NCBI GenBank assembly: GCA_013360875.1
Contig: JABWAU010000002.1
Location: 1 to 64,000 of the forward strand
DNA length: 64,000 nt
Reading direction: 5' to 3'
Origin: Anaerolineales bacterium
GTDB lineage: Bacteria > Chloroflexota > Anaerolineae > Anaerolineales > Villigracilaceae
The notes under the pieces are model-generated. The model worked only from the letters and a program-made list of their open reading frames with translations. It was not told where the DNA came from and ran no database searches. Shown here in pieces: positions 1 through 64,000 of the stretch (position 1 is its first letter; every line of letters starts with the position of its first letter). Position numbers and translations under genes: made by a program.

Positions 1-1023
1 GACCACAAGCGCGTGAAGATGCTCATCCCCGATTCCGCGCACGGCACCAACCCCGCCTCCACTGGCATGATGGGCTTGCAGGTTGTGCAAATCCCCTCCG
101 ATGAGCGCGGCAACGTAGATCTCAAAGCCCTCGAAGCCGCCTGCGATGATACCGTCGTCGGCATGATGCTCACCAACCCGAACACGCTCGGTCTGTTCGA
201 CGAGAACATCGAGAAGGTCATCGAGCTCGTTCACGGCTGCGGCGGCTTGATGTATGGCGATGGCGCCAACCTCAACGCCCTGCTCGGCATCGTCCGCCCT
301 GGCGATTTGGGCTTCGACGTGATGCACTTCAACCTGCACAAGACGTTTGCCGTCCCGCATGGCGGCGGCGGACCGGGTTCAGGTCCGGTGGGAGTTGCCG
401 CGCATCTCGTGGACTTCCTTCCCGAACCGCTGGTTGGAATCATCGAAGAAGGCGAGGACGACACGCCTCCGCTGTATGGCTTCGTCAAACCCGCCAAAAC
501 GATTGGCCGCATGAAAGCCTTTCACGGGCATTTCGGCGGCGGCATGGTGCGCGCCTTCACCTACATCGCCATGCACGGACCCGATGGGCTCAAAGACATC
601 TCGCAGTATGCCGTGTTGAACGCCAATTACCTGCAGGCGAAATTGCGCGGCACCTACAAGATTCCGTATGACCGCATCTGCATGCACGAGTTCGTCGCGG
701 AAGGACGCTTCGAAGGCAGCGATGTCCGCGCTCTCGACATCGCCAAGCGCCTGATGGACTACAACTTCCACCCGCCCACCAACTACTTCCCGCTCATCGT
801 CCACGAAGCGCTGATGATCGAGCCGACGGAGACCGAGAACAAAGATACCCTCGATGCCTTCGCCGAGGCGCTGATCAAGATCGCCGAGGAAGCGAAGACC
901 CAGCCCGAACTCGTCAAATCTGCCCCGCATACCACCAAATTCGGCAGGATGGATGAGGTCAAAGCAGCGAGGGAGTTAGTGCTGTGCTGCTGGCTGCCTG
1001 AGGGGTATGATTTGGATGGGTAA
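1..1023 (+). CDS. gcvPB: Glycine dehydrogenase (decarboxylating) subunit 2, 5'-truncated by window edge
   Basis: Reading frame open from base 1; DHKRVKMLIPDSAHGTNPAST and the PLP-lysine context FNLHKTFAVPHGGGGPGSGP are characteristic of the glycine decarboxylase P-protein C-terminal half. Confidence 0.95.
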   Translation, partial: DHKRVKMLIPDSAHGTNPASTGMMGLQVVQIPSDERGNVDLKALEAACDDTVVGMMLTNPNTLGLFDENIEKVIELVHGCGGLMYGDGANLNALLGIVRPGDLGFDVMHFNLHKTFAVPHGGGGPGSGPVGVAAHLVDFLPEPLVGIIEEGEDDTPPLYGFVKPAKTIGRMKAFHGHFGGGMVRAFTYIAMHGPDGLKDISQYAVLNANYLQAKLRGTYKIPYDRICMHEFVAEGRFEGSDVRALDIAKRLMDYNFHPPTNYFPLIVHEALMIEPTETENKDTLDAFAEALIKIAEEAKTQPELVKSAPHTTKFGRMDEVKAARELVLCCWLPEGYDLDG

Positions 1024-1051
1024 ATCAGGGATCAGTTATCGGTAAGCGGTG

Positions 1052-1084
1052 AAGCCTCGGAGTTATGCTCCGAGGCTTTTGTTT
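1052..1084 (+). terminator. Rho-independent terminator after gcvPB
   Basis: AAGCCTCGGAG-ttatg-CTCCGAGGCTT followed by TTGTTT. Confidence 0.8.
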
Positions 1085-1101
1085 GCTGTATAATTATCTG
1101 T

Positions 1102-1527
1102 ATGGCAGAGCAAGATATTCGCTGGATTCAAAGATTTAATCATTTCACGAAAGCCTTATCGCAACTCAGAGAAGCAGTTGAGTTGGCGCAGAAGCGTCAG
1201 CTCTCAAAACTCGAAGAGCAGGGGTTGATTCAGGCATTCGAATTTACCCATGAATTGGCATGGAATACATTAAAGGATTTTTTGGAAGAACGTGGCGTTC
1301 AAGATTTATATGGCTCAAGAGATACAACGCGTGAAGCCTTCAAAACGGGCTTGATCGAGAATGGTGAAGCGTGGATGAACATGATCCAGAGCCGCAACCT
1401 GACCTCGCACACTTATGAAGAAAGCACAGCCAAAGAAATCGTTTTTGCTATTCGTAAAACCTACCATACGGAATTTGAAGCGTTTCGCGTTAAATTCGAG
1501 GGAATGAAAAAAGAGGCAGAGACATGA
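1102..1527 (+). CDS. HI0074-family nucleotidyltransferase substrate-binding protein (HEPN-like)
   Basis: 141 aa; helical HI0074/HEPN pattern (QAFEFTHELAWNTLKDFLEERG, SRDTTREAFKTGLI, RNLTSHTYEE); overlaps the MNT gene by 4 nt (ATGA). Confidence 0.88.
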   Translation: MAEQDIRWIQRFNHFTKALSQLREAVELAQKRQLSKLEEQGLIQAFEFTHELAWNTLKDFLEERGVQDLYGSRDTTREAFKTGLIENGEAWMNMIQSRNLTSHTYEESTAKEIVFAIRKTYHTEFEAFRVKFEGMKKEAET

Positions 1528-1859
1528 AACACGGTCTCTCAGAAGCCACAATCCAGAAGATATGCGCCGTTCTTAGCCGCTATCCACAAGTCGAAAAGGC
1601 AATCCTGTACGGTTCGCGCGCCAAAGGCAATTACAAAATCGGCTCCGATATTGACTTGACCCTGTATGGCGGCACAGAGTTGACGCTGAATGTGCTCTAT
1701 CGAATCATGGACGAACTCGACGACCTGCTCCTGCCCTACACCATTGACTTGTCCACCTATCATACGATTAGTGATCCCGACGTAATCGAACATATTCAAC
1801 GTGTGGGTGTCACGTTTTACGATAAGAGCGAGGCAGTCCCAGAGTCGGCAGGGACGTGA
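1524..1859 (+). CDS. MNT-type minimal nucleotidyltransferase
   Basis: GSRAKGNYKIGSDIDLTL is the canonical GS...DxD nucleotidyltransferase motif; partner of upstream HEPN gene. Confidence 0.9.
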   Translation: MKHGLSEATIQKICAVLSRYPQVEKAILYGSRAKGNYKIGSDIDLTLYGGTELTLNVLYRIMDELDDLLLPYTIDLSTYHTISDPDVIEHIQRVGVTFYDKSEAVPESAGT

Positions 1860-1949
1860 AAGCGGCGAGGGAGTTGGTGTTGCCGAAGGCGCCGGTTGCC
1901 TGAGGGGGGGAACATCAATGTCCGATGCAGCAGGACAGGAGGTACGACC

Positions 1950-2267
1950 ATGAACCCCATCGCGCTTAGATTGATTGTACTGGGGGTTTTGCTTCTGCTG
2001 TTCGAAATATTCTCGATCGTCCGAAACAAAAAGATGCCGGGGATCGTGTTTTCATTCCTCGGATTGACGGCAATCGCAAACCCCCGGTTGCCGTCAGTTA
2101 TTTTCCTGTCGGATAAATTACGCCGTTTTGGGCTGTTCCTTCGCACGCGGCAGCAGGTTGAGCGCAAGCGGAAGCGACAGGATCAACGCCAGCCAGACCC
2201 AGGTCTCCAAGGTAAAGAACAGTTCATCTTTCAACACAAAATCGAGTTCCTGGGACCGGGACCATAG
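1950..2267 (+). CDS. Short hydrophobic ORF, possibly a truncated small membrane protein
   Basis: AGGAGGT Shine-Dalgarno then ATG; N-terminal TM segment MNPIALRLIVLGVLLLLFEIFSIV; the 3' half is antisense to the next gene, so the true end is doubtful. Confidence 0.3.
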   Translation: MNPIALRLIVLGVLLLLFEIFSIVRNKKMPGIVFSFLGLTAIANPRLPSVIFLSDKLRRFGLFLRTRQQVERKRKRQDQRQPDPGLQGKEQFIFQHKIEFLGPGP

Positions 2268-3167
2268 TATCAAAACCGCCTTGCCCGCCGCCGCCGTGAA
2301 CATGGATAAAGCCAGCCCAATCTGCAATAAAACGAAGCGTTTTAACGGCTCACTGTTCCGCAGATAGAACCATCCGCCGAGCGCAAGCATCAAGAGGGAC
2401 AGGGCGAAATAAGGCTCCTCATTTACGTACTCGTCGAAGATAAGCCAGAGCATCAAGGGAATCGTCCCATACAGCAAAAAGGAAAGGAGCGTCCAGTCGT
2501 CCCGGAGCCGATGGTATAAGGGGCGGAACCTCGGAACCAATCTCGATATGGCAAGCAAAAGGAACACCAGAAGGATCAATCCTATCCACAGGAAGTTCCC
2601 AAAATTGAAATCGTCCCCCCACCCTGATGATTTGTGCCACCAAACATCCAGCCTAAAATTCCCAAGGATGTTGAAGAGCAAAAAGGAGGCAATTGTCAAC
2701 AGCACGCCCAAATACGGCAGGAACCAGCGCGGCAGTCCTTTGGCAGAGCCAAGCAGGAACAAGCCAAACGCCGCAGACCAGAAGAGAATGACAAAGGCAA
2801 TCGACGCCCATATGGGTGCGGTCCAGTACCTGGCGAGGAACCCGAACAGGACCATCACCATGCTGAACAGGAAAGGCGTCAGTGCGGCAAAAGCCTCCCT
2901 GCCTGAACCAGGCTCAAAGTCGAAACGTGAGGCGGATTTTCCAGTCATTTTTACCTTTCTCCTCTCCCGCAGGTGCTCGTGGATGATCGCTTTCGGCAAG
3001 CCGGTCAGTTCGCGAAAGACCACACCTACAGTTTCGAGCGCCCCTTTTTCCAACGCGTCGTCCACCGACAATTCGAAAACCGCCTGCAATTCCTCGCCAT
3101 ACTCCTCCCGATACGCTCTTGGGAAGAGAAGCAGAAGCCAGCCGTAAAGTCCCTGAATGAACTTCAT
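2118..3167 (-). CDS. Multi-TM membrane protein, paralog of the next gene
   Basis: 349 aa; LFPRAYREEYGEELQAVFELSVDDA and LPKAIIHEHLRERRK shared with 3182..4228; many TM helices. Confidence 0.75.
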   Translation of the reverse strand: MKFIQGLYGWLLLLFPRAYREEYGEELQAVFELSVDDALEKGALETVGVVFRELTGLPKAIIHEHLRERRKVKMTGKSASRFDFEPGSGREAFAALTPFLFSMVMVLFGFLARYWTAPIWASIAFVILFWSAAFGLFLLGSAKGLPRWFLPYLGVLLTIASFLLFNILGNFRLDVWWHKSSGWGDDFNFGNFLWIGLILLVFLLLAISRLVPRFRPLYHRLRDDWTLLSFLLYGTIPLMLWLIFDEYVNEEPYFALSLLMLALGGWFYLRNSEPLKRFVLLQIGLALSMFTAAAGKAVLILWSRSQELDFVLKDELFFTLETWVWLALILSLPLALNLLPRAKEQPKTA

Positions 3168-3181
3168 GCCAACTCACCCGC

Positions 3182-4228
3182 TCAGGCAGCCTGCAACTGA
3201 TCTTTTGATTGTGGAAACAACCTGAGCAAAAGCGGGATCAGCATGCCCAGCGCGATCCACATCCACATGATGATTGTGCTCATCATTTCGGTCAACCAGG
3301 TGAAATGTCGGGTGCCCTCCCAGAAATATTGATAGATGATCGCTTTCCCAATTGCGGCAATAAAGAGGGAAACCGTCAGTCCGCCAAACAACGCCCAAAA
3401 CTGCCTGCGCGGATTATGCGTATGCAGATACATCCAAAGTCCAACCGCAAGCACGATGAATGCAAGTAATTCCCAGAGTTCTTCATTCATGTAATCGTCG
3501 AAGGTGAGGAGCAGGGCAAAGGGGGAGGAACCATACAGGAGCAGGAGGAGAAGCGTCCAGTCCTTTTTGAAGCGGCGTAGAACGGGAAGGAATGCGATCA
3601 AAAGAACCAAAAGCAGCGCTACGACGGAAAATCCCACCCACAATATGCCTTGATATGCCACCTGTCCCAGGAACCACGAACGCTCATACAGCGATGGGAA
3701 CGCCCTGACCCACAAGCGGTCGAGCATGCCGCCGATTTGATACACGCTGAAAATGGCAAGCAAAAAGCCCAGATACGTCAGGGACCAGCGCGGCAACCCC
3801 TTGAACAGACCGATCAGGCATAGAATTCCCAGGATGGCAAGCAGGAGAATGGCAATGCCGTTGAACAGCGGGTTGGGAAATCGCATCACTCCCGACAGGC
3901 TGATCATGTTGATGATCGGAAGAACGCCCCCCAGCAGGAAAAAGGGATAGAACGCCGCAAGAAATTCCCGACTCGACCCATGGGTAAAATCGAAATAAGC
4001 GCCAAATCTTCCAGCCATTTTTGCTTTTCTCCTCTCCCGCAAGTGTTCGTGGATGATCGCTTTCGGCAGGCTGGACAATTCATGTAATGCTACGTGCGCA
4101 ACTTCAAATCTGCCCGATGCCATCGCATCGTCCAGCGCCAAATCGAAAACTATCCGTAATTCCTCGCCGTACTCCTCCCGATACGCTCTCGGGAACAAAT
4201 ACAGAAGCAGGGCATACAGGCGTTTCAC
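3182..4228 (-). CDS. Multi-TM membrane protein (paralog); GTG start overlapping padR stop
   Basis: GTGAAACGCCTGTATGCC start at 4228 overlaps the TGA of the PadR gene; shared motifs with 2118..3167. The 488-aa ORF extension to 4648 is out-of-frame read-through of padR. Confidence 0.75.
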   Translation of the reverse strand: MKRLYALLLYLFPRAYREEYGEELRIVFDLALDDAMASGRFEVAHVALHELSSLPKAIIHEHLRERRKAKMAGRFGAYFDFTHGSSREFLAAFYPFFLLGGVLPIINMISLSGVMRFPNPLFNGIAILLLAILGILCLIGLFKGLPRWSLTYLGFLLAIFSVYQIGGMLDRLWVRAFPSLYERSWFLGQVAYQGILWVGFSVVALLLVLLIAFLPVLRRFKKDWTLLLLLLYGSSPFALLLTFDDYMNEELWELLAFIVLAVGLWMYLHTHNPRRQFWALFGGLTVSLFIAAIGKAIIYQYFWEGTRHFTWLTEMMSTIIMWMWIALGMLIPLLLRLFPQSKDQLQAA

Positions 4229-4575
4229 GCCCCGTCCTCCCGCAGCCGCAGGCGCGCCTCCCTGACCATTCCCTGCAAGCGGACATGCTCCGCTTCGAGC
4301 ACACGCCTGCCCAGATCGGTCAATGCATAGGATTTGCGCGGCAAGCCCGGACCCGCATCCTGCTCCTCGTCCGAGAGGCGTTCGATCAACTCCTGGTCCA
4401 GCAGTCGGCCGATCGCCGTGTACAACGTGCTGGTACTTAAGTTGACGCGTTCCCCGCTCAACTCCCTCACGTCCTTCATAATGGCGTAGCCGTGTTTTTT
4501 GCCGGGCGCGAGACTCAACAAAATGTAAAACGTCGGTTCGGTAAGAGGCAGGTAAGAGATTGGGTCTGTGGACAT
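4225..4575 (-). CDS. PadR family transcriptional regulator
   Basis: LTEPTFYILLSLAPGKKHGYAIMKDVRELSGERVNLSTSTLYTAIGRLLDQELIERL is the PadR winged helix. Confidence 0.93.
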   Translation of the reverse strand: MSTDPISYLPLTEPTFYILLSLAPGKKHGYAIMKDVRELSGERVNLSTSTLYTAIGRLLDQELIERLSDEEQDAGPGLPRKSYALTDLGRRVLEAEHVRLQGMVREARLRLREDGA

Positions 4576-4785
4576 GGTTTATCCTGATTATCAATCTTTG
4601 ATATATCGGTATATGATATATAATACTCCCTTCGCTCTTTTCTGTCAATGGTCGGAGTACCGGGGATTACCTACACCCCGGGCGTAGGGCGCACACGCGG
4701 CGTCGAATGTGCCCCGTCAGCGTTAGAGAACGGTGTCCTATGTATTGTGGGTAATCGCCAGTCGGAATATGGTATCCTCCACCGC

Positions 4786-5721
4786 ATGAATCACATCGCA
4801 TCCATACTGAATCGTTATCCCGCCCTCGTCATAGACGGCGCGCTCGCCACCGAACTGGAACGCCGCGGCTACGACCTGAAGGATGATCTGTGGTCCGCAA
4901 AGATCCTGCTCGAAAAACCCGAAGCCATCAGGCAACTCCACTACGATTACTTCAAAGCCGGTGCGGATTGCGCCATTACGGCAAGTTATCAAGCCACTGT
5001 CGAAGGTTTCATGAAACGCGGCTTGAATGAAGCCGAAGCAATTGCCCTGATTCAAAAATCGGTTCAACTCGCCATCGAGGTGCGCGATGAATTCTGGGCG
5101 GATGAAGCAAATCGAGTCGGTAGATCAAAACCGTTCGTCGCCGCGTCGGTGGGACCATACGGCGCGTATCTCGCGGACGGCTCCGAGTATCGCGGGAATT
5201 ACGGCTTGACCGAAAAGGAACTGATGGATTTTCATCGTCCGCGCATGAAGGCATTGATCGAAGCCGGCGCAGACATGTTAGCCTGCGAGACGATCCCCAC
5301 CCCCATCGAAGCGCGGGCGCTGGTCAAACTGCTGGGCGAGTTCGAAGGCGTGGGCGCGTGGATCAGCTTCAGTTGCCGCGATGAGGCGTACGTCAATGAG
5401 GGAGAGAAACTCGAAGAGTGCATCCGGCAAATCGAGTCGAGTCCGCAGGTCGCAGCGGTCGGAGTCAACTGCACGTCGCCGCGATTCATCCCCTCGTTGA
5501 TCCGCGAAGCGAAGAAGGCAACGGACAAACCGATCCTGGTATATCCCAACTCCGGCGAAACGTACGACGCGGCAAAAAATGATTGGGATGGGCATCCCGT
5601 TTACGCATCGTTCGGCGAGGAAGCCAAAGTCTGGTACGAGGCGGGCGCGCGTCTGATCGGCGGATGCTGCCGCACTTCGCCCGAGGACATTCGTGCGATT
5701 TCGAATTGGGTGCGAACGTAA
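4786..5721 (+). CDS. mmuM: Homocysteine S-methyltransferase
   Basis: DGALATELERRGYDL, GVNCTSP, and Zn motif GGCCRTSPEDI. Confidence 0.93.
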   Translation: MNHIASILNRYPALVIDGALATELERRGYDLKDDLWSAKILLEKPEAIRQLHYDYFKAGADCAITASYQATVEGFMKRGLNEAEAIALIQKSVQLAIEVRDEFWADEANRVGRSKPFVAASVGPYGAYLADGSEYRGNYGLTEKELMDFHRPRMKALIEAGADMLACETIPTPIEARALVKLLGEFEGVGAWISFSCRDEAYVNEGEKLEECIRQIESSPQVAAVGVNCTSPRFIPSLIREAKKATDKPILVYPNSGETYDAAKNDWDGHPVYASFGEEAKVWYEAGARLIGGCCRTSPEDIRAISNWVRT

Positions 5722-5808
5722 CGAACGTAACGCAGGATGACATCGTGCCACAGGCAAAAGGCTATCCATGACATAAAGAAGAATTACCAAACCCCGAACA
5801 GGATAATC

Positions 5809-6441
5809 ATGCAACCTCCTCTCAAAAAACGCCTGCTGTTGATCCTCGCGGTCTTCGCGATTCAATCCAATTACGCGCCCGCCACCCATCTCCTGCAAGG
5901 CGGCGTCGAACCCAAATTGCCCTGGGATATTTTTCCGCTTTGGGCGGTTTGGGTCGTTCCGTATATTTTGTGCTACCCGCTGTGGGCGTTCGGTGTGGGA
6001 TGGCTGGTTTTAAAAACGAACGAGCCGCGTTTTCGCGCGGCAACTGCCGGTCTCTTCCTTGCCTGCACGCTCGGCGTATTGACCTTCTTCCTGTTTCCGA
6101 CCTACGTCACCGATCCCGAAGTGACGGGGAGCGACATCTTCTCGAAGACCCTGCTCCTCGTCCAAAGTGTGGATGGCGATTACGCCGCCTTCCCCAGCGC
6201 GCACATTTACATCACGGTCGTCCTCGCCCTCTTTTACCGCGACTGGTATCCGCGTTACAAACGGCTTTGGCTCTTCGTCGTCGTCATCGTTGCATTCTCC
6301 ACGCTTTTCACCAAACAACATTACATTCTGGATGTCCTTGGCGGGACCCTCACCGGCTGGCTGGGTCATCGTTTCGGTCTGTGGTGGAATACAATGGACG
6401 GCAAACTCAAACAAAGGAGGATTTCCCATGCCCGACCCTAA
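5809..6441 (+). CDS. PAP2-family phosphatase
   Basis: AAFPSAHIYITVVLALFYRDWYPRYKR ... LFTKQHYILDVLGGTLTGW, PAP2 catalytic motifs. Confidence 0.85.
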   Translation: MQPPLKKRLLLILAVFAIQSNYAPATHLLQGGVEPKLPWDIFPLWAVWVVPYILCYPLWAFGVGWLVLKTNEPRFRAATAGLFLACTLGVLTFFLFPTYVTDPEVTGSDIFSKTLLLVQSVDGDYAAFPSAHIYITVVLALFYRDWYPRYKRLWLFVVVIVAFSTLFTKQHYILDVLGGTLTGWLGHRFGLWWNTMDGKLKQRRISHARP

Positions 6442-6940
6442 AATCTCGCGTCCGAAATTTCCTCCCGGTTATGCAGACAGACCCGCCTCCATCCTGACCT
6501 GGGACTGGGTCGCCGCGCAGTTGACCGAATCCAAACACTACTGGCTTTGCTCCGTCCGTCCCCCTCCGTCTGACGCCCAGGGCGGCAAACCGCACGTTGT
6601 TCCGCGCTGGGGCGTATTCATTGACGATAAATTCTATTACGACGGCAGTCCCGAGACGCGGCACGCGCGCAACATCGAAAAGAATCCACACGTATCGCTC
6701 CACCTCGAAAGTGGAAGTCAGGCGATCATCCTCGAAGGGACCGCCGCGCCCGCAGGCAAACCCTCCCCCGAACTGGCGAAGAAACTCTCAAAGGCATATA
6801 GCAAAAAATACAAGGAGATGGGCTACGCGCCCAAGCCCGATTCGTGGGACAAAGGCGGGTTGTATGTATTTACCCCGAAACAGTGCATCGCCTGGTCGAA
6901 CTTCACGCAAGACCCCACCAGGTTCGTGTTCGAGGATTAG
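6428..6940 (+). CDS. Pyridoxamine 5'-phosphate oxidase-like FMN-binding protein
   Basis: HYWLCSVRPP...GKPHVVPRWGVFIDDKFYYDGSPETRHARNIEKNPHVSLHLE; PNPOx split barrel pattern. Confidence 0.8.
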   Translation: MPDPKISRPKFPPGYADRPASILTWDWVAAQLTESKHYWLCSVRPPPSDAQGGKPHVVPRWGVFIDDKFYYDGSPETRHARNIEKNPHVSLHLESGSQAIILEGTAAPAGKPSPELAKKLSKAYSKKYKEMGYAPKPDSWDKGGLYVFTPKQCIAWSNFTQDPTRFVFED

Positions 6941-6945
6941 CCCGC

Positions 6946-7554
6946 ATGTGGCTCTACGTCCTCCAGGGGGTTGGACTTGGGTTTTCCGCCGCCGTCCTGC
7001 CGGGTCCCTTCCTTGCCTATCTCATCTCTCAAACGCTGGAGCGCGGCTGGAGGCGCGCCCTGCCCGCCGCGTTCGCGCCGCTGGTCAGCGACGGTCCCAT
7101 CATTACGCTTTGCCTGCTTGTTCTGAGCCAGGTTCCGGGTTGGTTCGAACGTTTCCTCCATTTCGCAGGCGGATCGTTCATTTTGTATCTCGCGTTCGGC
7201 GCGTATAAGGCATGGAGAAATTTCGATTCGAATCTCCCCTCCACAAACCCCGGCGCGCAGGGAAGCGTATTCAAAGCCGCGCTGATGAATGCCCTGAGCC
7301 CGGGTCCTTACATTTACTGGAGCCTGGTCACGGGTCCCATCCTGTTGCGAGGCTGGCGCGAAACGCCGGTCAACGGGATCGGATTTCTGGCGGGATTCTA
7401 CGCGACCATCGTGCTAAGCCTGACCGCGATCATCCTGGTCTTCAGCCTGGCGAGGGAATTGGGTCCGAAGTTCAACCGTGCAATGCTGGGAGTCTCTGCG
7501 ATTGCCCTGCTCATTTTCGGCATCCGTCAACTCTGGCTCGGCATCCTGGGATAA
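6946..7554 (+). CDS. LysE/RhtB family translocator
   Basis: GVGLGFSAAVLPGPFLAYLISQTLERGWRRALPAAFAPLVSDGPIITLCLLVLSQVP. Confidence 0.85.
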   Translation: MWLYVLQGVGLGFSAAVLPGPFLAYLISQTLERGWRRALPAAFAPLVSDGPIITLCLLVLSQVPGWFERFLHFAGGSFILYLAFGAYKAWRNFDSNLPSTNPGAQGSVFKAALMNALSPGPYIYWSLVTGPILLRGWRETPVNGIGFLAGFYATIVLSLTAIILVFSLARELGPKFNRAMLGVSAIALLIFGIRQLWLGILG

Positions 7555-7560
7555 GCAAGT

Positions 7561-10500
7561 TCATGCAGTCTTGGCAACTGACGCCCAGTTTTCCAGCCCG
7601 CATTCGGTGAACAAGTCAGCGGCTTGCGCCAGGATTTTCTGACGTTCGGGATTTTCCCTTCCGAGGCGGTGTCCGATTTCGAGCCGGGCGCGAGCCTCCT
7701 CGTATTTCATGGAGAGGACATGCGCCTTCTCTGCAGAGGTGCGCCAATATTGAAGAGCCTTCTCATGTTTGCCGTTGTGCCATTCCAGGCTCCCTGTGAA
7801 GCGGTTCAGCGCCGGTCCACCGATGGCGAATACCCCGGCATGCTTTTTCAGAATCTTGAGGGCAACCTTGGCGTGTTTTTCGATTTCCTCCATCTGCGCC
7901 TTGGGCAGGTTATTCCTCTTCCCCTCTTCCAAAGCCAGGAATGCAACTTCCGCCAGGTGCAGATTGATCAGGTGCGCCGAAAAATCAATCACGGAAGCCT
8001 TCGAGAATTTATCCAGCGCGTTTTTCACCGCATCCCAAATGCCCTCGCGTTCGCCTTTGAGCCACATTGCCAGCCACATGGCAGTGCGCACGATGTATTC
8101 AGGGATCTCTCCCACCCAGCTTTTTTCGGAGAGGGCGAGGCACGTTTGGGCATTGGCAATGCATTCGTCGTATTTACCCTGCCAGACCAGCGCGGAGCAG
8201 TCCACCTGATAGGCAAAGGCAATATGGATGGGGTTTTCGCGGCGCATGGCAATTTCCCATTCACGTTTGTTGTAGGGTTCCGCCAGTTTTGGACCGCCTT
8301 CGAACAGCGCATTGACGGCAAGATACGCCACCGCGTCGCCGTTGCGGCGGTGATCGCCCATTTCCTCGCACAGCGCAGATGACTTCTCGATCAGCTCTTT
8401 GACCTCCTGCCACTCGCCGTTTCCGCTCGATACAGCGCAGATCGCGGCAACTCCATCAATGAAAATGTTGGGGTCGTCGAACTTTTTGCCGAGGGCAAAC
8501 CAGCGCTCCTTGTAGTATTTTGCCTGAGAGGGGAGCGGAATAAACCCCGCCATGGCGCTCATATTGGCGTACATCGCCCACAATTCAGGCGCGTCCTCCA
8601 CCGTTTCGGCGACGTTCAGCCCTGCGATGACGCCGAATAGCATTGGCAGGGGATTCGGGTCGCCGTTGAGGAACTGAATAATAGCCAGTTTTTCGGTAAG
8701 ATTTACGATCTCGAGGCGCCGCTCCCGTTCCTGCGGGTCAAACGTCCTGCCGAGGAAACGGCTGGGAAACAAGCGATGTCCGGCCTGGATGGCGATATGC
8801 TTGAGGACTCCAGCGACCAAGCCCAGGTCCGAGGAGGGAAGCGGGAGTCCGAGAGTCTTCATTGCCTTGACGATGTATTCCTTGGCTTCGACGATCTTCC
8901 CCAGTCCCAGATAGGCTTCCCCCATTTTGCGGTACAGGCGTCCAAGATACAGTTTGTCCGCCTTGTTTGTGTCGGTAAGTTCAAGCAATTCCCTGAAGAA
9001 TTCGATGGCTTCCGCGTTCGCAAAATTGTTGAGGGACTGGTCCCCCGCCTTTTCCAGATACTCCCGGGCTTTGCCAAGGAGCTGCCCGCTGTTTTCAGGG
9101 TCAGGCGTACGGGCGGCTTGCGTCCAGTGATACGCAAGCAGGGTGTAGAAGGATTCGATGTCCTGTTTGTGATGCGCCTCGATCCATTCGCCGACTGCCT
9201 GGTGTAACTGCCGCCTCTGGGCGTACAACATCAGGTTGTATGCCGTCTCCTGCGTCACGGCATGCTTGAAAATATAGGCAAGGTCGGGTGTTTCCGACTC
9301 GACCAGGGTCAGGCTCAGCCGCGTCAGTTCGTCCATGTAAGCCCGCATCTCGGGTTTGTCGGATTCGACCGGATAGACCGCCTCCAGCATGCGATAGGCG
9401 AAGATGCGCCCAATGACACTTGCCACCTTCAAGATCAATTGTTGTGAGGGGGTCAAGCCGTCGATGCGGCTGGTGATAGCGGTTTGCAGGGTATCAGGCA
9501 GGGTGACATCCTCCAGCATGTCTGACCCGGAGGCGAGATGCGCCTGTTTCCCTTCGATGACCAGCACCCCCGAGTCCCGCAAGGCATAGGCAAGTTCCTC
9601 CGCGAAGAACGGGTTGCCCTCGGATTTCTCACGGATCAATTTGCCCACGACTGCAGGTATGGAGGCAACTCCCAGGCGCTGACAGACCAGCGTCTCCACA
9701 TCATCCAGGGACATGGCGTCCAGTTTGATGAAATGGGTGTCGGATTTGTCCGCGATCAGTTTGAATTCCTGCGGCGGGACGCGTTCGAACGGACGCGTGG
9801 TCAGCACCAGCATGAGCGGACGCACCTGTTGGTACACATCCAGGAGGAGGGTCCAGGACGCCGAATCAAGCCAATGGACATCTTCGATCACGATTAACAG
9901 TCGGGAGCGGCGAGCCTCAAAGCGCAATACCTTTACCAGCAATTCCCGAATGTTGCCCGCGCGCGTTTCACCCGTCAGGGAGGAGGTGAAATCATTTTCG
10001 GGTATGGAGACAGGCAAAAGTACGGTCAACAGCGGGGCATATCTGAGCAAGGCTGGGTCAATTTGATCCAGTTTTTCCAGGACAATCTCCCGAAGAGAGG
10101 CGCGCTCCTCCTCCGAAAGTTGGGGTCTTCGGAGCATCTCCTCGATCCCGAACACCCGGTGAAACACCGACCTCCAGGCATAATAGGGATTGTTCTTTTC
10201 GATCGCATCCGCCTCCCCTGCCAGGACCGTTACCGCGGAAGCTTGTGCCTGACGGATCAACTCCTCGGTCAACTGCGATTTGCCGATGCCCGCCTCGCCG
10301 TGAAGGACAACCGTCTGCAGTGGCGACCCGCGCTGTAATTCCAGCAATGCGCCGACCAGAACATTCTTTTCCGCCTGACGTCCGATCAACTGTGTCTGTC
10401 GGCGCACCGTCCCCGCCTTGCCATGCAGGGGACGGAAAACCTCCACCGCATCATCCCTGCCTTTTACTTTCTGGAGAGGCAGCGTCTCGAATTCGACCTG

Positions 10501-11805
10501 GTCATGGGACGCATCGTAGGTCGGGCGGTCACACAGGATGGCGATCCCTTCGCGTTCGATGACATCCTCCTGCCGGATTCCCAGCACCATCAGGCGGGCG
10601 GCAAGGTTCACGGAATTCCCCAGAAAAGTGTACACGCGGCGATCGTTGTTTCCCACCAATCCGCAGAACACCCGCCCGGTGGTAATGCCGATCGAACTGC
10701 GGATTCCCAATGCATGCAATTCAGCGCGAATCATCATGGCGGCTTGCACGCCGCGCAGGGGGTCGTCTTCATGCGCAAGCGGCGGCAGACCGAACGCGGT
10801 GTCGATCATGATGCCCTTGTCATCCTGGCTGATCTTGTTGACGCTCCCCTCGAAACGGTAGACTATCCGCTGAATCAGCCGCATCAACTCCTGCGCCACC
10901 TCCAGCGATGTCACCTGCGAAGGGTCAGACAGGTTGATGAACATGATCGTGACCTTCCGCAGTTCGGCAAGCCATTCAGACTGACCTGCCATGATGCGAT
11001 TGATGATCGCGCCGGGGATGTAGGGGCTCAACGCGGCTTGTGCACTTTCGGGGATTACAATCGCCTCCCTCCCCGTCGAGAGTTGTGACACCCAATTGAG
11101 TTTTATCAACCGTCCGGCTTTTTTTGTCTTCCCGCCAATGACGAATTCGACAGGCTCGAAATCGCAACCGTCCCCGATCAGGTCGAGCAGGGAAGGGCTG
11201 AGGAGGATGTCCCCGGCGTGCGCCAGGGAGTTCGCTATGCCCAACTCCACGAGAGGACTGCCCGTAATCGTAAACTCCCAGCGGTTGAACACGCCGCCCA
11301 CATGCGTTTCTGTAATGGGACCGCTGGAAAGCACAAGTTTCAAATACAAGGTGCCTTCCTCGGTTTGATAGTCGAGGAATCTTTCGCGGATCTTCAGCGC
11401 GCATTCCACAGCGCGGAGCGTTGTCCGGCGGCGCAGCGTCTCGGAAGCAGAATCAGCCATCCCTGCCTGTGCGCCAGGTGTAGGTGAAGGAGAAGCGAAT
11501 CTCCAAATGGCGATGAGGGCATCGCCGGCAAACTTCACCACATCCCCGCCGTAGTCATGGATGAGGTCAATCAGTTGACCGAAATAATCGTTGAGAATCC
11601 GCGCCAGGGTCTCGACGCCAACCGGTCCGCGCCTGGCAAGTTCTTCGGTGAGCGCCGTAAAGCCAGAAATATCCGCAAACATGACTACCGCATCATAGTC
11701 ATCGCGAATGGGAGCATCAAGTGGCAAGCCGTTCAGGACGACGCGCTCTTGGATCAGGCGCGGGACAAAACTCGCCAGCAACTGCACCAATGCTGTATCT
11801 GTCAT
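7561..11805 (-). CDS. Tandem class III cyclase domains + P-loop ATPase + TPR region (soluble adenylyl cyclase-like)
   Basis: 1414 aa; VVMFADISGFTALTEELARRG and KFAGDALIAIW (C1), second cyclase-like domain with SIGITTGRVFCGLVGN, Walker A HGEAGIGKSQL, C-terminal helical repeats. Confidence 0.9.
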   Translation of the reverse strand: MTDTALVQLLASFVPRLIQERVVLNGLPLDAPIRDDYDAVVMFADISGFTALTEELARRGPVGVETLARILNDYFGQLIDLIHDYGGDVVKFAGDALIAIWRFASPSPTPGAQAGMADSASETLRRRTTLRAVECALKIRERFLDYQTEEGTLYLKLVLSSGPITETHVGGVFNRWEFTITGSPLVELGIANSLAHAGDILLSPSLLDLIGDGCDFEPVEFVIGGKTKKAGRLIKLNWVSQLSTGREAIVIPESAQAALSPYIPGAIINRIMAGQSEWLAELRKVTIMFINLSDPSQVTSLEVAQELMRLIQRIVYRFEGSVNKISQDDKGIMIDTAFGLPPLAHEDDPLRGVQAAMMIRAELHALGIRSSIGITTGRVFCGLVGNNDRRVYTFLGNSVNLAARLMVLGIRQEDVIEREGIAILCDRPTYDASHDQVEFETLPLQKVKGRDDAVEVFRPLHGKAGTVRRQTQLIGRQAEKNVLVGALLELQRGSPLQTVVLHGEAGIGKSQLTEELIRQAQASAVTVLAGEADAIEKNNPYYAWRSVFHRVFGIEEMLRRPQLSEEERASLREIVLEKLDQIDPALLRYAPLLTVLLPVSIPENDFTSSLTGETRAGNIRELLVKVLRFEARRSRLLIVIEDVHWLDSASWTLLLDVYQQVRPLMLVLTTRPFERVPPQEFKLIADKSDTHFIKLDAMSLDDVETLVCQRLGVASIPAVVGKLIREKSEGNPFFAEELAYALRDSGVLVIEGKQAHLASGSDMLEDVTLPDTLQTAITSRIDGLTPSQQLILKVASVIGRIFAYRMLEAVYPVESDKPEMRAYMDELTRLSLTLVESETPDLAYIFKHAVTQETAYNLMLYAQRRQLHQAVGEWIEAHHKQDIESFYTLLAYHWTQAARTPDPENSGQLLGKAREYLEKAGDQSLNNFANAEAIEFFRELLELTDTNKADKLYLGRLYRKMGEAYLGLGKIVEAKEYIVKAMKTLGLPLPSSDLGLVAGVLKHIAIQAGHRLFPSRFLGRTFDPQERERRLEIVNLTEKLAIIQFLNGDPNPLPMLFGVIAGLNVAETVEDAPELWAMYANMSAMAGFIPLPSQAKYYKERWFALGKKFDDPNIFIDGVAAICAVSSGNGEWQEVKELIEKSSALCEEMGDHRRNGDAVAYLAVNALFEGGPKLAEPYNKREWEIAMRRENPIHIAFAYQVDCSALVWQGKYDECIANAQTCLALSEKSWVGEIPEYIVRTAMWLAMWLKGEREGIWDAVKNALDKFSKASVIDFSAHLINLHLAEVAFLALEEGKRNNLPKAQMEEIEKHAKVALKILKKHAGVFAIGGPALNRFTGSLEWHNGKHEKALQYWRTSAEKAHVLSMKYEEARARLEIGHRLGRENPERQKILAQAADLFTECGLENWASVAKTA

Positions 11806-11841
11806 ACCACCTCCAAATATGACGAAAGAGACATTACATCT

Positions 11842-13269
11842 TCAAACAAAATTCACAATCTTATGGATGTTGCCTTCAAATTTTACAGGTGATGGAATTT
11901 CACCGCGTTCGGTGACGATCATGGGCAGTCCATGTTTCGGGCGGATGGAGTTCAAGCCGGTGCAATCGACGCGCGTGCCCGGCTTGAGCGTGAAGGAATA
12001 ACGCTGGAGCAATAGCGAGAGCGCGATCTTCAACTGCATCATCCCCAGCGACGTGCCGATACAATAACGAGGTCCCGCCGAGAACGGCATGAACTCGTAG
12101 GCGGAATGATATTCCGAGAGCCAGCGTTCGGGTTTGAAGCGATAGGGGTCGGGAAAGATTTCAGGGATGCGGTGAACCACGTAGGGACTCATCACAATCC
12201 ATGTGCCTTTGGGGAGGCGGTGTCCGCCCAGTTCGAAGTCGCGCATGGCGAGGCGTCCGGTCCAGGTGCCGGCCGGGAAAAGGCGCATCCCCTCCTTGAT
12301 CGCGCCTTCGAGCCAGGGAAGTTTCTCGATGGAGTCGGGCGTTGGCGTCTTTCCGCCCATCGTCTGATCGAGTTCATCCAAAACCATCTTCAACGCTTCG
12401 GGATGCCGGCTCAACAGGAAGATAGTCCAATACAACGCCATGCCGTTCGGGTTGTATCCGCCTCGAAACATGGTGGTGGTGTGACCGATCAATTCCGACT
12501 CGCTCAGCCTGTCGGGGTCAGTCTCGCGCATCTGGATCATCACGGAGAGGATGTCCTTCCCATTGAGTCCCTCCTCCTTTTTGCGGGCGATCACCATCCG
12601 CACGACGCGTTCCATTTCATCCGCCTGCTTCAGTAACTTGTGGAAGGGTAGCCCGGGAACATCATAAGGAAACATCAACGTAAGCGGGTGCATGATGATC
12701 TTCATCGTGCGTTCCAGTTGTATTCCGATGGCTTCGCCCTCCTTCTCCGGGTCGAGACCCAGCACAGGAGCCGTACCCAGCCACATGGCAAGACGTTCCA
12801 TTTCGGCGCGCAGGTTCATTACATTGCCAATCCGCCACGAGGCAATTTTTCGTTCGGTTACTTCCACGCAGGAGTCGTGATAGCGCGTGACAAATTTCCT
12901 GTGGAAATAGGGTAGCAACGCCGAACGATGGTCATCGTGACGCGGTCCGTTCATCAGCGGCATGCCGGTCGTCAGATTCCGCACCGCTCCCTCTTTTGGG
13001 AAATCCACAGGGACGAGGTCCAGGTCGTAAGCGTAAAACGAGGCGGGGTCGCGCAATATCTGACGGTTGTATTCCGGGTCGAACACCAGAACGGCGGGAT
13101 ATTTTCCGAACCCGATTCGCACCACACTTCCGTATCGTTCCCGCAGGCTCATCAACGAATCCAATGGGCGGAATGCGAATCGAAGAAGCGCCGGCAGCCA
13201 GCCCAACAGCGGCGCAGGCGACGGACCCGGAATGTCTCTTCCCCGATCGCTGGATGTGATTGCTGACAT
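11842..13269 (-). CDS. Cytochrome P450
   Basis: Heme-ligand motif FSAGPRYCIGTSLG; I-helix FRGGYNPNG region; ExxR EGMR. Confidence 0.93.
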   Translation of the reverse strand: MSAITSSDRGRDIPGPSPAPLLGWLPALLRFAFRPLDSLMSLRERYGSVVRIGFGKYPAVLVFDPEYNRQILRDPASFYAYDLDLVPVDFPKEGAVRNLTTGMPLMNGPRHDDHRSALLPYFHRKFVTRYHDSCVEVTERKIASWRIGNVMNLRAEMERLAMWLGTAPVLGLDPEKEGEAIGIQLERTMKIIMHPLTLMFPYDVPGLPFHKLLKQADEMERVVRMVIARKKEEGLNGKDILSVMIQMRETDPDRLSESELIGHTTTMFRGGYNPNGMALYWTIFLLSRHPEALKMVLDELDQTMGGKTPTPDSIEKLPWLEGAIKEGMRLFPAGTWTGRLAMRDFELGGHRLPKGTWIVMSPYVVHRIPEIFPDPYRFKPERWLSEYHSAYEFMPFSAGPRYCIGTSLGMMQLKIALSLLLQRYSFTLKPGTRVDCTGLNSIRPKHGLPMIVTERGEIPSPVKFEGNIHKIVNFV

Positions 13270-13361
13270 CTTCCCTCCGTGTTGACGGGTAATGATATAC
13301 ATCGTCCCGCAGCCTGATCCTCGGGACAAGCCTGCGGGACGGTTCATAGAATGTGAAACCG

Positions 13362-16300
13362 TTATCTTTGGTCCGCCAATTCCCTCGCGCGCCTAAGCAT
13401 CGGCACCGCGTCCATTTCCCCGAAGATGCGGATCGCCTCGTTAAAATGTTCCCGACGAAGATCGGCGTCCCCCGCAAGCGCCGCGCCCAATTTCAAGTGG
13501 ATCAATCCCTCGTCGTAACGCATCCTGAATTTCCGCGCGGCTTCCAGCCCGTCCCTCCACAATTTCACCGCCCCCTGGCGTCTTCCGTTCAGCCATTCGT
13601 ACCATCCCCTGTAATACAGCAGGCTCGGTTGACCGATCGGAAAAACGTTCTTGAAAGCGCGTAAAAGTTTGACCGCTCTTTCGGCGAAGTATTTCATGCG
13701 GACGGCGTCCACCGTCCCGTCCGGTTTTTGAAGCGCCTTTTCCCACAACTCGAAATACACCTCGGCGACGGCGGTGAATCCCACATCCAGGGAATAAACT
13801 GTGGGACGAAGATTCGCCGTGAAACTCAAAACCCTGTCCGCGTAGTCGAGCGCTTTTTCGGTATTGCCGAGGCGATGATGCGCCAGGGCAAGTTGCGCGT
13901 TCGTATTGATGGAGGACGCAAAGTTGGGAAGTTCCTCCAGGATACGGAGGGCTTCCTCCAGCAATGGTATCGCCTCCGCCTCATTCCCAAGCCGAATGCT
14001 GTTCGCTGCGACCCCGAACAGCGCCCACAACTGTTGCAGCGGGTTGTGTCTCTGTCGCGCGTCTTTGAGCAGGACTCTTTGGATACCCAACGCGTACTGT
14101 ATGTCCCCGGCGATCAGCGCGCTTTCCGCGAGAAGGACCGTCGAATCCCCCCACTGGCGGTAATCGCCCAATTCTTCGCAGATCGCTTTGGCTTTCAACG
14201 CCCGGGCGCGAACCTCATCCCACTTCCCGACCGTGATTTGGTAAACGCTGGTCACCACATTCACGGTGATCAGGGTGGAAGGCTGGTTCACCTTCTCCGC
14301 CACGTCAATCCCGCGAGCCACATACGTCTCGGCGAGGTTATGCAACTGGGCAAAACCGGCAAGGACAGCCATGCTCGAATACGCAACCGCCAGTTCGGGC
14401 GAAGCGCCCGCCTTTTCCGCTTCGTTCAGGAAGCGCAGCGCCACATAGATGATGGGAAGCGTTTCGTTCGAATAGAAATACACGCGCGACATCAACTCAT
14501 AGAGTCGGGCGACTTCGATCGCAACTTCGCGCTCCCTGCCGCTCGACGCCGCGCCGATGTATCGGGAAGGGAAAAAGCGATGGAATGTCTGTCGAACGAT
14601 CTGCGGGATCACGCCCAACGCAAATTGAAAGCTCGATCGGGGGATTGGGCTGTCCAGCAGGCGGAGCGCCTCCCGCACGTGGATCTCGCAATCCGGCAGG
14701 GAACCCAAGCCATAATGAGCAAGCCCAATACGGCTGTGCCAGCGCGCTCTTCTTACCTGCCGCCGACGCGCGGCTTGCCTGTCGGCGGGTTTGGGTATTT
14801 TCGTGTCCCATTCCAGAGCCTGGGTAAAGAACTGGATCGCTTCCGCGTTGGCATAGTTTTGTATCGCCTGTTCGCCCGCCTTATCGAGATAACCCACCGC
14901 CTTCTCGATGGCGAGTTCGTTCCTCGTTGCGTCGGGCATCTCGGCGGCTTGCGTCCAGTGATGGGCAAGCAGGGTGAAATAGGATTCGAGATTTTCCGCG
15001 TGGTTCCGTTCGATCCACTCCGCCACAGCCTGATGCAACTGCCTGCGCTGGGAATATAACATCAGGTTGTACGCCACCTCCTGTGTGACGGCATGTTTGA
15101 AAATGTATGCCAGGTCGGGCGACTCGGATTCGACCAGCGTCAGGCTCAGGCGCGTCAGCGATTCCATGTAATTGGGAAGCAGGGCGCGGTCTTCCTCGAT
15201 GGGATGCACCGCCTGAAGCACGCGAAAGGTGAAGATGCGCCCGATCACGCTGGCGACCTTGAGCGTCAGTTGTTGCGAGGGGGCGAGGCTGTCAATGCGG
15301 TTCGTGATGGCGGCTTGGAGCGTATCGGGCAGGGCAAGACTTTCGAAATTCATGAAGTGGGGATCCACCCGGCATTCCTGGTTGTCAATGACCAGAACCC
15401 CCGAATCGCGCAACGCATAGGCTAGTTCCTCCGCGAAGAAGGGATGCCCTTCCGATTTCTCGCGGATCAAACGCCCAATCATCGGCGGGATGGATTTAAC
15501 CCCCAGCCGCTGGCAGACCAGCGCCTCCACGTCGTCGAGCATCATTGCTTCCAGTTTAACAAGGCGCGCTCCGGGGTAGTCCAATAATTGTTTGAACTGG
15601 ACAGGCACCGGGTCCGATAACGGACGCGTGTTCAGGGCGAGGAAGATGGGGCGAACCTTTTGCTGCACGTCCACAAGCAGTGCCCACGAAGCCGAATCGA
15701 ACCAGTGCAGATCCTCCAGCACAACGAGCAGAGGCGTCTCGTCGGCGATGGAAGCCAGCACGCGCGACAATATCTCGCGGACGTTGCTGCTCCGCAACTC
15801 GCCCGTCATGGCGGAGGTCAATTCGTTATCCGGCACGTGCATCGGCAGGATCACGTCGAGCAGGGGAAAATACCGCGCCAAGTCCGGGTCAATCTCCCGA
15901 AGTTTTGCGAGAACCTTGTGCTGGATCAGGCTGCGCGCCTCCTCCGCCGAAGCCGCTTTGCCGGTCAGTTCGTCAATGTCGAAGATCCTGTTGAAAATGG
16001 GACGCCACGCATGGTACGAGTTCGTCCGCTCGATGGGATCGCCGCCGCCGATGAACATGGTCACGCGCAGGGTTTCCGCCTGCCGCACGAGGTCTTCGAA
16101 CAGGCGGGACTTTCCAATGCCCGCCTCGCCCTGAAGGATCAACGTCTGATGTTCCTCGCCGCGCGAAAGTTCCTGCAACGCGTTGGCGATCATGGCTTTC
16201 TCTTCCTGGCGGCCGATCAACTCCGTGCGGGGGCGGATGACGCTCTTCTTCTGATCGAGCGCATGGAAGACCTCCACCGGTTCATCCCGACCCTTGACCT

Positions 16301-17615
16301 GCTGAGGCGGAAGAGGCTCGAACGCCACCGCGTCCTTCGCCGCGTCATAGGTGACGCGGTCGCACAGGATGGGAATGCCGAACTTTTCGATCAACTCATC
16401 CTGCCTGACCGCTGCGCCCATCAATCGCGCCGAAAGATTGACGGCGTTGCCGATGGTGGTGTATTCGCGGCGCGAGTCGTTCCCGATCGAGCCGCAGAAG
16501 ATGCGCCCGGTGGTGATGCCGATGTAACTGCGAACCTTCAACTTCGCCAGTTCCTTGCGGATCATCAACGCCGCCTGCACGCCGCGCGCCGGGTCGTCTT
16601 CGTGCGCGAACGGAGGCAAGCCCAGCGCCGCGACGATGGTGATGCCCTTGTCGTCCACGTTGATCTTGTTGATGCTCCCCTCGTAGCGATACACGGAACG
16701 CTGGATCAGGCGCGCCAGGTTTTGCGCCTCCTCCAGTTCGGTCTTCTGGTCAATTTCCGGCAGGTTGATGAAAAGCACGGTCACGCGTCGCAGTTCCGCG
16801 ATCCAACTGCTTTGACCGGCAGTCAGGCGGTTGATGATCGCCCCGGGGATGTAGGGACGCAACAGGCTTTCCGCGCCGTCGGGAACGGCGTTCTTTTCCG
16901 GTTTCTCGAATATGGAGGAGGGTTTATTCAAGCCTTTCAATCGTCCGCCCTGGGCGATGGCATCCCTGAGTTCGAACTCGATCACCTCGGCAATACAATC
17001 GTTGCGGATCAGCCTCCAGGCGGAGGGCGTCACGAGGATGTCGCCCGATTGCGCCAGGTTGTTGGCAATGCCCACCTCGACGAGCGGGTTGCCGGTGAGC
17101 AGAAACTCCCAGCGGTTGAACACCCCGCCGACGTGGGCGGTGGTGATGTTCCCGGCGCTGACGGCAAGTTTGAGGTACAGCGTCGAATTTTCCACCTTGT
17201 AATTGGACAGGCGTTCGCGGATGGCGAGGGCGCATTCCGCGGCGCGCATGGTCCATTGCCATTGATCGGCTCTCGAAACAGGTTCCGCCATCCCGTCGTC
17301 CGAAGCGATGGTCCAGACCGCAATGACCGCGTCGCCGGCAAATTTGACCACGTCCCCGCCGTATTGATGAACGATGTCAATGAGTTGCCCGAAGTATTCG
17401 TTGAGTATGTTGGCGATGGTCTCGACGCCGGCGGGTCCTGTCTCTGCGAGACTTTCGGTCAGGCGCGTGAAACCGGAGATGTCGGCAAAAAGAACCGCCG
17501 CATGGATGTCCTCCGCCACTGGCGATTCAATCGGCGAGGGGTCCGCGGCGACGCGTTTTCGGATCAATTTGGGGACGTAACTGGCAAGCACCTCTGCCAG
17601 CGCCGGATTGCTCAT
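13362..17615 (-). CDS. Tandem class III cyclase + ATPase + TPR protein, paralog of 7561..11805
   Basis: 1417 aa; AVLFADISGFTRLTESLAETGPAGVETIANILNEYFGQLIDIVHQYGGDVVKFAGDAVIAVW; GEAGIGKSRLFEDLVRQAE. Confidence 0.9.
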   Translation of the reverse strand: MSNPALAEVLASYVPKLIRKRVAADPSPIESPVAEDIHAAVLFADISGFTRLTESLAETGPAGVETIANILNEYFGQLIDIVHQYGGDVVKFAGDAVIAVWTIASDDGMAEPVSRADQWQWTMRAAECALAIRERLSNYKVENSTLYLKLAVSAGNITTAHVGGVFNRWEFLLTGNPLVEVGIANNLAQSGDILVTPSAWRLIRNDCIAEVIEFELRDAIAQGGRLKGLNKPSSIFEKPEKNAVPDGAESLLRPYIPGAIINRLTAGQSSWIAELRRVTVLFINLPEIDQKTELEEAQNLARLIQRSVYRYEGSINKINVDDKGITIVAALGLPPFAHEDDPARGVQAALMIRKELAKLKVRSYIGITTGRIFCGSIGNDSRREYTTIGNAVNLSARLMGAAVRQDELIEKFGIPILCDRVTYDAAKDAVAFEPLPPQQVKGRDEPVEVFHALDQKKSVIRPRTELIGRQEEKAMIANALQELSRGEEHQTLILQGEAGIGKSRLFEDLVRQAETLRVTMFIGGGDPIERTNSYHAWRPIFNRIFDIDELTGKAASAEEARSLIQHKVLAKLREIDPDLARYFPLLDVILPMHVPDNELTSAMTGELRSSNVREILSRVLASIADETPLLVVLEDLHWFDSASWALLVDVQQKVRPIFLALNTRPLSDPVPVQFKQLLDYPGARLVKLEAMMLDDVEALVCQRLGVKSIPPMIGRLIREKSEGHPFFAEELAYALRDSGVLVIDNQECRVDPHFMNFESLALPDTLQAAITNRIDSLAPSQQLTLKVASVIGRIFTFRVLQAVHPIEEDRALLPNYMESLTRLSLTLVESESPDLAYIFKHAVTQEVAYNLMLYSQRRQLHQAVAEWIERNHAENLESYFTLLAHHWTQAAEMPDATRNELAIEKAVGYLDKAGEQAIQNYANAEAIQFFTQALEWDTKIPKPADRQAARRRQVRRARWHSRIGLAHYGLGSLPDCEIHVREALRLLDSPIPRSSFQFALGVIPQIVRQTFHRFFPSRYIGAASSGREREVAIEVARLYELMSRVYFYSNETLPIIYVALRFLNEAEKAGASPELAVAYSSMAVLAGFAQLHNLAETYVARGIDVAEKVNQPSTLITVNVVTSVYQITVGKWDEVRARALKAKAICEELGDYRQWGDSTVLLAESALIAGDIQYALGIQRVLLKDARQRHNPLQQLWALFGVAANSIRLGNEAEAIPLLEEALRILEELPNFASSINTNAQLALAHHRLGNTEKALDYADRVLSFTANLRPTVYSLDVGFTAVAEVYFELWEKALQKPDGTVDAVRMKYFAERAVKLLRAFKNVFPIGQPSLLYYRGWYEWLNGRRQGAVKLWRDGLEAARKFRMRYDEGLIHLKLGAALAGDADLRREHFNEAIRIFGEMDAVPMLRRARELADQR

Positions 17616-17826
17616 TTATAAATCGGCTCCATCAAGGATTGGCGGACTGATGTGCGATATGATACCCCATTCCCCCATTTATGGGAGGGAAGAGTATTCG
17701 AATCTTTCCCAATCCGATGCAAGAGAGAAACTCTTCCCCTCCCTGACGCCTGGCAGCCGTTCTTGCGCCACACACCGCCTGCGTGTATGCTCGAGCCGGC
17801 CGTTGTTCACAATTGCGCCTCGGTTT

Positions 17827-18612
17827 TTAATCCGGCGTCCATATTCGGATGTTCGTCATCTCGCATTTCGTACCGTAATCCTTGTTGGTGCCGGAAAGCA
17901 GGGACAGTCCCACGTCACCCTGTAGGATGCGGCTCTGCGAGAGGGTATATTCGCCGACCAGTTCCCCATCCACAAGCGCGTAGGCGGTTATGCCTTTTAC
18001 GATGAGGGTAAAATCCGCCTCGGCGGGCATATCGAATTTCACGCGGCCGGTACCGCGTGTGGTACCGACTGTCCGCGAATAGGAATAACGATTGTCGGCG
18101 TCGAGGAATATGATCCTGCTCCTGTCGAGAAACACGGAATAATGTTCCTTGTCCTCCTGGATTGCAAAAACAAATCCGCATCCCGATTCGTTGGCATGCC
18201 GGTAGGCGCTATCCCAGGCAAAATGGGCACTGATGTAAAAGTCCCTGACATCCTTGCCCAGGGACAGCCAACTGTACCATCCCAGTTGCGCCCATTCGTA
18301 ATAAAAATCGTCAACCTCTTCGATATCGCCTTTGTCTGTGTTCAGATAACCCAGTTCAAAATACTTCCGGGTTTCGGCATCAAACGCCTCGTATTTTTGG
18401 GTTGCCGCCAGGTTGGGCGTTCTGGTGGGTCTTGGCGTTGGCGATGGGCGGGGTGTGTTGGTCGGCGTTGCGGTAATTGTAGCGGTCGGGATGCGCGTGT
18501 CCGTCGGCGCGGGCGCGGGGGAAGGCTGCGGCGTCAAGCCCGAACATGCCAGCGACGCAAGAACCAGCATCAGGATGAAAAAGGAAAGGGGATTGGACTT
18601 TTTGGTTTTCAT
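17827..18612 (-). CDS. Secreted lipoprotein with Thr/Pro-rich linker
   Basis: Lipobox LASLACSG; linker TDTRIPTATITATPTNTPRPSPTPRPTRTPN; C-terminal domain resembles a LamG/concanavalin-like fold (weak). Confidence 0.65.
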   Translation of the reverse strand: MKTKKSNPLSFFILMLVLASLACSGLTPQPSPAPAPTDTRIPTATITATPTNTPRPSPTPRPTRTPNLAATQKYEAFDAETRKYFELGYLNTDKGDIEEVDDFYYEWAQLGWYSWLSLGKDVRDFYISAHFAWDSAYRHANESGCGFVFAIQEDKEHYSVFLDRSRIIFLDADNRYSYSRTVGTTRGTGRVKFDMPAEADFTLIVKGITAYALVDGELVGEYTLSQSRILQGDVGLSLLSGTNKDYGTKCEMTNIRIWTPD

Positions 18613-18893
18613 TTTTCCTCCATGGTTGATATTTATAGACCATATTACAACATTTTCGCCGCAGAAACAACAGTTTATTCGTGAAGTCTCTACCGTACAT
18701 CAATCAATTTTTACCGCCAGGCACGCCAAGATCGCGAAGGTTAAAAAGGTTTTTTTGGCGCCCTTTGCGGGCTTCGCGGTTCAAATGCACGGTAGTAAAT
18801 TCGTGAAGTCATTAAAATTGTCATACGCCCCCATCCATCGCCCCGGCCTCCAAAATGGCTTAAAATAACAACCAAAACCTCAAGGAGAACATC

Positions 18894-19769
18894 ATGCAAC
18901 TGGCAGAAGACGTTCGCAAGAAAGTGATCCTCTTTCAAAAGACCGAGATCACGGAATATCACATCTACAAGCGGTTGGCAAGAAGGATCAAGTCCCCCGA
19001 GAACGCGAAGATACTCGACCAGATCGCCGTGGATGAATTCCGTCACTACAACGGCTGGAAGAAGTACACCGGCGAGGAGGTCAAGCCGCGCTGGCTCAGC
19101 GTGTGGTTCTATTACCTCGTCAGCCTGATCCTCGGTTTCACCTTCGGCGTCAAATTGATGGAAATGGGAGAGGAGAAGGCACAGGCGAATTACGACGCGG
19201 TCTCGACCGCGATCTCCGAAGCGAAACAGTTCCAGCACGAGGAGGAGGAACACGAACAGCAACTCCTTGCCATGCTCGACGAGGAGCGTCTGCAATACGC
19301 CGGGTCGGTGGTGCTGGGACTCAACGACGCGCTCGTGGAACTGACCGGCGCTCTCGCGGGACTGACGCTTGCCCTGCAGAACGGAAAGTTGATCGCACTT
19401 TCAGGTTTGATCACCGGCATCGCCGCGTCGCTTTCGATGGCGGCGAGCGAATACCTCTCCACGCGCTCGGAGGAAACCGCAAAGCAACCGGTGCGCGCCG
19501 CGATCTACACGGGCATCGCGTACATCATCACTGTGGCGCTGCTCGTCCTCCCCTACCTGATCATGCCTGAAAACTTCTATGTAGATCTTGTCATTGCGCT
19601 GACAACCGCCGTGATCATCATCGCGGCGTTCAACTACTACATCTCGGTCGCCAAGGGCGAATCGTTCCGGGCGCGTTTTTTGGAAATGGCTGGCTTGAGC
19701 CTCAGCGTGGCGGCGTTCTCGTTTGTGATCGGGTATTTCATCCGCCAGTGGCTTGGGATCGAGGTGTAG
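18894..19769 (+). CDS. Rubrerythrin-like ferritin domain fused to VIT1/CCC1 family transporter
   Basis: N-terminal EYHIYKRLARRIKS...DQIAVDEFRHYNGWKKYTG; C-terminal LGLNDALVELTGALAGLTLAL...AASLSMAASEYLSTRSEE. Confidence 0.88.
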   Translation: MQLAEDVRKKVILFQKTEITEYHIYKRLARRIKSPENAKILDQIAVDEFRHYNGWKKYTGEEVKPRWLSVWFYYLVSLILGFTFGVKLMEMGEEKAQANYDAVSTAISEAKQFQHEEEEHEQQLLAMLDEERLQYAGSVVLGLNDALVELTGALAGLTLALQNGKLIALSGLITGIAASLSMAASEYLSTRSEETAKQPVRAAIYTGIAYIITVALLVLPYLIMPENFYVDLVIALTTAVIIIAAFNYYISVAKGESFRARFLEMAGLSLSVAAFSFVIGYFIRQWLGIEV

Positions 19770-19791
19770 GACAAACTTAAATTTGTCCTAC
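19766..19791. repeat. Palindromic element P1
   Basis: GTAGGACAAACTTAAATTTGTCCTAC, 12 of 13 positions self-complementary. Confidence 0.85.
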
Positions 19792-19799
19792 GAAACACC

Positions 19800-21053
19800 A
19801 TGAAAATTTTAACGGTAGACATCGGCACAGGCACGCAGGATATTTTCCTCTTCGATTCGAATCTCGACCTCGAGAACGGATTCAAACTCGTCCTGCCTTC
19901 GCCCACCATGATGATTCACCGGCGTCTCAAGCAGGCGCTTCATCTTCGGACCCCGATCCTGCTCAGCGGCCATCAAATGGGAGGCGGTCCTTCGGCATGG
20001 GCAATCGAAGAATACGCGCGGCAGGGGATTCCGGTGTACATGACGCCCGACGCGGCGAGGACGATCAACGACGAATTGGAGAAGGTGGAGGCGTTGGGGA
20101 TAAAGATTGTTTCGGATGAAGAGGTCGAAGGTCTCAAGTTGAAGGTCGAAAGTTTGGAGTTGAAAGATTTTGATTTCAAGTTGATCGCCAAGACGTTCAA
20201 GAATTACGGCGTTGCACTGGACGATCTTGCCGCCATCGCCGTTGCTGTATTCGATCACGGCAATGCGCCGCCGGGAGTTTCTGACCGGCAGTTTCGGTTC
20301 GATTATCTCGATGAACGCATCCGCGCAAAAAACTCACTGTCGGCATTTGCCTATCTTTCAACGGACATCCCCAGAATCATGACACGCCTGCAATCCGTCG
20401 CAGACTCGGCGGGGGATCTGCCCTGCCCGCTGGTAGTGATGGACACCGCGCCTGCAGCGGTGCTGGGCGCGACGTTTGATTCGAAACTCAATTTCCATGA
20501 TACCGGCGATTTTTATAAGAATCCTGGCAACCAAAACCATCCCAGCCTGGCTACACGCAGGACATTGATTATTTGTAATATTGGAAATTTTCACACACTC
20601 GCATTCCGGCTTGGTGAAAAGGGAATCGAAGGCGTCTTCGAGCATCACACCGGCGAGATTGATTTGAATAAACTCGAATCGCTGCTGCGCAGATTGGCGG
20701 ATGCCTCCCTCAAACACGAGGACGTGTTCAACGACATGGGTCACGGCGCGTTGATGTACACCGATGAAGTCCTCGAATTCGGCAGGGACGAGTTCGATGT
20801 GGTGGTGACCGGACCCAGAAGGAGCATGTTTCAGACGGCAGACGATAGACCGCAGACCACCGACCGTCGTCCATCGTCCGTCGGCAATGGTCGGCTTCGC
20901 CCCTACTTTGCCGCCCCATTCGGGGATATGATGATTGCGGGCTGTTTCGGTCTGCTGGCGGCTACAGCGGAGATTCTGCCCGGCGTGGCGGAACCAGTTT
21001 ACGGGTCGCTGCGAGGCGAACGCGGGCGCGGCGTCGCACCGTGGGATAATTGA
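19800..21053 (+). CDS. DUF1786-family protein with two low-complexity in-frame insertions
   Basis: MKILTVDIGTGTQDIFLFDS...LLSGHQMGGGPSAWAIEEYARQGIPVYMTPDAARTIND. Confidence 0.75.
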   Translation: MKILTVDIGTGTQDIFLFDSNLDLENGFKLVLPSPTMMIHRRLKQALHLRTPILLSGHQMGGGPSAWAIEEYARQGIPVYMTPDAARTINDELEKVEALGIKIVSDEEVEGLKLKVESLELKDFDFKLIAKTFKNYGVALDDLAAIAVAVFDHGNAPPGVSDRQFRFDYLDERIRAKNSLSAFAYLSTDIPRIMTRLQSVADSAGDLPCPLVVMDTAPAAVLGATFDSKLNFHDTGDFYKNPGNQNHPSLATRRTLIICNIGNFHTLAFRLGEKGIEGVFEHHTGEIDLNKLESLLRRLADASLKHEDVFNDMGHGALMYTDEVLEFGRDEFDVVVTGPRRSMFQTADDRPQTTDRRPSSVGNGRLRPYFAAPFGDMMIAGCFGLLAATAEILPGVAEPVYGSLRGERGRGVAPWDN

Positions 21054-21080
21054 TATTTAGCGCAGGAGGCGCTCTCATGC

Positions 21081-21114
21081 GCGCAGGCGGACATTAGAGA
21101 ACGTCTGCCTGCGC
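21081..21114. repeat. Hairpin element with TTAGAGAAC core
   Basis: GCGCAGGCGGACATTAGAGAACGTCTGCCTGCGC; same core as 54565..54586 in opposite orientation. Confidence 0.65.
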
Positions 21115-21135
21115 AAATTTACATGGAGAAAAATA

Positions 21136-22923
21136 ATGTGTGGAATTTTCGGATACATTGCCAAACGCGAAGTAGAGCTTGGTCCCATCCTCATCGAAGC
21201 GGCGAAGAGACTCACCTACCGCGGCTACGACTCGGTCGGCGCGGCGGCGCTGAACGGAAACAAGATTGATTTGCGCAAAGACGTGGGCAAGGTGGAGGAA
21301 GTGGCGGCAAAATATCGCTTCGCCGAACTGCGCGGCTCGCGCGGCATCGTGCAATTGCGCTGGGCAACCTTCGGCGAACCCTCGCAGGTCAACGCACAGC
21401 CGCACATTGACTCGGATGGCGATCTGGTCGGCGCGCACAATGGCAACGTGGTAAACAACGTGGAATTGCGCGAGCAGTTCATCGCCGAGGGCATGACCGT
21501 CCGCTCGCAAAACGACGGCGAGACCTGCGTCCATGCGGTGGAGCGCTACCTCAACCGCGGCTATGAATTCATTGACGCCATCCGCCTGGCATACGGCGAC
21601 CTGGAAGGCGATTACGCCTTCGTCATCGGGCGCGCGGACGACGACAAACTCTACGCCTTCAAAAAAGGCTCTGGCATGGTGGTCGGAATCGGCGAGGGCT
21701 TTACCTGCGTTTCGTCGGACCTGCCTTCGATTTTGCCGCTCACGCGCGAGGTCATCCGCCCGCAGGATGGGGAGATCGTCACATTGTGGGCGGATAAGGT
21801 CGAGGTGCGGTCGGTCAAGGATGGGAAAAAGATTGATCGAAAGCCGGAAACAGTCACGGAGTCGATGGATGCGGTGCAAAAGGGCGGGTATCCGCATTTT
21901 ATGTTGAAGGAAATCCACGAGCAGAGTCAGGTGGCGCGCGAGTTATTCCACGTGTTGAACGGCAACCGCGAGGTGGATGCGCTTGTCGCCAAAATGAAGA
22001 ACGCGCGCAATTTGTATTTCATCGGCTGCGGCACAAGTTATCACGCCGCGCTGTTGGGAGCGGTATATTTTGCGCAACTGGCAGGACGGGCGGTCATTCC
22101 CATCCTTGCGCCGCAATTCATCGCGCAGTATGCGCCGACGGTAAATCACGAGGACGTTGGACTCTTCGTCAGCCAATCGGGCGAGACAAAGGATGTGTTG
22201 AATGCGCTGGAAGCGGCAGAAGCGCGCGGCATGGAGTGTTTCGGATTGGCAAACGTGGTCGGCTCCACGCTGACCAAAGCCGCTTCGTTCTGTCTCCCTT
22301 TGTGCTGCGGCTACGAAATCAGCGTCCCTGCCACGAAGACATTTACCAATCAGGTCGTGACGTTTTTGTATCTGGCTTATAAGATGGCGGGACGTGATAC
22401 TCGTGAACTAGACACAATTCCCGAATTGATGGACAAGACCCTTGAGATGGTCGCGCCGCAGGTTGAAGCAATCGCGGCGGACCTCAACGAGTGGAACGAT
22501 TTGTACTGCCTGGGCTACGGCGCAACCTATCCCATCGCGCTCGAAGGCGCGTTGAAATTGAAAGAGGTCACCTACGCCCACTGCGAAGGGATGCTCTCGA
22601 CCGAGTTCAAACACGGACCGCTTTCCGCGGTGAGCAAGGGTTTCCCCGTCATTTTCGTGGCAGGTCCGAACGATGTTCCGCTCATCATCAGCGGACTGAA
22701 TGAGGTGAAAGTGCGCGGCGCACGTACCATCGTCATCGCCGAAGAAGATCCCCGCCTGCGCGCCAATACAGACGATATGATTGTGCTGCCCAAATCAGAC
22801 CCGCAGATTTCTGCATTGGTGGGAGTTTTGCCGTTGCAGTTGCTTTCCTATCACATGAGCGTCATGCGCGGCTTCGATCCCGACTTCCCGCGGAATTTGT
22901 CCAAGACGCTGACGGTGGATTGA
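21136..22923 (+). CDS. glmS: Glutamine-fructose-6-phosphate aminotransferase (isomerizing)
   Basis: MCGIFGYIAKRE N-terminal glutaminase; SIS domains; DFPRNLSKTLTVD C-terminus. Confidence 0.97.
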   Translation: MCGIFGYIAKREVELGPILIEAAKRLTYRGYDSVGAAALNGNKIDLRKDVGKVEEVAAKYRFAELRGSRGIVQLRWATFGEPSQVNAQPHIDSDGDLVGAHNGNVVNNVELREQFIAEGMTVRSQNDGETCVHAVERYLNRGYEFIDAIRLAYGDLEGDYAFVIGRADDDKLYAFKKGSGMVVGIGEGFTCVSSDLPSILPLTREVIRPQDGEIVTLWADKVEVRSVKDGKKIDRKPETVTESMDAVQKGGYPHFMLKEIHEQSQVARELFHVLNGNREVDALVAKMKNARNLYFIGCGTSYHAALLGAVYFAQLAGRAVIPILAPQFIAQYAPTVNHEDVGLFVSQSGETKDVLNALEAAEARGMECFGLANVVGSTLTKAASFCLPLCCGYEISVPATKTFTNQVVTFLYLAYKMAGRDTRELDTIPELMDKTLEMVAPQVEAIAADLNEWNDLYCLGYGATYPIALEGALKLKEVTYAHCEGMLSTEFKHGPLSAVSKGFPVIFVAGPNDVPLIISGLNEVKVRGARTIVIAEEDPRLRANTDDMIVLPKSDPQISALVGVLPLQLLSYHMSVMRGFDPDFPRNLSKTLTVD

Positions 22924-23148
22924 GTTTTCATCACGAAGGACACGAAGAGCACAAAGGGTTGTTGGTCTAGGCAATGGAACGGGTTTTATGAAGCACCTTG
23001 CGCACCTCGAAAACAGTTTGACAATCCTGGCATTGGTCTGATCTTTTCTAAAGCGTCTCGGACAGCGCTGCGGCAAAGTCACGCGCGGCGCGTTTCACCA
23101 CTTCGGCGGGGGCAATTTCGATATCGTCATATACAAGGTCGTTCATCA

Positions 23149-24042
23149 TCAACTCCTCTGAGACCGTACCACCACCACCGCCTGACGGCTGAGCCGCGCC
23201 ACATTCTCAAGCGTGCTGCCTGCCAGCATTTCTCGAACGGCGCTGTACCCATGCGAGCCGAGCGCAATCAGCGAGACATCCATTTCATCGGCAACCTTCA
23301 ACGCCTCTTTGAAAGGAATGCCATGCCGCAAGACAGGCTGGGCTTGCAACCCGAACATGCTTAATTTTTTGCAAAGCGCCTGTAGACGTTCGGTGTCGTG
23401 CCGGTCGAATTCCGCCAGTTGCTCCGGCGGACGCAGTTTCATCACCCTGTCGTCCTGCACGTGCAGCACGATCACTTCCTGCGTGCCGGCCGCCTTCAGG
23501 CGCTTGACCACCTGAAAGGCGGCATCAGCACAATCGGAAAAATCGGTGGGATGCAAAACGCGTCGGAATAGACTCTCGCACACCTGGCGGCACTTCACAT
23601 GCCCTAATTCGCGGACTATTTCGAATTTCTGCAGCAATACCGGCACAGTAGCGCGGCGGATGACTTCATAGGCGGTACAGCCAATCAACAACTCCTGGGC
23701 GGCGGTGGCGCCCTGCGCGCCCAGGACGATCAATGCGACGCGCTCGTCTTCGGCAACGCGGACGATTTGCTCGGCAGGGTTGCCATATTCAACGCGGGTG
23801 AATGCCCGCAGTCCTTTTCCTTCCAGCGCCATCCTGGCGATGTTCAGTTTTTCCTCCAGGCTCCAACGCCAGTATTCAAGACTGTCGCGGTTGACCGTTT
23901 CCGGCATTGGCACGTCGCTGGAGCGGATCACGCTGAGCAGGATCACCTCGCCAAGACCCGCAGGCTTTAAATCTGGCAAGCAGGCCAGCACCGCATCGGC
24001 GTAGGCGGAAAAATCGGTCGGAAAAAGGACGCGGGCGAACAT
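23149..24042 (-). CDS. Tandem universal stress protein (two UspA domains)
   Basis: MFARVLFPTDFSAYADAVLACL...; second domain FRRVLHPTDFSDCADAAFQVVKRL...IALGSHGYSAVREMLAGSTLENVARLSRQAVVVVR. Confidence 0.92.
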   Translation of the reverse strand: MFARVLFPTDFSAYADAVLACLPDLKPAGLGEVILLSVIRSSDVPMPETVNRDSLEYWRWSLEEKLNIARMALEGKGLRAFTRVEYGNPAEQIVRVAEDERVALIVLGAQGATAAQELLIGCTAYEVIRRATVPVLLQKFEIVRELGHVKCRQVCESLFRRVLHPTDFSDCADAAFQVVKRLKAAGTQEVIVLHVQDDRVMKLRPPEQLAEFDRHDTERLQALCKKLSMFGLQAQPVLRHGIPFKEALKVADEMDVSLIALGSHGYSAVREMLAGSTLENVARLSRQAVVVVRSQRS

Positions 24043-24049
24043 CGTAAAG

Positions 24050-25180
24050 TTATTTGTGGGGCAAGGCCTCCGCCGCTGCTTGTGGCGATGCCGCGGCCAG
24101 TTCCTGCCCAAAGTAGCGTTTGCGGAAAGCCATCGCCAAATTGACCAGCCCAACCATCACAGGCACTTCAATCAACGGACCGATGACGGTGGCAAACGCC
24201 GCGCCCGAACTGATGCCGAAGATGGCAACCGCAACCGCAATTGCCAGTTCGAAGTCGTTGCTGGCAGCGGTGAAGGCGACCGAGACCGTCGGCGAATAAT
24301 TGTTCACCAATCGGCGGGAGATGAAGAACGAAACCAGCCACATCAGCGCGAAGTACAGAGTCAATGGGATGGCGATGCGAACCACATCCAACGGCAATTG
24401 AATAATCTTCTCGCCTTGCAGAGAGAACATCACCACGATGGTGAACAGCAGGGCGATCAGGGTCAGCGGGCTGATGCGCGGCGCGAAGACTGTCTCGAAC
24501 CATTCGCGTCCCTTCCAACGCAGCAACGCAAAGCGGGTGATCAATCCGCCGAGGAAGGGCGTGCCGAGATAGAAGAAGACCGTCTTCGCCGCCTCGCCCA
24601 TCGAGACGTGCACGTTCAATTCCTGGGCGAGTCCCAGCGCGGGCAACAAGAAACTGATGAAGAACCAGATATAGACGGCGTAGAACAACACCTGAAACAC
24701 GGCGTTGAACGCCACCATGCCCACCGCCAGTTCGCGGTCGCCATCCGAGAGATCGTTCCAGACGATGACCATGGCGATACAGCGCGCCAAACCCACCAGG
24801 ATCAGCCCGATCATGTATTCAGGTTTGTCGCGCAGGAACAGGATCGCCAGCCCAAACATCACCAGCGGACCGACAATCCAGTTCTGAATCAAAGCAAAGA
24901 TCAGCAGTTTTGGCGCTTTCAGCACACGCCCCATCTCCTCATACTTGACCTTCGTCAGCGGCGGATACATCATTAATATCAACCCAATTGCGATCGGGAT
25001 ATTAGTTGTTCCCACTGAAACCGCCGCGTTGAAACTCGCGATGGATTCAGGGAACAGGAAGCCAATCCCCACCCCCACCGCCATCGCCAGGAAAATCCAC
25101 AGCGTCAGGTAGCGGTCAAGGAAGGACAATTGTTTGCTCAGGCTTTGCGCCGAGGCTTTGGTCACAGCAACTTCAGACAT
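24050..25180 (-). CDS. arsB: ACR3 family arsenite efflux transporter
   Basis: [29 protein letters not shown]...[19 protein letters not shown], hallmark ACR3 sequences. Confidence 0.95.
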
Positions 25181-25203
25181 GAAGAACCTCCAGATTCAAA
25201 TAG

Positions 25204-25605
25204 TTATCCAACCTGCTTCAGCAGTTGGGGAATTTCACGCGCGATATCATCACGTACCTTGCGAAAGTCATCCATATTGTCGGTCAATGCGGGATCAGGG
25301 AAACTGTGATGAGTACGCTTCCCCTTCCCCAGCCAGACGGGACATTCCTCCGCCGCCGAGTCGCAGACGGTGACAACGACATCGAAATCCACCTCCCGAA
25401 ACTCGTCCGCCCGCTTCGACCGACCTTCATGCTGGATTCCAATTTCCCGAAGCGCTTCCAGTGCCTTGGGGTGGACGTAGCCCGCAGGCTTCGTCCCCGC
25501 GCTGACGGCTTGCCACTCCTCCCCCATCCGCGCGTTGACAATTGCTTCCGCCATCTGCGAGCGGCAGGAATTCCCTGTACATAAAAATAAGACTTTGCGC
25601 TTCAT
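25204..25605 (-). CDS. arsC: Arsenate reductase, low-MW phosphatase type
   Basis: VLFLCTGNSCRSQMAEAIVN; CDSAAEECPVW. Confidence 0.95.
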   Translation of the reverse strand: MKRKVLFLCTGNSCRSQMAEAIVNARMGEEWQAVSAGTKPAGYVHPKALEALREIGIQHEGRSKRADEFREVDFDVVVTVCDSAAEECPVWLGKGKRTHHSFPDPALTDNMDDFRKVRDDIAREIPQLLKQVG

Positions 25606-25898
25606 ACAGTTTGTGTCTCCATGATATTTTCAATTTTTCGGCGGATGGCAGGCACGGAAATCTTCCCGCCGTTGACGGTCACTTCACCATTCACCATTAC
25701 CAGCGGCAACTGCGCTCCAGCAGGCATGGATGGACAGTCCGCGTCGAACAAGTCGAAATATTTGACTTCTACATCATCGCCAAAACGCGCCTTCAATTGA
25801 CCCGCTGCCCAGTGAGCCACATCGCGCCAGGTATCTTTCACGCCTTCTGCACAGGCAATCGGTGCGCCGATGATTTGAACGAGAACAGGCTGACTCAT
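25602..25898 (-). CDS. Small thioredoxin-fold/YuzD-like protein in ars operon
   Basis: 98 aa; VQIIGAPIACAEG...VKYFDLFDADC...LPLVMVNGEVTVNGGKISVPAIRRKIE resembles YuzD/DUF1462; ATGA overlaps on both sides. Confidence 0.6.
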   Translation of the reverse strand: MSQPVLVQIIGAPIACAEGVKDTWRDVAHWAAGQLKARFGDDVEVKYFDLFDADCPSMPAGAQLPLVMVNGEVTVNGGKISVPAIRRKIENIMETQTV

Positions 25899-27793
25899 GC
25901 TATTACTTTCTCTCCGTAAATTTGCTCGCCCAATTCTGCCAGCATATCCAGTCCTTTGACCTCACGCGGCAAAAGCGGGATTTGCACCAGCGGCACGCCG
26001 AAGCGTTTGCCAATCTCCGCCAGGTATTTTTCCTGCATGGCGCGGCGCGACTGCACAAAGGGCGTAGTCGCCTGCTCGCTGGGGATGACCATATTAGCGA
26101 CCACCAATCCAGGCTGAACACCGACCGTTCCCAGTTCCTGCGCGGCGCGCCAGGCTTCGAGAATCGGCGTCGCTTCGGGATACATCACAAACGCAAACGT
26201 GCTTTGCGCGGGGTCAGACATCATCTGAATCACTTTTCCAAAGCGCTGTTTGGCAACGTCATCGGCGGCGGTCGCATCCACCGAAGCGAAGACCTTCACG
26301 TCAATCTGCTTGCTCCAGTCAACGGGCAATTCCAGCAAACGCAGGGTGTGACCCGTCGGCGCGGTATCGAAGACCACCGCCTGCCATTCGTCTTGTGAAG
26401 CATATTCAATAAATTTATCAAACGCCGCCATCTCTTCGGTGCAGGGCGAGTTGAGTTCCTCTTCCATCATCTTGATCGCCGACTCGGGGCGTCCGCGTTT
26501 GCGCGCGTCATTAAGAATGCGCGCCTTGTAGGTTTCCGCGGCGGCTTTCGGGTCAATCTTCACCGCCCAGAGATTCGGCTGCCCGCTCACTTCAGCAACC
26601 TCATCGCCGACGGGCGTATCCAGCACTTCGCCCAAATGCGCGGCGGGGTCGGTCGTCAACAGCAGAGTCTTATATCCCTGCCGCGCCAGCCAGACCGCCG
26701 TCACGCACGACGCCACTGTCTTGCCGACGCCGCCCTTGCCCGCGAAGAAAACCGTCCGCCGATGACCGTTTGGAGAAAGCCGCGCCCGCACCTCGTCGAG
26801 GGATGAAGCGAAAGCCGCGTTCTGCAATTGGACTTCCGCCGCTTCATCCGACCCCGAGGCGGGTTCGCCGTCGAAGAAAATTTTCCCCACCTGACGCAGT
26901 CTCGCCGCGCCCTTGATTTCATCCGCCAGCAGAATCATGCGCTGTTTGGAATACGTGAACTCGCGCTCGATTTGCTCCAGATAACGCGCCTGCATTTCGG
27001 CTCGCGCCGCAAAGAGCGGATTCCCCGCGCCAGCAGGCGGGATGATGCCGTTGACAATCAGGCGGAAGTTGTGGATGTCGAGTTTGCTCAGTTCGTCAAT
27101 CGCACGGCGGGTTTCTTTGATGGAAATCGCTTCGGGATGGAGGACGAAGACAAATTGCGTTTGCGCGGATTGACGCATGGCGGCAAGGGCGCGCTCGTAT
27201 TTGTGCTTGGCGTCCTGAATCGCGGCGGCGGGACCCAGGCAGGTCTGCCCGCTGCCCGCGCTCGCCGCGTCAATGGACTGACTCCACTCGGCGGGCAGTT
27301 CCAGCAGGCGGATGGTGTGACCCGTCGGCGCGGTATCGAAGATGACAATATCAAAAGCTGTTCCATTGTCCGAAGGCACATCTAAAAAATCAGTAAAGCG
27401 GTCGAAGGCGGCGACTTCCGCCGTGCAGGGACCGCTCATCTGCTCTTCCATTACCTGAACGATTTGCGGTGGGAAGGCGGCGCGGATGGGCGACATGGCG
27501 CGGTCAATGTATTCCTGCGTGGCTTTATCGGGGTCAATTTCCATCGCCGACAGGTTGGGGACGCCCGCAATCGGCATGACCTGATGCCCGATTTCCTGCT
27601 CGAAAACGTCCGCCAAATTGGAGGCTGGGTCGGTGGTGACGATGAGGGTGCGTTTGCCTTCATCCGCATAACGGACGGCGTGCGTGCAAGCCATACTGGT
27701 CTTGCCCACGCCGCCCTTGCCAGAGAAGAAGATAAAGGTAGTCTGATAGTCGGATGGTCGAATAGTCGAATAATCGTTCGGCGATGAAGTCAT
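25895..27793 (-). CDS. arsA: Arsenical pump-driving ATPase, two-domain
   Basis: Two deviant Walker A motifs FSGKGGVGKTSMAC and FAGKGGVGKTVASC; DTAPTGHTLRLLELP twice. Confidence 0.96.
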   Translation of the reverse strand: MTSSPNDYSTIRPSDYQTTFIFFSGKGGVGKTSMACTHAVRYADEGKRTLIVTTDPASNLADVFEQEIGHQVMPIAGVPNLSAMEIDPDKATQEYIDRAMSPIRAAFPPQIVQVMEEQMSGPCTAEVAAFDRFTDFLDVPSDNGTAFDIVIFDTAPTGHTIRLLELPAEWSQSIDAASAGSGQTCLGPAAAIQDAKHKYERALAAMRQSAQTQFVFVLHPEAISIKETRRAIDELSKLDIHNFRLIVNGIIPPAGAGNPLFAARAEMQARYLEQIEREFTYSKQRMILLADEIKGAARLRQVGKIFFDGEPASGSDEAAEVQLQNAAFASSLDEVRARLSPNGHRRTVFFAGKGGVGKTVASCVTAVWLARQGYKTLLLTTDPAAHLGEVLDTPVGDEVAEVSGQPNLWAVKIDPKAAAETYKARILNDARKRGRPESAIKMMEEELNSPCTEEMAAFDKFIEYASQDEWQAVVFDTAPTGHTLRLLELPVDWSKQIDVKVFASVDATAADDVAKQRFGKVIQMMSDPAQSTFAFVMYPEATPILEAWRAAQELGTVGVQPGLVVANMVIPSEQATTPFVQSRRAMQEKYLAEIGKRFGVPLVQIPLLPREVKGLDMLAELGEQIYGEKVIA

Positions 27794-28152
27794 AAGGTGT
27801 TTGCTCCATTGAGCGCGTTGCGGATTTCATCCAGCGTTGGATACGCGCCAACCTTGATGACCTTGCCGCGCACAACAATAATTGGCAGAGCCTCCATTTG
27901 TCTCTCACGTACCAGTTTCATCACTTCAGCATTTCCCAGAAAGGCGTTGGGGTGACTGGTCATCTGATAGCGTTCCACGCGCAGGTTGTCGCGTTGGAGC
28001 GCCAGGATCATCTCATTGACATCCAGCAAAGTTTGATCGAGCGTTGGTCCGCACAAGCCAGTCGGACAACACATGGGCGGATCGAAGAATTCCACATCCA
28101 CAGGAGCAACGGAGGTCGGCAGGGTATTTAGCAGGGGAATGATGTCGGGCAT
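27790..28152 (-). CDS. arsD: Arsenite efflux metallochaperone ArsD
   Basis: VEFFDPPMCCPTGLCGPTLDQTLLDVNEMI; CC...C ArsD signature. Confidence 0.93.
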   Translation of the reverse strand: MPDIIPLLNTLPTSVAPVDVEFFDPPMCCPTGLCGPTLDQTLLDVNEMILALQRDNLRVERYQMTSHPNAFLGNAEVMKLVRERQMEALPIIVVRGKVIKVGAYPTLDEIRNALNGANTL

Positions 28153-28165
28153 TTCGTTTGTTTCC

Positions 28166-28588
28166 TCACTTCTCCGTAACATTAATATCGGTTAGAGAAA
28201 CCAATGCTTGCGGACCGCATTTGGGCTGACGCGGCTGGATGCGCTTCGGGTCGAAGAACGCGCCAAAGGCGGAATTCAATTCCTCCAATGCGGCGCGGTT
28301 GACCGAGTAGTACACCCAGCGCGAGTCAACTGCGTCGCGTTCCACATCCACCAATCCCACCGCGCGCAACTTGCTCAAATGATGCGAAATCAGGTTGGGC
28401 GGCATGTGCAGGGCGTCGCCAAGTTCGCAGTTGCACTGCACGCCTTCCATTAAAAGATTGAAAATGAGCAGGCGCTTCGGCTCGGCAAGCACCTTGAGGC
28501 GCTCAGACAGCAGTTCAAGGTTGACAGGAGTGGGTTTGATTTCATTTGAAATATAGTTCAACATATGTTGAATTATATTGCCACTCAT
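28166..28588 (-). CDS. arsR: ArsR family metalloregulator (start codon uncertain)
   Basis: LAEPKRLLIFNLLMEGVQCNCELGDALHMPPNLISHHLSKLRAVGLVDVERDAVDSRWVYYSVN. Confidence 0.9.
   Translation of the reverse strand: MSGNIIQHMLNYISNEIKPTPVNLELLSERLKVLAEPKRLLIFNLLMEGVQCNCELGDALHMPPNLISHHLSKLRAVGLVDVERDAVDSRWVYYSVNRAALEELNSAFGAFFDPKRIQPRQPKCGPQALVSLTDINVTEK
28551..28578. promoter_or_regulatory. Probable ArsR operator (28-bp inverted repeat)
   Basis: ATATAgTTCAACAT|ATGTTGAAtTATAT; 13 of 14 base pairs self-complementary; at the 5' end of arsR. Confidence 0.75.
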
Positions 28589-28698
28589 GCCATAGGTCAA
28601 TGAAAGATATGCAAGTTCCAAGGTGCATTTATCAAGCTGCAACAAGGTAGAGTTATTCCCTTTTAGAATAGGTTCTGAAAAATTTTCGAATTACGTAT

Positions 28699-28742
28699 TG
28701 TGACACATTTCACTTATTAATCGAATTCTCATTTTCTATAAT
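28699..28742 (+). promoter_or_regulatory. CRP/FNR-like site with downstream -10 (class II spacing)
   Basis: TGTGACACATTTCACT at 28699..28714 and TATAAT at 28737..28742; site centre about -42 from the predicted start. Confidence 0.65.
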
Positions 28743-28786
28743 ATGCATAGTCCAAATCGGATCATTTGACGAAAGGAGAATGCAAT

Positions 28787-29971
28787 ATGAGAAAGTATCT
28801 GCCCGCTTTGTTCGTTGCTGTAGGTCTCTTGGTGTTGATGGCTGCCTGTCAGCCTGCCACGCCAGCGGAACCCCAAACCGTCCAAGTTGAAGTAACGCGA
28901 GTTGTGGAGGTTACCAAGGAAGTGCCGGTTGAAAAAATCGTCGAGGTGACTCCGGCACCAGCATGGGAAATTGCCAACCAGAATCTGGCCACCTCGCTTC
29001 ATCACACCACACAGGGGATGCGCTATTATTACCAAAAGGAGCAGGGCGGCTTTGAAACCTTGACTGGCGTCTCGTATGAGGATTTGGGATGCAAGAACTG
29101 CCATGTGCCTGTGGAAAACGGTCAGGCAAAATGCGACACCTGTCACATCACCGAGGCAGTTGACGCGCCTCCGCAATTCAAATGCACGGGCTGTCACGGG
29201 CGCCAAAACTTTGAGATCGTGGCAAAGCGCCCGGATGGCACCAAAGGCATCAACGATGTACACTATGCCAAGGGTATGCAGTGCATCAATTGCCATTCTG
29301 ACGAGGCGGTTCATGGGGATGGCATGGCGTACAACTCACTACTGGAAAGCCCTGCTGCGTCCAAATGCACCGATTGCCATCAGACCACTGAAAAGAAGGA
29401 ATGGGCAGACATGCAGGCGCATCAGGTACATGCTGAGAACATGGACTGCGCCGCTTGCCATGTACAACAGGTCAATTCCTGCTTCAATTGCCACTTCGAT
29501 ACGGAAGTCAACGAAAAGTTTAAGATCGAGTATCGCAAGTACTATGATTGGAAATTCCTGATGCTGAACGACGAAGGCAAGATCACTACGGCCACGATCA
29601 TGCCGATGGTCTATCAGGATGACAAATCCTTTGCAGTGCTGGCGCCCTATTACGGACATTCCATCCAACGCCCGAATCCCGAGACGGTTTGCAACGACTG
29701 TCACAAGAATGCCAATGTAGCCGCTTATAATGAGACCGGAAAAATCCAAATTTCCAAATGGAACGAAGGCACCAACTCGCTTGACTTTGCCACGGGCGTT
29801 ATCCCCGTCCCGCCTGATTACGATATAGCCTTCATCATTGACTTTGTCACCCGCGATGGGACGGCATGGAACGAGCAAAAGAACAACTGGAAGTTTATGG
29901 AGACCGGTCCCGATATGTGGCAGATCCTGTTCGGCAAGCCACTGGTAAAGATGCCCACGCAGTTCCCATAG
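28787..29971 (+). CDS. Octaheme c-type cytochrome lipoprotein
   Basis: Lipobox LMAACQP; eight CXXCH motifs (CKNCH, CDTCH, CTGCH, CINCH, CTDCH, CAACH, CFNCH, CNDCH); SD GAAAGGAG. Confidence 0.92.
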   Translation: MRKYLPALFVAVGLLVLMAACQPATPAEPQTVQVEVTRVVEVTKEVPVEKIVEVTPAPAWEIANQNLATSLHHTTQGMRYYYQKEQGGFETLTGVSYEDLGCKNCHVPVENGQAKCDTCHITEAVDAPPQFKCTGCHGRQNFEIVAKRPDGTKGINDVHYAKGMQCINCHSDEAVHGDGMAYNSLLESPAASKCTDCHQTTEKKEWADMQAHQVHAENMDCAACHVQQVNSCFNCHFDTEVNEKFKIEYRKYYDWKFLMLNDEGKITTATIMPMVYQDDKSFAVLAPYYGHSIQRPNPETVCNDCHKNANVAAYNETGKIQISKWNEGTNSLDFATGVIPVPPDYDIAFIIDFVTRDGTAWNEQKNNWKFMETGPDMWQILFGKPLVKMPTQFP

Positions 29972-30046
29972 ACTGACAGCCTTCTTATTTACGGCAAAAC
30001 GCACAACTTTGCCCCTTTGACAATCCACTTCCAATGTAGGTCTATG

Positions 30047-30073
30047 AACAGGGAGCGCCAAGCGCTCCCTGTT
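30047..30073. terminator. Hairpin between convergent genes, probable bidirectional terminator
   Basis: AACAGGGAGCGC-caa-GCGCTCCCTGTT, 12-bp perfect stem. Confidence 0.6.
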
Positions 30074-30077
30074 CTGT

Positions 30078-30995
30078 TCACTTTAGGATATCCACGTTTT
30101 CGGGATCGTGTACAAACCCCCAGAATAATTCTGCCGGACGCGATAACGGAACCAGGCTGTTGCGCAACATACAGATTTTTCGTTCAATATGCACCCCGTT
30201 GACCTGAACTTCGCTAACAATTCCGGCGCGCATCGCCGTCTTGGCTGTTACACGTGGCACGAAAGCCACGCCAATGCCTGTAGAGACCGTGTTAACGATT
30301 CCTTCGGCATTGCCCAGTTCCAGCAAAACATTCAAGTCAGATATGGAGATGTCATGTGCCGCTAGCGCGGAAGCCAGCGCGCGGCGGGTCCCTGATTCCG
30401 GTTCACGAAGAAGAATGGGCTCAGCGAGCAGGTCATCAGGGTCAATGATGTAGCGTTTCGCCCAGGGATGTCTGGCGGGAACAATCAGTACCACTTCGTC
30501 TACAAAGAATTGCTGACAGGAAAGTCCCTCGGCAACATTCTCAAAACTGACAATTCCAAGGTCGGCTTCTTTGTTGAGCAGATCGGCGCTGATCTGACGT
30601 GGGGAACAGGGTTTCAGAAATAGTCGGACTTCTGGAAAGCGCTGGCGAAAGCGCGCCGCCAGCAACGGAAGAAGATACTTCCCTGATGCCGTTGCGCACG
30701 CAATGGAGAGCGTACCTGTGATGCGGTCGTTGAGCGAGTGTGCCAGTTCGTGGAAGCGGTTGCACTCGCGCAGGAGTTGTTGTGCCCAAGGGAGCAACGC
30801 CCGTCCCTGCTGACTCAGTTTGAGTTTCCTGCCGCTAATGCGCTCGAATAATTCAACACCCAATTCACCTTCCAGTTCCTTGATATGCTTGCTCACCGTT
30901 GGCTGGGAAGTGTGCAGGCGTTGCGCAGTTTCGGAAAAGTTCAATGTCTGGGCGGCATCGGCAAAGGTTTGAAGATGGTCAAGTTCCATTGTCAT
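30078..30995 (-). CDS. LysR family transcriptional regulator
   Basis: LDHLQTFADAAQTLNFSETAQRLHTSQPTVSKHIKELEGELGVELFER. Confidence 0.94.
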   Translation of the reverse strand: MTMELDHLQTFADAAQTLNFSETAQRLHTSQPTVSKHIKELEGELGVELFERISGRKLKLSQQGRALLPWAQQLLRECNRFHELAHSLNDRITGTLSIACATASGKYLLPLLAARFRQRFPEVRLFLKPCSPRQISADLLNKEADLGIVSFENVAEGLSCQQFFVDEVVLIVPARHPWAKRYIIDPDDLLAEPILLREPESGTRRALASALAAHDISISDLNVLLELGNAEGIVNTVSTGIGVAFVPRVTAKTAMRAGIVSEVQVNGVHIERKICMLRNSLVPLSRPAELFWGFVHDPENVDILK

Positions 30996-31178
30996 CCGGC
31001 CAATAATGATATAGCCGACTGTATCGCTTAAACCTGTTACCTGCAAGGATTGAAAGTCATTTTGTGCCTGTGAGTTCTATCAAAACTGGTTTTGCCTAAC
31101 GCCATGGGCTTGATACGACCAGGATCTGTATGTTATTCAATTTATCTATAGCTAACAAGAGTTTTATGGAATTTGATT

Positions 31179-31218
31179 TGTGACGCCTGTCACTATCTGC
31201 TTTGTGAAAACTGTCACA
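31179..31218 (+). promoter_or_regulatory. Two CRP/FNR-like sites upstream of the ArsR-TusA-Hdr operon
   Basis: TGTGACGCCTGTCACT (31179..31194) and TGTGAAAACTGTCACA (31203..31218), 24-nt spacing. Confidence 0.65.
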
Positions 31219-31273
31219 TAATAAACTCGATGGAAAAACATAACTGGTTGTTCTTTTTCGAAAAAGTACAATA

Positions 31274-31609
31274 ATGAAACCATACCTTCCAAAAGAAATC
31301 CAAATATCGGCAGAACATCAGGCGGCATTTTTTCGGGTGTTGGGAAACGCACAGCGGGTAATGATCCTTTGGCTTATTGCAGAGCAGGCACGAACCGTTA
31401 ATGAAATTGCATTGGCGATTGGGGCTACCCAGACAAGCGTGGGGCATCATCTCCGCATTTTGGAATTCAATCATCTGGTGGAGATTCGAAGAGAGCACAA
31501 CAACGTCTACTATCACCTCGCCGACAATGAAATCACCCGGGATTGCCTGGTTATCAAGTCCAAACCCAAGGAAATGTTGATGGAAATCAACTTAGTCGAA
31601 AACATCTAA
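31274..31609 (+). CDS. ArsR-type winged-helix regulator
   Basis: FFRVLGNAQRVMILWLIAEQARTVNEIALAIGATQTSVGHHLRILEFNHLVEIRREHNNVYYHL. Confidence 0.85.
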   Translation: MKPYLPKEIQISAEHQAAFFRVLGNAQRVMILWLIAEQARTVNEIALAIGATQTSVGHHLRILEFNHLVEIRREHNNVYYHLADNEITRDCLVIKSKPKEMLMEINLVENI

Positions 31610-31627
31610 TTCATAAAGGAGATAAAG

Positions 31628-31885
31628 ATGGAAGCAACAATTGATCTTAATACCGTAAAGGCAGCCAAAGTCGTGGACGCGCGTGCCATGTCCTGCCCGG
31701 GTCCCTTACTGGAGGCAAAGAAAGCCATCGGCGCCGTCAAAGTCGGTGAAGTGCTGGAAATCTGGTCTGGCGACCCGAACACACGCAGCAACCTTGACCA
31801 GTGGTGCAAGAAACTGGGGCATGATTTCATGGGCTACATCGAGACTGGCGGCTATGACCGCTTGTTCATCCTGCGGAAGAAGTGA
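31628..31885 (+). CDS. TusA family sulfurtransferase
   Basis: VVDARAMSCPGPLLEAKKAIGAVKVGEVLEI with CPGP motif. Confidence 0.92.
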   Translation: MEATIDLNTVKAAKVVDARAMSCPGPLLEAKKAIGAVKVGEVLEIWSGDPNTRSNLDQWCKKLGHDFMGYIETGGYDRLFILRKK

Positions 31886-31896
31886 GCAACCGCGCC

Positions 31897-31931
31897 GCGA
31901 CACATCGTCCCCGCATGGGGATTCATGTCGC
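31897..31931. repeat. Palindromic element P8 (GCGACAcATcgTCCC type)
   Basis: GCGACACATCGTCCCCGCATGGGGATTCATGTCGC; followed by GCGAGATAGATCTCGC hairpin; close relative at 50049..50082. Confidence 0.6.
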
Positions 31932-32008
31932 CCGTTGCGAGATAGATCTCGCGGCACAACAAACAATCCATTCTCGAATTCGGCGTTTTGCTGAAAGAGA
32001 GGAGACCC

Positions 32009-32455
32009 ATGACAACCGAAACACCACAGAAAGGCAAAATCCTGCTCCTTGCCACCCTGTCTGGCGGCTACCGCGGCGCGGACATGGTCGGGCAGGGACA
32101 CATGGATTACCCACCCAACACTTACATCCTGCCCGTGATGAGTTCGGCGATTTTTCCGCCCAAGTTCTACATTGACGCCTTCGAGAAGGGCTTCGATGCC
32201 ATCACGGTCATGTACAGCGGCACGGACAGCCCCTACAAGGGCGAATCGGAGAAAACGGCGGAAATCATCAACGAGACCTATGAGAAGATGAAAGAACTCA
32301 ACCTCGATTTACGCCGCCTGCGGCTAGCCGCCATCTGTACCGTATGCGTGCGCCCGTTTCTTGAAGAAGTCCAGCGCGCCGAATCGCTGCTGGAGGAAAT
32401 CGGGCCCCTGCCGCGCCCGTTGGCTAAACAAGGAGTTGCCGCCAATGTCAACTAA
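32009..32455 (+). CDS. MvhD-like hydrogenase iron-sulfur subunit/Hdr-associated protein
   Basis: YPPNTYILPVMSSAIFPPKFYIDAFEKGFDAITVMYSGTDSPYKGESEKTAEIINETYEKMKELNLDLRRLRLAAICTVC. Confidence 0.7.
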   Translation: MTTETPQKGKILLLATLSGGYRGADMVGQGHMDYPPNTYILPVMSSAIFPPKFYIDAFEKGFDAITVMYSGTDSPYKGESEKTAEIINETYEKMKELNLDLRRLRLAAICTVCVRPFLEEVQRAESLLEEIGPLPRPLAKQGVAANVN

Positions 32456-33791
32456 CCAAATCAAAGTGGATGCGCTGGTGGTCGGCGGCGGGATCTCCGG
32501 GATGCAGACCGCGCTCGACCTGGGCGACCAGGGCTACAAGGTCGCGGTCGTGGAACGCAAATCCAGTATCGGCGGGAAGATGATTGACCTGAGCAAGGTC
32601 TTTCCCACGCTCGACTGCTGTTCCTGCATCACCACCCCCAAGATGTCTGCCACGGCGCATCACGACAACATCACCCTGCTGACCTACAGCGAAATCGAGT
32701 CCATCAACCGCGACGGGAATGGTTTCAAGGTGCAGGCCACCAAGAAACCGCGTTACGTGCGCGAAGACGATTGTACGGGCTGCCGCTCCTGCGAGTTGGT
32801 CTGCCCGCTCGAAGTCTCGGAAGACGAGCATGAGTTCGGGCGCACCTCGCACCGCGTGGTGTACGTGCCGTTCAGCACGGCTGTCCCGCAAAAGGCACTC
32901 GTGGACCTCGATCACTGCCTGTTCTGCGGCAAGTGCATCCAGGCTTGCCCCTCGGATGCGATTGATTTCACCCAACAACCCGAACCCGTCGAAATTGAAA
33001 CCCGCAGTATCGTGCTGGCGACTGGCTTCGAGACAACGCCGATTAACGCCAAAAAGGAATACGGTGCGGGAAAACTGCGCAACGTCATCAGCGGCATGAT
33101 GATGGAACGCCTGCTCGCTCCCACCGGACCTTATGGCCGCGTCCTGCGACCCTCGGACGGGAAGATGCCCGCCTCGATTGCCTACGTCCAGTGCGCGGGT
33201 TCGCGTGACCAGACGCTGGGCGTGCCGTATTGCTCGCGCGTCTGCTGCATGTACGCCATCAAGCAAGCCATGCTGCTTTCGGGCGCGCTACCCTTGGCGG
33301 AAATTACCATCTATTACATGGACATCCGCACCTTCGGCAAAGGCTACGAACAGTTCTACCAAAACGCCAAAGCGATGGGCGTGGAATTCCTGAAAGGCAA
33401 GGTGGCGCGCATTACCGAGGATGAAAACCAAAATCCCATCGTGCGTGTGGAATTGATTGACGAATTCGGCAAGACCCGCGTCACCGAGCGGCAACATGAC
33501 CTGGTGGTGCTTTCAGTCGGCTTGCTGCCAGGCGGAAATCCGCAGCCCAAATTTGGCGTGCCAGTGGGCGAGGACGGCTTCGTTCAAGTTCCCGATTACA
33601 ACGTGTTCCCTGCCGTGACCTCGCAACCAGGCATTTTCGTGACCGGCGCGGCGGCGGGACCGATGGACATTGTAGACAGCATCATGATGGCTGGCGCCGC
33701 GGCGTCGTCCGCCGCGTCTTATCTGGAAGCCGGTAACGGGTCGAGGAAAGAAGCGCAACGTCAGCCCGAGAGGAGCGTGGAGTATGCCTGA
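32445..33791 (+). CDS. HdrA/QmoA-like FAD and 4Fe-4S protein
   Basis: VVGGGISGMQTALDLGDQGYKVAVVER; FPTLDCCSCITTPKM; CTGCRSCELVCP and CLFCGKCIQACP. Confidence 0.88.
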   Translation: MSTNQIKVDALVVGGGISGMQTALDLGDQGYKVAVVERKSSIGGKMIDLSKVFPTLDCCSCITTPKMSATAHHDNITLLTYSEIESINRDGNGFKVQATKKPRYVREDDCTGCRSCELVCPLEVSEDEHEFGRTSHRVVYVPFSTAVPQKALVDLDHCLFCGKCIQACPSDAIDFTQQPEPVEIETRSIVLATGFETTPINAKKEYGAGKLRNVISGMMMERLLAPTGPYGRVLRPSDGKMPASIAYVQCAGSRDQTLGVPYCSRVCCMYAIKQAMLLSGALPLAEITIYYMDIRTFGKGYEQFYQNAKAMGVEFLKGKVARITEDENQNPIVRVELIDEFGKTRVTERQHDLVVLSVGLLPGGNPQPKFGVPVGEDGFVQVPDYNVFPAVTSQPGIFVTGAAAGPMDIVDSIMMAGAAASSAASYLEAGNGSRKEAQRQPERSVEYA

Positions 33792-35850
33792 AGAAATCGT
33801 CAACACACAGGCGCAAAATCCGAAAGAGGACGAGCCGCGTATTGGCGTATATGTCTGCAACTGCGGCGGAAACATCGGCGACGTGGTGAAATGCGAACAT
33901 GTCGCCAGAACGTTGGAAAGATTACCCAATGTGGTTGTCTCGCGTGACAACATGTTCATGTGCTCCGACCCCGGGCAAAAGATGATTGCGGACGATATCA
34001 AGGAGAAGGGTGTCAACCGCGTGGTGATTGGCGCTTGCTCCATTTTCCTGCACGAGCAGACCTTCCGCCGCACGCTGGAACGCGCCGGGCTGAATCCCTA
34101 TTTGTATTATCACATCGGCTTGCGCGAGCAGGTCAGTTGGGTGCATCACGGCACGCCGAAGGAAGCCACCGAAAAATCCATCCGCATGATGGCGGCTGGG
34201 ATTGCCAAGGCGCGCAACATGAAACCGCTGGAACCGGTGCGCCTGCCTGCTCATCGTCAGGCGTTGGTGATCGGCGGCGGCGTGGCAGGACTGCGCTCCG
34301 CGCTGGATCTGGCGCGGCGCGGGTTGAAGGTGACGCTCGTCGAAAAGAGTCACTACCTGGGCGGACACATGGCGCAGTGGGAGCGCGTCTTCCCGACCAA
34401 CGAAGAGGCGCGTCCGCTGCTCAAACGGCTGATTGACCAGGTGTTGGCAGAGCCGAATATCACCATCCACACGGGCGCGGAAGTGATCGGCGCGAAAGGG
34501 TACGTGGGCAATTACAACGTGACCATTCGACAAACTCCACGCGGCGTGCGCGAGACTTTCCCCAACGAACAGGAAGCCATTGACGTTTGTCCCATCAAGC
34601 GGCGGAAGCGGTTTGATTTTGGTCTCTCGACCAGCAAAGCGATTTACCGAACGTACACAGGCTGTGTACCCGAAAGCCTGGTGATTGATTGGGAGACCTG
34701 CACCAAATGCGGCGAGTGCGTCAAGGTTGCGCCGGAGGGAATGATTAACCTGGATGAAGAAGCCCAGGAATTTACAGTGGATGTCGGCGCGGTGGTACTT
34801 GCCACGGGCTTCCAGCCTTATGAACCGTTCTACGGCGAGATGGGTTGGAAGGAATTCCCCGAGGTCATCACCCTGCCGCAACTGCACCGCCTGCTGGATG
34901 ACGAAGGTCCCACTCAGGGAAAGTTCTGGTGGAACGGTCATCCCGTGAAAAACGTGGCGATTATCCATTGCGTGGGAAGCCGCCAGGTGGAGGGCGTGCA
35001 TCGCGCCCAACCCGATGGCAACGTCAACAACTACTGCTCGCGGGTGTGTTGCACTGCGTCGTTGAGCATGGCTTCGCTCATCCGCCAGAAAGCGCCCGAC
35101 GCGAAAATTTATGAAGTCTTCGAGGATATTCGCGCCTACGGACGCGGTCACGAGGATTATTACACCCGCGCCAGCAAGAACAACGTCACCTTCCTGAGAT
35201 ATTTCGCGGAGGAAATCCCCGAAGTGCGGCGCGCGGACGAGAAGGCGGAACATCCGCTGCTGGTCAAAGTCCGCGACCATCTGACCTGGGGCGAGGAAAT
35301 CGAAATCCCTGTGGATTTGGTGGTGCTGTCAGTGGGCATGATGCCCAACCCTGTGCAAGACCTGATGGAAATCTTCAAGGTCACGCCAGGCAGCGACCGC
35401 TTCCTGCTGGAAGTCCACCCGAAACTGCGCCCGGTCGAGACGGCGGTCAATGGAGTCGTCCTGGCTGGAACGGCGCAGGGTCCGATGAACATTCAGGAGA
35501 GTTGCGCGGCGGCGTCTGCGGCGGCGTCGAAAGTGTCGGCGTTGATCGAGCAGGCGAAGGTCGAGTTGGAGCCGTATGTCGCCCGCGTGGACCCGGACAA
35601 ATGTCAGGGAAGCGGCGAGTGCGTCAAGGTTTGTCCGCAGGAGGAAGCCATCGAACTCAAGACGTTCAGCGAGAACGGGAATACATTCCAGCGCGCGGTT
35701 GTCACGCCCGCCAACTGTAACGGCTGCGGCGTGTGCGTGAGCGCCTGCCCGAACCGCGCCATTGACGTGCAAGGCTGGCGGCTGGACGAGTATGAAGCGA
35801 TGGTTAGCGCCATTGCCGCCGATATTCCTGCATGGGAAGGTGCCGCATGA
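33784..35850 (+). CDS. HdrA/QmoB-like FAD and 4Fe-4S protein
   Basis: GVYVCNCGGNIGDVV; VIGGGVAGLRSALDLARRGLKVTLVEKSHYLGGHMAQ; C-terminal CQGSGECVKVCP and CNGCGVCVSACP. Confidence 0.88.
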   Translation: MPEEIVNTQAQNPKEDEPRIGVYVCNCGGNIGDVVKCEHVARTLERLPNVVVSRDNMFMCSDPGQKMIADDIKEKGVNRVVIGACSIFLHEQTFRRTLERAGLNPYLYYHIGLREQVSWVHHGTPKEATEKSIRMMAAGIAKARNMKPLEPVRLPAHRQALVIGGGVAGLRSALDLARRGLKVTLVEKSHYLGGHMAQWERVFPTNEEARPLLKRLIDQVLAEPNITIHTGAEVIGAKGYVGNYNVTIRQTPRGVRETFPNEQEAIDVCPIKRRKRFDFGLSTSKAIYRTYTGCVPESLVIDWETCTKCGECVKVAPEGMINLDEEAQEFTVDVGAVVLATGFQPYEPFYGEMGWKEFPEVITLPQLHRLLDDEGPTQGKFWWNGHPVKNVAIIHCVGSRQVEGVHRAQPDGNVNNYCSRVCCTASLSMASLIRQKAPDAKIYEVFEDIRAYGRGHEDYYTRASKNNVTFLRYFAEEIPEVRRADEKAEHPLLVKVRDHLTWGEEIEIPVDLVVLSVGMMPNPVQDLMEIFKVTPGSDRFLLEVHPKLRPVETAVNGVVLAGTAQGPMNIQESCAAASAAASKVSALIEQAKVELEPYVARVDPDKCQGSGECVKVCPQEEAIELKTFSENGNTFQRAVVTPANCNGCGVCVSACPNRAIDVQGWRLDEYEAMVSAIAADIPAWEGAA

Positions 35851-36149
35851 CAACCAATGAAGAAAAGAAAAAACGAACTGAAATGCTGGTGGAGATGCGC
35901 AAGGAGCGCCGCGAGACGGTGCAAAGAGCGCAGGAACTTTTGAAGGCTCAACAGTCCGCCCGCAAGGCGCTGGAACGCGCCCTGACGGGAGGTCCGCACA
36001 GCGTGCCGCAACTGGCGCAAGCCGTGAACATGCCCGCGCATGAAGCGCTGTGGCACATCGCGGCGATGAAGAAATACGGCATCGTGGCGGAGGCTGGCAC
36101 CGACGAAAGCGGCGATTACTATCTCTACCGCCTGGTGAAGGAGGCGTAA
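35847..36149 (+). CDS. Small winged-helix-like protein inside Qmo/Hdr-like operon
   Basis: 100 aa; ATGA overlap with the upstream gene; GGPHSVPQLAQAVNMPAHEALWHIAAMKKYGIVAEAGTDESGDYYLYRL. Confidence 0.65.
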   Translation: MTTNEEKKKRTEMLVEMRKERRETVQRAQELLKAQQSARKALERALTGGPHSVPQLAQAVNMPAHEALWHIAAMKKYGIVAEAGTDESGDYYLYRLVKEA

Positions 36150-36150
36150 C

Positions 36151-37323
36151 ATGGCTGAGCGCGTCAACCCTTATTTTCTAAAGGAACTAAAAAAATACGG
36201 GGATGTCAGAATCGAAGAATGTTTCAACTGCGGCAACTGCTCAGCCATCTGCCCGCTTTCCACCGAAGAAGACAACTTCCCCCGCCGCATGAATCGCTTT
36301 GCCCAACTGGGATTGCGCGACCGTTTGCTGGCTAGCAAGGAACTGTGGCTATGCTACTACTGCGGCGAATGTACCAAGACTTGCCCGCGTCAGGCTGACC
36401 CTGGCGAGTATATGGCATCTGCGCGGCGCTATGCGATTGCCTCGTATGACCCGACAGGTCTGGCAAAGTTACTTTACACTTCGCCTGTTCTGAGCGTCAT
36501 CTTTCTGCTCGTGCTGGCTGTTGCGATTGGATTGTTCTTCTTCCAGGCCAGCGCGCCGATGGATTTGCAGACCCTGCGCCTGTTCGAGTTCATCCCCTCG
36601 GCATTGATTCACAACGCGGGCATCATCGCGGGCGTCGTCATCGTGCTGGCGGCGCTGGTTGGGATGGTCTCGATGTGGCGGCGCACCTTTCAGGCGCTGG
36701 GCTATCCCAAAGGCACGCGCCTCGACTGGTGGGGCGCCATCTGGAAAGCCTTTGGCGTGGAAGTGTTGGGACAGTTGCGCTATCGTAAGGATTGCGAGTC
36801 GTCAGCGGTCAACAAACCCTGGTATGCCCAGAAATGGTTCATCCATGCCTCCATGCTATGGGGTTTCCTGGGTCTCTTCGTGGCGACCGCGCTGAACTAT
36901 TTGCTGGAACTGTTGAGCGTCAAGGCAACGGGGACGTGGGTGCCACTCTGGTATCCCATCCGCCTGCTGGGGACGGTTTCGGGTCTCTTCCTGCTCTACG
37001 GGACGAGCCTGGCGCTCCTGCGCCGTTTCCGCAAGGACGATACATCCTATGAAAAATCCACCTTTTCGGATTGGACTTTCCTGGCGCTGATGTGGCTGGC
37101 GGGCGTGACGGGCTTCCTGCTGGAGATTGCCGTCTATCTGCCGCCCTTTGCCTGGAGTTACTGGATGCTGCTGGCGCACCTCATCGTAGTCGGCGAGCTG
37201 CTCCTGCTGGCGCCGTTCAGCAAATTTGCCCATGCGGTGTATCGCAGCATCGCGCTCTATCTCTGGACGCTCAAGCCGCTGCCAGAAAGCGAACAGGCCT
37301 CTGCGCCTGCCGCCGCCGATTAA
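36151..37323 (+). CDS. HdrC-type 4Fe-4S domain fused to membrane cytochrome b-like domain (QmoC-like)
   Basis: CFNCGNCSAICPLS and CYYCGECTKTCPRQADPGEYMASARRYAIASYDPTGLAK, then multiple TM helices. Confidence 0.85.
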   Translation: MAERVNPYFLKELKKYGDVRIEECFNCGNCSAICPLSTEEDNFPRRMNRFAQLGLRDRLLASKELWLCYYCGECTKTCPRQADPGEYMASARRYAIASYDPTGLAKLLYTSPVLSVIFLLVLAVAIGLFFFQASAPMDLQTLRLFEFIPSALIHNAGIIAGVVIVLAALVGMVSMWRRTFQALGYPKGTRLDWWGAIWKAFGVEVLGQLRYRKDCESSAVNKPWYAQKWFIHASMLWGFLGLFVATALNYLLELLSVKATGTWVPLWYPIRLLGTVSGLFLLYGTSLALLRRFRKDDTSYEKSTFSDWTFLALMWLAGVTGFLLEIAVYLPPFAWSYWMLLAHLIVVGELLLLAPFSKFAHAVYRSIALYLWTLKPLPESEQASAPAAAD

Positions 37324-37394
37324 GAACTTCCATGCCCGCTGACCCTGCTCAGCGTCGGCGGGCATAACACAAAAACTTTCAAGGAGAAAAAATC

Positions 37395-37763
37395 ATGAGC
37401 GATGAAATGCCCAAAACTGTCATCATGTGCAACCACGGCGACTCGGACAGCGTCATGGCTGCCCTGATCATGGGCGCGGCCGCGGCCGCCACTGGCGACC
37501 AGGTACTGATGTTCTTCCAGCCTGGCGCGGCGAAGATGCTGGTGAAGGGTGAACTGGAGAAATACAACGGCTTGCCCGGTCTGCCAGACCCGATCTACCT
37601 TTACGATTCCATCGTGACCCTGGATGGCAAGTTCATCCTGTGCGAACTCGGACTTCCCAACAAAGGCATCAAGAAGGAAGACCTGCGCGAAGAAGTCGAA
37701 GTCCGCATGGCGGCAGACTTCCTGCTAATGGCGGAAGGCGCGGCCAAATTCTTCTCGTACTAA
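37395..37763 (+). CDS. DsrE family protein
   Basis: TVIMCNHGDSDSVMAALIMGAAAAATGDQVLMFFQPGAAKML...CELGLPNKGI. Confidence 0.82.
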   Translation: MSDEMPKTVIMCNHGDSDSVMAALIMGAAAAATGDQVLMFFQPGAAKMLVKGELEKYNGLPGLPDPIYLYDSIVTLDGKFILCELGLPNKGIKKEDLREEVEVRMAADFLLMAEGAAKFFSY

Positions 37764-37785
37764 AAAATCATAAGGAGTAAATCCC

Positions 37786-38040
37786 ATGACTGAAGCAACT
37801 CTCACCCCCACCAAAACGATTGACGAACGCGGCAAGATTTGTCCCTACCCCGATGTGGACACGATGACCACGCTTAAGAAGATGAACAAGGGCGAAATCC
37901 TGGAAGTGCTGATTGATTATCCGCTTTCGGTAGAACGCATCCCCCGCAGCGCCGAGAAGAACGGACATAAGGTTCTCAGCGTCAAGCAGGTGGATGGTCC
38001 TGTTCACAGCATCCTCATTGAAGTGCTGGGCAATAAATAG
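37786..38040 (+). CDS. TusA family sulfurtransferase (second copy)
   Basis: IDERGKICPYPDVDTMTTLKKMNKGEILEVLIDYPLSVERIPRSAEKNGHKV. Confidence 0.9.
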   Translation: MTEATLTPTKTIDERGKICPYPDVDTMTTLKKMNKGEILEVLIDYPLSVERIPRSAEKNGHKVLSVKQVDGPVHSILIEVLGNK

Positions 38041-38098
38041 AAACCATGTGCATGCAAAATAAATTTTGCGGCACAAAAATAAAATCAAGGAGAATGTT

Positions 38099-39166
38099 AT
38101 GACCCCCATCGTTTCTGGCTTGCTGGTAGGCGTCCTGTTCGGATTTGCCCTGCAACGCGGCCGCTTCTGCATGAACTCCGCCTTCCGTGACATCATTCTG
38201 GGGCGGGACTTCACACTGTTCAAAGCCCTGGCTGTTGCCATCCTGGTTTCAATGATCGGCTTTTCGATCATGGCAATGACGGGCATCATTACGCTTGCGC
38301 CCAAGCCATTCATGTGGGGTGCGAATATCGTCGGCGGCTTGCTCTTCGGCGTCGGCATGGTACTGGCTGGCGGATGCGCCAGCGGGATCACCTATCGCAC
38401 CGGCGAAGGCATGATGGGCGCAGTGACAGCTGTGCTGGGGTTTGGGATTGCCGGTATGATGACGGCTACGGGTATATTGAATCCACTGCTCAAGTCGCTT
38501 CAAAACACAAAGGTCATGACCGCCGATGACAAGCCCCTGACCCTGGCAAACATCGCCGGGTTGGACTTGAAAATCGTAATGCTTGTAGTGGCGGTCATTA
38601 TCATCGTCATTTGGGCTTTGCTTGCTATGCGGAACAAATCCGCCGCGCCAAGTTATGGAACCAAGGCAAAATCTCTGGGTGAAGCAGTCTTCAAGAAGGG
38701 CTGGAACTGGTTCCCCACTGGTATTGTTGTTGGCTTGATTGGCATGTTGGCGTTTCCGCTTTCCGCGGCGGCAGGACGCAACTATCCGCTCGGTATCACC
38801 GGCGGCTGGATCAACATCTTCCAATCGCTGATCAAGTGGCAAACACTGGTCGAGGATAAGTTGAAAGTCACAGCGCTCAACTGGGAAGGCGCGGAAGTGA
38901 TCGGAATTGTGTTGGGTGCGCTGGTCGCGGCATGGATCGCCGGCGAGTTTGCCATCCGCGCGCCGGAACCGAAGATCCTTCTGCAAACCCTTGTGGGCGG
39001 ACTCTTGATGGGCTTTGGCGCGGTTGTTTCCGGCGGATGCAACATCGGTCATATTTTGAGCGGCGTTCCGCAGCTCTCGATCGGTTCCATCGTTGGCGGT
39101 TTTTCTATCGTTGCCGGCGGCTGGACGATGGCGTATTTCATGTTCATCCGTCCGATGAATGCCTGA
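38099..39166 (+). CDS. YeeE/YedE family sulfur (or selenium) transporter
   Basis: FALQRGRFCMNSAFRDIILGRD; GVGMVLAGGCASGITYRTGEG; GAVVSGGCNIGHILSGVPQLSIGSIVGG. Confidence 0.93.
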   Translation: MTPIVSGLLVGVLFGFALQRGRFCMNSAFRDIILGRDFTLFKALAVAILVSMIGFSIMAMTGIITLAPKPFMWGANIVGGLLFGVGMVLAGGCASGITYRTGEGMMGAVTAVLGFGIAGMMTATGILNPLLKSLQNTKVMTADDKPLTLANIAGLDLKIVMLVVAVIIIVIWALLAMRNKSAAPSYGTKAKSLGEAVFKKGWNWFPTGIVVGLIGMLAFPLSAAAGRNYPLGITGGWINIFQSLIKWQTLVEDKLKVTALNWEGAEVIGIVLGALVAAWIAGEFAIRAPEPKILLQTLVGGLLMGFGAVVSGGCNIGHILSGVPQLSIGSIVGGFSIVAGGWTMAYFMFIRPMNA

Positions 39167-39188
39167 TTGACTCCCCACTGATAATTGA

Positions 39189-39226
39189 AAAAAACTGGAG
39201 CCGCAATACAAACGGCTCCAGTTTTT
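39189..39226 (+). terminator. Rho-independent terminator after yeeE-like gene
   Basis: AAAAACTGGAGCCG-caatacaaa-CGGCTCCAGTTTTT, 14-bp stem. Confidence 0.88.
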
Positions 39227-39252
39227 GTAGGACAAAATGAATTTTGTCCTAC
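39227..39252. repeat. Palindromic element P2
   Basis: GTAGGACAAAATgaATTTTGTCCTAC; perfect 12-bp arms. Confidence 0.88.
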
Positions 39253-40172
39253 GCTTCTGGCAAGGCGAGAACATCCTCGTTTTCAGGTGCATGGATGAAC
39301 GCCCAGAACGCATCCCGCACCAGATTGGGATGTGACAACTTGCGGCGGGCGATACAAATCCGTCGTTGCAAGTTCAATCCTTCGACAGGAACATCCACAA
39401 CACAGCCCCACACCCTGGCGTAAGCCGAAGCCATGCGCGAGACAAAAGACACGCCCAGGTTGCCTGCCACAGCGAGAACAATGGCTTCGGCATTCCCCAC
39501 TTCCATCAAGACGTTCATTTCATCGAATGAAATATCGTACTTCGCCAATTCCGCCTGCAGGGTACGGCGCGTGCCAGAAGATGGCTCGCGCAAAATGATC
39601 GGCACATCAAGCAATTCTGCCGGTTCGATGGAGTCGCGTTTGGATAGCGGATGTTTCTCTGGAACTATAAACGATATGTAATCGGTAAAGAAATATTGAC
39701 ACTCCAAATCGTTTTCCCTAACCTCGCTGCTGACCACACCCAGGTCGGCATCCTCGGACAGCAAACGTGAGGTCATCTCCTGGCGGACACAGGGTTGGAT
39801 GAAAATTTGGACGCCTGGATAGCGCTGACGAAAACGCGCCGCCAGATGAGGCAGAATGTATTTTCCCGCAGTCGTCGTACATGCAATCCGCAACTGACCG
39901 ACCACCGAATCCTGCATGGCTTGCATCATTTCCTGCACCTCGGTGGACTGACGCACAATCTTGCGCGCCCAGGGCAGCAGGGTCATGCCCGCGTTGGTGA
40001 TTCGTAATTGTGCGCCTTCACGCACGAATAATTGCACATTCAATTCGGCTTCGAGATTCTGGATGTGTTTGCTGACCGTCGGCTGACTGAGATGCAGGCG
40101 CTTTGCCGCCTCGGAGCAACTTTGGGTGGCCGCGACTTGAATGAAAACGTTAAGTCGGTTGATGTCGAGCAT
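39249..40172 (-). CDS. LysR family transcriptional regulator (paralog of 30078..30995)
   Basis: MLDINRLNVFIQVAATQSCSEAAKRLHLSQPTVSKHIQNLEAELNVQLFVREG. Confidence 0.94.
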   Translation of the reverse strand: MLDINRLNVFIQVAATQSCSEAAKRLHLSQPTVSKHIQNLEAELNVQLFVREGAQLRITNAGMTLLPWARKIVRQSTEVQEMMQAMQDSVVGQLRIACTTTAGKYILPHLAARFRQRYPGVQIFIQPCVRQEMTSRLLSEDADLGVVSSEVRENDLECQYFFTDYISFIVPEKHPLSKRDSIEPAELLDVPIILREPSSGTRRTLQAELAKYDISFDEMNVLMEVGNAEAIVLAVAGNLGVSFVSRMASAYARVWGCVVDVPVEGLNLQRRICIARRKLSHPNLVRDAFWAFIHAPENEDVLALPEA

Positions 40173-40250
40173 GGTAGGTTCCTAGACCTAATTTACTATA
40201 AGGAAACTGCTGTCAGCAAGGACAGATGTCATTGGATTGCATGACCCTTA

Positions 40251-41000
40251 TCAAGAACGGATCGCAGCCTTGCTGCCGTGCCTCACCGAGATGATCTCTG
40301 CCAGAATAGAAACGGCGATTTCCTCGGGTGTCGGACCACCCAGATCAAGACCGATGGGAGCGTAAACACGTTTGAACTCATCTTCACCAATTCCATCAGA
40401 GCGCAGATGATCCAAAATCGTCTTGCATTTGTGACGACTGCCAATCATGCCGATATAGCGGACGGGAGAATTGATTACCTGCCGCAACGCAGCTTCATCC
40501 GAGACGTGATCGGTCGTGATCAGGACGATGAAACTGTCCGCCGTTAAATGGACCGAGTCCAACCCTGGAACGTTTGCGCGTCCCGCCTCCGCGTCAACGA
40601 CCAGTACATCGAAGCCAGCCGCCTCGCCCATCACTTTGAGCGGACGCCCGATGTGCCCGCCGCCGACGATGATCAATTGCGGCGGGGGCAGAAAGGGCTG
40701 GATGAACACGTGCACCTCCCCACCGCACAATGTCCCGATTGAGTCGACTCCCTCTTCGGTGAGGGAGTATTTGGGAAAGCGTGGCAGGCTATCGGTCAGG
40801 GCGAGGCGGGCGTCCTCCAAAATGGCAGATTCCAATTTCCCGCCGCCCACAGTCCCTGCTGTTCTTCCGTCTTCCAGCAAGACAATCTGCGCGCCGACTT
40901 TGGCAGGCGACGCGCCCTTGACCTCAACGACAGTCGCCAACACGGCGGGCTGTTTGTTCGCAATGGCTTTCGCCAGGACTTCAATCGGATGAGTTGTCAT
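40251..41000 (-). CDS. XdhC/CoxI family protein
   Basis: KQPAVLATVVEVKGASPAKVGAQIVLLEDGRTAGTVGGGKLE...LIIVGGGHIGRPL...YIGMIGSRHK. Confidence 0.93.
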   Translation of the reverse strand: MTTHPIEVLAKAIANKQPAVLATVVEVKGASPAKVGAQIVLLEDGRTAGTVGGGKLESAILEDARLALTDSLPRFPKYSLTEEGVDSIGTLCGGEVHVFIQPFLPPPQLIIVGGGHIGRPLKVMGEAAGFDVLVVDAEAGRANVPGLDSVHLTADSFIVLITTDHVSDEAALRQVINSPVRYIGMIGSRHKCKTILDHLRSDGIGEDEFKRVYAPIGLDLGGPTPEEIAVSILAEIISVRHGSKAAIRS

Positions 41001-41515
41001 AACATCGCCTCCAGGGTTGCCTTGCGGTCGGCAAAGGATGAGTCGGATTGCAGCGGTGGACATTCAATAAGGGATCGTTTGTGCTGGATCACCGCGACAG
41101 CAAATGCCAGACATGTGGATTCGCCGCATGCCCCGCAATTGGAGCGCGGTAACAACTCCCAAATGTCCAGGTGACGTGGGGCGCGCTTCTTTGCAGTCAC
41201 GGCGATGAGTTCGGCACGCTTCTCCCAAGTGACATTGACCGCATCTTTCAACGCCTCGAATAATTGCAAGCCCTCGGCGGCATCCACCACTTGCGTGATG
41301 TACACCTTGTCCGCGTACAACGTCATAAATCCATGCGGGCGGCGGAAGGTCAGTGTGCGCGTTTCGGGATTGTAGGCGATGACGCCAGGCAGAGTGGCAA
41401 GATAGGGTAACACTTCATCCAGCAAACGGTTCGGCTTGCCGATGACGATAATCCTGCCTGGTTCGGCGAGGCAGGGCAGGGTTTTGGTGAGGGTGATGGA
41501 ATCGAGATAGTTCAT
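40997..41515 (-). CDS. 4Fe-4S domain protein (PF04060-like CGxCG motif)
   Basis: LLPRSNCGACGESTCLAFAVAVIQHKRSLIECPPL. Confidence 0.78.
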   Translation of the reverse strand: MNYLDSITLTKTLPCLAEPGRIIVIGKPNRLLDEVLPYLATLPGVIAYNPETRTLTFRRPHGFMTLYADKVYITQVVDAAEGLQLFEALKDAVNVTWEKRAELIAVTAKKRAPRHLDIWELLPRSNCGACGESTCLAFAVAVIQHKRSLIECPPLQSDSSFADRKATLEAML

Positions 41516-41577
41516 TTCTTGAACAGATTGCCGCTGACCTTCAATGTGCCTGTACCAGGCACTTCGATCATCACCTT

Positions 41578-41724
41578 TCAACCGCCTTCAAGCAGGTCGC
41601 GCGCCTTGCCCTTGAAATGCTCCCGCAGAAATTCCAACGCGCCTTCGGCATCACTGTCCATCAGGATACGCATCAACTCGATGATGTCCTTGTCTTCCAA
41701 GACAATGGTCAATGCTTTTTTCAT
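41578..41724 (-). CDS. 48-aa small conserved-looking protein
   Basis: MKKALTIVLEDKDIIELMRILMDSDAEGALEFLREHFKGKARDLLEGG*; not in the supplied track (too short), found by reading the minus strand. Confidence 0.6.
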   Translation of the reverse strand: MKKALTIVLEDKDIIELMRILMDSDAEGALEFLREHFKGKARDLLEGG

Positions 41725-41742
41725 CACGGCTCCTGTATCCTC

Positions 41743-41794
41743 GTAGAACGAGATTTATCTCGTCCAATAACGGACAAAATAAATTTTGTCCTAC
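41743..41794. repeat. Compound palindromic element P3 (two hairpins between GTAG and CTAC)
   Basis: GTAGAACGAGATTTATCTCGTCCAATAACGGACAAAATAAATTTTGTCCTAC. Confidence 0.85.
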
Positions 41795-41845
41795 AACGCG
41801 GAAGACAATGGTCAATGCTTTTTTCATCACGGCTCGTGTATCCTC

Positions 41846-41897
41846 GTAGGACGAGATTTATCTCGTCCAATAGCGGACAAAATAAATTTTGTCCTAC
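41846..41897. repeat. Compound palindromic element P4
   Basis: GTAGGACGAGATTTATCTCGTCCAATAGCGGACAAAATAAATTTTGTCCTAC. Confidence 0.85.
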
Positions 41898-42427
41898 AAC
41901 GCGGGCGCTTCGATGACGATTTCCTCCAGCGCGGCGCGTTTCTCGGCGTACTGCGGCTCGGCGAGCGGCGGGCAATCGGCAAGTTTCTTTTGCGAGGCGG
42001 TGAGTTTCAACGCGAACGAATAACAGGTCGGTTCGCCGCACTGTTTGCAGTTGGTGTTCGGCAGCAGTTTGTAGATTGCCATCGGCGTGGGGCGCTGACG
42101 GGTGGTGTGGTCGGGCGTGATTTCGGCGCGGCGCTCCCACGTGCGGTTGACAAAATCAATGAGCCCGCGCAATTCCTTCTCCGCGCCGTCGCGGTCTTCC
42201 ACGTTGCTGGTGGCAATTTCGTAAGCGTGAAAGGCGATATTATGCCCGCCCTTCTTCCACGTCAGTGCCTTCGCTTCGGGCAAATAGACCGCGCCTCGCA
42301 AGGTCGCATTGAGATATGGCAGGACTTCTGAAATATCCGTCACCAGCCGCGCCTTTGCCGCATAGCGTTCCGCGCCTGGCTCGCAGGGCGGGGTGAAAAC
42401 TTCAACGTCATATTTTTCGATGAGCAT
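41894..42427 (-). CDS. 4Fe-4S domain protein (PF04060-like), paralog of 40997..41515
   Basis: LLPNTNCKQCGEPTCYSFALKLTASQKKLADCPPL. Confidence 0.78.
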   Translation of the reverse strand: MLIEKYDVEVFTPPCEPGAERYAAKARLVTDISEVLPYLNATLRGAVYLPEAKALTWKKGGHNIAFHAYEIATSNVEDRDGAEKELRGLIDFVNRTWERRAEITPDHTTRQRPTPMAIYKLLPNTNCKQCGEPTCYSFALKLTASQKKLADCPPLAEPQYAEKRAALEEIVIEAPAL

Positions 42428-42447
42428 AACAGCCTCTCAATTTCATT

Positions 42448-42858
42448 TTACGGATTCTTTGTCAACGCTTCAACCTGACGTTCAGCCTGATTCAGGTCTA
42501 GCGGCGACTCATCGCTCACGCCTTCATCCTGCTTCCAAACGACCTGACCCGCGGCGTCCACCAACACGAGAGCGGGCGCGCGAAAGACATGGAATTGCTC
42601 TGCCAGATCGCGGCGGTGGTCGAAGTCCACGCGGTGAAGCGGCAGGGGCGAGACCCAATCCGCCAGTTGCGCTTCGGCGGCGCGGATGACGATCATCTGG
42701 CACTCGCACCCTTTTGAGAGCGTGAAGAAGACCAGGGCGGGCTGTCCGTTTAACGGCAGCGGCTCACGGGCGGCGAACCAGCCCTCGGCCACGGCTTTCA
42801 GCCCCAGGGTCAGGGTGAGCGAGGCGAGGAAGAGAATCCAGAGGATACGCCGAGTCAT
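42448..42858 (-). CDS. Membrane-anchored thioredoxin-like protein
   Basis: N-terminal TM; ALVFFTLSKGCECQMIVIRAAEAQL...VDFDHRRDLAEQFHVFRAPALVLVDAAGQVVWKQDEG. Confidence 0.7.
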   Translation of the reverse strand: MTRRILWILFLASLTLTLGLKAVAEGWFAAREPLPLNGQPALVFFTLSKGCECQMIVIRAAEAQLADWVSPLPLHRVDFDHRRDLAEQFHVFRAPALVLVDAAGQVVWKQDEGVSDESPLDLNQAERQVEALTKNP

Positions 42859-43529
42859 GCAATCCACACAAAGTACAAGCCGACAGCGATCACCACGACT
42901 CCCGCGACTTTCTCCAGCGCGTCATTCCAGCGACCGAATGCCTGCAACCGTTTTAATATGCCCGTGAACGTCCCTGCGAGCACAATGGGCACGCCGCGCC
43001 CGAGGGCATAGACAAACAATAACGCTGCACCGTAGAGAAGCGCGCCCTTCGCCATCACATAGGTCAGGATGGCGGCGAGGACAGGTGTGGCGCACTGCGA
43101 AGCTACCAAGCCAGAGACGAGACCCAGCAGTAACGCGCCAGGCGCGCCCTTGAGCGTGACGCGCTCGCGCAATCCGCCCAGCCAGAGCGGGGTTTCGAGA
43201 TGGATGAGACCGAGCATATTCAGCCCGATGACGAAGCACACAAAGGCAACGAGGTAGTACCACCAGGTTGTGGACGCGCCTACAAGCCCGCCGATGAGCG
43301 CGGCAAACACGCCAAGCAGCATGAAGGTTAGGGCGAGACCGATGGCGAACATGAGCGAGAGGAGGAAAGCGCGGGCGCGCGGCAGGTCGCGTGAACCGCC
43401 CACGTAGCCAATCACCAGCGGAATCATCGCCACGTTGCAGGGTCCAATGCTGGTGAGGACGCCGCCGAGGAAGACCAGCGCGAAGGCGAGGGGCGAGATA
43501 TTTTGGATGAGGGTAAAGTCAAGGTTCAT
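42855..43529 (-). CDS. ccdA: CcdA/DsbD-like thiol-disulfide transporter
   Basis: LAFALVFLGGVLTSIGPCNVAMIPLVIGYVGG...GLVSGLVASQCATPVLAAIL; paired Cys in TM helices. Confidence 0.92.
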   Translation of the reverse strand: MNLDFTLIQNISPLAFALVFLGGVLTSIGPCNVAMIPLVIGYVGGSRDLPRARAFLLSLMFAIGLALTFMLLGVFAALIGGLVGASTTWWYYLVAFVCFVIGLNMLGLIHLETPLWLGGLRERVTLKGAPGALLLGLVSGLVASQCATPVLAAILTYVMAKGALLYGAALLFVYALGRGVPIVLAGTFTGILKRLQAFGRWNDALEKVAGVVVIAVGLYFVWIA

Positions 43530-43592
43530 GTTTTTTTGAAGCGTAGCGCAAGTCTCTGACTTGCGGCTGCAATTCGCAAATTGAAATTTGCG

Positions 43593-44039
43593 TTACTGTG
43601 CCAGTTGACTCAATGTCTGGCGGAATTGGTCGGCTTGCATGACACCGACGAAGACCTGGCGCGTTCCTTGCGCGTCATAAAAGACCAGGGTGGGAATGGA
43701 TTGCAGATTTTCGCGGCGTAGAATGTTCGTGTTGTTCTGGTCATAGACGTCCACGTCAATCAGCGTCACCGAGTCTTGAAATTCGGGATAGACTTCTGCC
43801 ACCGTTCCCATCATTTCCTTGCAGGGAATACAATCCAGCGAGTGCAGGAAGACGAAGGTGGGGTGTTTGGCGGCAAGCGCCTCATCAAGTTGAGATTCGA
43901 GGGTAGAGGCGGTGGATACGCCGCTGCCTTTTGCCAGAAATACAGCAATCAACAGCAAGGCAATCCCCGCCAAAATCAAGAGAGTGGGCGGATTCTTGGC
44001 GGGACGGTATTTGCGTTTGGCGCGGTTGGATTTAGGCAT
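43593..44039 (-). CDS. Membrane-anchored thioredoxin family protein
   Basis: FVFLHSLDCIPCKEMMGTVAEVYPEF...IPTLVFYDAQGTRQVFVGV. Confidence 0.88.
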   Translation of the reverse strand: MPKSNRAKRKYRPAKNPPTLLILAGIALLLIAVFLAKGSGVSTASTLESQLDEALAAKHPTFVFLHSLDCIPCKEMMGTVAEVYPEFQDSVTLIDVDVYDQNNTNILRRENLQSIPTLVFYDAQGTRQVFVGVMQADQFRQTLSQLAQ

Positions 44040-45460
44040 TATTCTTCCTCATCTGGAATCGCAAACTGAAGAACGGCGGGCGGTGTGCCAAGCATAAGCA
44101 AGAGGGTTACGATGACCGCCGAAGTGAGACACCAGATACAAACGGCTCGAATGACGAATGGTTCAAGATAGGTGAGATAAAGCGAAAAGATTACGGCGAA
44201 GAATGCCATGCCAAAGAATCCGATGGCAGCAGGCTTTTCAAGTTTAGGAACGAATCTCCGCGCAATCCAAGAAGCAAGTAAAGCAACATAACCCAACAAG
44301 CCAAGAACACCAATTGGTAGAATGTCAAATAATTTGGCATAGCGGCTTTGCTGAACGGTATTGCAATCGCCGACGGGTCCGCAGATGGCTTCAACGGATT
44401 GGGTCTCTACGTATGAGAGGTAGGCAGCAACCCCAATGCCAATCACGATCAGGGCCGGGATGAGCCAATCCGTCCAGGCTGGCAGGGAAAAGGTCTTTCC
44501 CAGGGTAAAGGCAAGCAGGCTGTAAACAAGCGCAATGACCATAAGAGCTATGACAACGATGGCCAGGATAAAGCCATTGGATTGCGTATGTGCGGGGGCA
44601 GCCTCAGCGGGGAGGGGAGCCTCGGTAGCGGCAGGCAGGTCGAGGGTCGGGGAAGAGGCGGCTGCGTCGCTGCGCGGGGGGTGGGATGGGAAGTCCACGC
44701 CGCCCCGGGCGAGGTAAAACTTGATCAGCGCGGGCAGTTGGGCGGGAATTTCCTCGACCATCAGCACATGTTCGCCGATGATCAGCAGCGGCAGGTCCAC
44801 CTGGTCGCTGGACAAACCGTAGCCGGCCGCCACCTGGTAGAGATACGCCACATCTGCTGAGGTGACCACGTCAATGGTCTGGACTTGCAACTGCTCACCG
44901 TATTGTTGATAGAGTGGGCCTAGCGCCTGGGCAGTAATCAACTGACAATCCTGACAATCAAGGGTGGTGAACAGGCTGACGCGCACAACCGCGCCGCCAG
45001 GTATGGAGGCGACCTGCGGCACAGGGGTCGGTTGTAGGAGAAACTCATCCAGGCGGGGGATGGCCGGCCAGTCCACGCCACTCTTTGCCAAGTGAGACTC
45101 GATCAGGCCGGGCAATTCGTCGGGAATCTGACGCGCACCAATCAGGACGCGGTCGCCGATGACCAGGAACGGCACACCGACTTGTTCGCGCGGGATACCG
45201 TAGGAGGCGGCAACTTCATAGAGACGATTGACATCCTCCACGTCAACCACTTCGACCAGCAGGATTTCCAGTTGCGCTCCATATTTTCCCTGCAATGGCG
45301 GCAGGACATTCTCCAGCACTTCGTGGCAGTGTGGGCAACCGTTCATCCAGAACATCACAGCGTGAACGACGGGCGGGGCTTCTGCCTGAGCTGAAGCGGA
45401 GGAAAAAGTCAGGGCGATGGCGATCAGGATGATGGTCAGAAAAGAGGCGAGACGTCTCAA
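44039..45460 (-). CDS. Two thioredoxin/glutaredoxin-like domains fused to VKOR domain
   Basis: MFWMNGCPHCHEVLENVLP; LFTTLDCQDCQLITAQALG; VKOR part CGPVGDCNTVQQSRYAKLFDILPIGVLGLLGY...CIWCLTSAV. Confidence 0.88.
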   Translation of the reverse strand: MRRLASFLTIILIAIALTFSSASAQAEAPPVVHAVMFWMNGCPHCHEVLENVLPPLQGKYGAQLEILLVEVVDVEDVNRLYEVAASYGIPREQVGVPFLVIGDRVLIGARQIPDELPGLIESHLAKSGVDWPAIPRLDEFLLQPTPVPQVASIPGGAVVRVSLFTTLDCQDCQLITAQALGPLYQQYGEQLQVQTIDVVTSADVAYLYQVAAGYGLSSDQVDLPLLIIGEHVLMVEEIPAQLPALIKFYLARGGVDFPSHPPRSDAAASSPTLDLPAATEAPLPAEAAPAHTQSNGFILAIVVIALMVIALVYSLLAFTLGKTFSLPAWTDWLIPALIVIGIGVAAYLSYVETQSVEAICGPVGDCNTVQQSRYAKLFDILPIGVLGLLGYVALLASWIARRFVPKLEKPAAIGFFGMAFFAVIFSLYLTYLEPFVIRAVCIWCLTSAVIVTLLLMLGTPPAVLQFAIPDEEE

Positions 45461-45867
45461 TGTAGTTTCTCCTTATGATCCACGATAACGCCCTGCGCGG
45501 CTTCGAGCGCGGCTTCATCAATATTGATGATGTCGGTGATGATGGGCTTGATGCCGACCTGTTCCATGCTGTAATACGCGCCCGCGCCCATGCCGCGAGC
45601 GAGCAGGAACTGGCAATCACGAATCGCCTCCGCCATACGGAAGTGGCGATCCTGTTCGGCGGGGGCAAAGCCGTGACCGCGCGGGTCTTGTTCTTCGCTG
45701 TGTTCCCCTTGTGGGCTCGCGAAATGGGTGTGTCCCAATTTTTCGCGCTGCTCGCGGGCGGCGATCTTGCCTTCCTCGATCGTCAGGACAGTGTAATATT
45801 TGGCGCGCCCGAAGTGCTGGCTGATGGTCTGACCGTCATCGGTGACGGCGGCAATTTTGATGGACAT
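45457..45867 (-). CDS. NifX/NifB-type dinitrogenase iron-molybdenum cofactor biosynthesis domain protein
   Basis: KIAAVTDDGQTISQHFGRAKYYTVLTIEEGKI...CQFLLARGMGAGAYYSMEQVGIKPIIT. Confidence 0.9.
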   Translation of the reverse strand: MSIKIAAVTDDGQTISQHFGRAKYYTVLTIEEGKIAAREQREKLGHTHFASPQGEHSEEQDPRGHGFAPAEQDRHFRMAEAIRDCQFLLARGMGAGAYYSMEQVGIKPIITDIINIDEAALEAAQGVIVDHKEKLH

Positions 45868-45890
45868 GGTTTTTCTCCTTTGGTTGGTGA

Positions 45891-46256
45891 TTATTCCAGC
45901 GCAGCAAGCGCCAGCGTGGGGAAGTCCACGCCAAGTTGATTGGTAATTTCCGTGCCCGCCTCGGCAAACAGGCTTTTGACCTGGGCAAGGGCATCCTCAC
46001 GCGCCTTGATGAGCGGGTGATACTGCACTTGATTGCGCAGGGCGTAAAAATCCTGCACTTCAGGCTGAGCCAGTTGTTCGCCACTTTGCTGGCGGACAAG
46101 GAGCGCCTGATAGACTTCCAGCATGTGCGCTTCCAGGGAGGCGGCTTCGGGATTTTTCTCCGCTTCGGCTTTGGCTTCCAGATACGATTGGACGGTTCGC
46201 GACTCGCTCAGAGCTGTTCCCAACAAACGGGCGGATTCTATTAGTTCGGGATTCAT
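45891..46256 (-). CDS. YlbF-family protein
   Basis: SARLLGTALSESRTVQSYLEAKAEAEKNPEAASLEAHMLEVYQAL. Confidence 0.75.
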   Translation of the reverse strand: MNPELIESARLLGTALSESRTVQSYLEAKAEAEKNPEAASLEAHMLEVYQALLVRQQSGEQLAQPEVQDFYALRNQVQYHPLIKAREDALAQVKSLFAEAGTEITNQLGVDFPTLALAALE

Positions 46257-46271
46257 CTTTTCTCCTGTTCT

Positions 46272-46685
46272 TCATCCGCCGCAACCGCAACTGCTCTTGC
46301 GTGCGTTCGGGGCAAATTCGACTCCTGCGCTTTCGCTGATCGTCTGGTTGATCTCGCGACACAGATGTACGAAGACTCGCTCGGCATTGTGATAGGTTTG
46401 TATAAGCGGCAGAGACTCAAGCTGCACTTGCAAGGTCTCCATCTCGCCATGATGTTCAAGAACGTTCCCCTGTCCCCATTGGATGGCGCGATCATGTTCG
46501 CGAATTTTGGCTGAGAGTTTCTGCACTTCGAGATCGTGGTTGACATCTTTTAAGGCTTGCAGGAACGCCTGATATTCGGGCGTCTCTGCCAGCAGTTTGC
46601 CCAGCGCTTGAGCGGCTTGCGTAACTTTTGTGTCTCCCATCATGGACAGGATGGGCAGGTCTATTTTTGGGGATGGTGTGCTCAT
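46272..46685 (-). CDS. YlbF-family protein with C-terminal CGCGG
   Basis: AAQALGKLLAETPEYQAFLQALKDVNHDLEVQKLSAKIREHDRAIQ ... KSSCGCGG. Confidence 0.75.
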   Translation of the reverse strand: MSTPSPKIDLPILSMMGDTKVTQAAQALGKLLAETPEYQAFLQALKDVNHDLEVQKLSAKIREHDRAIQWGQGNVLEHHGEMETLQVQLESLPLIQTYHNAERVFVHLCREINQTISESAGVEFAPNARKSSCGCGG

Positions 46686-46718
46686 GAATTCCTTTCCAAG
46701 GATTTCTAAACGCTGTTT

Positions 46719-47132
46719 CTATGGAAGTTCGACCCAACGTTCGCGCGGCAACTTCAACACAAAAACGGGACAGAATCCTTGAATGGCGGTCACATTGTTT
46801 TCTTTGCAGATTTCAAGCGCCGCGTCGGTTTCGGTGCCAGGCGGCATCCAGAAAATCGGGATGCCCAGCGCAGCGCAGGTCTCGGCGATTTTTTCGCTGA
46901 CGGGCGCAGGCGCGGCGGTCAGGACGACGTCGGGCTTTTGGGGCAGGTCTGCCAACGATGGGTAGCAGGCTACGCCGTCAATCTGCGCGTATTTCGGGTT
47001 GATGGGCAGGACGGTGTGTCCGTGTCGCGTGAGCGTCTCAAAGACTTCGTAGCCGTATTTACTTTTGTCTTGCGACGCGCCGACGATGGCGAAAGTGTGC
47101 GGAGTTTGGAGCAGCGGGGCGATGAGGCTCAT
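46719..47132 (-). CDS. CoA-binding domain protein
   Basis: FAIVGASQDKSKYGYEVFETLTRHGHTVLPINPKYAQIDGVACYPSLADLP. Confidence 0.92.
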   Translation of the reverse strand: MSLIAPLLQTPHTFAIVGASQDKSKYGYEVFETLTRHGHTVLPINPKYAQIDGVACYPSLADLPQKPDVVLTAAPAPVSEKIAETCAALGIPIFWMPPGTETDAALEICKENNVTAIQGFCPVFVLKLPRERWVELP

Positions 47133-47135
47133 GGC

Positions 47136-47495
47136 TTATCCTGCCACAGGCGCGCGTTTCTTGATGTCGTATTTTTCGGGGTCGGCGCGCAGCATGTTTT
47201 TGGATTGAGTAACAACCTTGTTCTTCTTGATGACGTGGCGAATGTAGCCGGTGGAAGGGAACTCGATGGCATCCTGTGTGCAGATGGTGGCGCAGGTGGT
47301 ACAGCCAACCATACACATCTGTGGTGCGACCACAACGGGTTTGTTGGTCTCATAATCAAATGAGTACACATTCCGCCCGCAGGATGTGACGCACAAGCCA
47401 CAGCCGATACAGCGTTCGGCGACGACGGTGGGATGCCAGTTAATCTGTTCGCGCGGAATTCCGTGCCACATGTTGTTATTAGGCGTGTTTGACAT
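47136..47495 (-). CDS. 4Fe-4S ferredoxin; internal start in the longer ArsR ORF
   Basis: RCIGCGLCVTSCGRNVY and CMVGCTTCATICTQDAI; ATG at 47495 preceded by AAGGAG. Confidence 0.85.
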   Translation of the reverse strand: MSNTPNNNMWHGIPREQINWHPTVVAERCIGCGLCVTSCGRNVYSFDYETNKPVVVAPQMCMVGCTTCATICTQDAIEFPSTGYIRHVIKKNKVVTQSKNMLRADPEKYDIKKRAPVAG

Positions 47496-47798
47496 TTTGA
47501 TTTCTCCTTCACTTGACCTTTTGCACTGTTTATCCTGTAAAAGACAATTCAGCATATTTTTGATGGTTTCGGGCTGGGTGAGTTCATATTGAATGTTGAT
47601 GCCCAGTCGAGTACTTCTGACCATGCCAGCCTGGCGGAGCAGCATAAGGTGTTGCGAGATGTATGCCTGCCGCTGACGGGTTTGGGCAACCAGATCGCAA
47701 ACGCACGTCGGTCTCTGTGCAAGAATGTCCAATATCTGCAAGCGCACAGGATGCGACATGGCGTGCAAGATCTTCGCCCGTTTGCGGTACTCTTTCAT
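47136..47798 (-). CDS. ArsR-family HTH reading in frame into ferredoxin (possible fusion)
   Basis: MKEYRKRAKILHAMSHPVRLQILDILAQRPTCVCDLVAQTRQRQAYISQHLMLLRQAGMV... continues without stop into MSNTPNNNMWHG...CIGCGLC. Confidence 0.6.
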   Translation of the reverse strand: MKEYRKRAKILHAMSHPVRLQILDILAQRPTCVCDLVAQTRQRQAYISQHLMLLRQAGMVRSTRLGINIQYELTQPETIKNMLNCLLQDKQCKRSSEGEIKMSNTPNNNMWHGIPREQINWHPTVVAERCIGCGLCVTSCGRNVYSFDYETNKPVVVAPQMCMVGCTTCATICTQDAIEFPSTGYIRHVIKKNKVVTQSKNMLRADPEKYDIKKRAPVAG

Positions 47799-47834
47799 CA
47801 GAAACTTTCCTTGCATTCCATAAACATCCGAGTC

Positions 47835-47850
47835 ATTCAGGAAAATGAAT
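47835..47850. promoter_or_regulatory. ATTC-N8-GAAT operator-like site upstream of ArsR-ferredoxin
   Basis: ATTCAGGAAAATGAAT. Confidence 0.6.
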
Positions 47851-47927
47851 ATATTTCGACGGCAAGGTTTTTACAAATTCATCTCGTCAGCTCTTCACAC
47901 GGTCAGTTATCGAGGGTGAGCACTACG

Positions 47928-48188
47928 CTAACCTGCGTTCTGAACGGAGACGCCAGAGAGCCACTCGACCAGTTTTTCGCGCGGCGGCAGTTCGCGCGTG
48001 CTCGCCAGCACACCGTCAATCACCAAGCCTGGGATTTCATCCAGCGATATGTGATGACGGATTTGCTTTTCATCGTCCACACGCACGACCTCGACATCGG
48101 ACTTGCCAAGTTCCTGAAGAACTTCGTCAATCAGCGATTCGAGTTTGACGCAGTTATAGCAGCCAGTTCCCAAAATCTCGATTTTCAT
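47928..48188 (-). CDS. MTH895/TM0996-type small thioredoxin
   Basis: MKIEILGTGCYNCVKLESLIDEVLQELGKSDVEVVRVDDEKQI. Confidence 0.9.
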   Translation of the reverse strand: MKIEILGTGCYNCVKLESLIDEVLQELGKSDVEVVRVDDEKQIRHHISLDEIPGLVIDGVLASTRELPPREKLVEWLSGVSVQNAG

Positions 48189-48217
48189 GGCGTCCTCCTT
48201 TCAGGACTTGTTTCAGT

Positions 48218-48243
48218 GTAGGACGAGATTAATCTCGTCCTAC
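48218..48243. repeat. Palindromic element P5
   Basis: GTAGGACGAGATTAATCTCGTCCTAC; perfect 26-nt palindrome. Confidence 0.9.
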
Positions 48244-48246
48244 GGC

Positions 48247-48501
48247 TTATGATTGTTGCATGGCGGCGTCCGCCAGCCAGGTGGTGACTTCGGCGGGGGT
48301 GGGGATGCGTCCCGCGCAGACCAGTTTTTCGTTGACGACCAACCCAGGCGTGGAGAGAATGTTGTACGCCATGATGTCCTTGTAGTCGGTCACTTTGACG
48401 ATTTCCGCCTGAAAGCCCATTTCGTCCACAACTTTGCGGGCAATCTGTTCGACGCGTTTGCAATTGGCGCAGCCAGAACCGAGGATTTTGATGGTAAGCA
48501 T
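48247..48501 (-). CDS. MTH895/TM0996-type small thioredoxin
   Basis: [61 protein letters not shown]. Confidence 0.92.
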
Positions 48502-48553
48502 GAGAAACTCCTTGTGATGGGTAGGTTGGTGATTGGTGATTGGTAATTGGTGC

Positions 48554-50029
48554 TTAGTCGGCGGAGACGGGGACGGTTTTGCGTTCGTTGCGGCGGTTGA
48601 CCAGCCAAAGCGCCGCGCCGAGGGCGGCTATCATCGCGGCAAGATAGAGCGCCAGCAGACCGAGCGGCGTACCGTCCACCCACTCGCCGTAGATGAGTCC
48701 CGCCAGCGTGCTGAAGAGCGCGACCCAGAAGACGTAGGTCCAGGCTTTGAGCCGCCCGATGATGACCGAAATCATCAGGATGCTTTGCAGGCTGAGTTCG
48801 GGGTCTGCCATCAGGTACGCCAGCAGCGGACCGCGGTGCATCCCCAGGCTGAGGAACATGTTGGCAATCGGCACTTCCACCAGCGTCGGGAAGTACATGA
48901 ACACGCCGAAGACCACGCCCGCCAGGTTGCCGAGGATGGTGTTGCTCCCCGCGAGGGTCTCAATCCATTCGGGTTTAATCAATACGCGGATGACACCCAC
49001 CGCAAACACGCCGCCCACCAGCAGCGGGAATATCTGTTTGACGAAGCGCCACGATTCCCACAGCCAGTCGCGCAGTTCGTCTTCGCTCAGGCGTTTGAAC
49101 ATCAGCCAGACGAGCGCGGCGATGGCGATGATCACGCCGAAGAAGCGCCCCGTGAACTGGATGTCCAATCCGCCCGCGTGGGGGTTCATGCCGACAGCGG
49201 CGGTGAGCAAGGTCAAGGCGACCAAACTCATGGCAATCCACGTCCAGACGGTGAAGCCCTCGTGGATTTTGTCGAGTCCCTTCCACGAAGCCAGTCCGAT
49301 GAGGACAAGTAAGACGATGAGAATCGCGCCTTGCGCGGTGACTCCTTCCTGCCCCTTGCTGGCGTCGTAAGGAACGAGGCGGTAGAGGAAGTCCTGGAAT
49401 TTGTCCATGCCTGCGATGGGGAGCGTAACCTGCCCGTAGGAGTTTGTGAGCAAACCAACTTTGAACGTGCCAGCCAACAGCAGCGCGACCAAAATCAGCA
49501 GAAAGACCAGCGCGGCGCGGCGCATTTTTCCCTGACCCGCGAACATGGCGTCGGATTCTTTATCGTGAGCAAGGTCTTCGCGCGAGAAGATGAGCGCCAT
49601 AATCATGCCGATACCGACGCCAAAGGTCAGCGAGAGGAACAGGCGGGCAAACGCCAGGTCAACGCCGATGACGCCGCCCGTGTAAACCAGCGCCAGAATG
49701 TTGGCGGCGGGCGCGAAGAACAGGAAGGTGATGGCGGGACCAATCCCCGCGCCTTTTTTGTAAATCCCCGCGAAGAGCGGCACGATGGTACACGAGCAGA
49801 CCGCCAGCACCGAGCCAGCCAGCGCCGCAGCAGGATAAGCGATCCATTTGGGAGCGTTGCGCCCCAAAAAGCGAGTGACCGATTCCTTCGGGATGAGGGC
49901 TGTCATCGCGCCCGCAATGTAGAAGGCAGGGACGAGGCAAAGCAGCACGTGCGCGGCGAGATAGGCAGCCAGGTTGCCCAGTCCGCCGTTGAGCATTTGA
50001 AGAAGGAAGTCACCGATTTGCATTTTCAT
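48554..50029 (-). CDS. DUF318-type permease
   Basis: [93 protein letters not shown]. Confidence 0.92.
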
Positions 50030-50048
50030 CTCCGATGTTTGAAGTACC

Positions 50049-50082
50049 GAGACACATCGTCCCAGAAAGGGATTTATGTCGC
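50049..50082. repeat. Palindromic element P9 (relative of P8)
   Basis: GAGACACATCGTCCCAGAAAGGGATTTATGTCGC. Confidence 0.6.
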
Positions 50083-50105
50083 ACTTTTGCGAAATGAATT
50101 TCACA

Positions 50106-51347
50106 TTACGGACATTGAATGACTCCCCACGCCCACAGGCATCCGCCGCAGGTGGGGAAGGTATTGCCAAAACAATCTTCCAGGTTGGCTTCCGCCATGT
50201 CGCAACCGCCGCTCAACGTACACGGCGAAAAGTCAAACTCATGCACTCGCTGGCGGAAGGCGAGATGATTCGCGTCGTTCCAGATTTCGGTCAGTGGCGC
50301 GTCGTTGACATTGCCGATGACATACCGACTGACCTGACGCGGCTTGTCGTAGAGATAACTGACGTGACTGTGCATCAGCCCCAGGCAGGGACTCACGCTT
50401 CCATCCCAGGACACCGCGACGGCTCCCGTTTCGATGAACGGACACCTGCCCTCGGCGGGATTCAGCCGCGCCCCGTTGATCTGCACGTTATGGCGGGCGC
50501 GCAGAGTCTGGTAAAGCGGCGTGAACGTGACTTCGTTCCAGTCCATGCGCGGCAGTTGCAGGGACGGCGACCACATCGAGGGCTGGCTTTCCAGCGTATC
50601 CAGCGTGCGCGAGTACAGCATCTCTTCGCACATCTCCGCCGTGTACGGCAGAATGTTGGTCACCATGTAGTGTGAAATCCCATAGCGGCTGGCGACATGC
50701 AGGAGATTAGGCAGTTCGCTCAGGTTGGAACGCGCCGCCACGAAGACGATTCCCGTCTCGGGCAGGTGGGCGTTATGCACGTAGCGCAGGTAATTCAGTT
50801 TTTCGATGTTCTGTGTGGGGTTCGCTCCATTGGCATACGCATCGGCGTGGAGTCGGTCGAGCGAGAACCAGACCAGGTTCACCCCGAGGCGGATGAATTC
50901 CAGCGCGAGGTCTTCGGTGAACAAAATCCCATTGGTGATCAACTCGACGCGCGCGGCAACCGACTTCGCCCGCTTCACCATCTCGCGGATTTTCGGATGA
51001 AATAATGGCTCGCCAAACCCGCCAAAGACGATGATGGGCTTTTCGGGCAGGGCTTCGAGGCTGTCCATCAGCCGCTCAAAGGTCGCCTCGCTCATCGTCC
51101 CCTGTTGCTCCTGCCACGAATAGCGGATACACATGCGGCACGACAGGTTACAGCGGCTGGTCGGCTCAAGGTAGATTTTGGCTGGATGGGTGGGGGCACG
51201 GCGCAAGGTCAGGGCTTGAGGCGTCTCTTCGAGCAGGACTTCCGCTCCCTCGGTCAAGCCAAGACGCGTCGCAACTTCGGGCGGAAGGGTGATTCTGCCC
51301 TCGTCATTCACTTGCACGCGCAACCCATTGGAAAGTACCACAGGCAC
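50106..51347 (-). CDS. Radical SAM/SPASM-type protein with N-terminal AbrB-like domain; resembles tungsten-cofactor oxidoreductase maturases
   Basis: N-terminal LRVQVNDEGRITLPPEVATRLGLTEGAEVLLEE; CNLSCRMC radical SAM motif; C-terminal Cys-rich region CPFIETG...CLGLMH...CTLSGGCDMAEANLEDC...CGGCLW. Confidence 0.82.
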   Translation of the reverse strand: MPVVLSNGLRVQVNDEGRITLPPEVATRLGLTEGAEVLLEETPQALTLRRAPTHPAKIYLEPTSRCNLSCRMCIRYSWQEQQGTMSEATFERLMDSLEALPEKPIIVFGGFGEPLFHPKIREMVKRAKSVAARVELITNGILFTEDLALEFIRLGVNLVWFSLDRLHADAYANGANPTQNIEKLNYLRYVHNAHLPETGIVFVAARSNLSELPNLLHVASRYGISHYMVTNILPYTAEMCEEMLYSRTLDTLESQPSMWSPSLQLPRMDWNEVTFTPLYQTLRARHNVQINGARLNPAEGRCPFIETGAVAVSWDGSVSPCLGLMHSHVSYLYDKPRQVSRYVIGNVNDAPLTEIWNDANHLAFRQRVHEFDFSPCTLSGGCDMAEANLEDCFGNTFPTCGGCLWAWGVIQCP

Positions 51348-51360
51348 CTCGCTAAAATAT

Positions 51361-51423
51361 ATTCATTCTTTTGAATATAGTATACGACTTTCAACGAGCA
51401 GGGTCAATGTGACATATATCACA
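51361..51423 (-). promoter_or_regulatory. Promoter of radical SAM gene: CRP/FNR-like site, -35, -10 and ATTC-N8-GAAT operator
   Basis: Minus strand: TGTGATATATGTCACA (51423..51408), TTGACC (51407..51402), 17 nt, TATACT (51384..51379), ATTCAAAAGAATGAAT (51376..51361). Confidence 0.75.
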
Positions 51424-51440
51424 AACAGATAGTGATACCT

Positions 51441-51464
51441 GTAGCGCAAGTCTCAGACTTGCGC
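51441..51464. repeat. Palindromic element P11 (GCGCAAGTC type)
   Basis: GTAGCGCAAGTCTCAGACTTGCGC; same arms as 43543..43565. Confidence 0.75.
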
Positions 51465-51835
51465 CGCCTGCGCCACAGATCTCCCCTGCCCGCACGCCTC
51501 ACATTCAAACTGGATGGTGGTGTGTTCGATGCCGAATTTCTTCAGCCGCTTCTTGATTTCCGCCATCACGCCGCCGTTGGCGGTGATGGTCTGGTCGGCG
51601 GTGATGACATGCGCGCTGAGGGCAACGTGACCCGAGCAAATGCTCCAGACGTGCAGGTCATGGACATCCAGCACACCTTCCACTCCCGCCATGCTTTGTC
51701 CGATTTTTTCGATGGAGAGATGTTCGGGGACGCCTTCCACCAGGAGACGACTTCGGCAACGAGAATCGCGGCGGTGAAAATCATCGAGAGGACGAATTTG
51801 TTTTCGAGGGTTTTGTTGGGACGGGGGGTAATCAA
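51453..51835 (-). pseudogene. Cation diffusion facilitator (CzcD-type) with internal deletion and frameshift
   Basis: Frame 1 NKTLENKFVLSMIFTAAILVAEVV (CDF N-terminus) jumps to frame 2 LLVEGVPEHLSIEKIGQSMAGVEGVLDVHDLHVWSICSGHVALSAHV (CDF C-terminal domain); most TM helices missing. Confidence 0.8.
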
Positions 51836-51852
51836 AGTTCCTTTTGGGTTAT

Positions 51853-51895
51853 GTGAGATTTATCTCGCCGATGTGCGACATTAATGTCGCGCTAC
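51853..51895. repeat. Compound palindromic element P7
   Basis: GTGAGATTTATCTCGC then GCGACATTAATGTCGC (perfect 16-nt palindrome) then GCTAC. Confidence 0.75.
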
Positions 51896-51908
51896 ATTGT
51901 CGCGCTCG

Positions 51909-52181
51909 TTAATTCAGCGGAATCATGCCGCTGGGTTTGCCCTGCGCTTCGTTCAGCCATTGGATGATTTGCACAGGAGCGGGAATCCGCCCGACTGCGA
52001 GCAGCTTTTCATTGACGACCAGCCCCGGCGTGGACATCACGTTGTACGCCATGATGTCGGCGTAGTCGGTCACTTTGACGATTTCGGCAGGGATGTTCTC
52101 TTTGGCGAGAATGTCGCGCACGATGGCTTCCAGTTTTTTGCAGTTGGCGCAGCCAGAGCCGAGGATTTTGATGGTAAGCAT
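51909..52181 (-). CDS. MTH895/TM0996-type small thioredoxin
   Basis: [64 protein letters not shown]. Confidence 0.92.
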   Translation of the reverse strand: MLTIKILGSGCANCKKLEAIVRDILAKENIPAEIVKVTDYADIMAYNVMSTPGLVVNEKLLAVGRIPAPVQIIQWLNEAQGKPSGMIPLN

Positions 52182-52241
52182 GGGGGGGCTCCTTGTAGTT
52201 GGTAAATTGGTGAGTGGTAAATTGGTAATTGGTGAATGAGG

Positions 52242-53306
52242 TTACATGACCAGATTGAACAAATAGCCCGTGAGGATGATGGCAACGCCAATGACGCCGA
52301 TGAAGACGGCAATCAATTGCGGTTTGAACACGCGGCGCAGGATGATGGCTTCGGGCAGGCTCAAGCCGACCACCGACATCATGAACGCGAGAACCGTGCC
52401 GAGTGACGCGCCCTTATCCAACAGCGCGCTGACGATGGGGATGACGCCCGCGGCGTTGGAGTAAAGCGGGATGCCGACCAGCACCGAAGCGGGGACGCTC
52501 CACCACGCGCTTTTGCCCATGATGCCTGTCAGCGCGTCTTGTGGGACGTAGCCGTGAATGAATGCCCCAATGCCAATGCCGATGATGACGAACCAAAACA
52601 CCTTGCCGACAATTTCCTTTGTGCTGTCCCAGGCGCGGCTGATGCGTTCTGTCCAGGTCAGTTTTTCTTCCACAACTTCCACATTGGCGCGCGGCTTCAT
52701 GTCATAAACGAAGCCTTCCACGTAGCGTTCCAGTTTCATGCGTCCCAAAATCAGTCCGCTGACGACGCCGATGGTCACGCCCGAAAGCAGGTACAAGCCC
52801 GCAACTTTCCAGCCGAACAAGCCAATCAGCAGGACAAAGGCAACTTCGTTCATCAGCGGGGAAGTGATGAGGAACGAGAAGGTGATTCCCAGCGGAATGC
52901 CCGCCTGCACAAAACCAATAAAGAGCGGCACGGACGAGCAGGAGCAGAAAGGCGTGATTGCGCCGAATACCGCCGCCATCAGGTTGCCAATCCCTTCGCC
53001 GCGCTTCTCGACCATGACGCGCACTTTCTGCGTGTCAATGAAGGTTTGGAAGAGCGTGATGACGAAAATCATGCCGCCCAAGAGCAGGAACAATTTCGGC
53101 ACGTCGTAGAAGAAGAACGCCAGCGATTCGCCCAAATGCGAGCCTTGCGGCAGGGCGAGCAAGCCGTAAGCCAGCCAATCCGCGAAGGGTTGAATGACGT
53201 TGTACAGCGCGAACCAAAGAATGGCGGCAAACGCCACAATTCCCCAGGAACGCGCATCGGTTTGGCTAAAAGGTGTTTTTTCCTGCTTGGTGAGTTCTGT
53301 TTGCAT
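52242..53306 (-). CDS. DUF318-type permease (second, divergent copy)
   Basis: GAITPFCSCSSVPLFIGFVQAGIPLGITFSFLITSPLMNEVAFVLLIGLFGWK; SNAAGVIPIVSALLDKGASLGTVLAFMMSVVGLSLPEAIILRRV. Confidence 0.93.
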   Translation of the reverse strand: MQTELTKQEKTPFSQTDARSWGIVAFAAILWFALYNVIQPFADWLAYGLLALPQGSHLGESLAFFFYDVPKLFLLLGGMIFVITLFQTFIDTQKVRVMVEKRGEGIGNLMAAVFGAITPFCSCSSVPLFIGFVQAGIPLGITFSFLITSPLMNEVAFVLLIGLFGWKVAGLYLLSGVTIGVVSGLILGRMKLERYVEGFVYDMKPRANVEVVEEKLTWTERISRAWDSTKEIVGKVFWFVIIGIGIGAFIHGYVPQDALTGIMGKSAWWSVPASVLVGIPLYSNAAGVIPIVSALLDKGASLGTVLAFMMSVVGLSLPEAIILRRVFKPQLIAVFIGVIGVAIILTGYLFNLVM

Positions 53307-53328
53307 TGGTAAAGTCTCCTTCGTTTGC

Positions 53329-53354
53329 GTAGGGCGAGATTAATCCCGCCCTAC
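53329..53354. repeat. Palindromic element P6
   Basis: GTAGGGCGAGATTAATCCCGCCCTAC, 12 of 13 pairs. Confidence 0.85.
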
Positions 53355-53370
53355 ATTCATAAATTTGAAT
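53355..53370. promoter_or_regulatory. ATTC-N8-GAAT operator-like site upstream of permease
   Basis: ATTCATAAATTTGAAT. Confidence 0.6.
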
Positions 53371-53391
53371 GTAATTTCCTAAAAAAATTCC

Positions 53392-53736
53392 CTACAATTG
53401 AATCAACTCATCCGCGCAGTTGGGGCAGGTGCAGACGTTGGTTTTGGCGGGCAAGGCAGGCTGAGTTCCCGTCAGCGCGCGCATGGCGTCCATCACGCCG
53501 AAGATTTCGGGGCGGATGACGCGGTAGTAGATGTTCAACCCGTCGCGGCGGACTTCCACCAGACCCGCTTCCTTTAAGACCATCAACTGCTGCGAGATGT
53601 ATGCCTGTCGGTAGCCGAAAACCGCTTCCATGTGACAGACGCATTGCTCGCCGCCCCGCAACAGGTCCAGGATGGCGAGGCGGACGGGGTGCATGAGGGC
53701 TTTGTAGAGTTTGGTTTCTTTTTCGTAGGTTTCCAT
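53392..53736 (-). CDS. ArsR family regulator with C-terminal CTCPNC
   Basis: LMHPVRLAILDLLRGGEQCVCHMEAVFGYRQAYISQQLMVLKEAGLVEVRRDGLNIYYRV...NVCTCPNCADE. Confidence 0.92.
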   Translation of the reverse strand: METYEKETKLYKALMHPVRLAILDLLRGGEQCVCHMEAVFGYRQAYISQQLMVLKEAGLVEVRRDGLNIYYRVIRPEIFGVMDAMRALTGTQPALPAKTNVCTCPNCADELIQL

Positions 53737-53799
53737 TGGTTTGCCTGTATCACCGTGCGCGCTCGACGCGAGAGAGCGTCTCTTACGCTGCACTGTTAT

Positions 53800-53844
53800 A
53801 TTCAAAATCTTGAATGAGTATACACCTGTAAACAGATGTGTCAA
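53800..53844 (-). promoter_or_regulatory. Promoter of ArsR gene with ATTC-N8-GAAT operator
   Basis: Minus strand TTGACA (53844..53839), 16 nt, TATACT (53822..53817), ATTCAAGATTTTGAAT (53815..53800). Confidence 0.8.
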
Positions 53845-53962
53845 GGATGAGTTTTGTCATATGTTGCACAAATAAGCATCAACCTGCAAGAATGAAACGC
53901 TATTCTCCTGCTAAAAATGGCTCCCCCCTGAATTGTGTGTGGGCAAGTTGAGTCATCTGGAA

Positions 53963-54163
53963 TTACACGGTTTCCAATTGGACAAGATTCAATTTCTCCT
54001 TTGCTACGCGGCTGGATAAATTGAGTATCTCGATTCCCACCACGCGGTTTTCTTCGTCGAAGTCGAGAATAACGCCTGGCTGGACTTCTTCGGATGCAAT
54101 GATAGCGCTTTCGTCGAGCCGCAAATACAAGGCATCGTTTTCTTTATCAATTTTGAGTCTCAT
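53963..54163 (-). CDS. DUF2283 domain protein (putative antitoxin-like partner)
   Basis: MRLKIDKENDALYLRLDESAIIASEEVQPGVILDFDEENRVVGIEILNLSSR. Confidence 0.88.
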   Translation of the reverse strand: MRLKIDKENDALYLRLDESAIIASEEVQPGVILDFDEENRVVGIEILNLSSRVAKEKLNLVQLETV

Positions 54164-54408
54164 TTGTTCCTCTTTACTCTACGGTCAAAAAAGACGGTGA
54201 CGACACGGTTGGGCTGGACATTTGGGTTAACGACCACATGCAAAACCAGTCCGTTTCGTTCTTTGATGGATTTGACATAGTGCATGTTCCCGTCCTCGCC
54301 CAAGCGCTTTTTATCAGGATGATTCAAGACGCGCCAAATCCATTCTTCGGCGATATTACGTTCAGCAAGCATATCCTTGGCATGGGAGGTGAGTTTAACA
54401 TCGGGCAT
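54160..54408 (-). CDS. DUF4258 domain protein (putative toxin-like partner)
   Basis: LTSHAKDMLAERNIAEEWIWRVLNHPDKKRLGEDGNMHYVKSIKERNGLVLHVVVNPNVQPNRVVTVFFDRR. Confidence 0.85.
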   Translation of the reverse strand: MPDVKLTSHAKDMLAERNIAEEWIWRVLNHPDKKRLGEDGNMHYVKSIKERNGLVLHVVVNPNVQPNRVVTVFFDRRVKRNK

Positions 54409-54564
54409 GAATTCCTGCCATTGTCATTGCTGTAATGCAGATAATTATACATTCTTCTATGACATTCATCCTCCTTTTGTCGGGCTTTTCCCTACAGCCT
54501 GCCTCAAAAAAACGGGTTTTTCCCGCTATTCCTCAGGCGGCGGATTGGATAAAGTAGGAGCGTA

Positions 54565-54586
54565 GCGGATGTTCTCTAACGTCCGC
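54565..54586. repeat. Hairpin element with (reverse) TTAGAGAAC core
   Basis: GCGGATGTTCTCTAACGTCCGC. Confidence 0.6.
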
Positions 54587-54661
54587 ACGTGACCCACAAG
54601 ATCAATTGACGTAAGAGAACACCAATTACGCGTAAGTCACATCTTTTGAAGGAGAAGCAGC

Positions 54662-55531
54662 ATGTCCAATCCGAATGAAGCAACTTTGCCCCCTACGGGG
54701 ACGATGCTAAGCAAGTATGCTTCCGAGGTCTTCGCCGGGCTGGTCGCTCCGCTAGAAGGCGTGGAAATTTCCATGCTTTCCGCCGACGACCCGCTGGCGA
54801 AAGAGGACGTCCTGGTGCGCATGAACCGCGAGTTGCAGCGCGCGCTGGAAAAGCCCGCCTCGGAACGGCGCTGGGTGATGGTGATTGACCTGCGCCGCTG
54901 TATCGGCTGTCACGCCTGCACGGTGGCCTGCGTGGCGGAGAACAAACTTCCGCCTGGGGTAGTCTATCGCCCGGTTATTACGGAAGAGGTCGGTACATAC
55001 CCCAACGTGACGATGAAGTTCCTGCCCCGTCCGTGTATGCAATGCGATCAACCGCCTTGCACCCCTGTCTGCCCTGTGACCGCCACATACAAGAACGAAG
55101 AAGGCGTCGTGGTGGTGGACTACGAGCAGTGTATCGGCTGCCGCGCCTGCATGGCGGCATGCCCCTACGGCGCGCGCACGTTTGACTTCGGCTACAACTA
55201 CGTCGAGCAATTGCCCGTCTTCGACGGCGCAATCGTCGGCGGGGAAACTGCCGCGGGGTACGAGCACGCCAGCCAGGAGTACGGCGAAGCGTGGAAGCGG
55301 GAAGGGCGGCACGAGTCGCCCGTCGGCAACGTCCGCAAGTGTCACTTCTGCCTGCACCGCATCAAGGACGGTATCCTGCCCGCCTGCACCACCACCTGCA
55401 TCGGGCGCGCCACCTACTTCGGCGACGCCAACGACCCCGAATCGCTCGTCAGCGAGTTGATTGCCAAATCCAACGTGGTTCGGCTGAAGGAAGAACTCGG
55501 CACCGAACCGCGCGTGTATTACATTGTGTAG
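54662..55531 (+). CDS. 4Fe-4S electron-transfer subunit of CISM molybdoenzyme (PsrB/TtrB-like)
   Basis: [80 protein letters not shown]. Confidence 0.92.
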
Positions 55532-55540
55532 GAGGCGGAG

Positions 55541-56683
55541 ATGTTGAAGAAACTTTCTTACGCTGTGGGCGCGCTCGCCCTGCTGTTCGGGTTGTGGGGC
55601 GTGTACATTCGTCTCTTTGAGGGCGAGCAAAGCGCCAATTATGGCTCCTACATCGGCTGGGGGCTGTGGGTTGCCATGTATCTGTTTTTGGCGGGTCTCG
55701 CGGCGGGAGCCTACATGCTTGCCGCCTTCGATTACCTGTTCAACGTGCCGCAGTTCAAAGGCACGGGCAAGACCATGCTGTGGGCGGCGCTCGTGACATT
55801 GCCTGCGGGTCTCGCTTCCATCGGGATGGACCTGGGTCACATGGAGCGCATCTGGAAGGTGTACCTCCAGCCGAACTTCAATTCGTTCCTGGCGCTGATG
55901 GTCTGGGGCTACACCATCTTCCTGATTTTGATCGCGGTCTCGCTCTACTTCGCCTTCACCGCTCCTGAAAAGAAAGCGATGAAAGCCGTGATGTGGATTG
56001 GCTTCGTCGTCTCGATTTTGGTGGCGGGCGGCGTGGGCTTCCTGCTGGGCGGGAACGCGGCGCGCCTGTACTGGCACGTCGGTCTGCTCCCCGTTCAATT
56101 CCCCGTTTTCGCCATCGCTTCGGGCGCGGCGCTGATGCTGCTGCTCGTCGGCTGGTTCATGCCCAATCTGGAAGAAAAACAACGCGGCGACCTGCTCTGG
56201 CTGCTGGCAATCATCACGATTGCGACCAGCGTGGCAAAACTCTACTTCCTGGTCTCCGACTACACCCAATCGCTCTACGCGGGTGTGACGGATAATCTGA
56301 TTGCCGTCAATTACGTGTTGAACGGACCTCACGCTTTCATGTTCTGGGGCGTGCAGATTGTGCTCGGCTTGCTCATTCCCGTTCTTGTGTTGGCGCAGCC
56401 CAAACTGGCGAAGAACGGCGTGGTCGCTGGCTTGATGGGCGTCTTCCTGCTGGTCGGCTACGCCGCCGCCCGCATCCTGATCGTGGTGCCTGGGCAGGTG
56501 GCGGAAATGATGCCTGGTCAGGCGGCGGCATTCCACGGTCCGAAATTGACGCTCGATTACACCCCCAGCCTGATGGAATGGTCGGTCACCTCTGCCGTGA
56601 TGGGCTTCGCCATCCTGGGCGTCCTGATTGGCATGGATTACTTGCTGGGTTATCTGGCGCGCTTTACGGAGGCAAAGAAATGA
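55541..56683 (+). CDS. NrfD/PsrC-type membrane subunit
   Basis: About ten TM helices; YIGWGLWVAMYLFLAGLAAGAYMLAAFDYLF. Confidence 0.88.
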   Translation: MLKKLSYAVGALALLFGLWGVYIRLFEGEQSANYGSYIGWGLWVAMYLFLAGLAAGAYMLAAFDYLFNVPQFKGTGKTMLWAALVTLPAGLASIGMDLGHMERIWKVYLQPNFNSFLALMVWGYTIFLILIAVSLYFAFTAPEKKAMKAVMWIGFVVSILVAGGVGFLLGGNAARLYWHVGLLPVQFPVFAIASGAALMLLLVGWFMPNLEEKQRGDLLWLLAIITIATSVAKLYFLVSDYTQSLYAGVTDNLIAVNYVLNGPHAFMFWGVQIVLGLLIPVLVLAQPKLAKNGVVAGLMGVFLLVGYAAARILIVVPGQVAEMMPGQAAAFHGPKLTLDYTPSLMEWSVTSAVMGFAILGVLIGMDYLLGYLARFTEAKK

Positions 56684-59600
56684 AAACCAATAAACAACTT
56701 TCACGGCGCGACTTCCTCAAACTCTCTGGCGTCACAGGCGCAACCGCCGCATTCCTCGGCAGCCTGCCGCAGGCGCAGAAAGCCATCGCCAGCGCGATGA
56801 AGGAAGGCGCGGGCAATTTTGAAGCCAAGCCTGAAAATCAACTCTACACCGTTTGTCTGCAGTGCAACACGGGCTGCGGTATCAAGGTCAAAATCATGGA
56901 AGGACTCGCCGCTAAAATTGACGGCAACCCCTACAGCCCCTGGACGCTCTGGCCCCATCCCGCTTACGAAACTCCCATCAAGGAGATGGCGACGGTTGAA
57001 GGCGCGCTCTGCCCGAAGGGACAGGCGGGCATCCAGACCGCGTACGACCCGTACCGCATTATCAGTGTGCTGAAGCGCAAGCCAGGGACGAAGCGCGGTG
57101 AAGGGAAGTGGATTACCATCCCCTTCGAGCAAGCCATCGAAGAAATCGTCGAAGGCGGCGACCTGTTCGGCGAAGGCAATGTGGATGGGTTGAAAGCCGT
57201 CCGAGCGTTGACCGACGCGGAACTTTCCAAAGAGATGAAAGCCGCCGTCCAGAAAATTTGGGATGAGAAAGACCCCGAAAAGAAGAAAGAACTGGTCAAG
57301 GAATTCCAGACCGAGTTCAAAGACCATCTCGACGTGTTGATTGACCCCGAACACCCCGACTTGGGTCCAAAGAACAATCAGTTTATGTTCGTGTGGGGAC
57401 GCATGAAGGGCGGACGCGAAGACGTGGTTCACCGCTTCGTGCAGGAGGCTTATGGCTCCATCAACATGAACGGGCATACCACCGTTTGCCAGGGTTCGCT
57501 GTACTTCACGGGCAAGGCGATGAGCGCCAAATGGAATGAAGCCAAAGGTTCCTTTGACAGCGGCGACAAATTCTACTGGCAGGTGGATACCGCCAACAGC
57601 GAATTCGTCATCTACGTTGGCACGAACCTGTTCGACTCGAACTACGGACCGCCGCAGCGCGTTCCCAAAGCCACCGACGCTATCGTCAACGGGCGCAAGT
57701 TCGCCGTTGTGGACCCGCGCCTGAGCAAACTCGCCGCCCGCGCCTGGAAGTGGGTGCCAATCAAACCTGGCACAGACGCCGCCTTCGCGCTCGGCATGAT
57801 TCGCTGGATAATTGAGAACGAGAAAATCAACAAGGCGTACCTGGCAATTGCCAACGTCGCCGCGCAGGTTGCCGCTAAAGAGCCGAACTACACCAACGCC
57901 TCCTGGCTGGTCAAAATCAAGGATGGCGTTCCCGGCAAGCACCTGCGCGCCAGCGAACTGGGTCTGCTCACCAAGCAAACCGTTCAGAAAGACGGCAAGG
58001 ATGTGGACATCTACGTGGATGCAAACGGCGTGGAATATCCTGGCGATACCCCCGTCGCGCTCGTCGGCGGAGTCCCGACCCCCATCAACGTTCTGAACAA
58101 AGACGCGGCGCCTGTCGTCGGCGACCTGTTCGTCAATCAGAAGATTGGCGACTTCCAGGTCAAGGACGGAATGCAGATTTTGCTCGAATCGGCGCAGGAA
58201 CACACCATCGCCGAGTGGGCGGAGATTGCGGACGTGAGCGAGAACGACATTCTCGAACTCGCCGCTGAGTTCACCTCGCACGGACGCAAAGCCGCCGCCG
58301 ACATCCATCGCGGTCCGTCACAGCACACCAACGGTTTCTACAACAACAACGCCTGGTACATGGTCAATCTGCTGATCGGCAACTTCGATTACGCGGGCGG
58401 CACCATCAAACTCAGCGCCTATGACCGCAAAGGCAGCAAGAAGGGGCAACCCTTCCCGGTGACGAAGATGTTCGGCGAAGAAGAAATGACCGCTTTCGGT
58501 CTGGATATGCTGCGCACCAAGACCACCTACGAGAAGTCCACGCTCTTCGATGGCACCTATCCCACCAAACGCCCGTGGTTCCCGATTGCCACCGACATCT
58601 ATCAGGAAGACATCCCCTCCATCGGCGACGCCTACCCGTACCCCATCAAGATTTTGATGACCTACATGTCCTCCCTGCCGTACAGCGTGCCAGGCGGGCA
58701 GAAAATCATCGAAGTCCTCGCCGACACCAAGAAGATTCCGCTGCACATCGCCAGCGACATCATGATTGGCGAAACCAGCATGTACGCGGATTACATCTTC
58801 CCCGACCTCTCCTACCTCGAACGCTGGGAGTTCCACGGTTCGCATCCCTCTGTGCCGTGGAAGGTGGAAAACGTGCGCCAGCCTGTCATCAGCATCCCCG
58901 GCTGGCAGACCACCAAAGTCTGGGGCGAAGAAATCCCGCTGTCGTTTGAAGCGGTCTTCCTGGCGATTGCCGAAAAGTTGGAACTGCCCGGCTTCGGTCC
59001 GAACGGCTTCGGCGAAGGCGTCCCCTACATCCGCCCCGAAGACTTCTACCTGAAACAGGTTGCCGATATCGCCTTTGGCGAGAAGGAAGACGGATCGGAT
59101 TCTGTCCCCGAAGCGGACGACGAAGAAGTCCGCATCTTCCTGGAAGCGCGGCGGCACCTGCCCAAGAGCGTCTTCGACGCCGAAAAGTGGAAAGCCGCTG
59201 TTGGCGGAGATGAGAGCCTGTGGCGCAAGGTCGTCTATGTGCTCAATCGCGGCGGACGCTACGAAGCCTTTGAGAAAGGCTACAAGGGCGACAAGGTGGC
59301 GCATCCCTATGGGCGGCTGATCAACCTGTATCAGGAGAAGACCGCCACCTCCATCAACACGATGACGGGCAAGCCGTTCGTGGGCTACACCAAGTACATC
59401 CCGCCCGCGCTCTCCTCGACGGGCGAAGAAATCAAGAGCGACGGCTACGACCTGCATCTCATCACCTTCAAGACGATGACGATGGCGAAGGCGCGCGGCA
59501 TCAGCAACTATTGGACGCTCGCCGTCGTCCCCGAAGGCTACCTGCTCATGAATACGCAGGACGCCAAACGCCTCGGACTCAAGGACGGCGACGCCATCCG

Positions 59601-59922
59601 CATCACCTCGTCCAGCAACCCCGAAGGCGTGTATGACCTGCAAAACGGGAAGAAACACCCCATCGAGGGCAAGGTCAAAGTGAGCGAAGGCATCCGCCCC
59701 GGCGTGGTGGCTTTCCCGCTCGGATTCGGTCACTGGGCAAGCGGCGCCGCCGACGTGGAAATTGACGGCAAACTCGTCCAGGGCGACCCGCGCCGCGCGG
59801 TCCCGCTGATGGCGAACGGCGCCATGCAACTCGACCCCGCCGTGAACTACTCCCCGCTCAGCGACCTGGCTGGCGGCTCGGCGGTGTTCTACGATAGCAA
59901 GGTGAAGGTCGAAAAAGTCTGA
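56680..59922 (+). CDS. Tat-exported molybdopterin oxidoreductase, CISM catalytic subunit (TtrA/PsrA/SreA-like; substrate unknown)
   Basis: Twin-arginine [37 protein letters not shown]...[17 protein letters not shown] likely Mo-Cys ligand region; C-terminal MGDH-like [27 protein letters not shown]. Confidence 0.9.
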
Positions 59923-59953
59923 TAGTCGTTTGTCAGATAGTCGAATAGTTTTT

Positions 59954-59998
59954 GCGCCGCCTCGCAGGGCAGAGTCCTTGCGGGGCGGCGCGTTTTTT
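59954..59998 (+). terminator. Rho-independent terminator after CISM operon
   Basis: GCGCCGCCtCGCA...TGCGgGGCGGCGC-G-TTTTTT. Confidence 0.88.
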
Positions 59999-60040
59999 GG
60001 TTGGGGTAAAATTGACATAACCTTTCGCCGTGAGAATGCC

Positions 60041-63000
60041 ATGACCACAGACCTTACCTTCATCACCAACGAAGAAAACCGCACCCTGAAAGACAGGTTC
60101 AATGCGCTCATCAAAGATGCGCGCTTTTTCGACGTCCTGGTGGGATATTTTTACGCGAGCGGCTTTTATGCCATTTATCCCGCGCTCGAAAAGAGCGAGA
60201 AAATCAGAATTCTGGTGGGAATCGGCACGGATAAAACCACTCACGAACTATTCGTGAACGCGAGCGAAGCGCAACAATTGGAGTTGAGGTTTTCCCACGC
60301 AGAGACCAAACAAATGGCTGAAAGTCAAATCGTGGCGGAGATGGAAGAATCGCAGGATGACCGCTCCATTGAGCAGGGCGTGATGAAGTTCATCGAGTGG
60401 ATTCGCAGCGGCAAACTGGAAATCCGCGCCTACCCTTCGCGGAGCATTCACGCCAAAGTGTATATCGTCACGTTTCAGGAAGGCGACAGGGATTTAGGGC
60501 GCGTGATTACGGGGTCGAGCAACCTGACTCAAGCGGGGCTGGTGGACAATCTCGAATTCAATGTGGAACTCAAAAACAGCGCCGATTACAAATTCGCCAG
60601 AGAGAAATTCGAGCAACTGTGGAACGAGGCGGTTGACCTGAGCGAAAAATACGTCCAAACCATCCAAACCAAAACCTGGCTCAATCAGGAGATTACGCCG
60701 TATCAACTTTATCTGAAACTCTTGTACGAATACTTCAAGGATGAACTGAACCGCTCCGAGACAATTTTTGCCGACTTGCTGCCCGAAGGCTTTTTGAAAC
60801 TGGAATATCAGGAACAAGCCGTGTTGAACGCCAAGAAAATCCTTGAAGAATACGGCGGCGTGTTCATCTCCGACGTGGTGGGGTTGGGGAAAACCTACAT
60901 CGCCACCCTGCTGGCGGCTCAATTGGACGGCAGGACGCTGGTCATTGCGCCGCCCGCGCTGTTGGATGAAAATAACCCTGGCTCGTGGCGCAATGCCTTT
61001 GTGGATTTTGGCGTGCGCGCCGCCGACTTTGAATCCATTGGCAAACTGGATGAGATTCTCGAACGGGGAACGGGAAAATACAAAAACGTCATCATTGACG
61101 AAGCCCACCGCTTCCGCACCGAGACCAACGTCACCTATGAAAAACTGGCGGAGATTTGCCGCGGCAAGCGCGTGATTCTCGTCACGGCGACGCCCTACAA
61201 CAACTCGCCCAAAGACATTCTCAGCCAACTCAAACTGTTCCAAAGCGCGCGCAAAAGCGCCATTCCCAACCTGCCCGACCTGGAATCATTCTTTGGCAAA
61301 TTGCAAAAGCGGCTGAAAGGATTAGACCGCCAAAGGGACAATCAAGAATATCTGCGCATGGCGCGCGAGAACGCGCGCGAGATACGCGAAAAGGTCTTGA
61401 AGTATCTGATGGTGCGGCGCACGCGCAGCGAGATTATCCGCTATTTTGAGCGCGACCTGCAAACGCAGGGGCTGAAATTCCCCGAAGTCGCCGCTCCGCA
61501 GCCGTTGTATTACGAACTGAACGAAGAAGAAGACGCGGTTTTCACCGAGACCATCGAACTCATCTCCCAACAATTCACCTACGCCCGTTATACCCCGCTG
61601 CTGTATTCCAAAAAGGCGCTCGACCAGTTGGAAGAACAATCCCAGCGCAATATGGGCAAGTTTATGAAAATCCTGCTGGTCAAACGGCTGGAGAGCAGTT
61701 TCTTCGCCTTCCGCCATTCGATTGAGCGCTTCATTCGTTCCTACGAGATGTTCATTGCCGAGTATGAAAAAGGCAATGTGTACGTCAGCAAAAAGCACAT
61801 CCACAAGATTTTTGAACTGCTGGAAAACGACGACGATGAAGCCATTCAGCGGCTGATTGACGAAGGCAAGGCGGAACGGCACGCCGCCAGCGAGTTCACC
61901 GAACAATTCATTCGGGATTTACGCAGCGATTTGGAGATTCTGCGGCGGGTGCGGCGCTTGTGGCAACAGATTGACCGCGACCCCAAACTGCTGGCGTTGC
62001 TGGAGCAACTCCGCGCCAACCCGCTGCTCAAGGCGGGCAAGTTGATTCTCTTCACCGAATCGAAAGAGACGGCGGAATATCTGGCGGAGCATGTCAATCG
62101 GGCGCGCCCTGGCGAAGCGTTTTGCTTTACGGGCGGTTCGAGCGAAGCGGCGCGGCAGGTAGTGATTCAAAACTTCGACGCCAAAGCCCGCCATCCGAGG
62201 GACGATTACCGCATTTTGATTTCGACCGAAGTCCTTTCGGAAGGCGTCAACCTGCACCGCTCGAATGTGGTGATTAACTACGACATCCCCTGGAACCCAA
62301 CCCGTATGATGCAGCGCGTGGGACGTATCAACCGCGTGGACACGAAGTTCGACGTTATCTACACCTTCAACTTCTTCCCCACTCAGCAGGCAAACGACCA
62401 AATCAAATTGAAGGAAGCCGCCGAAGCCAAAATCAACGCCTTTTTGACCCTGCTCGGCGGCGACGCGGCGCTCTTGACCGAAGGCGAACCCATCGGCTCG
62501 CACGAGTTGTTCGACCGTTTGGTCTCGAAGAAGACGCTGACGGGCGAAGACGAAGACGAGACCAGCGCGCTCAAGTATCTCAACGTTATCAAGGATATCC
62601 GCGACCGCCAGCCCGATTTGTTCGAGCAAATCAAAAGGCTGCCGAAGAAGGCGCGCTCAGCCAGAAGTATGTCGCTGCGAGACGGCGTTTTTCCGTCGAA
62701 GCAGTCTCCTGGCAATGAGGACGCTTCGATTGCGCTCAGTGCAGAGATTGCTTCGGGGCAAAGAACGCCCCTCGCAATGACAGGTTCTCTTGTTACTTAC
62801 TTCCGCCGCGGCAAGGTGCAAAAGTTCTTCCAAACCGCGCCGCAGGGCGAATCTGTAGAGTTGGATTTCATCGCCGCCGCGCAACGGTTGGAGTGCGCGG
62901 CAGATGAAAAACGCCAAAAACTCCCCGAAGGGTTCTTCGATTTGCTGGAGAAGAACAAACAAGCCTTTTTGGACGCCACCACCACGGGCGAGGATGACTC

Positions 63001-63331
63001 GCAGCCGCGTAAGGGCAGGGACAGCGCCTATCAGTTGCTGAAAATTCTCAAAGCCGCCTTCAAAAACACCCAACAACTGACCGACGAGCAGGAACTGTAC
63101 GCCCAGACCGTGATGGCAAGGCTCGAAGACGGCGCGCTGCCCAAAGAAACCGCCGCAAAAACCTTGAAGGCGCTCAAGGCGCTTGGCAATCAGGCGGCGA
63201 ATCCGCTCAAGACTCTGGCTGTGTTGCAGACGAACATCCCCGCGGGGCTGTTGGAAAGCCATTACGCCGAGCAAAACCCGCGCCTGACGGGAAAGCGCGA
63301 GGTGATTTTGAGCATGTATCTGGCTGAATGA
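60041..63331 (+). CDS. PLD-nuclease-like N-terminal domain fused to SNF2-type helicase; contains an in-frame repeat insertion
   Basis: RSIHAKVYIVTFQEGDRDLGRVITGSSNLTQAGL (PLD HxK); VFISDVVGLGKTYIATLLAAQ Walker A; IIDEAHRFR; ILISTEVLSEGVNLHRSNVVINYDIPWNPTRMMQRVGRINR. Confidence 0.92.
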   Translation: MTTDLTFITNEENRTLKDRFNALIKDARFFDVLVGYFYASGFYAIYPALEKSEKIRILVGIGTDKTTHELFVNASEAQQLELRFSHAETKQMAESQIVAEMEESQDDRSIEQGVMKFIEWIRSGKLEIRAYPSRSIHAKVYIVTFQEGDRDLGRVITGSSNLTQAGLVDNLEFNVELKNSADYKFAREKFEQLWNEAVDLSEKYVQTIQTKTWLNQEITPYQLYLKLLYEYFKDELNRSETIFADLLPEGFLKLEYQEQAVLNAKKILEEYGGVFISDVVGLGKTYIATLLAAQLDGRTLVIAPPALLDENNPGSWRNAFVDFGVRAADFESIGKLDEILERGTGKYKNVIIDEAHRFRTETNVTYEKLAEICRGKRVILVTATPYNNSPKDILSQLKLFQSARKSAIPNLPDLESFFGKLQKRLKGLDRQRDNQEYLRMARENAREIREKVLKYLMVRRTRSEIIRYFERDLQTQGLKFPEVAAPQPLYYELNEEEDAVFTETIELISQQFTYARYTPLLYSKKALDQLEEQSQRNMGKFMKILLVKRLESSFFAFRHSIERFIRSYEMFIAEYEKGNVYVSKKHIHKIFELLENDDDEAIQRLIDEGKAERHAASEFTEQFIRDLRSDLEILRRVRRLWQQIDRDPKLLALLEQLRANPLLKAGKLILFTESKETAEYLAEHVNRARPGEAFCFTGGSSEAARQVVIQNFDAKARHPRDDYRILISTEVLSEGVNLHRSNVVINYDIPWNPTRMMQRVGRINRVDTKFDVIYTFNFFPTQQANDQIKLKEAAEAKINAFLTLLGGDAALLTEGEPIGSHELFDRLVSKKTLTGEDEDETSALKYLNVIKDIRDRQPDLFEQIKRLPKKARSARSMSLRDGVFPSKQSPGNEDASIALSAEIASGQRTPLAMTGSLVTYFRRGKVQKFFQTAPQGESVELDFIAAAQRLECAADEKRQKLPEGFFDLLEKNKQAFLDATTTGEDDSQPRKGRDSAYQLLKILKAAFKNTQQLTDEQELYAQTVMARLEDGALPKETAAKTLKALKALGNQAANPLKTLAVLQTNIPAGLLESHYAEQNPRLTGKREVILSMYLAE
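62670..62782. repeat. REP-like palindromic element inserted in helicase CDS
   Basis: TGTCGCTGCGAGACGGCGTTT...GAAGCAGTCTC...GAGATTGCTTC...GAACGCCCCTCGCAATGACA; ends and inner arms are mutually inverted. Confidence 0.82.
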
Positions 63332-63579
63332 ATATGAAACCTATTCCAGAGACCCTTGCCCCCTTTTTTCAAGAGTATGACATTGCGCTTTTGACTCCGC
63401 AGAAAGATGCCGCCACCATCATCGAGCGGACATTGAGGTATGGCTCGCGGGCGGAATTAAGATGGCTGTTTCAGGAATTTCCCCGCGCCATGATTTGCGA
63501 CTGGCTAAAGCATTGGGGAAGTTTTGCCCTGCCCGCGCCGCACCTTGCTTTTTGGCGGCTGGTATTGGAGGTGGAGTAA
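63328..63579 (+). CDS. Small DUF6922-like protein, putative antitoxin
   Basis: RTLRYGSRAELRWLFQEFPRAMICDWLKHWGSFALPAPHLAFWRLVL; overlaps helicase stop; abuts AbiEii-like gene. Confidence 0.65.
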   Translation: MNMKPIPETLAPFFQEYDIALLTPQKDAATIIERTLRYGSRAELRWLFQEFPRAMICDWLKHWGSFALPAPHLAFWRLVLEVE

Positions 63580-64000
63580 ATGTATTGGAACACCGTCAGC
63601 CCCGCTTTGCGCGCGGTTTTAGAGGACTTTTCAAAGAGCCAGATTGCCAGCGAGTTTTATCTGGCGGGCGGAACGGCGCTTGCCCTGCAAATGGGACACC
63701 GTATCTCCCTTGACCTGGACTTTTTCTCCCCGACCCAGAGCGACATCTCCGCGCTGACGGAGCCTTTGCGCCGCGCGTTGGCAAATCACACTCCCTTGCT
63801 TGCGGATACTTCATGGGGGAATCTTGTTTTTCTGGCGGATAATCTCCGCGTGGGGTTTTATGGATATGGCTACGACTTGGTTCGTCCGCTTGTAAAAATA
63901 GAATCGGTTTCGCTGGCAAGTATCGAAGATATTGGCTTGATGAAAATGGACGCGCTGCTCGCCCGCGCCAGCCGCAAGGATTTTCATGACCTGTATCAGA
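63580..64000 (+). CDS. AbiEii/AbiGii-type nucleotidyltransferase toxin, 3'-truncated by window edge
   Basis: MYWNTVSPALRAVLEDFSKSQIASEFYLAGGTALALQMGHRISLDLDFFSPTQSD. Confidence 0.9.
   Translation, partial: MYWNTVSPALRAVLEDFSKSQIASEFYLAGGTALALQMGHRISLDLDFFSPTQSDISALTEPLRRALANHTPLLADTSWGNLVFLADNLRVGFYGYGYDLVRPLVKIESVSLASIEDIGLMKMDALLARASRKDFHDLYQ

Follow-up and report, generated by a model that had tools for sequence, protein, structure and literature searches.

What does a QmoABC-like membrane complex do in a bacterium in which aprA finds no match, and what does it have to do with the TusA- and DsrE-type sulfur carriers encoded beside it? The window (the whole stretch of 64,000 nucleotides analysed here) belongs to a genome of 3.99 Mb that is 96% complete. 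In a first-pass annotation its operon had been read as QmoABC/Hdr-like, and it was proposed that the complex couples the quinone pool to sulfane sulfur, or selenium, bound to TusA and DsrE. The gene names and order given there hold as statements of homology, since all ten genes were confirmed: ArsR, TusA1, an MvhD-like subunit, QmoA, QmoB, a winged-helix protein (wHTH), QmoC, DsrE, TusA2 and YeeE, followed by the terminator (z = -6.5; Table 1). From MvhD through QmoC, neighbouring genes overlap or touch. Starts were refined from the sequence for the MvhD-like gene (ATG at 32009, with AGGAG upstream), QmoA (32445), wHTH (35847) and YeeE (38099). The terminator was overlooked by a pattern scan with a loop limit of 8, the actual loop being 9 nt, and a pattern scan for promoters gave nothing exceeding chance. 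A plasmid origin was rejected, there being no close plasmid match.

Table 1. Features of the operon and its downstream border, in window coordinates.
Feature	Position	Strand	Evidence
ArsR/SmtB-family regulator	31274..31609	+	NF033788 65.3 bits, cut-off 55 exceeded
TusA1 sulfur carrier, CPGP motif Cys23	31628..31885	+	PF01206 67.4 bits
MvhD-like subunit, free-standing	32009..32455	+	PF02662 57.1 bits
QmoA-like (HdrA core)	32445..33791	+	HdrA2 model positions 130-564
QmoB-like (HdrA with N-terminal domain and C-terminal ferredoxin)	33784..35850	+	HdrA2 model positions 1-642
Small winged-helix protein (wHTH)	35847..36149	+	PF12840 28.2 bits
QmoC-like (HdrC-type plus membrane cytochrome b part)	36151..37323	+	NF038018 219.8 bits, cut-off 300 not reached
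DsrE-family sulfurtransferase, ILCELG Cys	37395..37763	+	PF13686 35.1 bits
TusA2, YedF-like TusA, CPYP motif	37786..38040	+	PF01206 73.6 bits; NF008242 68.5 bits, cut-off 79
YeeE/YedE (TsuA-like) sulfur-compound transporter	38099..39166	+	PF04143 299.5 bits; NF052577 326 bits, cut-off 400
Intrinsic terminator	39190..39226	+	14-bp stem, 9-nt loop, U tail; -22.2 kcal/mol; z = -6.47
Convergent LysR-type regulator	39249..40172	-	NF040786 236 bits, cut-off 250

The operon is a conserved cassette

A scan of the QmoB alignment against 84,980 species genomes gave 79 loci, and by record title these relatives are mainly Anaerolineae (Chloroflexota). The 65 distinct loci with enough flanking sequence were scored with cassette HMMs. 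They had been fetched via QmoA, QmoB or QmoC, nearly all through QmoB or QmoC alone, and TusA, MvhD and DsrE were never used as queries. TusA1, MvhD and QmoA were each found at 64 of the 65 loci, wHTH and QmoC at all 65 and DsrE at 59; ArsR (32), TusA2 (11) and YeeE (10) are less constant members. Because the gene order recurs at 64-65 of 65 loci that were collected without a TusA, MvhD or DsrE query, the arrangement is not due to chance, and the link to TusA and DsrE noticed in the window proves to be deeply conserved. The winged-helix gene, newly recognised as a constant member, sits between QmoB and QmoC, in archaea too. Its AF2 model (pLDDT 93.3) retrieves MarR and ArsR folds in Foldseek (E about 1e-3), and the protein may be a structural subunit.

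According to record titles, which mostly belong to MAG contigs so that single assignments may err, the carriers span about 11 bacterial phyla plus Thermoproteota; the titles name Chloroflexota, Tharpellota, Myxococcota, Armatimonadota, Krumholzibacteriota, Verrucomicrobiota, Planctomycetota, Elusimicrobiota, Margulisiibacteriota, Fibrobacterota, Spirochaetota and Thermoproteota. A full-length QmoC homologue is found in 13 of 298 genomes of the class, three congeners are without one, and a Tharpella sequence is nested among Chloroflexota in the tree. The distribution is patchy, and horizontal transfer is likely. At one locus QmoA and QmoB are >90% identical to those in the window and QmoC just 38%, identities which indicate that QmoC is swapped between cassettes.

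Subunit architecture

The coverage of the HdrA2 model by QmoA and QmoB (Table 1) and by the MvhD-like subunit (positions 641-773) shows that the three proteins are pieces of one HdrA-MvhD architecture in which the flavin core is present twice. The closest PDB relatives of the subunits are methanogen HdrA, HdrC and MvhD; QmoA matches 8rvv_A (E 1.7e-116), and QmoB matches 5odc_A (E 1.5e-152). QmoA is without the N-terminal domain and C-terminal ferredoxin of HdrA and keeps the FAD fold. According to the alignments and cysteine table, its FAD-proximal Cys is retained, as are the two inserted 4Fe-4S motifs. In QmoB those inserted clusters are degenerate, but the N-terminal set of Cys and the ferredoxin at the C-terminus are present. 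The cofactor residues of the two proteins are thereby complementary. QmoB had been credited with two C-terminal 4Fe-4S motifs. The ferredoxin is indeed kept, but its first motif is degenerate in the window: Ser610 occupies the second Cys position, at which ~21% of the family has Cys. QmoC carries two HdrC-type 4Fe-4S motifs, all eight Fe-S cysteines of which are invariant, and haem-type histidines (H232 and H361 in all sequences, H343 in 93%). In composition, then, QmoA, QmoB and a membrane QmoC with two 4Fe-4S motifs and cytochrome b correspond to QmoABC.

The MvhD-like part is, as had been annotated, a separate gene. Its AF2 model (pLDDT 89.5) superposes on MvhD of HdrABC-MvhAGD (5odc_D, E 3.7e-11). 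The methanogen MvhD set CNWC..VMC..GCxxxDC, whose cysteines we take to be cluster ligands from established knowledge and their conservation, is absent from the protein in the window and partly kept elsewhere; an archaeal hydrogenase-linked MvhD has CNWC, VMC and GCHxGDC. As judged from the alignment, most [2Fe-2S] ligands are gone from this subunit. What does not vary is a C-terminal CxxC (79 of 79), which the archaeal rows of the alignment show as well. This motif is likely a docking or thiol-redox site, although it could alternatively be structural.

HdrABC-MvhAGD and the hydrogenase-linked QmoC-HdrA-HdrA-MvhD operons share the HdrA and MvhD folds with the complex, whereas the locus has neither HdrB nor hydrogenase genes, and its MvhD bears the CxxC and few of the [2Fe-2S] ligands.

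Sulfur carriers, transporter and regulators

The catalytic Cys of TusA1 is present in 76 of 76 homologues, and the single Cys of DsrE is near-invariant (99% of 89 homologues). YeeE has three conserved Cys in 14 of 14 sequences and a Sulf_transp domain; it falls short of the TsuA equivalog cut-off and scores far higher with TsuA (326 bits) than with seleno_YedE (46 bits). Members of the YeeE family import thiosulfate or sulfane sulfur (PMC11582611). YeeE, TusA and a DsrE-family gene also occur together in the YTD cluster (YeeE-TusA-DsrE, now dsrEFH type II; PMC13293266), but the version in the window lies inside a Qmo-like operon, in a genome without DsrAB.

A Cys pair is common in the ArsR family (81% and 87%), of which the protein in the window keeps half (F16, C87 in the trimmed alignment); with one of the two cysteines retained, no BigR-type persulfide sensor is claimed. 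LysR genes flank the cassette on both sides and resemble NF040786 (236 and 216 bits, below the cut-off of 250). The convergent one is often retained downstream of the cassette, and 33 homologues were gathered from cassette loci. A literature search for the NCBIfam name 'TsoR' yielded no paper.

Phylogeny and the relation to type I and type II Qmo

Trees of both HdrA paralogues and of QmoC were computed. QmoA and QmoB of the TusA-linked cassettes each form one clade (100/100 support, two trees). Both clades lie towards HdrA, separated from canonical Qmo by a long branch with full support, and canonical QmoC forms one clade apart from the TusA-type QmoC. Within 148 genomes of one phylum, labelled Desulfobacterota-like from gene content, the NF038018 scores of full-length QmoC matches are bimodal (364-530 versus 181-213 bits). 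Canonical loci in this phylum read aprBA-qmoABC with a longer QmoB, and the TusA cassette accounts for part of the low-scoring class. A type I QmoC over the cut-off is co-resident in five of six Desulfobacterota-like carriers tested.

Canonical (type I) QmoABC resembles the complex in having two HdrA-type flavoproteins and an HdrC-cytochrome b membrane subunit. However, type I QmoB is 735-792 aa long with extra C-terminal Cys (a fused MvhD-like end), whereas the MvhD-like protein here is a separate gene, and type I operons are without TusA, free MvhD, wHTH and DsrE, all four of which the cassette has. An assignment to type I was rejected on the separate clades, the missing linkage to aprA and a QmoC score short of its cut-off. 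Of the initial QmoABC/Hdr-like label, what stands is the homology to HdrA-derived QmoA, QmoB and QmoC; what does not is identity with the apr-linked complex. On the trees and gene content, the complex is an HdrA-derived assembly distinct from apr-linked QmoABC.

In PMC10504309, a 'type II' QmoABC of Vulcanisaeta and Ammonifex is described in which QmoAB are nearer to HdrA than to canonical QmoAB. Its role is left open there; in that paper and in PMC9872577 type II is taken as the qmoABC of Vulcanisaeta. The QmoA and QmoB studied here are likewise nearer to HdrA, and the V. souniana locus falls inside both of their clades. For this reason the published type II Qmo, and the published V. souniana qmoABC with it, is most likely this cassette. 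The passages of PMC10504309 on type II Qmo contain no mention of a cassette with TusA, MvhD, winged-helix and DsrE genes, and a literature search of openly accessible main texts gave no description of a TusA-linked Qmo.

Sulfate-reduction genes in the carriers

Inspection of part of the window turned up no recognisable apr, sat or dsr gene, in line with the first-pass annotation. A full sulfate-reduction set was looked for elsewhere in the genome and is absent: aprA, dsrA and the NIR_SIR family are without a match genome-wide, and there is one sat-family gene. Among carriers outside sulfate-reducer lineages (the window genome and 69 others), aprA was over cut-off in 0 of 70. It was present in all ten sulfate-reducer-type carriers tested (Desulfobacterota-like and Thermoproteales-like). 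In two one-contig archaeal genomes aprA lies hundreds of kb from the cassette; in one of them, V. souniana, where a DsrE-family gene precedes the cassette, the distance is about 634 kb by record coordinates. Where TusA-type cassettes were read from end to end, no aprBA adjoined them. A dsrA over cut-off was found in 3 of 39 carriers and missing in 36. DsrC was over cut-off in just 22 of 50 genomes, including a doubtful 25.5-bit match in the window genome, and was rejected as a required acceptor on this count. As many carriers are incomplete MAGs, single gene absences weigh little and it is the overall pattern that counts.

Proposed function and alternatives

The constant genetic partners of the complex are sulfur carriers with intact catalytic Cys, and its soluble side therefore most likely handles protein-bound sulfane sulfur; the membrane side most likely deals in menaquinone. 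Coupling of quinone to sulfur borne by TusA and DsrE is thus retained as the best hypothesis. On balance the sequence evidence makes it somewhat more probable than not that the operon encodes a type II Qmo complex of Hdr descent which sits in the membrane, specialises in sulfane sulfur bound to proteins, is fed by TusA and DsrE and is coupled to menaquinone. We infer that in the cytoplasm TusA1 and DsrE would carry sulfur as a persulfide or thiosulfonate and hand it to the complex, with TusA2, supplied by the YeeE transporter, as an additional carrier in this organism. QmoA and QmoB would complement each other as the two halves of one HdrA-type Fe-S flavoprotein, and the CxxC of the MvhD-like subunit as the docking or thiol-redox site. 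Electrons would pass between QmoA/QmoB, the HdrC part of QmoC and cytochrome b, to or from menaquinone. Neither an HdrB-type subunit nor a lipoate-binding protein is among the ten genes to provide a site of sulfur chemistry, and the missing HdrB-type subunit is the main gap in this scheme.

For the Apr- and Dsr-free host, the balance tips slightly towards reduction of sulfane sulfur, with sulfide as the product, rather than oxidation. An NrfD-like membrane protein is encoded within about 10 kb of five Anaerolineae loci, two of which also match the TtrA-like enzyme found about 17 kb downstream of the cassette in the window, and these genes fit the reduction of sulfur compounds. In the opposite, sHdr-like direction, TusA/DsrE-bound sulfane sulfur would be oxidised toward sulfite and electrons passed into the quinone pool. 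The HdrA-type core speaks for this, as do the carrier proteins, which are the same as in sHdr systems (PMC11582611; PMC6776052), and the YeeE family members that bring in sulfur for oxidation in H. denitrificans (PMC11582611). Unlike the sHdr-LbpA system, however, the operon has a membrane QmoC and is without HdrB1/B2 and LbpA, no CCG or lipoyl domain being found among the ten products, and Psr/Ttr-like reductase genes lie near some cassettes. Oxidation is accordingly regarded as unlikely, if the strongest of the alternatives.

Another reading makes the complex a true Qmo, with APS reductase receiving its electrons and TusA and DsrE incidental. It would suit the homology of the subunits, the treatment of type II as the Vulcanisaeta qmoABC in the passages cited above and the aprA of the sulfate-reducer-type carriers. 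It is nevertheless improbable given the lack of aprA in the other 70 carriers, the missing aprBA neighbours, the separate phylogeny and the type I QmoC that most of the Desulfobacterota-like carriers tested already have. Because all ten sulfate-reducer-type carriers tested have aprA, a partnership with APS reductase may exist there.

The selenium alternative, in which TusA2/YedF, a YedE-like transporter and LysR would deliver or reduce selenium, draws on the YedF-like TusA2, the likeness of the flanking LysR pair to NF040786 and a selD with an in-frame TGA in the window genome. Against it, selD is over cut-off in 24 of 39 carriers and not in the other 15, the transporter scores as TsuA rather than seleno_YedE, and TusA2 and YeeE are absent from most core cassettes. 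On the selD count selenium was rejected as a general substrate, and the proposal is rated as more improbable still, while a role confined to the TusA2-YeeE subset may be conceivable. TusA of E. coli has roles in tRNA thiolation and molybdenum cofactor synthesis, and that TusA can do such jobs tells somewhat against the main reading; these roles and a nearby XdhC-family gene count in favour of a redox system by which TusA is recharged or regulated, but a membrane quinone complex is out of proportion to such a task and the patchy distribution is unlike that of a housekeeping function, so that this is the least credible reading of all.

Implications for sulfur metabolism

With the near-constant TusA/DsrE linkage in about 11 bacterial phyla plus Thermoproteota, and with 70 aprA-free carriers, the question of the substrate side receives a testable answer, namely sulfane sulfur and not APS. 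A further-reaching proposal from the same sequence comparisons, which we put forward tentatively, is that the name 'type II Qmo' conceals a distinct and widespread respiratory complex, a persulfide:menaquinone oxidoreductase that depends on TusA/DsrE and has an MvhD-like subunit with a CxxC for sulfur docking; the APS reductase partnering ascribed to it in Vulcanisaeta would then be wrongly assigned or secondary. If sulfane sulfur is indeed the substrate, many Anaerolineae and other uncultured organisms without known genes for sulfate or sulfite respiration would gain a dissimilatory sulfur trait, and the finding would caution against the use of qmoABC as a marker of sulfate reduction.

Genes surrounding the cassette

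The cassette has arsenic-type genes on both sides, and these encode low-molecular-weight ArsC-like, Acr3-like, ArsA, ArsD and ArsR proteins together with ArsP-family permeases. Similar arsenic-type neighbours are found at loci L040 and L044 of other genomes, and ArsA/ArsD are among the neighbours at L056. The LysR gene adjoining the multihaem gene resembles the LysR gene downstream of the cassette. The thioredoxin-like, DsbD/CcdA-like and VKOR genes constitute a thiol redox system near the cassette, and homologues of the VKOR-type gene also lie near six other loci. The molybdopterin oxidoreductase is possibly a periplasmic reductase of sulfur or arsenic compounds.

Features of the window flanking the cassette
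Feature	Position	Remarks
Arsenic-type genes	24050-28645 and 48554-53306	
Multihaem c-type lipoprotein-like protein	28766-29971	Cytochrome_C7/c3 domains
Thioredoxin-like, DsbD/CcdA-like and VKOR genes, clustered	42448-45460	
TtrA/PhsA-like molybdopterin oxidoreductase, TAT-exported	56668-59919	TtrA model 471 bits, far under that model's cut-off

Related complexes in other genomes

At genome level, dsrA scored above cut-off in three Chloroflexota carriers (L127, L128 and L129; genomes G298, G302 and G300). Each match contains one TAA inside the matched stretch, which is possibly the end of the gene ahead of dsrB.

In L040, QmoC (8952-10112) displayed 38% identity to that of the window, and QmoA and QmoB of the same cassette are >90% identical to those of the window; QmoC has been swapped here for a different one. 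The loci L173, L174, L176, L177 and L179, from Desulfobacterota-like genomes, carry a third form of Qmo, in which a type-II-like QmoC is combined with canonical-like QmoA and QmoB; in L176 and L179 a flavoprotein-like gene (∼ 565 aa) adjoins qmoA. Finally, L230, L231 and L185 contain [NiFe]-hydrogenase-like genes in one operon with QmoC and HdrA-type genes, with MvhD also present in the archaeal members. These operons represent a hydrogen-linked relative of the cassette complex.
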